A stretch of DNA of 27,879 nucleotides from contig JAUXAI010000009.1 of assembly GCA_030619985.1 (NCBI GenBank), positions 1 to 27,879 of the forward strand, given 5' to 3'. This stretch comes from a bacterium. Its GTDB lineage: Bacteria; UBP18; UBA7526. Position numbers and translations under genes: made by a program. Shown piece after piece: positions 1 through 27,879 of the stretch. The notes beneath the pieces were generated by a model. That model was not told where the DNA came from and made no database searches. It saw only the letters and a list, made by a program, of their open reading frames with translations. How positions within the stretch are numbered: position 1 is the stretch's first letter; each line of letters begins with the position of its first letter.

Positions 1-399
1 TTGCCAGAATTCAACATTTCTCGCTTATCATCCCTTATTATCTCCTGGTCTATCTTCTTTCTGTCTGCAGTAGTGGGTCTTCCCGGGATCGCAGGACTGG
101 CTAATAGAAGAGTTGGCCCCTTAAGACTGATGACAGAGAAGTTTGTGAAGAAAGGCATCAGGCGCTATCTAAGGAATCCCATGTCCTTGGGAGGATATCT
201 ATTTCTCATCGCTTATTCCATCCGCTTCCCTTCCACCTATCTCCTACTTGCTACACTCATCGGCCTCGTCCCTGCCCATATCTCCTATCTCAAAATCTAT
301 GAGGAGAAAGAACTGGAACTCAGATTCGGTGAAGAATACCTGAAGTATAAAAAAGAAGTACCTTTTCTTTTACCTAGACCAAAAAGGCAGAAACCGTGA
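1..399 (+). CDS. Isoprenylcysteine/phospholipid-type membrane methyltransferase (5' end probably cut by window)
   Basis: Looks like the C-terminal part of an ICMT/PEMT-family integral membrane methyltransferase, which moves a methyl group from SAM to a lipid or prenyl-cysteine at the membrane. Seen: two or three hydrophobic segments, a YLRNPMSLGG motif at about residues 56-65, and the family's closing pattern of an E-E pair, RFGEEYLKYKKEVP and a short basic tail. The frame is open to base 1, where a TTG could be a start, but family members are usually longer, so I read the left end as truncated. The stop overlaps the GTG start of the next gene, suggesting coupled translation. Family moderately sure, substrate unknown. 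Confidence 0.6.
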   Translation: MPEFNISRLSSLIISWSIFFLSAVVGLPGIAGLANRRVGPLRLMTEKFVKKGIRRYLRNPMSLGGYLFLIAYSIRFPSTYLLLATLIGLVPAHISYLKIYEEKELELRFGEEYLKYKKEVPFLLPRPKRQKP

Positions 400-890
400 T
401 TTCATCTATCAAAGAAGTTTTCTATAACCATCCCTACTGGGTCTTCATCTTTCTCCATATGACCCTGGGAAGGGGAGCCTCCATCCTTTATGGGGTTTTG
501 AGGGGAATGAATGTCTTATACTTTCTTCCTTTAGGCATTTTCTTTGATATGTTCCAGGTCTGGCCCCTCTATTTTCTCTATGAGACGACAGAGTCCCGTA
601 TGCCTTTCATAAGAAAATTGAAAGAAAAGATGAACAGAAGAGAGAATAAATTCCTCCATTCCAGAATATTTAAGGGAGTGAAATCTTTGGGCCATCTGGG
701 AGTAACGGTAGTTGCTCTATTACCAGTAAAGGGGTGCGGGATGTGGAGTAGCATCTTACTTGCCCATATCTTAAAGATTAAACGTTCCCGAGCCTATCTA
801 TTATTTTTTGTAGGAAGCATCATCGGCTGTCTCATCCTGGTTGGTATCGGAGATATCATAAAGAGTATCTGGCACCAGATCATCCATTAA
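396..890 (+). CDS. Small multidrug-export-like membrane protein
   Basis: A 164-residue protein with about four hydrophobic segments. The C-terminal half (residues ~98-158) has the pattern of the putative small multi-drug export family (PF06695): a hydrophobic stretch ending in LLPVKGCGMWSS, a basic loop, then GSIIGCLILVGIGDII. The family name is historical and the function is not established. The GTG start is chosen because it overlaps the upstream TGA by four bases, a coupling arrangement seen repeatedly in this window. An alternative is an unassigned membrane protein of the DedA/VTT kind. Confidence 0.5.
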   Translation: MISSIKEVFYNHPYWVFIFLHMTLGRGASILYGVLRGMNVLYFLPLGIFFDMFQVWPLYFLYETTESRMPFIRKLKEKMNRRENKFLHSRIFKGVKSLGHLGVTVVALLPVKGCGMWSSILLAHILKIKRSRAYLLFFVGSIIGCLILVGIGDIIKSIWHQIIH

Positions 891-893
891 TAT

Positions 894-924
894 TTGATTT
901 CTAAACTATACTATGCTAAACTAT
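894..924 (+). promoter_or_regulatory. Possible promoter with two AAACTAT half-sites
   Basis: Two direct copies of AAACTAT lie at 903-909 and 918-924, 15 bases apart. A weak -35 (TTGATT, 894-899) is 17 bases from TAAACT (917-922). AAACTAT is the reverse complement of the half-site in the operator ahead of the PadR gene at 17224, so this may be a second PadR target. Tentative. Confidence 0.3.
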
Positions 925-945
925 AAACAGTTCAATTTTTATTTC

Positions 946-980
946 AATCAGCGTCTATATCAGCGATAATCTGCGTTTAA
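946..980. repeat. Short-word tract (ATCAGCG/ATCTGCG words)
   Basis: The leader of the next gene holds degenerate copies of one word: AATCAGCG, ATCAGCG and ATCTGCG. The last copy runs directly into the Shine-Dalgarno sequence. Related words occur at 14990-15145 and 19566-19605. Confidence 0.5.
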
Positions 981-997
981 AAAGGAGGTAAAAAACC

Positions 998-1741
998 ATG
1001 TTCAGAAGAAGTGTATTATTGTTGTTGGTAGGGTTCTTGGTGATAGGAGTAGGGAGTAGGGTATGGGCGCGCCATGGATATAGTATGGTCGATGACCCCA
1101 GGATCTATGAGTATCGTAACGCTCGTGCCTCTCTAACCCAGCCCTATACCCTTTATGTGAAGAAGGTAGATGATAAGAGACCGGATTATGAGAGATTCAC
1201 CGCTAACCCCCATTATATGTACACCCTTGATGGCTGGTGGTTAAGAGGAACTACCTTCGAAGGTCAGTTAACCGAAGTTATTACTGAGGAGTTTCGTCGT
1301 TCTAACATCTTCCAAAAGGTTTCCAATGTTCCAGAAGGAGCAGACTATACCTTGGAGACCCTCGTGAAGAGTTGCTACGGTATGTACAAAAGGCGTGTTG
1401 CTTCTTATTTTACTTCTTATTCCCCCAATTATATTGAAGGGGGAGTAAAGTTATTATTTACTTTGCGTGATAAGAATGGCAAAGTAGTGTTTCAGAAGGA
1501 GTATGCTGAAAAGGCAACCGGTAATGTGAGTCAGTCGAGAAGCACTGGCTGGATGTATGTTATGCTCGGTGATTCTTTAGAGAAATGCATGGAAAGAATG
1601 CTCAAGAATGTTGACACCGCAATGGGAGGAAAAGGTTTAACCTTCGGCCAGGCCCCGGTAAAGGAAAAAGAAAAGGCCAAGGAAGAGAAGAACAAAGAAA
1701 AGAAGAAAAAGAAAAAGAAAAAGAAAAAGAAGAAAGACTGA
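998..1741 (+). CDS. Exported protein of unknown function with poly-lysine tail
   Basis: The family is not recognised with certainty. It starts with a signal peptide (hydrophobic residues ~5-20, likely cleavage after VWA at ~24). The body has an alpha/beta pattern resembling periplasmic auxiliary proteins (a 'R-x-S-N-I-F-x-x-V' segment near residue 103 as in PqiC/DUF330-like proteins), but there is no lipobox cysteine. The last ~35 residues are almost only K and E, ending in 12-13 lysines encoded by a repeating GAAAAA unit. The ATG start is supported by AAAGGAGGT 7-8 bases upstream. The terminator-like hairpin at 1862 probably ends this unit. Confidence 0.55.
   Translation: MFRRSVLLLLVGFLVIGVGSRVWARHGYSMVDDPRIYEYRNARASLTQPYTLYVKKVDDKRPDYERFTANPHYMYTLDGWWLRGTTFEGQLTEVITEEFRRSNIFQKVSNVPEGADYTLETLVKSCYGMYKRRVASYFTSYSPNYIEGGVKLLFTLRDKNGKVVFQKEYAEKATGNVSQSRSTGWMYVMLGDSLEKCMERMLKNVDTAMGGKGLTFGQAPVKEKEKAKEEKNKEKKKKKKKKKKKKD
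1694..1737. repeat. Homopurine tract with GAAAAA hexamer repeat
   Basis: A 44-base run of only A and G within the coding sequence, built largely from GAAAAA units. Because the unit is six bases, length changes would keep the reading frame and only lengthen or shorten the lysine tail. Confidence 0.7.
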
Positions 1742-1791
1742 AAAACCTTTCATCACCAACAATTCCACAATAAAACTGCAGAATATATGCT

Positions 1792-1819
1792 ATCTTCCAA
1801 TCTTCGAAGATTGGAAGAT
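1792..1819. repeat. Perfect 28-base palindrome
   Basis: Positions 1792-1805 are exactly complementary to 1806-1819, giving a 14-bp inverted repeat with TTCGAA at its centre. No T-run follows, so it is not a clear terminator. It may be a cruciform or protein-binding site in the 470-base gap between the genes ending at 1741 and starting at 2212. Confidence 0.6.
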
Positions 1820-1861
1820 GCCACCTCCTATTTTGAGGTATCGGAACTTCAATAAGTAAAA

Positions 1862-1897
1862 GACGGCGGAGAGCGAAGCGCGCCGTCATTTTGTTTC
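1862..1897 (+). terminator. Terminator-like hairpin
   Basis: Stem GACGGCG (1862-1868) pairs with CGCCGTC (1881-1887) around a purine-rich loop, followed by ATTTTGTTTCTTT. A plausible rho-independent terminator for the gene ending at 1741. Confidence 0.5.
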
Positions 1898-2032
1898 TTT
1901 CCACTCCACTAACTAACGAATACCTCCCATATTACTTCAATATCTTTTTTATTTTTTCTCCTCTCCAATTTTTAAATTCTTAAGAATTTGGAAACAATAG
2001 AAGTGCCAGATTTCGATGTTTTAGCCGTTTTG

Positions 2033-2162
2033 TTTGACCCCGCACCTTTTATCCATTCAAAGCACTAAGGTAAAAAATGAACCCCGCCTCTTCCTTGTCT
2101 GCGGTCGGGATTTGGGGAGAAGAAGGAGCGGGGTGAATATTAAAAAGGTGCAGGGTTTGACA
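2033..2162. repeat. Palindromic element copy 1, carrying a nested 54-base hairpin insert
   Basis: Outer arms TTTGACCCCGCACCTTTT (2033-2050) and AAAAGGTGCAGGGT (about 2143-2156) are inverted. Bases 2037-2062 are the exact reverse complement of 13649-13674, and the similarity continues to 2080. Copy 3 then goes straight on to its other arm, whereas here 2081-2134 intervenes. That insert has its own inverted ends, ACCCCGCCTC at 2081 and GAGCGGGGT ending at 2133. No transposase is nearby. Its right end supplies the -35 box of the next gene. Confidence 0.7.
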
Positions 2163-2185
2163 AATAGATGCTATTAAGATATGAT
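2157..2185 (+). promoter_or_regulatory. Near-consensus sigma70-type promoter for the lipoprotein gene
   Basis: TTGACA (2157-2162), exactly 17 bases, then TATGAT (2180-2185). Transcription would start about 20 bases before the ATG at 2212. The -35 box lies at the outer edge of palindromic element copy 1. Confidence 0.7.
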
Positions 2186-2211
2186 GTATAAAAGAAAGGC
2201 AGAGTTCTTTA

Positions 2212-2997
2212 ATGAGAAAACTGTTTTTAAGTTCAATGGTATTGTTTCTTTTTCTTTTGGGCGCCTGTGCGCCGAGATATGTCAAGCCCACTATTTATAG
2301 AGAGGCGAGTTTAGAAGAGTTAATAGAATTAATCCAAGGAAGAGAAAATAGAATAGAGACCATTAAGACTTCTTTAAGGATGGGATTTAGAGATTTGGAG
2401 AAGAAAAGCTCCCAGCACTGCCTGGGAGTCTTTGTTTTTAAGAAGCCAGATAGATTCAGAATAAAAGGCTATCCTCAGATGGGACCTACACTCTTTGAGA
2501 TTGTCTCAGATGGGGAGTCTCTCTGGGTATACATTCCGAAGGAAGGGAAGGTTTATCTTAGCCAAGATTTAAAGAAAGGGGCTTCAAAGGCTGATTTCAA
2601 TCTTCAGGATTTGAGGAGTGCTTTTTCAGTTGCCGAGATACTCAATCAACCGGATGTCAATAAGTTCTTAGAGAAGAAAGAGAAAGAGTATATTCTTTAC
2701 CTTGTAAAGAAGAGGCTTTTAGAGAAAGTCTGGATCGAAAGAAGTAATTTTTTGGTGACCAAGATTGAAAGGTTTGATAGGAATGGCTCTTTAGCATTAG
2801 AAGTCTCTTTTGATGAATACCAGAAAGTAGATGGAATCGATTTTCCGAAAGAAATGAGAATTTACAACCCAAAGGAGAAGAGAATACTCACGCTGCTCAT
2901 CCAAAAAGTGAGACTCAATGAAGCCATTAAGCCAGGGGTCTTTCAATTTAAAGTTCCGAAAGGTATAGAGGTCATAGATTTAGACCAGGAGGAATGA
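2212..2997 (+). CDS. LolA-like outer-membrane lipoprotein
   Basis: A 261-residue predicted lipoprotein: hydrophobic signal ending in the lipobox LGAC, so Cys19 would be lipidated. The rest has the beta-rich LolA/LolB/DUF4292 pattern: an N-terminal helix about how often residues are 'asked' (ENRIETIKTSLR), then FVFKKPDRFRIKGY, a segment GESLWVYIPKEGKVY, and the closing VFQFKVPKGIEVIDL. This end is shared with the second LolA-like protein at 3936 (EFKVPKGVEVV). Such proteins bind lipid or lipoprotein in the periplasm or outer membrane. The next gene starts two bases after its stop. An internal hairpin at 2409-2428 is odd (see findings). Confidence 0.7.
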   Translation: MRKLFLSSMVLFLFLLGACAPRYVKPTIYREASLEELIELIQGRENRIETIKTSLRMGFRDLEKKSSQHCLGVFVFKKPDRFRIKGYPQMGPTLFEIVSDGESLWVYIPKEGKVYLSQDLKKGASKADFNLQDLRSAFSVAEILNQPDVNKFLEKKEKEYILYLVKKRLLEKVWIERSNFLVTKIERFDRNGSLALEVSFDEYQKVDGIDFPKEMRIYNPKEKRILTLLIQKVRLNEAIKPGVFQFKVPKGIEVIDLDQEE

Positions 2998-2998
2998 G

Positions 2999-3892
2999 TT
3001 GCCTAAGCATCCTCTAGATAAGTATTTTCTTTATAGATTTGTTAGGTTTATGTCCTTTACTCTGCCTCTGGGCATTGGCTACCTATTAGCAACCATAACT
3101 GGAATTGCTGCCTATTCCTTATCAAGAAAGAATAGAAGGGCAGTAATCTCCAATCTAATTCAGGTCTTAGGCAAGGAAGTGAGTAGAAGAAGGATTTGTT
3201 CTTTAGCCTGTAATACTTTCTGTAATTATTCCAAGTATATTGTCGATTACTTTAGGTTCCCGCACATTAATAAGGATAACTGGAAGAGAATCATTCCCCG
3301 ATATGAGGGAGCAGACTTTATTGATAATACCCTGAAGAAGGGAAAGGGCTTGATGCTCTTGACCGCCCATTTGGGAAACTGGGAATTAGGAGGATTATTA
3401 TTTAACACCTTAGGTTATCCCATGAATGTGGTTACCCTGGTTGATGAGAATTTGAAGATTGATGAGGTGAGGAAGAGATGGAGAAGAAGCCGGGGAATAA
3501 AGTCCTTGACTGTTGGTAATTCGATAACTGCGGCCAAGAATATCGCAGATGTTTTAGCAAAGAATGAGATCGTGGCCATGCTTGGGGATCGGGTAACCAA
3601 GACCAACAGGATGAAAATAAAGTTCTTCGGTAAAGAGACCTACTTTCCTACGGGAGCGATAATCTTAAGTCTATTAACTGGAGCGCCTATCGTTCCTGGC
3701 TTCGTCCTTTATAAAGGAAAGGGTAAATACTATGGAGTAGCAGAGAAGCCCATCTATGCTGAGGGTACCGGCAATCGAGAAAAGGACATAAAAGAGACTC
3801 TGGAGAAAATAATTAGGGTCTTTGAAAAATATATACGTCAACATCCCGATCAGTGGTATAATTTTTATCCCTTCTGGGAGGACACGGATTAG
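2999..3892 (+). CDS. LpxL/HtrB-family lysophospholipid acyltransferase
   Basis: Lipid A lauroyl/myristoyl-acyltransferase family (PF03279), 297 residues, close to the usual ~300. Seen: an N-terminal membrane segment (~18-40), the HX4E catalytic motif HLGNWE at His124/Glu129, a GDR motif in MLGDRV, and the usual Q-W-Y-N-F-Y-P-F-W ending. The family moves acyl chains from ACP to lipid A or a related lipid at the inner membrane. Start is TTG, placed by AGGAGG six bases upstream inside the preceding gene. Sandwiched between two LolA-like genes, so it may acylate a dedicated outer-membrane lipid rather than lipid A. The stop TAG is part of a repeat word tract. Confidence 0.85.
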   Translation: MPKHPLDKYFLYRFVRFMSFTLPLGIGYLLATITGIAAYSLSRKNRRAVISNLIQVLGKEVSRRRICSLACNTFCNYSKYIVDYFRFPHINKDNWKRIIPRYEGADFIDNTLKKGKGLMLLTAHLGNWELGGLLFNTLGYPMNVVTLVDENLKIDEVRKRWRRSRGIKSLTVGNSITAAKNIADVLAKNEIVAMLGDRVTKTNRMKIKFFGKETYFPTGAIILSLLTGAPIVPGFVLYKGKGKYYGVAEKPIYAEGTGNREKDIKETLEKIIRVFEKYIRQHPDQWYNFYPFWEDTD

Positions 3893-3922
3893 CACAGATA
3901 ACAACACGGATTAGCACGGATA
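3882..3922. repeat. Short-word tract (ACACGGATTAGCACGGAT words)
   Basis: Degenerate direct copies of CACGGATTAGCA-type words begin in the last four codons of the acyltransferase, contain its TAG stop, and fill the gap up to the ribosome site of the next gene. Confidence 0.65.
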
Positions 3923-3935
3923 GAAGGAATGGATT

Positions 3936-4592
3936 ATGAAGAAAATATTGTTGCTTCTGTTGGCAGTGATTCTTGCGGGGAGTTCTGTTTGGGCGGGGAA
4001 TGACCTGGATAGTATCTTGAAGAAGATGGATAAGAGGCAGAGGGGGATGAAAGACCTTAAGGCCTCATTCACCCAAGAGAAGATCTTGGAATTATTAGAA
4101 GAGAAGTTAATTTCTCAAGGGAAGATGAAATATAGAAAGCCGGATAGGATGTCCTGGGAATATTTCGAACCCGATCCTCTTTTAATGATTATTAAGGGAA
4201 AAAGAATGTGGCTCTACTATTCCGATATGGGGGTGGCTGAGAAGTATGACTTAACAAGGGCAGGAGAAACCTTGGGGCTCTTTGTGGGTTTTGGAAAGTC
4301 TATGGAATCCTTGAAGAAGAATTACCAGATCAGGCTTCTTAAAGAGAAGAGGGACTTTTATTGTCTGGAACTCATTCCCAGAAGAGAAGAGGAATTGAGA
4401 TATCTCTCCAAGATAATATTGTGGGTTGATAAGAAAGAATACTGGCCAGTTAAGACTAAGATATATGAACCGAATGGCGATACTACCTTGATAGAATTTA
4501 GGAATATTGAACTCAATACTAAGATTCCGGATTCTGAGTTTGAGTTCAAGGTTCCCAAGGGAGTAGAGGTAGTAAAACCCCTCAAAGAGTGA
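3936..4592 (+). CDS. Outer-membrane lipoprotein carrier LolA-family protein
   Basis: A 218-residue periplasmic protein with a clear signal peptide (MKKILLLLLAVILAGSSVWA, cleavage after residue 20). LolA family (PF03548) signs: MKDLKASFTQEKILELLEEK near residue 38, KMKYRKPDRMSWEYFEPDP near 63, KGKRMWLYYSDMGVAEKY near 88, and a closing KVPKGVEVVKPL. LolA shuttles lipoproteins from the inner to the outer membrane, but divergent copies in biosynthetic clusters carry other lipids. With the lipoprotein at 2212 it may form a LolA/LolB-like relay for this cluster's product (inference). ATG start with AAGGAATGG upstream. Confidence 0.8.
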   Translation: MKKILLLLLAVILAGSSVWAGNDLDSILKKMDKRQRGMKDLKASFTQEKILELLEEKLISQGKMKYRKPDRMSWEYFEPDPLLMIIKGKRMWLYYSDMGVAEKYDLTRAGETLGLFVGFGKSMESLKKNYQIRLLKEKRDFYCLELIPRREEELRYLSKIILWVDKKEYWPVKTKIYEPNGDTTLIEFRNIELNTKIPDSEFEFKVPKGVEVVKPLKE

Positions 4593-4596
4593 GAAA

Positions 4597-4670
4597 GGTT
4601 TACGGTTTACAGTTTACGGTTAACGGTAAACAGCGAGAGCTGAAAGCCGAGCGGGTAAACGGTAAACGGA
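4597..4670. repeat. Short-word tract (GTTTAC/GTAAAC) with central GC-rich insert
   Basis: GTTTACGG-type words on the left and GTAAACGG-type words on the right form an imperfect inverted repeat. The middle, about 4633-4654, is GC-rich and different in texture. A related word tract is at 15551-15583. Confidence 0.6.
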
Positions 4671-4680
4671 AGAAAAATAT

Positions 4681-5604
4681 ATGGCTTTGAAGAGCGTGAT
4701 TGTCTATTTTTCACAGACGGGGAATACGGAAAAGATAGCCCGGGCCATTGCTAAGGGAATAGAGAATACAGATAATCCCTGTATCCTAATTCCTTTAAGG
4801 CGGGTCCTGCCTCGGCATTCTCCGTTCGCGGGCCCCTCCACCCGGTGTGGATCCTCCCGCTCACAGAGATCTGCCGAGTCACCCGCACAAAAAATAGAAA
4901 TAGAGGAATTAAGAAACTATGATTTGATTGGTATCGGTACCCCGGTCTTCTACTTTCAGGAGCCCTGGAATGTAAGAGAATTCATTGAGAAACTCCCTTT
5001 CTTAAAAGGAAAATCGAGTTTTATCTTTTGTACCCATGGTGGCCAGGATGCTAATACTCTGCCAAGAATGGCAGGGGGACTAAAAGAAAAGGGTTTGTTA
5101 ATTTTAGGGGGGTTAAGTACCAGAGGATATGATTCCTTCCAGCCCTATATTGAGTTCGATTATAGCAAGGGACATCCAGATGAGGAGGACCTAAAAGAAG
5201 CAGAAAAGTTCGGTAAAAAAATAGTCAAAAATTATAAGTTGGTTAGAGAAGGAAATCGATTAGATATTCTTCCAGAATTTAAGTTCAGGTTTTCCTTGCT
5301 TCATTTCGCCTCTCTATGGCTAACGAAGGAGAGGGTAAATAGACACCTACCAAGAATAGGAGTAAATAAAGAAAGATGCATTAAATGCGGCGAGTGCGCC
5401 GGAATATGTCCCTCGGGAGTAATAGAACTTAATCCCTATCCTATACGCAAGGAAGACTGTATCAGGTGCTATTATTGTGAGAAGATATGTCCTCAGGGAG
5501 CAATCATTGTAAACTGGAAACCAACCAAGAGGCTCTTAGGTTTTTTCAGAACCTGCGATCGTATTATCAGGGCCCCTTTTAAAATATTCATCCCGCACCT
5601 TTAG
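4681..5604 (+). CDS. Flavodoxin-ferredoxin fusion (EFR1-type ferrodoxin)
   Basis: Electron carrier with an N-terminal flavodoxin domain (FMN loop FSQTGNTEKIA at residues ~10-20; GIGTPVFYFQEPWNVREFI at ~84-102) and a C-terminal 2[4Fe-4S] ferredoxin domain: Cys233/236/239/243 and Cys260/263/266/270. It probably feeds electrons to the radical SAM and FAD enzymes downstream. Odd: residues ~41-69 are a Pro/Ser/Arg-rich stretch absent from the usual family pattern and encoded by a GC-rich palindrome (4800-4886) that interrupts the domain between 'IPLR' and 'KIEIEELRNYDLI' without breaking the frame. The last codons run into palindromic element copy 2. Start ATG with only a weak ribosome site. Confidence 0.8.
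   Translation: MALKSVIVYFSQTGNTEKIARAIAKGIENTDNPCILIPLRRVLPRHSPFAGPSTRCGSSRSQRSAESPAQKIEIEELRNYDLIGIGTPVFYFQEPWNVREFIEKLPFLKGKSSFIFCTHGGQDANTLPRMAGGLKEKGLLILGGLSTRGYDSFQPYIEFDYSKGHPDEEDLKEAEKFGKKIVKNYKLVREGNRLDILPEFKFRFSLLHFASLWLTKERVNRHLPRIGVNKERCIKCGECAGICPSGVIELNPYPIRKEDCIRCYYCEKICPQGAIIVNWKPTKRLLGFFRTCDRIIRAPFKIFIPHL
4800..4886. repeat. GC-rich palindromic element inserted in frame in a coding sequence
   Basis: Outer arms 4800-4817 (starts GCGGGT, ends CTCGGCA) and 4872-4886 (TGCCGAGTCACCCGC) pair. Inner arms 4828-4841 (GCGGGCCCCTCCAC) and 4847-4860 (GTGGATCCTCCCGC) pair with a short loop. The stretch is far more GC-rich than the gene around it and stays open in the gene's frame. Confidence 0.7.
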
Positions 5605-5642
5605 GTAAAAGGAAGAAATCGAATATCAAAAGGTGCGGGGTT
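5592..5642. repeat. Palindromic element copy 2 (short form)
   Basis: Arms CCCGCACCTTT (5592-5602) and AAAGGTGCGGG (5629-5639) are inverted repeats. The right part, GAATATCAAAAGGTGCGGGG, matches the same end of copies 1 and 3. It overlaps the 3' end of the flavodoxin-ferredoxin gene, whose TAG stop lies in the left arm, and ends 20 bases before the next start codon. Confidence 0.65.
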
Positions 5643-5661
5643 CAGAGCAAAAGGAGATTGA

Positions 5662-6927
5662 ATGAAATTAAAACTAATTGTTCCGGTAGCTGCGCAACAG
5701 AAGAGCTGGGTAAGGTATTTTGCCCTTCCACCCTTGAACCTTCTCTATGTGGCAGCATTGACCCCGAAGGATGTGGAGATAACCCTTGTTGATGAACATG
5801 TAGATAGAATCGATTTTGAAGAAGAGGTCGATCTGGTGGGCATCACCTCTCTTACCGCTACCGCCCCCAGGGGCTATGAAATTGCCGATGAATTCAGAAA
5901 GCGGGGGGTAAAAGTAGTCTTAGGTGGGATTCACTCTTCAGCACTTCCCGAGGAGGCCATCCAGCATGCGGATAGCGTAGTCATTGGCGAGGCGGAGAAT
6001 CTCTGGCCAGAGGTAGTTGAGGATTTTAAAAAGAAAAGATTAAAGAAATTCTATCAATCCTCACAGAAACCAAGTTTAGAAAACCTGCCTCTTCCCAGAA
6101 GGGACTTACTCCAGGGAAAAAGATACCTGACCAAAAACTTCATCCAGACTACCAGGGGTTGTCCCTTTGACTGCGATTTCTGTTCCGTGACCAGATTCTT
6201 TGGTAAAAGACATCGTTTTCGGCCAGTAGGGGACGTCATCAAAGAGATCGAAAGCCTAAAAGGGAATTTTACTGTCTTTGCTGACGATAATGTTGTTGCT
6301 CATAAGAAGTATGCTAAAGAACTCTTTAAGGCTTTAATCCCCTGTAAGAAAAGATGGTTCAGCCAGGCGGATTTAACCATGACTCAGGATGAGGAACTTC
6401 TCAAGTTAGCTGCTCAGAGTGGTTGTGAGGGGGTCTATATTGGATTTGAGTCTTTAACTGACATCGGCTTAAAGAAGTTTAGAAAATATATCAATTTTAA
6501 GGATGCCATTAATAGACTCAAAAGTTATGGCATCCGGATAGAAGGCTCCTTTATCTTTGGTTTTGATTCTGATGATAAGAAAGTATTTGAAAAAACCCTC
6601 AAATTTGCTCAGGAGTTGAGGCTTGATATGGCTACTTTTCATTTATTAACTCCGTTACCTGATACCAAACTCTATGAAAAACTGGAAAGAGAGAATAGGA
6701 TAATAGAACGAGATTGGTCAAAGTACGACTTATCAACAGTAGTCTTTGAGCCCAAACAGATGACCAGGGAGGAATTACAAGAGGGAGTTCGTTGGGCAAT
6801 GAGAAAGTTCTATTCCCTTTCCTCTATAGCTAAAAGACTATTTCCCCCTCCCTTTAAGACTTTGCCTCATATCGTAGCCTATAATCTAAGCCGTAAGGCT
6901 AATTTTCTCCGATCGCTTAAAAGATGA
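5662..6927 (+). CDS. Radical SAM enzyme with B12-binding-like N-terminal domain (type 1, copy A)
   Basis: A 421-residue radical SAM protein of the BchE/B12-binding class. N-terminal Rossmann-like domain (1-~130) with GITSLTATAPRGYEIAD and VVLGGIHSSALPEEA. The radical SAM core follows, with Cys167/171/174 in RGCPFDCDFC binding the 4Fe-4S cluster, then GFESL and a closing TPLPDTKLYEKLERENRI. The cobalamin base-off motif DxHxxG is not seen, so B12 binding is doubtful. Close paralogue of the gene at 13687, with cysteines at identical positions. It heads a four-gene chain joined by ATGA overlaps. ATG start with AAGGAG upstream. Reaction unknown. Confidence 0.8.
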   Translation: MKLKLIVPVAAQQKSWVRYFALPPLNLLYVAALTPKDVEITLVDEHVDRIDFEEEVDLVGITSLTATAPRGYEIADEFRKRGVKVVLGGIHSSALPEEAIQHADSVVIGEAENLWPEVVEDFKKKRLKKFYQSSQKPSLENLPLPRRDLLQGKRYLTKNFIQTTRGCPFDCDFCSVTRFFGKRHRFRPVGDVIKEIESLKGNFTVFADDNVVAHKKYAKELFKALIPCKKRWFSQADLTMTQDEELLKLAAQSGCEGVYIGFESLTDIGLKKFRKYINFKDAINRLKSYGIRIEGSFIFGFDSDDKKVFEKTLKFAQELRLDMATFHLLTPLPDTKLYEKLERENRIIERDWSKYDLSTVVFEPKQMTREELQEGVRWAMRKFYSLSSIAKRLFPPPFKTLPHIVAYNLSRKANFLRSLKR

Positions 6928-7346
6928 AGTATCATGAGACTGAGATAAGAGTTAGGTTTAATGAGGTGGACCAGTGGGGGATGGTCTGGCATGGACACTA
7001 TATCAGCTATTTTGAGATGGGAAGGATTGATCTTGCCCGGCGCTTCGGTCTAACCCCTACTGACTTTGTCAAGATGGGCTATACTGCTCCGGTAATAGAA
7101 TTAAAATGCAATTATAAAGAGCCGGCCAGAAACGACGAGGAACTTATAATCCGCACTACCTTAGAGAGACCAACTAAGGCTGCTCTTACCTTTAAGTATC
7201 AAATCTTAAGAAAGAAGGATAAGAAGCTATTAGTCGAAGGTGAGACGACCCAGGTTCTCCTTGATAAAAAAGGCGAGTTAGTTTTGATTATTCCCAAAGA
7301 AATAAAGAAAAGGATTAATAAATTACTTGCCTACCTGGAAAAATGA
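6924..7346 (+). CDS. Hotdog-fold acyl-CoA/ACP thioesterase (YbgC/4HBT type)
   Basis: A 140-residue single hotdog domain, typical family length. The 4-hydroxybenzoyl-CoA thioesterase signature is visible at residues 11-33: RFNEVDQWGMVWHGHYISYFE, with the catalytic Asp16 and the conserved H-x-Y. It hydrolyses an acyl thioester in the cytoplasm, releasing an acid, or possibly acts as a dehydratase-like hotdog. Its ATG overlaps the previous TGA and its TGA overlaps the next ATG, so it is made together with the radical SAM and FAD enzymes, implying an acyl intermediate in the pathway (inference). Confidence 0.85.
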   Translation: MKYHETEIRVRFNEVDQWGMVWHGHYISYFEMGRIDLARRFGLTPTDFVKMGYTAPVIELKCNYKEPARNDEELIIRTTLERPTKAALTFKYQILRKKDKKLLVEGETTQVLLDKKGELVLIIPKEIKKRINKLLAYLEK

Positions 7347-8860
7347 TTAAAGAAGAATATGATGTCATAGTAATCGGCGCAGGAATTGGAGGGTTGGCCT
7401 GCGCTTCTTTGTTGGCTAAGGCCGGGATGCAAGTCTTGGTAGTGGAACAATCTTCCCGACCCGGAGGCTATGTTGGTTCCTTCAAGAAAAAGGGTTTTAC
7501 CTTTGACTGCGCTGCCCACTTTGTCACCGGTTGCCATAAGAATGGTGTCATTGGAAAGTTATTGAGGGAATTAAAAGTAGAAAGAGAGATAAAGTTTATC
7601 AAGGTGAAAGCTCCAGTAAGGTTTATCTTTCCTGATTTTGAATTTTCTTTTTCGCTCAATGACCTGGAAGGCGCAGAGAGAATCATTAAAGAAAGGTTTC
7701 CTCAAGAAGCAAAAAATTTAGATAGATATAAAGAAACCTTAGACAGGATCGGTCAGGAAATCATTAAAGTAGGTTCCTCCTTCTCGATATGGAAGATGTC
7801 CTTCTTTCCCCTGCTCTTTCCTTCGCTTTTTAAGTATAGAAACTACACGGTTAGAAAATTGATGGATGAACACTTTACCGATGAGAGACTGAAGACCATC
7901 CTCTCCATCTCTCCGGTCACTGTTCCCCCCTCTAAAGCTTCCCTGCTTATGGCAGCGGTCTTGAAGGTCGAATCACAAGAAGCCGGGATATATTACCCCA
8001 AAGGGGGAATGCAGTCTTTCACTAATGTCCTGGTCAGAGGGTTAAAGAAATATAAGGGAGAATTATTACTCAATACTCTAATCACCAAGATTCTAATCGA
8101 CAAAGGTAAAGTCCAGGGCGTGAAGTTAGCCGATGGTCGAAGAATAAAAGCCACCTACGTTATTTCTAACGCTAGTCTACAGCAAACCTTCTATAAGCTG
8201 GTGGGAAAAAAATATCTTAAGAAGAGATTTATAAAGAAGATAGAAGGAAAAGAACTATCACTATCCTGTTTCATTCTCTATCTGGGAATCGATATGGATT
8301 TAAAATCTTTGGATTTAAACTTCCGCATTAATGTTTATCCTACTTATAATACAGAGAAGCAGTATGAAATACTGAAGGGTGGAGAGATACCTGAGGAATT
8401 TGCCTTTGTGATGACTTTCTTCTCTCTCATCGATCCTATAACTGCCCCTAAAGGTAAGCATGCTTTAATCATAACCACCGCTGCCCCCTACCATTACCAC
8501 AAAGACTGGGGGACCGGAGATGGAGGAGAAGTAGAATATAGAAGACTAAAAGAAAATATTATAAAGAGAATGGTTGAAAAGGCAGAGAAAATCATTCCTG
8601 ATCTTTCTTTCCACATTATCTATCAAGGAGCAGCAACGCCTCTTACCCTGGAAAGAGAGACCCTCAATACGCAAGGGGCGATATATGGCCTGGCGGCTAC
8701 GCCAAAACAGATTGGCCCGGGAAGGTTTAAAAATAGGACACCCATCAAGGGCCTCTATCTCGTAGGACATTATACCTATGTGGCACACGGGATAGGAGCA
8801 GTGACCCATTCTGCAAGAGCAGTAGCTAACATGATAGTTAAACGAGAAGAACGAAGATGA
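7343..8860 (+). CDS. CrtI/phytoene-dehydrogenase-like FAD oxidoreductase (copy A)
   Basis: A 505-residue NAD(P)/FAD oxidoreductase of the phytoene desaturase/carotenoid isomerase/retinol saturase group. Seen: FAD-binding GAGIGGLACASLLAKAG (12-28) followed by VVEQSSRPGG, the family segment YYPKGGMQSFTNVLVRGLKK (~215), LLLNTLITKI, and the C-terminal FAD motif GLYLVGHYTYVAHGIGAV. Such enzymes desaturate, saturate or isomerise conjugated or isoprenoid chains. Overlaps both neighbours by ATGA. The downstream gene is a clear duplicate. No squalene/phytoene synthase is in the window, so carotenoid synthesis is not shown. Confidence 0.85.
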   Translation: MIKEEYDVIVIGAGIGGLACASLLAKAGMQVLVVEQSSRPGGYVGSFKKKGFTFDCAAHFVTGCHKNGVIGKLLRELKVEREIKFIKVKAPVRFIFPDFEFSFSLNDLEGAERIIKERFPQEAKNLDRYKETLDRIGQEIIKVGSSFSIWKMSFFPLLFPSLFKYRNYTVRKLMDEHFTDERLKTILSISPVTVPPSKASLLMAAVLKVESQEAGIYYPKGGMQSFTNVLVRGLKKYKGELLLNTLITKILIDKGKVQGVKLADGRRIKATYVISNASLQQTFYKLVGKKYLKKRFIKKIEGKELSLSCFILYLGIDMDLKSLDLNFRINVYPTYNTEKQYEILKGGEIPEEFAFVMTFFSLIDPITAPKGKHALIITTAAPYHYHKDWGTGDGGEVEYRRLKENIIKRMVEKAEKIIPDLSFHIIYQGAATPLTLERETLNTQGAIYGLAATPKQIGPGRFKNRTPIKGLYLVGHYTYVAHGIGAVTHSARAVANMIVKREERR

Positions 8861-10323
8861 GAGAAGAATACGATGTTGTAATAATTGGCGCGGGCATTGG
8901 GGGTTTGACCTGCGGTTCTTTATTAGCCAAAGAAGGTTTAAAGGTTTTGGTAGTTGAACAGGCCTCGAAGCCCGGAGGATATGCCACCTCTTACAAAAAG
9001 AATGGTTTCACTTTCGATTCCTGCGTTCACTTTTTAGGTGGCTGTGGTAGGAAAGGAATAATTAGAAAACTTATTACAAATTTAGAAACAGAGGAGGAGA
9101 TAAAATTTATTGAAGTCCAGTCACCAATGGGAGTGATCTTAGATAACAAGAAAATATCCCTCCCAGTTAAAGATCCCCGCGAGTTAGAAAAAATTCTCCA
9201 GAGACTCTTTCCTCAAGAGGCCCCTCAGATACCGAAGTACTTCCAGATATTGAGAAGGATTACTAAAGAGATTTTAGACCTCGTCTCTCCTTCGTTCTTC
9301 AAGTTTCTTCTCTTTCCCATAAGATACCCCCATCTCATAAGATACCAGAAGAGCACCCTGAAGGATTTGCTCGATAAATATTTCACCGATCCAAAACTAA
9401 AGAATATCCTTTCCATTGCCCCTACTACCCTACCCCCCTCAAAAATCTCTCTATTCTTCATGGCTATAGTGACCACCCAAGGGCAGGAAGGCTTTTATTA
9501 TCCCCAAGGAGGAATTCAATCTTTTAGTAATACTTTAGTAAAAGGATTGAAGAAGCACAGGGGAGAACTATTACTTGATACCCTAGTGAGCAAAATCTTA
9601 GTGGAGAAGAAAAGAGTCTGTGGGGTTGAGTTGACCAGTGGCAGGAGAATAGGAACGAAGTACGTTGTTTCCAATACTACGTTGGAGCAGACTTTTAATA
9701 GATTAGTGGGAAGTGAAAATTTACCTGATAAGTATATGCGAAGGATAAAAAATCAAAAGGTTTCCTTACCCGGCTTTATTCTACACATAGCGACGGATTT
9801 AGACCTCAAATCTCTGAGATTAAGTTTTACTAATGCTATTCTTCCTTCCGACCTGGAAAAGGAGTTTGCAGCATTAAATAACAACCAGATGCCAGATGAA
9901 TCGAGTCTCATTATCACTATTCCTTCCTTAGTAGATTCTACCCTTGCTCCAGAGGGAAAGCATATCTTAAGTATCGTTGCCCCTGCTCCTTATAGCTATG
10001 ATTGGCAGAATAAGAAAGAGGAGGTAGCTAAAAGAATTATCAAGCAAGCGGAAAAAGCAATCCCCAATCTTTCTAGGCACATTATCTATCAGAATATCTC
10101 TACTCCTTTAACCTTAGAGAAGTATACTTTAAATACGAAGGGAGCGATGTATGGATTGCAGGTAACACCGGAGCAGTTTGGAATAAATAGGATAAGCCAG
10201 AAGACACCGATAAAGGGATTATACCTGGTTGGCCACTATACCCGTCCGGCACATGGAGTAGTGGGAGTGGCTATGTCTGGCCAGTTTGCTGCTCAAGCAG
10301 TACTTCATAGCAGAGAAAGTTAA
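8857..10323 (+). CDS. CrtI/phytoene-dehydrogenase-like FAD oxidoreductase (copy B)
   Basis: A 488-residue tandem paralogue of the preceding gene, collinear along its whole length: GAGIGGLTCGSLLAKEG at the N-terminus, VVEQASKPGG, YYPQGGIQSFSNTLVKGLKK, and GLYLVGHYTRPAHGVVGV at the C-terminus. Overlaps the upstream gene by ATGA. Two coupled copies suggest a heterodimer or two successive steps on related bonds, as CrtI-like pairs can do (inference). It ends the coupled chain; the 78-base gap after it holds only a small palindrome at 10354-10366 (TGGGGATTCCCCA). Confidence 0.85.
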   Translation: MREEYDVVIIGAGIGGLTCGSLLAKEGLKVLVVEQASKPGGYATSYKKNGFTFDSCVHFLGGCGRKGIIRKLITNLETEEEIKFIEVQSPMGVILDNKKISLPVKDPRELEKILQRLFPQEAPQIPKYFQILRRITKEILDLVSPSFFKFLLFPIRYPHLIRYQKSTLKDLLDKYFTDPKLKNILSIAPTTLPPSKISLFFMAIVTTQGQEGFYYPQGGIQSFSNTLVKGLKKHRGELLLDTLVSKILVEKKRVCGVELTSGRRIGTKYVVSNTTLEQTFNRLVGSENLPDKYMRRIKNQKVSLPGFILHIATDLDLKSLRLSFTNAILPSDLEKEFAALNNNQMPDESSLIITIPSLVDSTLAPEGKHILSIVAPAPYSYDWQNKKEEVAKRIIKQAEKAIPNLSRHIIYQNISTPLTLEKYTLNTKGAMYGLQVTPEQFGINRISQKTPIKGLYLVGHYTRPAHGVVGVAMSGQFAAQAVLHSRES

Positions 10324-10401
10324 CTAATAAACCAATTTTGTCTAAACCGATGCTGGGGATTCCCCACTTGGGACCATTCGCGCGAAAGGTAAAATAGGTA
10401 G

Positions 10402-11658
10402 ATGAGAAGAAAAGCCTTAATTCTTCCGCTTTTAATTGTTTTCTTTATCAGTTTGACCTTCCTTTCTTTATCTATAGAAAAGGGGGTCTATGGAAAAGGA
10501 TATTTAGAAGAGAGAAGTGGAATCCTCGTTCTCCATCTCAAAGGGAGTCCCTATGAGATGGGTTACCAGCATGGGATGCTCACCAAGCACTTGATGGCCA
10601 CGAGTAAGGAAGCCTTTGATGAAGCGGTCCCAGCGATAAAGGGGGGAAGGGTTGGAGAATGGATAGTAAAGAGGTACCTTTTCTGGAAGTTAGAGAAGAT
10701 GGAGAAGTATGTTCCGGAAGAGTTTATTGAAGAACTCAAAGGAATGGCAGATAGCATTACAGAGAGGGAAGTGGATTACAGAGAGATTCTACTCTACCAT
10801 GCTATGCGAGATATTGGACAGGTTCTTACCCGCCCCGGTAGAGATAGGTCGTCCAAGGACGACCGTTATTCCTTACTTTCCTATCCTGCTATCTCTAATG
10901 GGGGGTGTTCCAGTTTTGTTGTCCTACCCCAGACCACAAAGAACAAAGAACTTATTTGCGGTCGGAATTTCGACTTCTTAAAGGAAGGTTCTTTAGAGAG
11001 TCTAATTACCTTTTATGAACCAGATGAGGGAAACTCCTTTGTCTCCATCGGCTGGCCAGGGATGATCGGAGTGGTGAGCGGGATGAATGATAAAGGACTT
11101 ACAGTAGGACTATTGACCGCTTACTCCAAAGATGTTTCCTTTGATGGAATGCCTTCCTGTTTTCTTATGAGAAAGGTTCTCCAGTATGCAAATAGTGTGG
11201 AAGAAGCAAAAGAGATGATTATTAAGAGTAAAAGGACAGGTCCTAATATTTTTTTCTTAGCAGATAAAAAGGAAGCCTTAGTGGCAGAATGCTCGGCGAC
11301 CAAGTATGCCTTGCGAAAACCACAGGATGGTCTTCTTTATTCAAGCAATCATTTTTTAAGTTCTATCTATGAAAAAGACAAGAAACGAAAGAAGGCTTTG
11401 GAATCCGGAGAGAGTGAAACAAGATATAAAAGGATGAAGGAGTTGCTAAAAGAAAATAGTAGACAGATCGATATTGAATATGGTATTAAGATATTAAGGG
11501 ATGATTTAATTTTAAAAGAAAATACCCTTCACTCTGCGATATTTCGTCCCCGAACATTAGAATTCTTAGTCGCCCAAGGTTTGAGTACTAGAGGCGAATT
11601 CATAAAATTCAACCTAGAAAAGCCAGAGGTTAACAAGGAAAACTTATCAACTTATTAA
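10402..11658 (+). CDS. C45-type autoproteolytic acyltransferase/amidohydrolase, exported
   Basis: Resembles peptidase family C45/acyl-CoA:6-APA acyltransferase (Ntn hydrolase). Seen: hydrophobic N-terminus (4-24) acting as signal or anchor; GSPYEMGYQHG at ~48; the nucleophile site SNGGCSSFVV with Cys169, which in this family becomes the N-terminal nucleophile after self-cleavage; GRNFDF at ~187; WPGMIGVVSGMNDKGL at ~218; and SSNHF near the C-terminus. Members form or break amide bonds with fatty acyl groups. An exported copy in a lipid-export cluster could acylate or deacylate the product in the periplasm (inference). An 18-base palindrome lies in the coding region 16 residues before the nucleophile. 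The 3' end dissolves into a word tract that supplies the stop. Confidence 0.75.
   Translation: MRRKALILPLLIVFFISLTFLSLSIEKGVYGKGYLEERSGILVLHLKGSPYEMGYQHGMLTKHLMATSKEAFDEAVPAIKGGRVGEWIVKRYLFWKLEKMEKYVPEEFIEELKGMADSITEREVDYREILLYHAMRDIGQVLTRPGRDRSSKDDRYSLLSYPAISNGGCSSFVVLPQTTKNKELICGRNFDFLKEGSLESLITFYEPDEGNSFVSIGWPGMIGVVSGMNDKGLTVGLLTAYSKDVSFDGMPSCFLMRKVLQYANSVEEAKEMIIKSKRTGPNIFFLADKKEALVAECSATKYALRKPQDGLLYSSNHFLSSIYEKDKKRKKALESGESETRYKRMKELLKENSRQIDIEYGIKILRDDLILKENTLHSAIFRPRTLEFLVAQGLSTRGEFIKFNLEKPEVNKENLSTY
10847..10864. repeat. Perfect 18-base palindrome inside the C45 gene
   Basis: GGTCGTCC (10847-10854), AA, GGACGACC (10857-10864). It encodes the polar stretch DRSSKDDR just before the autocleavage region, and may be a small in-frame palindromic insertion. 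Confidence 0.55.
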
Positions 11659-11667
11659 CTTATCAAC
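11641..11667. repeat. Short-word tract (AACTTATCAACTTATTAAC)
   Basis: Three degenerate copies of AACTTATCAAC-type words. They encode the last residues (NLSTY) and contain the TAA stop of the C45 gene, then run on towards the next ribosome site. The same word family recurs at 24030-24094 and a TTGT version at 20355-20437. Confidence 0.65.
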
Positions 11668-11692
11668 TAATTCCACCTAAAAGGAGGTATTC

Positions 11693-13225
11693 ATGCGCGT
11701 ATTCTTAGTCGATGCCCCCCATAAAGTCTGGCCGCTGATGAGGGGATGGACTCCTAATCCGGGACTTCTTGCCATTGGGGCCTATATTGAAAAAGATTTC
11801 GAAGTAAAAGTAGTAGATGGAACGGTTCTGGAAGATTCCTGGGGGGACTTAGAAAAGATAATGAAAAAAGAGAAGCCAAAAATCGTGGGAATATCCTGCA
11901 TCACCACCTGCTTCATCTATGACACCATAAACGCCTGCCGCCTAATAAAGGAAGTGAGTCCCCGGACAACCATTGTTGCTGGGGGCAGTCATCCTGCCCT
12001 GGTTCCGGAAGAAACATTAAGGAGTTGTAAGGAGATAGATTACATTGTGGTGGGTGAGGGGGAGATTACTTTCTATGAATTCCTGAAGGCCTTTGAGAAG
12101 GGAGAGAAAGACTTTTCCCGGATTAAGGGATTGGCCTATTTAGACGGGAATAGATTTGTCTATACTGGAGATCGACCTCTGATTGAAGATTTGGATATCC
12201 TTCCTATGAATGCCTATCATCTCTTTGATATGTCCAACCCCAGATACAATATTGCCTCAGAAGGAAGAAACTCTCTATCCGTAACCTTTAGCCGGGGATG
12301 TGGCTATAGATGCACCTTCTGCTCAGAGACCATTCTTTGGCGCTACAGATGGAGAGGGAAGAGTGCCAAGAAAATGGTAGATGAGTTTCAATTGCTAAAG
12401 GAGAAACATGGCAGGACAGCCTTCTTTGTGGGGGATGACATGTTTAACTGGGATAGGAGACATACTGAAGAGTTCTGTGATGAGATGATTAAGAGGAAGG
12501 TGGGGGTAAACTTCTGGATACAAACCAGAGCTGACTTTCTCTTAAGGGATAAGGATCTAATTCCCAGATTGAAGGAGGCCGGATGCTATCAGATTATGAT
12601 GGGTTTAGAACACCACAGCCAGAAGGTTTTGGATGCTATAGGCAAGAAGGCCTTGGTTAAAGAGAGCATAGAGGCCATGAAACTCATCAAGAAGCATAGG
12701 ATTTCTGGCATGGCTACTTTGATGCTCGGCCATTGGGAGGATACCAAGGAGAATATGTATGATTTCTATAGATTTGCCAGGCCCTATCTCCATCACTATG
12801 GCCAGGGGGTGGTTACTCCTTTGCCCGGAACTCCATTCTATAAGGAGATGAAAAGGTTAGGTCGCATTAAGGTAACCGACTATTCTAAGTATGACTATCT
12901 CCACGCAATAATGCCCACCAAGACCATGTCCCCAGATGAGATTACCGGAACACTACTAAATCTTCACAGGAAGTTCTATCTCAACTGGCGCTTCTTCTGG
13001 CAGACTATCTTTCCTGAGCATCCTATGATTAGACCTATTCACTTACACTTTTTAAGGTATGCCTGGGATACCTTCAGGCAGGAGGCCTTCGGTGCCCCAG
13101 AGTGGGTCCAGCCAGGATACCAGACCTACGAAGAATATATAAAGCAGAAAGAAACAAGGAACGCGAAACGCGAAACGCCCGCCAAAAGCGAGGTCTCGCC
13201 CCTCCGGGGCGGACGTAACGCTTAA
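11693..13225 (+). CDS. BchE-like radical SAM enzyme (type 2, copy A)
   Basis: A 510-residue radical SAM protein with an N-terminal B12-binding-like domain, similar in architecture to anaerobic Mg-protoporphyrin monomethyl ester cyclase BchE and other P-methylase-type enzymes. Seen: MRVFLVDAPHKVW start, VVAGGSHPALVPEE-like loop at ~96, VGEGEITFYEFLKA, then Cys203/207/210 in SRGCGYRCTFC, FVGDDMF, LMLGHWEDTKENMYDF, and VTPLPGTPFYKEMKR. No DxHxxG motif. Paralogue of 17977: by eye about 40 of the first 68 residues are identical. Strong AAAAGGAGG ribosome site. The last ~20 residues come from a word tract plus a GC hairpin and are probably not functional. It converges on the minus-strand gene with a 4-base gap. 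Confidence 0.8.
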   Translation: MRVFLVDAPHKVWPLMRGWTPNPGLLAIGAYIEKDFEVKVVDGTVLEDSWGDLEKIMKKEKPKIVGISCITTCFIYDTINACRLIKEVSPRTTIVAGGSHPALVPEETLRSCKEIDYIVVGEGEITFYEFLKAFEKGEKDFSRIKGLAYLDGNRFVYTGDRPLIEDLDILPMNAYHLFDMSNPRYNIASEGRNSLSVTFSRGCGYRCTFCSETILWRYRWRGKSAKKMVDEFQLLKEKHGRTAFFVGDDMFNWDRRHTEEFCDEMIKRKVGVNFWIQTRADFLLRDKDLIPRLKEAGCYQIMMGLEHHSQKVLDAIGKKALVKESIEAMKLIKKHRISGMATLMLGHWEDTKENMYDFYRFARPYLHHYGQGVVTPLPGTPFYKEMKRLGRIKVTDYSKYDYLHAIMPTKTMSPDEITGTLLNLHRKFYLNWRFFWQTIFPEHPMIRPIHLHFLRYAWDTFRQEAFGAPEWVQPGYQTYEEYIKQKETRNAKRETPAKSEVSPLRGGRNA

Positions 13226-13229
13226 CGCG
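13160..13229. repeat. Short-word tract (ACGCGAAACGC) with GC hairpin
   Basis: ACGCGAAACGCGAAACGC words at 13160-13177, a GC-rich centre with a perfect hairpin CGCCCC-TCC-GGGGCG (13197-13211), then ACGTAACGCTTAACGCG words to 13229. It encodes the C-terminal tail and TAA stop of the radical SAM gene. The hairpin could also act as a two-way terminator between convergent genes, although no T-run follows. Confidence 0.6.
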
Positions 13230-13565
13230 TCATTTCTTGATGAGTCTATATATCTCCTCTACCCATTTCTCTGAAATCTTTAAGACCTTTGGCCAGCCGA
13301 AGGCCCGAATGCGCACCTTTAGAGTCTGAGAAACGTTCTTTTCATCCTGGTAATCGATGGTCAGGAAGACCTTTATCCAGGTATGGATGTAATCCTTTAC
13401 TACAGAGGCCTTAGATATTTTGGAAAGAGGGATACTGTAAAGGGGAAAGCCCCGCACTTTACACTCTATTCCTTCTTTGGTTAGAATTAACTTTCCTGGC
13501 CGTTGCTCCGCAGGATAACCGGGTATTCCACTATAGTAGATAACTTTGTTCTTCAAGATAGCCAT
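13230..13565 (-). CDS. Small PH/GRAM-like domain protein of unknown role
   Basis: The only minus-strand gene. It encodes 111 residues without a signal or membrane segment. The pattern of short beta strands (GKLILTKEGIECKV, FPLYSIPLSKISKASV, WIKVFLTIDY) followed by a C-terminal helix (KVLKISEKWVEEIYRLIKK) suggests a bacterial PH-like fold, of the kind where 'GKLxLTxEGIxxxG...IPLSxIxxVxV' occurs. The start is set by GGTAGAGGAGG just upstream on the minus strand. Its promoter appears to use the end of palindromic element copy 3. Function not known. Confidence 0.6.
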   Translation of the reverse strand: MAILKNKVIYYSGIPGYPAEQRPGKLILTKEGIECKVRGFPLYSIPLSKISKASVVKDYIHTWIKVFLTIDYQDEKNVSQTLKVRIRAFGWPKVLKISEKWVEEIYRLIKK

Positions 13566-13582
13566 ATTTCCTCCTCTACCAT

Positions 13583-13611
13583 ATCTTAAAGGTTAAGTCC
13601 TTAAAAGTCAA
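13583..13611 (-). promoter_or_regulatory. Promoter of the minus-strand gene, -35 at the edge of element copy 3
   Basis: On the minus strand: TTGACT (complement of 13606-13611), 17 bases, TAAGAT (complement of 13583-13588), then a leader of roughly 15 bases with GAGGAGG before the ATG. The -35 overlaps the outer end of the palindromic element, as at 2157. Confidence 0.55.
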
Positions 13612-13675
13612 CCCCGCACCTTTTCAATATTCATTTTTTATCTTAATACTTTGAATGGATAAAAGGTGCGGGGTT
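13608..13675. repeat. Palindromic element copy 3 (complete form)
   Basis: Arms ACCCCGCACCTTTT (13611-13624) and AAAAGGTGCGGGGT (13661-13674) are perfect inverted repeats around a 36-base AT-rich core. The right half, 13649-13674, is the exact reverse complement of 2037-2062, and the core also aligns to copy 1 with few differences. It sits between the divergent gene starts at 13565 and 13687. Confidence 0.75.
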
Positions 13676-13686
13676 AAGGAATCAAG

Positions 13687-14982
13687 ATGAAACTTCTACT
13701 AATCTTTCCTATGGGCAAAGGCAGGGTGATGGGCAAGCATTCTTTTTTCAAACTTGTGCCCTTAACTCTGCCCTATATCGCCGCCCTTACCCCGGAGGAT
13801 GTAGAGGTTACTATTGTTGATGACCTGGTGGATGAGATAGACTTCGGGGCCGATGTGGATCTGGTGGGATTGACCGTTCTCACCCCTTTGGCTCCCCGGG
13901 CCTATGAGATTGCAGACAGGTTTCGAGCAAGAGGGGTAAAGGTAGTCCTGGGAGGGGTGCATGTCACCATGTGTCCTCAAGAAGCAGCACCCCATGCCGA
14001 TGCTTTGGTCTTGGGTGAAGCAGAGGAGACCTGGCCCAAGCTCGTTAAAGACTTCAAAAAGGGAAGACTGAAGAAGTATTATCGCTGTCCCGGGCCTCCT
14101 GACTTAAAAGGGATTCCGGTGCCCAGGTGGGACCTATTGAAGATGAGATATCTCCCCACCTATTCCGTTCAGACCAGCCGCGGTTGCCCCCATGACTGCG
14201 ATTTCTGTTCAGTGACCACCTTCTTCGGTGGGAAGTATAGACTGAGACCGGTAGAGGATGTGGTAAATGAGGTCCAGACTCTAATCGAGAGTAGACGCCA
14301 GAAAGCTCCTTTAGGAAATATTTTCTTCTTCAATGATGATAATATCTTTGCCAATCCCAGCCATAGCAAGAGGCTCTTTAAGGCGTTAACTCCGCTTAGG
14401 ATAAAGTGGTTGGGCCAGGCGCCGATTACCATGGCCTGGAACGAGGAATTACTAAAGATTGGTGCTGATTCTGGCTGCATTGGAGTGCTCATCGGTTTTG
14501 AATCCCTCTCTCAACGGAATATAGATAAGATGGGAAAAAGGATTAATAAAGTAAAAGAGTATGAAGAGGCGATTAAAAGGATTCATTCCTACGGGATCAA
14601 GATCATGGGTTCCTTTATGTTCGGCCTGGACGAGGATAACAAAGGAGCCTTTGAGAGGGTGGTTCGATTCATGGAGAAGACCCATATCGATGTCCCGGGA
14701 CTGGGAATCGCTACCCCCTATCCTGGAACAAGATTCTATAAAAGGCTGCGTAGAGAGAACCGAATATTTGATAATGATTGGGCAAATTATGATAGTACGC
14801 GTAGCGTCCATCGTCCTCTCCGGATGAGCCCTCAGGAAGCGGATGAGGGTTTAATCTGGGCCTGGAAGAGGACAACATCCGTTCCCTCCATATTTAAGAG
14901 GACGGTCTTCCCTTCCAACCGCTCCCTCTTCTATTTCCTCTTCAACTTTGTCTTCCGCCAGACAGTACGCCGCATGTTCTGA
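13687..14982 (+). CDS. Radical SAM enzyme with B12-binding-like N-terminal domain (type 1, copy B)
   Basis: A 431-residue paralogue of the gene at 5662, collinear throughout. N-terminal Rossmann-like domain with VVLGGVHVTMCPQEA; cluster cysteines 167/171/174 in SRGCPHDCDFC, the same positions as copy A; IGFESLSQRNIDKM; MGSFMFGLDEDNKGAFE; TPYPGTRFYKRLRRENRI. No DxHxxG B12 motif seen. Like copy A, it begins within 20 bases of a palindromic element. ATG start with AAGGA from the sequence adjoining that element. Substrate unknown; presumably it catalyses a step parallel to copy A. Confidence 0.8.
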   Translation: MKLLLIFPMGKGRVMGKHSFFKLVPLTLPYIAALTPEDVEVTIVDDLVDEIDFGADVDLVGLTVLTPLAPRAYEIADRFRARGVKVVLGGVHVTMCPQEAAPHADALVLGEAEETWPKLVKDFKKGRLKKYYRCPGPPDLKGIPVPRWDLLKMRYLPTYSVQTSRGCPHDCDFCSVTTFFGGKYRLRPVEDVVNEVQTLIESRRQKAPLGNIFFFNDDNIFANPSHSKRLFKALTPLRIKWLGQAPITMAWNEELLKIGADSGCIGVLIGFESLSQRNIDKMGKRINKVKEYEEAIKRIHSYGIKIMGSFMFGLDEDNKGAFERVVRFMEKTHIDVPGLGIATPYPGTRFYKRLRRENRIFDNDWANYDSTRSVHRPLRMSPQEADEGLIWAWKRTTSVPSIFKRTVFPSNRSLFYFLFNFVFRQTVRRMF

Positions 14983-14989
14983 GACGCTG

Positions 14990-15145
14990 ATGACCGCAGA
15001 TCGAAACGCAGATGCCGGATGCGCTTTGCTGGCATTCGAGAGAGCATGAATATCAAGCAATGACCGCAGATTATCAGCGGCAATCAGCGAAGTAAATCAG
15101 CGGATAAGCCTCAAGGCAAACGAAGTGCGTTGAGTATCTGCGTCT
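14990..15145. repeat. Short-word tract (CGCAGAT / ATCAGCGG / ATCTGCG words)
   Basis: The 178-base gap is made of ACCGCAGAT and ATCAGCGG words in both orientations. It has a GC-rich imperfect hairpin at about 15010-15036 and ends in TATCTGCGTCTAAA just before the ribosome site of the next gene. No gene seen. Confidence 0.55.
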
Positions 15146-15160
15146 AAAGAGGTGAAGAAT

Positions 15161-15547
15161 ATGAAAAAAGTATTGATCTTAGTCTTAATAGTTCTTCTGG
15201 CAGGCTTTGCTGTGGCGAATGCCAAGAAAAAAGAAGAGAAAAAGCCTGCACCAATAGAGATCAGTCAGATAGCGGATGGAACTTACTTCGGGAAGACTAA
15301 AGGGATTCTTACTGGGGTAAAGGTAGAGGTAACAGTTAAGAAAGGGAAGATTACCAAGATTGAGATATTGAAGGCCAGAGGATGGCCGGCCTTCAAGAAG
15401 AAAGCGATTAAAGAAATGCCGGGAAGGATCATTAAGGCCCAGTCTCTGAAAGTAGATGCAGTAACCGGAGCTACCATCTCCTCAAAGAACATTATTAAAG
15501 CAGTAGAGAACGCTCTTCGAAAACAGGAAAAAAGCAAGAAGCAGTAG
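15161..15547 (+). CDS. Exported FMN-binding-domain protein (covalent FMN carrier)
   Basis: A 128-residue protein: signal peptide or anchor (residues 1-20), a lysine/glutamate linker, then one FMN_bind domain (PF04205). The flavinylation motif DAVTGATISS is clear at residues 99-108. In RnfG/NqrC-type domains the threonine of this motif (here Thr105) receives FMN from the flavin transferase ApbE. It would pass electrons outside the inner membrane. I take the ATG at 15161 because AGAGGTG lies six bases upstream; a GTG nine bases earlier is in frame but lies inside that ribosome site. No ApbE gene is in the window. Likely part of the electron supply for extracytoplasmic steps (inference). Confidence 0.8.
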   Translation: MKKVLILVLIVLLAGFAVANAKKKEEKKPAPIEISQIADGTYFGKTKGILTGVKVEVTVKKGKITKIEILKARGWPAFKKKAIKEMPGRIIKAQSLKVDAVTGATISSKNIIKAVENALRKQEKSKKQ

Positions 15548-15550
15548 ATA

Positions 15551-15583
15551 AAACCGTAAACGGTACACGGTAAACGGTTAACC
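15551..15583. repeat. Short-word tract (CGTAAACGG)
   Basis: Words CGTAAACGGTACACGGTAAACGG abut the ATG of the next gene, leaving no recognisable Shine-Dalgarno. Same word family as 4597-4670. Confidence 0.55.
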
Positions 15584-17158
15584 ATGCAAAAAATTGATTG
15601 TTTATTCATAAATACCCCCAAGATGAATAGTTACTATAGGCCCTTGGGGGATTTTATTTTGGATACCTATATGCCCATGGGCTTATTGGCCATGGCCGGT
15701 TCATTGACTAAAAAAGGTTTTTCTTCTAAGATTATCCACTTAGGAGTGGAATGGATCCTAAACCACGATTTCTCTATTCTGAATTACCTCAAAGGTAGGA
15801 AAGTTAAAGTAATTGCCATTCCTCTTCACTGGCACCATCAGTCCTATGATTCCATTGAACTGGCCAGAAAGATAAAGAAGGTCTATTCTAAGGCCTATAT
15901 CGTCTTAGGAGGTTATACCGCCAGTTACTTTGATGAGGAAATTCTAAGAAGATTTGAATTCATCGATGGGATTATAAGGGGAGATGGAGAGAAACCTATT
16001 CTTTCTCTGGTAAGAGCCATCATTAAGAAGAGAGCTCTATCGAGGGTTCCTAACTTAACCTGGAGAAAAGGGAGCAAAATCCTTAAAAACAAACTTTCTT
16101 ACATTGCTACCCAGGAAGACTTGGATGAACTATCCTTCACCAATTTTAAACTCTTGAAGAATTATCAGACTTATATCAGATATGTTGGTTTCCTACCCTT
16201 CTTTGCCAAAAATTTTTCCAAAGAGGCCAACTACTTGATGTTCTCCTACCGCAGCCCCACCTTTCCTCTCTTTACTGGTCGGGGGTGTTTGGCCAACTGC
16301 ACCTACTGTGGAGGAGGAAGAGAAGCTCAGGAATATATTAATGGAAGGGGGGAGCCCGTCTTCAGATCTCAAGAAAAAGTCTTAGAGTCTATAAAAGAGG
16401 CTAAGGAGTATGGGTACGAGACGGTTCTCATGGACTTCCATCCCTCTCCACAAAGTGACGATTATTATATAAAACTTTTCCAGATGATTAGAAAAGAGAG
16501 GATATATATGGAGTGCCTCTTCGGTTGTTTTTCTTTGCCCAGTAAAGAATTTGCGGAAGAGTTTCACAAGACCTTTCCGGGCAGAAGATCAGCCATCTGG
16601 CTCTCCCCAGAAAGCGGAGTAGAGATGGTGAGAAAGAAGATAAGAGGGTTCTTCTATACCAACGGTCAGATTATGGAGGCCTTAGAGAATCTTAATAGGT
16701 TGTATATCATTACCGAACTCTATTTTACCTTTGGCTTTCCCTTTGAGAAAGAAGAGGATGTCTTGAAGACCAAGAGATTTGCTTTCTATTTGAAAAAGAG
16801 ATTTAAATCTATCTGGGCCATCAGGGCCTATCCCCTAGAGATGGAGCCCGCCTCTCCCTGGCAAAGAGACCCAGAAAAGTTTGGGGTAGTATCAAATAGA
16901 AAGAGTTTTATCGACTTCTATAAGGCAAATAGCCAGGAGAATCCAGAGGTTCTGAATAGTCTGGGCTATTATATCCCGGGTTTCTTTAAAAAAGGTGCTT
17001 CTAACTTTGAAACTTTTGAGAAGAAAATGCAAGAATTAAAGTGCCGGCACTTCTGCCTCATCCATCCCAATGCCCGAAAATCAGGTCCTCCCTGGCTGGG
17101 AAGACTCATGTGCCGGGGAATGAGCCTCTATCAAAAACTGAGAAGAAAAAAGACTTGA
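15584..17158 (+). CDS. Radical SAM enzyme with B12-binding-like domain (type 3, divergent)
   Basis: A 524-residue radical SAM protein distinct from the other four. N-terminal B12-binding-like domain with PMGLLAMAGSLTKKG, an unusual LHWHHQSYDS at ~81-90 where most relatives have a hydrophobic-Ser/Thr loop, and YIVLGGYTASYFDEE. Cluster cysteines are Cys235/239/242 in GRGCLANCTYC. The C-terminal part is long, with a further Cys motif (CRHFCLIHP at ~485). No paralogue in the window. The start codon lacks a clear ribosome site, so translation may depend on structure or coupling. Function unknown. Confidence 0.75.
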   Translation: MQKIDCLFINTPKMNSYYRPLGDFILDTYMPMGLLAMAGSLTKKGFSSKIIHLGVEWILNHDFSILNYLKGRKVKVIAIPLHWHHQSYDSIELARKIKKVYSKAYIVLGGYTASYFDEEILRRFEFIDGIIRGDGEKPILSLVRAIIKKRALSRVPNLTWRKGSKILKNKLSYIATQEDLDELSFTNFKLLKNYQTYIRYVGFLPFFAKNFSKEANYLMFSYRSPTFPLFTGRGCLANCTYCGGGREAQEYINGRGEPVFRSQEKVLESIKEAKEYGYETVLMDFHPSPQSDDYYIKLFQMIRKERIYMECLFGCFSLPSKEFAEEFHKTFPGRRSAIWLSPESGVEMVRKKIRGFFYTNGQIMEALENLNRLYIITELYFTFGFPFEKEEDVLKTKRFAFYLKKRFKSIWAIRAYPLEMEPASPWQRDPEKFGVVSNRKSFIDFYKANSQENPEVLNSLGYYIPGFFKKGASNFETFEKKMQELKCRHFCLIHPNARKSGPPWLGRLMCRGMSLYQKLRRKKT

Positions 17159-17183
17159 CTTTTATTTTTTTCTTTGATATAGT
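17155..17183 (+). promoter_or_regulatory. Near-consensus promoter of the PadR gene
   Basis: TTGACT (17155-17160), 17 bases, TATAGT (17178-17183). The -35 overlaps the last codons of the upstream radical SAM gene (whose stop is at 17156-17158). The -10 overlaps an ATAGTTT half-site. Confidence 0.7.
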
Positions 17184-17191
17184 TTAATTAA

Positions 17192-17211
17192 AATAGTTTG
17201 GATAAACTATT
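17192..17211. promoter_or_regulatory. PadR operator (8-4-8 palindrome)
   Basis: AATAGTTTGGATAAACTATT is a perfect inverted repeat of 8 bases with a 4-base spacer, at the expected transcription start and before the ribosome site. A third half-site, ATAGTTT, is at 17179-17185. The position fits autorepression by the PadR protein encoded directly downstream. Confidence 0.6.
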
Positions 17212-17223
17212 AAGAGGAGAGAT

Positions 17224-17751
17224 ATGGAGAAGGAACTCATTCTTCTCGGCCTTCTGAAAGAAGGGCCAAGGCATGGCTATGAATTAAAGAGAATTGTAGA
17301 TGAAAAGATATCCACCTTTGCCCCGATCAGTGCTGGTTCCATCTATTATACTTTAAAAGGATTAGAAAAGGGTGGTCTGGTGAGCATGACCAGGAAGAGA
17401 AGGGGCAAGTATCCAGAGAAGGAGGTCTATAGAATAACGAAAAAGGGTGAGGAGAAATTTAAGGAGTTACTTAAAAAGACCTGCTTCAATATCAAGAGGC
17501 TTTATCGGAGCATGGATATCGTTCTGTACTTTATGAATTATCTCAAGCCAGAAGAAGTGATTAGGGGGCTAAGAAATAGGATTGGCCAGATCAAAGGAAT
17601 AAAAGAGGAAACCAAAGGGATCTATGCGAAGATAAGGAGGGAGAAATATCCTTATTATATCCAGGCCATTGCCCAGAGGAATATAAGATTTATGGATGAA
17701 GAGATAGAATGGATGGAGGAATTCATTCGTAAAATAAAAGTTAATTTGTAG
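17224..17751 (+). CDS. PadR-family transcriptional regulator
   Basis: A 175-residue winged-helix protein. The PadR signature is clear: LILLGLLKEGPRHGYELKRIVDEK (residues ~5-28), then ISAGSIYYTLKGLEKGGLVSM and the wing KYPEKEVYRITKKGEEKF. The C-terminal ~90 residues form the helical dimerisation domain (PF10400-like). PadR proteins repress detoxification or export genes and are released by small ligands such as phenolics. Promoter and palindromic operator directly upstream suggest autoregulation. Half-sites near 903-924 hint at a wider regulon within the cluster. RBS AGAGGAG. Confidence 0.85.
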   Translation: MEKELILLGLLKEGPRHGYELKRIVDEKISTFAPISAGSIYYTLKGLEKGGLVSMTRKRRGKYPEKEVYRITKKGEEKFKELLKKTCFNIKRLYRSMDIVLYFMNYLKPEEVIRGLRNRIGQIKGIKEETKGIYAKIRREKYPYYIQAIAQRNIRFMDEEIEWMEEFIRKIKVNL

Positions 17752-17965
17752 TTTACAGTAACCAGCGAACAGTAACCAGTATGATTAAATCCGAAATCTG
17801 CAATAACCAATAACCAAGAAACAAACATCAAACAATAATCAATAACCAATCATCAATAATCAAACTGTTTGGATATTGGAATTTGTTTGGTTATTGTATC
17901 TTGTGTCTTGGTGTTTAAACATTAGAATTTAGGAACTGTTAACTGTAAACTGGTTACTTTCTGTA
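17749..17965. repeat. Gap with large imperfect inverted repeat of short words
   Basis: The 225-base gap has no gene. Its left half is made of TAACCAG, CAATAACCAA and ATCAA words, and its right half of their complements: TTGGTTATTG at 17887-17896 pairs exactly with CAATAACCAA at 17801-17810, and CTGGTTA near 17951 pairs with TAACCAG at the start. A long transcript hairpin with CAAACTGTTTG near the centre (17861-17871) is possible. Confidence 0.55.
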
Positions 17966-17976
17966 AGGAGGCAGAT

Positions 17977-19512
17977 ATGCGTGTTTTTCTAATTGATCCG
18001 CCACATAAGATCTGGAGTGAGATGAGAGGTTGGGTACCGGCTCCAGCCTTGACCGCTTTGGGGGCCTATCTGGAGAAGGATTTCGACATTCGGGTTCTGG
18101 ACTGTTCAGTAATGGAGCATCCCTGGAGAGACTTAGAAGAGGCAGTAAAAGAAGAGAAGCCAGAGGTAGTGGGAATCACTACCATCGCCCTTATGTTCTA
18201 TTATGATACTCTGGATGCGGCAAAACTCATAAAGATGGTTTCTCCTAAGACAAAAGTGATAGTTGGTGGTCCCGATCCCTCTCTAATCCCAGAGGAATTC
18301 CTGAGGGATGCTAAAGGGAATATTGACTTCATTGTGGTGGGAGAGGGGGAGATTACTGCCTACGAGTTATTAAAAGCCATAGAGAGAAAGGAAAAGGACT
18401 TTTCTAAGATAGAGGGATTGGCCTATCTAAAGAATGGTAAGTATGTCTATACCGGAGATCGGGAATTCATCAAGGATTTAGATATCCTCCCCATGCCCGC
18501 CTATCATCTCCTTCCCATGGATAATCCCATGTATGGCATCCCAGCCTTCATGCCCCCCCATACGGTAACTATTTGCACTAGCCGGGGCTGTCCTTATAGA
18601 TGCACCTTCTGTTCCCAGACCGTGATGTGGAGGCATACCTGGAGGGGAAGGAGCGCTAAGAAAGTAGTGGATGAGATCGAACTATTGGTTACAAAGTATA
18701 AGAAAAGGGCGATTCTAGTAGGGGATAACGACTTTTTAATAAATAGGAAGCGAAATATCGAGTTCTGTGATGAGATGGAGAGGAGAAGGATAAGGATAGA
18801 CCATATCTGGGTTCAGGCAAATCCGGCCCACATTATAAGAGATAAAAATCTTCTCCCTCGCTTTAAGAAGGTTGGGATCTTCATGACCTTACTGGGGACA
18901 GAGTCTGCCACCCAGAAGATCGTGGATAAGTATCACAAGCCCATGGGCGTGGAACAGAATATCGAGGCCTTCAAACTACTGAGGAAGAATAAGATATTGG
19001 TCTTAGCAAGCATGATGATTGGTGGGGAGCATGAGACTATGGAGACTATAAACGCAATGGCTAAATTGGGCAGAAAGTATGGGGATTTCCCTACCTGGGC
19101 CCATGCCACCCCCTTTCCTGGAACACCTTATTATGAGGAATGTAAGAGAAAAGGTTTGATTGAGGTGACAGATTATAGGAAGTATGACTGGGCCAGTGCC
19201 ATCACCCCTTCCCGGACCCTCTCTCGAGAGGAATTGGAGAAGTTACGCATCGGTTTATTCCAGAGGGTCTATGGCCTCAGACTTTTTGTCAAGGCCTTCT
19301 TCTACCCTAATCCCGACGTGCGTAGATACCAGAGATTCGCTGTTAACGAATGGCTGGCAAGACAGATCTTCAAGAGACCCTGGGTGGCACCAAATTATCA
19401 GACCTTTGAGGATTATATGAAAGGACACGAAACAACACCCCATACCACTCCGACTTTAAGTCGGAGGCTACGGGGCAGGCGAAATAGCACGAAACAAAAG
19501 AATGCAAAATAA
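17977..19512 (+). CDS. BchE-like radical SAM enzyme (type 2, copy B)
   Basis: A 511-residue paralogue of the gene at 11693. B12-binding-like N-terminal domain (MRVFLIDPPHKIW; VIVGGPDPSLIPEE; VGEGEITAYELLKA); cluster cysteines Cys205/209/212 in SRGCPYRCTFC; then GDNDFLINRKRNIEFCDEM, MMIGGEHETMETINAM and TPFPGTPYYEECKRKG. No DxHxxG motif. BchE inserts an oxygen from water into Mg-protoporphyrin ester without O2, and other relatives methylate or rearrange; the reaction here is unknown. Strong AAGGAGG ribosome site. The last ~30 residues (from about GHETTPHTT) are encoded by a word tract with a GC hairpin and look like an accretion. Confidence 0.8.
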   Translation: MRVFLIDPPHKIWSEMRGWVPAPALTALGAYLEKDFDIRVLDCSVMEHPWRDLEEAVKEEKPEVVGITTIALMFYYDTLDAAKLIKMVSPKTKVIVGGPDPSLIPEEFLRDAKGNIDFIVVGEGEITAYELLKAIERKEKDFSKIEGLAYLKNGKYVYTGDREFIKDLDILPMPAYHLLPMDNPMYGIPAFMPPHTVTICTSRGCPYRCTFCSQTVMWRHTWRGRSAKKVVDEIELLVTKYKKRAILVGDNDFLINRKRNIEFCDEMERRRIRIDHIWVQANPAHIIRDKNLLPRFKKVGIFMTLLGTESATQKIVDKYHKPMGVEQNIEAFKLLRKNKILVLASMMIGGEHETMETINAMAKLGRKYGDFPTWAHATPFPGTPYYEECKRKGLIEVTDYRKYDWASAITPSRTLSREELEKLRIGLFQRVYGLRLFVKAFFYPNPDVRRYQRFAVNEWLARQIFKRPWVAPNYQTFEDYMKGHETTPHTTPTLSRRLRGRRNSTKQKNAK

Positions 19513-19606
19513 CACACGAAACAACACGAATAAAGAACGTAAAGGTTTTATTTTCCTATCTGTGATCTGTGCTGATCTGTAAATATCTGTGGAAATCTGT
19601 GTTGTA
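19424..19606. repeat. Word tract (CACGAAACAACACG, then ATCTGTG words) with embedded hairpin
   Basis: CACGAAACAACACC words start inside the radical SAM gene, are interrupted by the hairpin CTCCGACTTTAAGTCGGAG (19448-19466; outer CCCC/GGGG at 19438-19441 and 19472-19475), resume through the TAA stop at 19510-19512, and change to ATCTGTG words (19558-19602) that run into AGGAGGT. Confidence 0.65.
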
Positions 19607-19620
19607 GGAGGTCTAACGGG

Positions 19621-20361
19621 ATGAAAATCTTAGGAATATGCGGGACGCATAAGAGGCAAGATCAGGAATCTTCCAGCGAATGGCTATTGAAAGAGGCCCT
19701 GAAGGCCGCCGAGAAGAAGGGAGCAGAGACAAAGTCCATTAGACTCATCAATTATAAAATTACCCCTTGTTTTGCCTGCAATAAATGCCGGATTGGGGAG
19801 AAGTGCCCTCTATTGGAAGACCCTAATGATGATGTCAAGAAGATCTTTGATATGATTGATGAGGCGGATGCTCTTATCTTCTCCTCTCCTACCTATGCCT
19901 ACCAGCAGCCAGCGGTCACCTTAAGCCTCTTCCATAGGGTTATCCCCCTACATGAGATTGAGCGTTCAAAGGAATGGGGACTGGATATTCGGGCCTATAA
20001 GTGCAATCCCTTCCATGGGAAGCCAGTGGGGAATATGGCGGTCGGTGCTGGATTGGGAATGGAGGGAGCTCTCTACTATCTCTTCCATGTCTTGAAGGCT
20101 TTGGGTGCTACTTCTGTCATCTGTGTGGGAATAAGTCTATTAGAGGCAGAGACCAAGAACCTTTTTGCTGCCGCCCCCATGGACCCGGCGATAAAGAAAC
20201 TGTTGGAGATGCCGGGAACGAAGTTAGAAGAAAATGAGTGTGCCATTGAACTCGCCCGGGCAGTGGGCAAGAGAGTGGTGGATGTCTATCATTCAGAGGT
20301 CTTCCAATCGCTCAAAGACGTCTTAAATATTAGGCAATTAGTTGATAAGTTGATCAGTTAA
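19621..20361 (+). CDS. Iron-sulfur flavoprotein (Isf-type NADPH-dependent FMN reductase family)
   Basis: A 246-residue flavodoxin-fold protein. N-terminal ILGICGTHKRQDQESSSEWLL (FMN phosphate loop), then the compact cysteine motif CX2CX2CX5C at Cys50/53/56/62, typical of the 4Fe-4S cluster of archaeal and bacterial iron-sulfur flavoproteins, then ADALIFSSPTYAYQQPAV (residues ~84-101) and GLGMEGALYYLFHVLKALGA (~142-161). It probably moves electrons between ferredoxin and a pathway enzyme, or reduces a small molecule. RBS TAGGAGGT. The last codons and the TAA stop belong to a TTGATAAGTTGAT/AACAAG word tract. Confidence 0.8.
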   Translation: MKILGICGTHKRQDQESSSEWLLKEALKAAEKKGAETKSIRLINYKITPCFACNKCRIGEKCPLLEDPNDDVKKIFDMIDEADALIFSSPTYAYQQPAVTLSLFHRVIPLHEIERSKEWGLDIRAYKCNPFHGKPVGNMAVGAGLGMEGALYYLFHVLKALGATSVICVGISLLEAETKNLFAAAPMDPAIKKLLEMPGTKLEENECAIELARAVGKRVVDVYHSEVFQSLKDVLNIRQLVDKLIS

Positions 20362-20438
20362 CAAGTCAGCAAGAAAACATTCAGTCACGGTTTTCCTTAT
20401 TAACTTGTAACTTGTCAACTTGTATACTTGTTAACTGT
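20338..20438. repeat. Word tract with 11-base inverted repeat (AACTTGT words)
   Basis: CAGTTAACAAG (20355-20365), which contains the stop of the upstream gene, pairs exactly with CTTGTTAACTG (20427-20437). Between them are AACTTGTAACTTGTCAACTTGT words. The tract starts inside the last eight codons of the iron-sulfur flavoprotein. Confidence 0.6.
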
Positions 20439-20462
20439 TTCTTTAATTACAGGAGGTGGGAA

Positions 20463-20717
20463 GTGGATTGGGACAAGAAGGCTTATGAGAACTTTAAGAA
20501 GTTGATTGATCAGGCGCCGGTCTTTTCGAGAAGGACGGCAGAGAGGCTGGTCTCTCAGAAGGCAGAGGAGAATGCTAAGGCCAGGGGTTCAGAGAGAATT
20601 GAGAAGGAGGATATGATAAAGGCCTTTCTGAGCGAGACCCCGGGCCCCTTCAAAAGACGGATGTTTGCTGATATGGAGAGATTCGGCATCGATTACAAGA
20701 AATACCAAGAGAAGTAA
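20463..20717 (+). CDS. Stand-alone PCP_red-domain protein
   Basis: An 84-residue cytoplasmic protein that is essentially one PCP_red domain (PF08369), the small C-terminal domain of light-independent protochlorophyllide reductase subunit ChlB/BchB. Seen: WDKKAYENFKKLIDQAPVFSR, AERLVSQKAEENAKARG, IEKEDMIKAF and a closing GIDYKKYQEK. The start is GTG at 20463, set by AGGAGG at 20451-20456; the open frame extends further upstream but lies in the repeat tract. A second, divergent copy is fused to the U32 protein at 22449 and ends GIDITKFRD. The domain also occurs outside photosynthetic bacteria and its role there is unknown. The next gene starts one base after its stop. Confidence 0.75.
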   Translation: MDWDKKAYENFKKLIDQAPVFSRRTAERLVSQKAEENAKARGSERIEKEDMIKAFLSETPGPFKRRMFADMERFGIDYKKYQEK

Positions 20718-20718
20718 T

Positions 20719-21918
20719 ATGGAGAAAAAACCAAGGATTGGGATTGTTGGCGGGGGACTGAACGGATTGTCGGCTGCCTATTTCTTGAAGAAAGAAGGGA
20801 TAGAGGCTACGGTCTATGAGAAATCTTCCGAGGTGGGAGGAAAGTTAGCTCGGGTGATGGTAGATGGCGTCTCCATCGATACCGGTGCTTTACTCTATTC
20901 CAGAGAACTCAATCCCAATTTCGATGTTCTAATAAATGAATTAGGAATAGAGTGCGAGAGGAGATATCTGAATACCTTTGCTCTTCAAATCGAGGATAAG
21001 ATTACTGCCTTGAATCCCTTGGCCTTGGCAAAGTCGAGACTCTTCTCCTTTGGAGAATTCCTGAAATGGAGGAAGGTGAAGAAATTCATCAATTCCTTAA
21101 GTTTTGATTTGGATGAGGTGGATGAAAGAATAAACAAGTTACATCAGATCTCTTTAGAGAAATACTTAAGGGACGTTGGTTTCCGGCAGGAACTCATCGA
21201 CTCCTTCTTCCGGGCCTTCTGCTCCTTTGCCTATGTAGATGGGGCAAAGGATTTGGCCGCAGACTTCGGTTTATTTCTCTTGGCCTTCCCCTTGAAGACT
21301 ATCATGACCCCGGTAAAGGGGATGAGCGAGGTAGCTCTGGAACTTAAGAGGAGATTGGGCGATAGTGTAAGACTGAATACCAGAGTAGTTAATATATCCC
21401 AGAACCCGGATAAGACTTTCGCAATAAAAATAGAGAAGAATGGTCAGATCTCTGAAGAGACCTTTGACTACTGCATCTTAGCAACAGGAAGAAGAAATTT
21501 TAAGAGCATCTTCCCAGAAGTTGACTTTGAGATAGAGGTTACCAGGGCCCGGGGAGTGATTCTGGAATCGGATTGCCCAACCTATAAGAAATATAATGTA
21601 CTCATCATCTCGAAGTATAAGAATGAACACGGTGTCCAAGGAGGAAAGATTAAGCACCTGCCGAATGGAAGGAGTTTCTATGGCATGATGCTCTATCGAC
21701 CGGATGCTGACTTGGGGAAAGTATTCGGGAAGCACAAAGTCCATCACAGGTTCGGCTGGTCACCGGCCATGGCCTGGATGTCCCCGGGATGTAGGATACC
21801 AGATGTCAAGACTAACATTCCCAACTGCTTTGTCATCGGTGACTTCGACCGCTATCCTGGCGTCGAGCCCTGCATCTTCACCGCCCAGAAAGTAGTGAAG
21901 AGCATAAAGGAGGTATAG
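20719..21918 (+). CDS. FAD-dependent amine-oxidase/protoporphyrinogen-oxidase-like protein
   Basis: A 400-residue flavoprotein. N-terminal FAD site RIGIVGGGLNGLSAAYFLKKEG (6-27) followed by VYEKSSEVGGKLA; ALLYSRELNP region; FDYCILATGRRNF near 260; and a C-terminal FVIGDFDRYPGVEP motif contacting FAD. The pattern fits the HemY/protoporphyrinogen oxidase and amine oxidase superfamily, different from the CrtI pair. I start at the ATG at 20719, one base after the PCP_red stop, rather than at an upstream in-frame codon inside that gene. Coupled with the PCP_red protein and followed by a flavodoxin four bases on, suggesting one redox unit. Substrate unknown. Confidence 0.75.
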   Translation: MEKKPRIGIVGGGLNGLSAAYFLKKEGIEATVYEKSSEVGGKLARVMVDGVSIDTGALLYSRELNPNFDVLINELGIECERRYLNTFALQIEDKITALNPLALAKSRLFSFGEFLKWRKVKKFINSLSFDLDEVDERINKLHQISLEKYLRDVGFRQELIDSFFRAFCSFAYVDGAKDLAADFGLFLLAFPLKTIMTPVKGMSEVALELKRRLGDSVRLNTRVVNISQNPDKTFAIKIEKNGQISEETFDYCILATGRRNFKSIFPEVDFEIEVTRARGVILESDCPTYKKYNVLIISKYKNEHGVQGGKIKHLPNGRSFYGMMLYRPDADLGKVFGKHKVHHRFGWSPAMAWMSPGCRIPDVKTNIPNCFVIGDFDRYPGVEPCIFTAQKVVKSIKEV

Positions 21919-21922
21919 AATA

Positions 21923-22408
21923 ATGAAGATTTTGATTGTTTATTATTCCAAGACGAGGAAGACGAAGGAGATTGCCCATACTATGGCCAATGAACTGGCT
22001 GACGGGAATGAAGTGAAATTAAGAAGGATAAAGATGAAAGGTGAAAGAAACCTTCTGGCCACTTATCTTTTAGATACCAAGAAGGCAATAAGAAGAGAAA
22101 AACCGGAGATTGAGGTGATCGACTTTGACCATAGGAAGTATGACCTCATCCTCTTGGGAACGCCGGTATGGTCTGCTAATCCTGCTCCAGCAATAAATAC
22201 CTATCTTGATAGGAGCGACTTCAGAGATAAAAAGGTAGCCCTTTTTGTTACCCTGCGTCTGATGGGGGGAGAGAAGGTAGTGAAACTTTTAACTGAAGAG
22301 ATAGAAAAGAGAGGTGGTAAGGTCACTAATTCTGTAATCATCAAGACCGGTCTCTTCCATGAGAAAAGAATGATAGAAGAAGCAAAGACATTCGCGAGTA
22401 AACTTTGA
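21923..22408 (+). CDS. Flavodoxin-family protein
   Basis: A 161-residue single flavodoxin domain. The N-terminal ILIVYYSKTRKTKEIAHTMA is in the place of the usual FMN phosphate loop, with T-R-K-T instead of T-G-N-T. LILLGTPVWSANPAPAINTYL supplies the second FMN loop, and LFVTLRLMGGEKVVKLLTEEIEKRGG the third. No Fe-S motif. The altered first loop may change flavin binding or redox potential. RBS GGAGGT overlaps the end of the FAD gene, so the two are coupled. Likely the electron donor for the neighbouring FAD or U32 enzymes (inference). Confidence 0.8.
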   Translation: MKILIVYYSKTRKTKEIAHTMANELADGNEVKLRRIKMKGERNLLATYLLDTKKAIRREKPEIEVIDFDHRKYDLILLGTPVWSANPAPAINTYLDRSDFRDKKVALFVTLRLMGGEKVVKLLTEEIEKRGGKVTNSVIIKTGLFHEKRMIEEAKTFASKL

Positions 22409-22448
22409 TTACGGGGCGCTAATCTGTGCCTAAAGGAGGTAAAGTAAA

Positions 22449-23897
22449 ATGAAACTATCAATACCTTGTAATTGGGATATGGAATTAATAGAAGCAACAA
22501 AAGATTTGCCTGTCTATGATTTTTATGGTGCTATAGCCACCACGCCGATTGGTCATGGTAGACCGGCGCTTATTCTTCCTAGTGTGGATGAGAATTTTGT
22601 AGCAGAATTTATTAAAAAGGTTCAGTCCACAAACCGAAAATTTTCGTATGTACTTAATGCTACTAGTATGGGTAATTTAGAGTTCGATCCCAAGTTTCAT
22701 AGGACAATACTAAAGTATCTTCAATGGTTAGTTGATATAGGGGTAGATGCGGTTCATGTATCAATTCCGTACCTGATGGAAATAATTATACATCAATTTC
22801 CTAAATTGAAAGTAACCACATCAGTGATGGCCCATACTTGTTCTGTTGATATGGCTAAAGAATTTGAAAGGATGGGTGTGTCAGCAATAAATCTGAGTTT
22901 GGAAGTTAACAGAGATTTTAAAGCTATAAGGGCGATAAGAAAGGCGGTAAAAATTCCTCTGATATTAATTCCTAACTTAGCAGACTTACGTCAATGTCCC
23001 TATAGGCATTATCATTATAGTATACTTGGTTTTACTTCCCAAACCCATAATATTGATAAAGCTCGAAGATACTGGGCTATGCAGCCTTGTAAGATGTATT
23101 GCAATGAAAGGAAATTAAGTGAGCCATTAGAAATTTTAAAATCATGCTTTATCAGACCTGAAGACTTAAAATTTTATGAAAAGGAAGGGATAGATATTTT
23201 TAAGTTATCAGGAAGGCATCAAAATACTGAATGGATAATGAAAGTAGCAAGGGCATATGCCAACCGAGAGTATAAAGGAAATCTTGTGGATATCATAGAT
23301 GCCATCATAATGAACAAAAAGGATATTAGAGAGTTCCATCCGGAGTTTATAACTGAATCAGACCCAGAAATCCAGGCAGTTCCTGAATTTTATAGCTGGA
23401 GTAGATTAGATTTTAGTGCCTCTGATGTTGTTAACATAGACAATACCAAGTTAAATGGATTTATTGATCACTTTGCGGACGATGGCTGCAATCCTTCTAT
23501 CGACTGTGATGAGTGCGGCTATTGCGCAGAATGGGTTGATAAAGTAGTTACCATAAACCCCGAGTTGTCTAAACAATATTTAGAAGCCATAAAGAAACAT
23601 CGTAATGCATTAGTGATGAGTAAATTTGCAAAAGAAGTTGAGAAGCTGGAGTGGTATAAGAAAGTGAGGGTTGCTTTTGAAAATACAATGAGTATAATCC
23701 CTTTATTGTTTAGAAAAGTTGCCAAAACCGCAATTGCTACCAATGCAGAGAAACTTGCCAAAGAAAGAGGCTCTTCTATTGTGGGGGAAGAAGATTTAGC
23801 AAAAGCGTTTCGGGAAAGTGTACCTTCTAAATTTCAGGGTAAGATGAGCGAGAAGTTAAAATCCAATGGGATTGATATAACTAAATTTAGAGATTAA
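22449..23897 (+). CDS. U32-peptidase-family Fe-S protein fused to a PCP_red domain
   Basis: A 482-residue fusion. Residues 1-~335 match the U32 family (UbiU/UbiV, RlhA, TrhP), which hydroxylates rings or RNA without O2 using a 4Fe-4S cluster: Cys183, Cys214, Cys218 and Cys233 fit the four-ligand set, with FKLSGR at ~251. A second cysteine set follows: Cys347/353/356/359 (CX5CX2CX2C). The C-terminal ~82 residues (LEWYKK to FRD) are a PCP_red domain like the 84-residue protein at 20463. Known relatives transfer oxygen from prephenate or similar donors; a comparable anaerobic hydroxylation is plausible here. Third codon positions look more AT-rich than in the neighbours. RBS AAAGGAGGT. A strong terminator follows at 24102. 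Confidence 0.8.
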   Translation: MKLSIPCNWDMELIEATKDLPVYDFYGAIATTPIGHGRPALILPSVDENFVAEFIKKVQSTNRKFSYVLNATSMGNLEFDPKFHRTILKYLQWLVDIGVDAVHVSIPYLMEIIIHQFPKLKVTTSVMAHTCSVDMAKEFERMGVSAINLSLEVNRDFKAIRAIRKAVKIPLILIPNLADLRQCPYRHYHYSILGFTSQTHNIDKARRYWAMQPCKMYCNERKLSEPLEILKSCFIRPEDLKFYEKEGIDIFKLSGRHQNTEWIMKVARAYANREYKGNLVDIIDAIIMNKKDIREFHPEFITESDPEIQAVPEFYSWSRLDFSASDVVNIDNTKLNGFIDHFADDGCNPSIDCDECGYCAEWVDKVVTINPELSKQYLEAIKKHRNALVMSKFAKEVEKLEWYKKVRVAFENTMSIIPLLFRKVAKTAIATNAEKLAKERGSSIVGEEDLAKAFRESVPSKFQGKMSEKLKSNGIDITKFRD

Positions 23898-23948
23898 AAT
23901 GAGCCAAACAAGTTGTCTCTTTCTTCGTTAACACTCAGAAATAAAAAC

Positions 23949-23961
23949 CTGCCTTCGGCAG
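23949..23961 (+). terminator. Weak hairpin after the U32 gene
   Basis: CTGCC-TTC-GGCAG followed by AACCTTATTTTC. A possible weak terminator; the stronger one is at 24102. Confidence 0.3.
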
Positions 23962-23980
23962 AACCTTATTTTCTTACAGG

Positions 23981-24094
23981 GTTCGAAAATACGAAAATAC
24001 GTGAATAAGAGAATAAAGGAATGATGTTTAACTTATTGTCGTATTAACTTTATTTACTTATTAACTTATTTACTTATCAACGTATTAACTTTTT
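23981..24094. repeat. Short-word tracts (CGAAAATACG, then TATTAACTTATTTAC)
   Basis: The 293-base gap between 23897 and 24191 holds no gene. From 23981 it consists of CGAAAATACG/GAATAAG words followed by about 65 bases of TTAACTTAT/TTTACTTAT words. The gap then has a terminator and a promoter. Confidence 0.6.
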
Positions 24095-24101
24095 AGAGAG
24101 A

Positions 24102-24134
24102 AGCCACTATAGTTCTATGGTATAGTGGCTTTTT
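24102..24134 (+). terminator. Rho-independent terminator
   Basis: Ten-base stem AGCCACTATA (24102-24111) and TATAGTGGCT (24121-24130), nine-base loop, then TTTTTG. It ends the flavin/U32 unit before the exporter gene. Confidence 0.8.
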
Positions 24135-24136
24135 GT

Positions 24137-24165
24137 TTGACCTATTTTGTCTAATATGATATATT
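24137..24165 (+). promoter_or_regulatory. Sigma70-type promoter of the MMPL exporter gene
   Basis: TTGACC (24137-24142), 17 bases, TATATT (24160-24165). It lies directly behind the terminator, so the exporter starts its own transcript, with a leader of about 20 bases. Confidence 0.7.
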
Positions 24166-24190
24166 ATCTGAAGAAGAGAGGTGATAAATT

Positions 24191-26671
24191 GTGAGGAAAA
24201 GAATTCTAAGAAAGATTGCTCAGATTTCATATCATAGATATAGATTAGTTCTAAGTATCGCTTTAATCCTGACCATCGCCTCACTCCTCCTATCCTTCCG
24301 TCTGGAACTGAAGACAGATGTCATCCATCTCCTTCCTCCAGAATCCAAGGCAGCAAAAGTATTCTGTCGGGCTATCTCCTCCTTCGGTACCTTTGATTAC
24401 CTTATTGCCTTCATCCGTACAACGGATTACGCGGATAAAAACACGGATATTAAGCGATTAGAGGATTTTAGTGATTCCTTTGCCGCTGAATTAGGAAAGT
24501 CTGACCTTATTGAAGGGATAGACTATAAAGTCTCTGAAGAGATGAAGGGATTCTTTCAGGAGGAGTTATTAAAGCGTCCTTACCTTTACCTTTCTTCAAG
24601 CGATATTAGAAAGTTGAAGACTAAACTGAGTGATGAGGCCATCTATCGTCAGATAAAGGAGAATAGACGCCTCTTGGCCAGTCCTATCTCATTCGCTACA
24701 AAGGACTTCATCCAGAAAGACCCCTTTAATCTAAGAAGCATATTTAAAGGCTATATCCTGCAGCAGAAAGGACCCTATAATCTCGACCTCAGTAGAGGTT
24801 ATTACCTCTCTTCCGATCAGAAGGCCCTCCTGATGATTATCAAACCCAAGAGGCCGCCCACAGATATTGATTTTGATAAGAAGTTGCTAAAAACCATTAA
24901 GGAGGCAGAGAAAAAGATCTCCAAAGAAGGAATAAAGGTAGATTATACCGGTGGCTACATCATGGCTCTGGATGATGAGAGAATGATTAAGAGGGACATC
25001 ATACTCACCCTTTCCCTCGCCTTCTTTTTAGTCCTCACTCTATTCTTTCTTACTTTTAGACGAAAGGAGACCTTCTTCTTTGTGAGCGTTCCCCTTTTAA
25101 TGGGTCTGGCCTGGACAGTGGGGGTTGCTTCTTTATATCCCAGGCATCTCAATATGGTCACCTTCGGCTTCTTCCCCATCCTAATCGGCTTAGGAGTGGA
25201 TTATGCCATCCACATCTACAACCGCTACTTAGAAGAGAAGAGAAAAGGCAAGGATACCTTGAGCTCATTGGAGATTACTCTCTCTCAGACAGGGGAGGGA
25301 ATACTGACCGGTGCTCTAACCACTGCGGTTGCCTTTTATTCTTTGACCTTCACTAAATTCCGGGGACTATCTGAGTTAGGATTCCTTTCCGGGACAGGGA
25401 TCTTAGCCTGTCTCCTGTCCATGTTCTTCATCCTTCCTGCTATTTTGAGCTGGCAAGCCAAGAGGAAGAGATTTATACCAAAACTCTTGCATCCCTTTGG
25501 ATTGGAAAAGATTTCTAAGATTCTCTTAAAGTCTCCCAAGATTACCTTAATCGTTGCTATCTTTATCACTTTAATTTTGGGCTTGAGTGCTTTAGGGATC
25601 ACCTTTGATAGTGACTTTCGAAACTTGAGACCAAGGGAGACTCCAGCCTTCAGGGTCCGGAATGAGATGGGGAAGAAGTTTGGCTCTCCCTCTGATCCTC
25701 TAATGATTATCGCTTCTGGTAAAGATAAGGAAGAGGCTCTCCAGACCAATGAGAGGATAGTCCAGAGAATAGAGGAATTAAAAAAGGAAGGGAGAATGGA
25801 ATATTATCAATCCCCGATTAGTCTTCTTCCTTCAAAGAAGAGGGCTCGTGAGAATATTGAAGAGTTAAGAAGGTTTGACTTTGAGAGCATAATCACTACC
25901 TTCAAAGAAGCCCTCCTAAAGAATGGCCTCAGAATAGAGGCCTACCAAAGCTATATCGATGAAATAAGAAATTTAGAGGCGAGGCTAAAAGGACCCGTCT
26001 CTGTTTCAGGGAAGGATCTGGAGAAGATGACCAAACGCTATCTTATCAAAGACGAAGAAGGATTCAAGACTCTTACCTTAGCTTATCCTGTGAAGAAGAT
26101 CCTTTCTCCAAAAGAAGTAGATGAGTTCGAAGAGAGAATAAAAGGAAACGAGAAGGGGATCGAAATTACTGGGGTGGGGATTATTGCCAGTGAACTCAAG
26201 AGGTTAATCACTAAGGATTTTATCTTAGCTACAGTCCTTGCCTTCTCTGGGGTCTTTATCATGCTTTTTCTTCACTTTAGAAGAATAAAGGTAGTAGTTC
26301 TTGCCCTCATTCCCCTAATCTGTGGTATAATTTGGATGTTGGGGATTATGAGGCTCATTGGCCTGCGAATGAACTTTGTCAATATCGTGGTCACTCCCTT
26401 AATCTTGGGAATAGGGATAGACGATGGGATCCATATCATCCACCGCTACTTAGAAAAGAGACCTAAAGGAGTAGAAGATGCCATTCACCATACGGGAAGG
26501 GCGGTGGTCATGACTTCTCTGACCACCATGGTGGGCTTTGGTAGCCTGGTCTTCGCCCAGTATAGAGGATTGGCCACCATGGGAGCCCTTGCCCTTCTTG
26601 GCGTAGGCCTATGCCTCATTGCTTCTTTAACCATTTTGCCGGCGTTACTTAAAATAACAGAAGACAGTTAG
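24191..26671 (+). CDS. MMPL/RND-family lipid exporter (HpnN-like)
   Basis: An 826-residue inner-membrane transporter with two RND halves: TM1 at ~18-36, a large periplasmic loop, five membrane segments (~270-420), a second lone segment (~450-470), another loop, and five more segments (~675-820). The paired family motifs GLGVDYAIHIYNRYLE (~335) and GIGIDDGIHIIHRYLE (~745) carry the acidic residues for proton coupling. Relatives such as HpnN export hopanoids, and MmpL proteins export glycolipids, so it is a good candidate to move the cluster's product. GTG start, placed by GAGAGGTG seven bases upstream. Own promoter at 24137. Residues ~77-86 are encoded by repeat-like words. The stop lies in another word tract. 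Confidence 0.85.
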   Translation: MRKRILRKIAQISYHRYRLVLSIALILTIASLLLSFRLELKTDVIHLLPPESKAAKVFCRAISSFGTFDYLIAFIRTTDYADKNTDIKRLEDFSDSFAAELGKSDLIEGIDYKVSEEMKGFFQEELLKRPYLYLSSSDIRKLKTKLSDEAIYRQIKENRRLLASPISFATKDFIQKDPFNLRSIFKGYILQQKGPYNLDLSRGYYLSSDQKALLMIIKPKRPPTDIDFDKKLLKTIKEAEKKISKEGIKVDYTGGYIMALDDERMIKRDIILTLSLAFFLVLTLFFLTFRRKETFFFVSVPLLMGLAWTVGVASLYPRHLNMVTFGFFPILIGLGVDYAIHIYNRYLEEKRKGKDTLSSLEITLSQTGEGILTGALTTAVAFYSLTFTKFRGLSELGFLSGTGILACLLSMFFILPAILSWQAKRKRFIPKLLHPFGLEKISKILLKSPKITLIVAIFITLILGLSALGITFDSDFRNLRPRETPAFRVRNEMGKKFGSPSDPLMIIASGKDKEEALQTNERIVQRIEELKKEGRMEYYQSPISLLPSKKRARENIEELRRFDFESIITTFKEALLKNGLRIEAYQSYIDEIRNLEARLKGPVSVSGKDLEKMTKRYLIKDEEGFKTLTLAYPVKKILSPKEVDEFEERIKGNEKGIEITGVGIIASELKRLITKDFILATVLAFSGVFIMLFLHFRRIKVVVLALIPLICGIIWMLGIMRLIGLRMNFVNIVVTPLILGIGIDDGIHIIHRYLEKRPKGVEDAIHHTGRAVVMTSLTTMVGFGSLVFAQYRGLATMGALALLGVGLCLIASLTILPALLKITEDS

Positions 26672-26722
26672 ACAGTGAGACTGTTAGACTGTCAATCTGT
26701 CAGACCGTCAGACTGCCAAACT
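26663..26722. repeat. Short-word tract (AGACTGTTAGACTGTC)
   Basis: About seven degenerate copies of AGACAGT/AGACTGT words in both senses. They begin in the last codons of the exporter, contain its TAG stop, and fill the gap before the NHL gene. Confidence 0.65.
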
Positions 26723-26742
26723 GATTTTAATTGGAGAATAAG

Positions 26743-27660
26743 ATGAAAAGAATATTAGCGATTTTAATTCTGATGATGGGAATGGCGATTACTGTTTGGG
26801 CTCAGGATTATGAGTTTGTCAAGAAGTGGGGAGATTGTGGAAGGTGGAATGGAGCCTTCCAGTATCCCATGGGCATTACCCTAGATGCTCGGGAGAATAT
26901 CTATGTGACAGATAAGCAGAATAACTCTTTTCAGAAGTTTGATCCCGAAGGCAATTTTAGCGCTCGATGGCCCAGGGAATCCGAACTCGGTGCTGAATTA
27001 TACTATCCCTATAATTTGACAGTAGATATGCTGGGATATATCTATGTTGTCAATTCCTATGGGCACTCTGTTAAGAAGTTCACTTCCCAGGGGAAGTTCG
27101 TTGCCAGATGGGGTACGGAAGGCCAGGGGGATGGCCAGTTCTACTATCCCTTTGGCATAGATGTTGATTCCTGGGGGAATATCTATGTTGCTGATACCAA
27201 GAATAATAGAATCCAGAAGTTTGATTCCCAGGGGAAGTTCCTTCTCTCCTTTGGAGAAGAGGGGAAGAAGGAAGGGGAGTTTAGAGTTCCTTCTGATCTT
27301 GCTGTTAATAGATTGGGAAATATCTATGTCGTTGACTCATATAACAATAGAATCCAGAAGTTTGACCCTAAAGGGAAGTTTCTCTTTACCTGGGGAAGAA
27401 AGGGGAAGGGACCGGGAGAGTTCTACGCTCCTAGTGGAATCGCCTTGGGTTATAGAGGAAAAATCTATGTGGCGGATACTGGGAACTGCCGCATCCAGGT
27501 CTTCGATTCTAAGAGAGAGTTCTTAACAGAGTTCGGAAAGCCAGGCTCCCTATCCGGTGAGTTCAACAAGCCCTATGGAGTAGCCGTAGACCGAGAAGGA
27601 AATATCTACGTAAGCGATACCTACAACCATAGGATACAGGTCTTCAAGCCAATAAAGTAA
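26743..27660 (+). CDS. Exported NHL-repeat six-bladed beta-propeller protein
   Basis: A 305-residue protein with a signal peptide (cleavage after ITVWA, residue ~20) followed by six NHL repeats of ~45-50 residues, each with the pattern P-x-G/N-hydrophobic-x-hydrophobic-D, then NIYVADTxNNRIQKFD and an aromatic G-K-F. Six repeats close one propeller. NHL domains bind proteins, RNA or sugars, and some have lyase activity; no catalytic residues are evident here. I use the ATG at 26743, with GGAG six bases upstream, rather than the TTG at 26731. It may be a periplasmic scaffold or partner of the exporter (inference from order only). Confidence 0.8.
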   Translation: MKRILAILILMMGMAITVWAQDYEFVKKWGDCGRWNGAFQYPMGITLDARENIYVTDKQNNSFQKFDPEGNFSARWPRESELGAELYYPYNLTVDMLGYIYVVNSYGHSVKKFTSQGKFVARWGTEGQGDGQFYYPFGIDVDSWGNIYVADTKNNRIQKFDSQGKFLLSFGEEGKKEGEFRVPSDLAVNRLGNIYVVDSYNNRIQKFDPKGKFLFTWGRKGKGPGEFYAPSGIALGYRGKIYVADTGNCRIQVFDSKREFLTEFGKPGSLSGEFNKPYGVAVDREGNIYVSDTYNHRIQVFKPIK

Positions 27661-27666
27661 GAAGAT

Positions 27667-27879
27667 ATGAAATTTGAGTGGGATCATAGTAAGCCCTTGG
27701 AGTATGTTAAATGTGGTTTATGCGGGGCAGATGATACAAGATTAGTAACCACTGAGGATTCTTTTAAGATTGTCGAATGTAAGAGATGTGGTCTTATCTA
27801 TCTCAATCCCCGGCCAAAAGAAAAAGACCTCTCAGAGTTCTATGACGACTTCTTTTCCACTGATGAGGAGAGCGTCTCT
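27667..27879 (+). CDS. Class I SAM methyltransferase with N-terminal zinc-ribbon (3' end cut by window)
   Basis: The first 71 codons of a gene running off the right edge. Two CX2C knuckles, CGLCGADD and CKRCGLIYLNPRP, followed by a helix EKDLSEFYDDFF, form the zinc-ribbon start typical of bacterial SAM-dependent methyltransferases (Methyltransf_23-like) in surface sugar and lipid clusters. The SAM-binding domain would follow outside the window. It starts six bases after the NHL stop, so probably the same transcript. Confidence 0.7.
   Translation, partial: MKFEWDHSKPLEYVKCGLCGADDTRLVTTEDSFKIVECKRCGLIYLNPRPKEKDLSEFYDDFFSTDEESVS

Follow-up and report, generated by a model that had tools for sequence, protein, structure and literature searches.

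An apparent recruitment tag common to enzymes of oxygen-free biosynthesis: a ChlB-related domain in a bacterium without chlorophyll-type pigment genes

Background

The C-terminal domain of ChlB/BchB, known as PCP_red, is said to touch protochlorophyllide. An initial annotation of the window, by which we mean the whole 27,879-nucleotide stretch of bacterial DNA analysed here, placed two such domains in one gene group, one as a protein of 84 residues and one as the tail of a U32 protein, and proposed that either a tetrapyrrole-like substrate is handled or PCP_red is a general docking or redox module. The question is what a domain related to a chlorophyll enzyme does in a bacterium that lacks chlorophyll-type pigment genes. 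Its occurrence on four or five different enzymes within a single Asgard gene cluster suggests that it does not handle pigment but serves as a recruitment tag shared by enzymes that work in oxygen-free biosynthesis. No relevant study of PCP_red, DUF2621 or aromatic prenyltransferases in Asgard archaea came up among open-licence papers. The host is a seabed bacterium. The features of the window are listed in Table 1.

Table 1. Features of the window and the evidence for each
Feature	Position	Strand	Evidence
Probable rest of lipid-type cluster (LipA-type acyltransferase, LolA, EFR1, B12-rSAMs, 4HBT thioesterase, two CrtI-like proteins, C45 acyltransferase, FMN_bind)	2999..17158	+	Pfam/NCBIfam; same order in genome G002
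B12-binding radical SAM protein, BchE/HpnJ/HpnR superfamily	17977..19512	+	PF02310 and PF04055 over cut-off; BchE 254.6 of 481 bits
NADPH-dependent FMN reductase-type flavoprotein	19621..20361	+	PF03358, 74.9 bits
Standalone PCP_red/DUF2621-type protein, 84 aa	20463..20717	+	GTG start at 20463, AGGAGG Shine-Dalgarno sequence upstream; DUF2621 and PCP_red profile matches
FAD-dependent amine-oxidase/CrtI-superfamily protein	20719..21918	+	PF01593, 81.4 bits; directly adjoins 84-aa gene
Flavodoxin, likely electron donor	21923..22408	+	PF12682, 40.1 bits, over cut-off
U32-family TIM-barrel protein with two candidate Fe-S sites and C-terminal tag	22449..23897	+	PF01136; fold match to 5d88
C-terminal PCP_red/DUF2621-type domain of U32 protein	23643..23894 (about)	+	DUF2621 match; helices in model
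MMPL/HpnN-like RND lipid exporter	24191..26671	+	PF03176, 158.8 bits; HpnN 322.7 of 752 bits

The small protein and the U32 tail share one helical domain

The 84-residue protein and the U32 tail are one domain type of about 82 residues and four helices. Their sequences are 34-37% identical (tblastn E between 1e-13 and 1e-14, the database being small), and a counterpart of the small protein, 89-91% identical, occurs in two further genomes of the genus, both with a syntenic gene arrangement. For the question whether the free and the fused copy in the window arose by a recent duplication, an AU test gave p 0.30. The two-domain anatomy first described is thus real, except that the U32 gene lies three genes after the small gene, not four, but the PCP_red label is loose. 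Against PCP_red (PF08369) the 84-residue protein scored 21.8 bits (E 2e-4) and the tail 13.8 bits (E 0.063), both below the curated cut-off of 32.5. DUF2621 (PF11084; curated cut-off 27.7) fits both better, with 21.8-23.8 bits for the small protein and 27.0 to 29.7 bits for the tail. When the profile of the window domain type was aligned with that of PCP_red by hhalign, the probability was 94.2% (P 1.1e-7, 43 columns), and on this profile-profile alignment their kinship is greater than chance. Judged by sequence, the window domains belong to the PCP_red superfamily as outliers of the DUF2621 type and not as canonical members.

The core pattern W...P.fR...A is shared with PCP_red over the 43 columns, whereas the window domain has a longer helix 1-2 region and a fourth helix (P..F...L..lGid), and its host is not a nitrogenase-like enzyme. 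The match to DUF2621, a family found in Bacillus subtilis, covers all 82 residues, the fourth helix among them; the window domains, in contrast, are without its first 54 or so positions (matches start at profile position 54-57) and are either part of a biosynthetic enzyme or encoded next to one.

The fold of the 84-residue protein was predicted with confidence by AlphaFold2 (pLDDT 93.5, pTM 0.83, four helices), and in the predicted model of the U32 protein the tail helices span residues 404-414, 419-439, 447-457 and 460-472. Foldseek placed the solved PCP_red domains 2kru and 2l09 fourth and sixth (probability 0.94 and 0.84, E 0.24-0.25), with AAA+ lid domains scoring equally or higher. A histone-like fold, suspected from sequence, was dropped, the fold matches being mainly AAA+ lid domains (RuvBL, MCM, magnesium chelatase ATPase; Z 7-9), an arrangement too common for function to be read from it. 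The residues conserved across relatives are mostly structural (W3, P19, E35 and P60) and include no redox residue; docking or recognition is therefore favoured over a redox role. The idea of a carrier domain was rejected in view of the lack of a conserved Ser or Cys. Since the two domains of the window both carry a positive charge (+3 and +6), simple charge pairing between them is unlikely.

Tetrapyrrole genes and the neighbouring proteins

Profile searches of three genomes of the genus, 75-93% complete, found neither ALAD (PF00490) nor a nitrogenase-like BchN/B protein (Oxidored_nitro, PF00148), the latter as had been noted for the window; the controls were positive in 11 and 4 of 14 genomes, respectively. 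The radical SAM proteins described as BchE-like belong to the superfamily only, as the two closest scored 254.6 and 260.4 bits against the BchE equivalog TIGR02026, far below its cut-off of 481. Calling the FAD protein HemY-like was an overstatement: its best NCBIfam match was HpnE (51 of the 283 bits needed), and it reached 38.8 bits against 97.85 (TIGR00562) and 40.7 against 560 (NF008845) for protoporphyrinogen oxidase. Relatives of it at E 1e-15 were found in its own genus and in none of the other sampled genomes. The flavodoxin reported between the flavoprotein and U32 genes is present (Table 1).

With ALAD and BchN/B absent, BchE scores low and the flavoprotein not a HemY, the sequence evidence does not support a tetrapyrrole substrate. 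The co-occurrence of PCP_red, BchE-superfamily and amine-oxidase-superfamily proteins does speak for modification of a porphyrin-like molecule, as does the fact that the tagged Asgard radical SAM proteins described below score best, under the cut-off, with the AhbD/NirJ heme enzymes. Against the missing genes and the wide margins by which equivalog cut-offs were missed, however, we consider it very improbable, and it is disfavoured unless the substrate is scavenged.

The U32 protein

Membership of the U32 family was confirmed by PF01136 (55.9 bits, cut-off 22.4) and by structural alignment of the model with the U32 structure 5d88 (VIA-align Z 22.0, rmsd 2.8, 231 residues aligned). Two candidate Fe-S sites were recognised, D179-X3-C183-X30-C214-X3-C218 and C347-X5-C353-X2-C356-X2-C359. 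In 42 of 45 relatives a Cys stands in place of D179, so the Fe-S chemistry of the window protein may differ. Like UbiU/UbiV of the UbiU/UbiV/UbiT system for O2-independent hydroxylation (PMC6747719), the protein is a U32 TIM barrel with clustered cysteines, and in Asgard clusters U32 proteins have an SCP2 partner or fusion. The UbiU/UbiV motifs are of the type CX6CX15CX3/4C (UbiU CX6CX16CX38C, UbiV CXnCX12CX3C; PMC6747719). The window protein does not match them, having other cysteine spacing, an additional C-terminal four-Cys site and the tag domain, and in the window genus Asp replaces one cysteine and the ubiquinone context is absent. A scan of viral contigs with the U32 protein returned one pattern match, which was not a relative.

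Distribution of the domain

PCP_red was found in 32 of 290 diverse genomes, with up to 9 copies per genome, and about six of the 32 have a ChlB-like protein. Its hosts outside ChlB are radical SAM/SPASM, siroheme-type reductase, Usp, CGGC and DUF169 proteins. PCP_red itself is thus a general module, and the docking-or-redox proposal gains support in its general, docking part.

The domain type of the window occurs on U32 enzymes of Asgard archaea (including Helarchaeota), Bacteroidales and Lachnospiraceae; the fusion is rare among sampled bacteria. In a Lokiarchaeota cluster (L088) and about a dozen related ones, the tag is N-terminal on two radical SAM/SPASM enzymes and on an ABBA prenyltransferase (PTase_Orf2, 173.8 bits) and C-terminal on U32, and in many clusters of this kind it lies mid-protein in a U32-PCP-SCP2 fusion. 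Some enzymes of the clusters are untagged, such as a B12-rSAM and the U32 partner of about 385 aa. On a tree the tags group by enzyme type (8 changes; minimum 7, shuffled 38.6), so the tag of a given enzyme stays with it through evolution. The prenyltransferase of L174 (215 bits) bears the tag at the opposite end, and this tag falls outside the N-terminal-tag clade; independent re-tagging was considered and not adopted, as the AU test does not reject a single clade (p 0.46).

Possible role as a recruitment tag

RiPP recognition elements and docking domains are small, and within one cluster they occur alone or joined to tailoring enzymes that are unrelated to each other. The window-type domain resembles them in this, although its fold and family are different and no precursor peptide was identified. 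From the homology and distribution observed above we infer, at about an even chance, that the domain is a recruitment or recognition tag for O2-independent tailoring enzymes. Stated more widely, and held with the same half-way confidence, it would be an undescribed pathway-wide module of the ChlB C-terminus superfamily with a role like theirs, marking radical SAM/SPASM, ABBA prenyltransferase, U32 and U32-SCP2 enzymes in clusters that work without O2, both in Asgard archaea and in several phyla of bacteria, with free copies such as the 84-residue protein acting in trans.

Both window domains would then be copies of this helical PCP_red/DUF2621-superfamily module of about 82 residues. The U32 protein may be an Fe-S tailoring enzyme that needs no O2 and acts in the manner of UbiU/UbiV, possibly with hydroxylase-like chemistry, and would be fed by the flavodoxin next door. 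Its tail and the free copy would hold it with other pathway enzymes on a common partner, whether one another, a carrier or the substrate under construction.

A somewhat unlikely alternative is that the domain is a lid which shuts the active site and makes contact with a hydrophobic substrate, as the ChlB/BchB C-terminus is said to do with protochlorophyllide, and that these enzymes have it in common through one shared substrate. The canonical PCP_red domain of ChlB (NMR structures 2kru and 2l09) agrees with this, one scaffold could serve all tagged enzymes of an Asgard cluster, and the distribution resembles that of a RiPP recognition element; but N-terminal, C-terminal and middle positions relative to unrelated catalytic folds, and the free copies, are awkward for a fixed lid. 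A tail with a passive role in stability or oligomerisation, and with no pathway-specific partner, is quite unlikely. The small size and helices of the domain, and its mostly structural conserved residues, would suit such a role, whereas its restriction to clustered tailoring enzymes, the free copies and one genome (G386) in which all four copies lie in a single cluster argue against it.

If the recruitment reading is true, the domain is a sequence handle for uncharted anaerobic biosynthetic clusters, including Asgard ones with an aromatic prenyltransferase. The frequent annotation of a 'chlorophyll' domain in anaerobes that do not photosynthesise would then be explained, and what PCP_red does in ChlB/BchB could be tested outside chlorophyll chemistry.

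The probable product

Scans for promoters and terminators gave counts at chance level. The product here is probably an exported lipid: the pathway most likely modifies a fatty or polyketide-type lipid, not a tetrapyrrole, and the MMPL and LolA proteins would export it. A pathway that makes or modifies a prenylated ring, an isoprenoid or quinone-type product compatible with the recruitment tag, seems improbable. In its favour, the window encodes CrtI-like and HpnN/HpnE-like proteins, and prenyltransferases and SCP2 accompany U32-tag fusions in Asgard clusters. The Bacteroidales fusion adjoins two UbiA proteins and a squalene-hopene-type cyclase, and the Lachnospiraceae fusion adjoins a B12-rSAM, a polyprenyl synthetase and three radical SAM proteins, of which both tested are relatives of SPASM-type maturases. 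Against it, trans-polyprenyl synthase (PF00348) is absent from the three genus genomes and present in 14 of 14 controls, and in a sister genus a nearly identical free copy of the tag lies beside a ketosynthase pair in the order ApbA-TIGR04076-KS-KS, which matches that beside a free tag in an Omnitrophica genome.

Gene order and features of the locus

The window, an entire contig of 27.9 kb, belongs to a genome of 1.25 Mb with 84% completeness, whose genus relatives are the 'bacterium' MAGs CSMAG_2684 and CSMAG_2709, presumably cold-seep MAGs. A single base separates the gene of the 84-aa protein from the downstream FAD protein gene, and the order radical SAM, FMN_red, small protein, FAD protein, flavodoxin and U32 is kept in the other two genomes of the genus (G001 and G002) with 82-99% identity. 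Short tandem arrays with units of 7-8 bp, the unit differing between stretches, were seen in seven mostly intergenic stretches; the array preceding the 84-aa gene is not the same in sequence in the other two genomes. A 14-kb stretch encodes five B12-binding radical SAM proteins, with about 47-49% identity within each of the pairs rSAM2/rSAM5 and rSAM1/rSAM3.

Coordinates of features in the window and in sampled loci
Feature	Position	Remark
84-aa protein gene	start 20463	GTG start codon, AGGAGG preceding
Tandem arrays	4597-4627, 11641-11672, 15551-15582, 17801-17863, 20401-20436, 24028-24095, 26662-26723	
B12-binding radical SAM stretch	5662-19512	
ApbA - TIGR04076 - KS - KS cassette, adjoining free tag protein	L186:1936-6043; L199:4040-8316	conserved in two phylogenetically distant genomes
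ABBA-type aromatic prenyltransferase (PTase_Orf2)	L088:6050-7219	Asgard cluster; 174 bits
ABBA-type aromatic prenyltransferase (PTase_Orf2)	L174:8117-9325	Asgard cluster; 215 bits; tag at end opposite to L088's
78-aa tag-like protein gene	L194:1483-1719	

Relation of the domain to PCP_red

The initial annotation had assigned both the 84-aa protein and the U32 tail to PCP_red. The Pfam PCP_red scores of both regions were below threshold and DUF2621 scored higher, the U32 tail reaching 29.7 bits, above the family cut-off, in one search; what stood of the assignment was a distant homology. An alignment of 12 members of the window's domain type, in which W3, P19, A34, E35, R41, D50 and P60 are kept, matched the PCP_red alignment in hhalign with a probability of 94.2% (P 1.1e-7). 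The AlphaFold2 model of the 84-aa protein consists of four helices (pLDDT 93.5), and Foldseek ranked the PCP_red NMR structures 2l09 (a standalone protein of a cyanobacterium) and 2kru (a ChlB domain) 4th and 6th, with E values of 0.24-0.25, amid many AAA+ lid domains. We concluded that the window domains are distant PCP_red homologues within one superfamily, DUF2621-type members having an additional fourth helix.

Tests of a tetrapyrrole substrate

A tetrapyrrole-like substrate had been proposed from the company of PCP_red with HemY-like and BchE-like proteins. The inference from PCP_red does not hold, because this domain is attached to non-ChlB proteins of several kinds. It was matched in 32 of 290 diverse genomes (at most nine per genome), about 6 of which showed a ChlB-like frame starting with MKLAYWMY, VKLAIWSY or the close variant MRLAYWMY; its other carriers are radical SAM/SPASM (three copies in one protein), Usp, NIR_SIR-ferredoxin, CGGC and DUF169 proteins, and a protein of about 155-190 aa, the one tested having no other Pfam domain. 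The BchE cut-off lies far above the scores of all five B12-radical SAM proteins of the window, and the FAD protein scored below the protoporphyrinogen oxidase cut-offs. Neither ALAD nor the BchN/B family was matched in the three genomes of the genus, which are incomplete MAGs in agreement with one another, and control genomes were positive for both. A tetrapyrrole substrate is thus very improbable. Trans-polyprenyl synthase (PF00348) was likewise not matched in these three genomes and was present in 14 of 14 controls, which argues here against a home-made isoprenoid product.

The U32 protein and the distribution of the tag

The subfamily of the window's U32 protein occurred in 24 of the 386 genomes sampled, with 46 loci in the species collection; its barrel matched the U32 structure 5d88 with a Z of 22. 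Among 45 aligned members C183, H189, C218, C353 and C359 are invariant, while C356, C347 and C179 occur in 44, 43 and 42, respectively, and Asp at position 179 is confined to the window's genus. This pattern suggests two putative Fe-S sites, one per region.

A C-terminal tag is present in 6 of the 46 loci: two genus relatives, Lokiarchaeota (L088), Helarchaeota, Bacteroidales and Lachnospiraceae. Further U32-tag fusions, with LuxE- or LuxC-type genes adjoining, occur at L178 and L179. The Lokiarchaeota cluster, which holds all four tag copies of its genome, also has the tag N-terminally on two radical SAM/SPASM proteins and a PTase_Orf2 prenyltransferase, next to an SCP2 protein and a B12-radical SAM protein (290.7 bits against rSAM_ladder_B12, cut-off 360). 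One to nine copies occur in 24 genomes, 244 relatives having been examined. The Lokiarchaeota enzyme set recurs in the fetched clusters, many of which encode a U32-tag-SCP2-like protein of about 680 aa in place of the free SCP2 protein of others (SCP2-like end 16.6 bits, below the cut-off, in the one tested); the L174 prenyltransferase carries its tag C-terminally. Rab-type small GTPase-like genes, seen in the sequence, adjoin some clusters, which fits an Asgard origin. On a tree of 70 domains, enzyme type changed 8 times, against a minimum of 7 and a mean of 38.6 after shuffling, so the domains group according to the enzyme that carries them. The domain is a short one, and AU tests do not settle finer questions.

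Possible role of the tag and likely product

The homology, fold, architectures, co-clustering and lack of tetrapyrrole genes are observed results; the mechanism is proposed. The U32 protein may perform O2-independent chemistry as UbiU/UbiV do (PMC6747719), with the flavodoxin as its probable electron source and the tag as a recruiting module. We give recruitment by the tag an even chance. A tag serving as a fixed lid is rather unlikely, and recruitment is favoured over it because the tag varies in position, sits on unrelated catalytic folds and exists as free copies. The superfamily itself is not new, and databases already show fusions of this kind; the open-licence literature yielded no paper that treats DUF2621 or such enzyme tagging, and there is a real chance that the tag is a new recognition module.

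In the sister genus (G003), the free protein is present at a contig edge as an almost identical C-terminal part. Next in order come ApbA, a TIGR04076-like protein and two ketosynthases, the last two named by looking at the sequence. The Omnitrophica locus L186 has the identical order (TIGR04076 103.5 bits). Since ketosynthases neighbour the free tag elsewhere and the window also encodes LolA, a LipA-type acyltransferase, a thioesterase, CrtI-like proteins and an MMPL exporter, the product of the window's pathway is most likely of lipid type. At L194, the gene of a 78-aa tag-like protein adjoins TusA-like and ThiF/MoeB-like genes, named by sequence inspection only.
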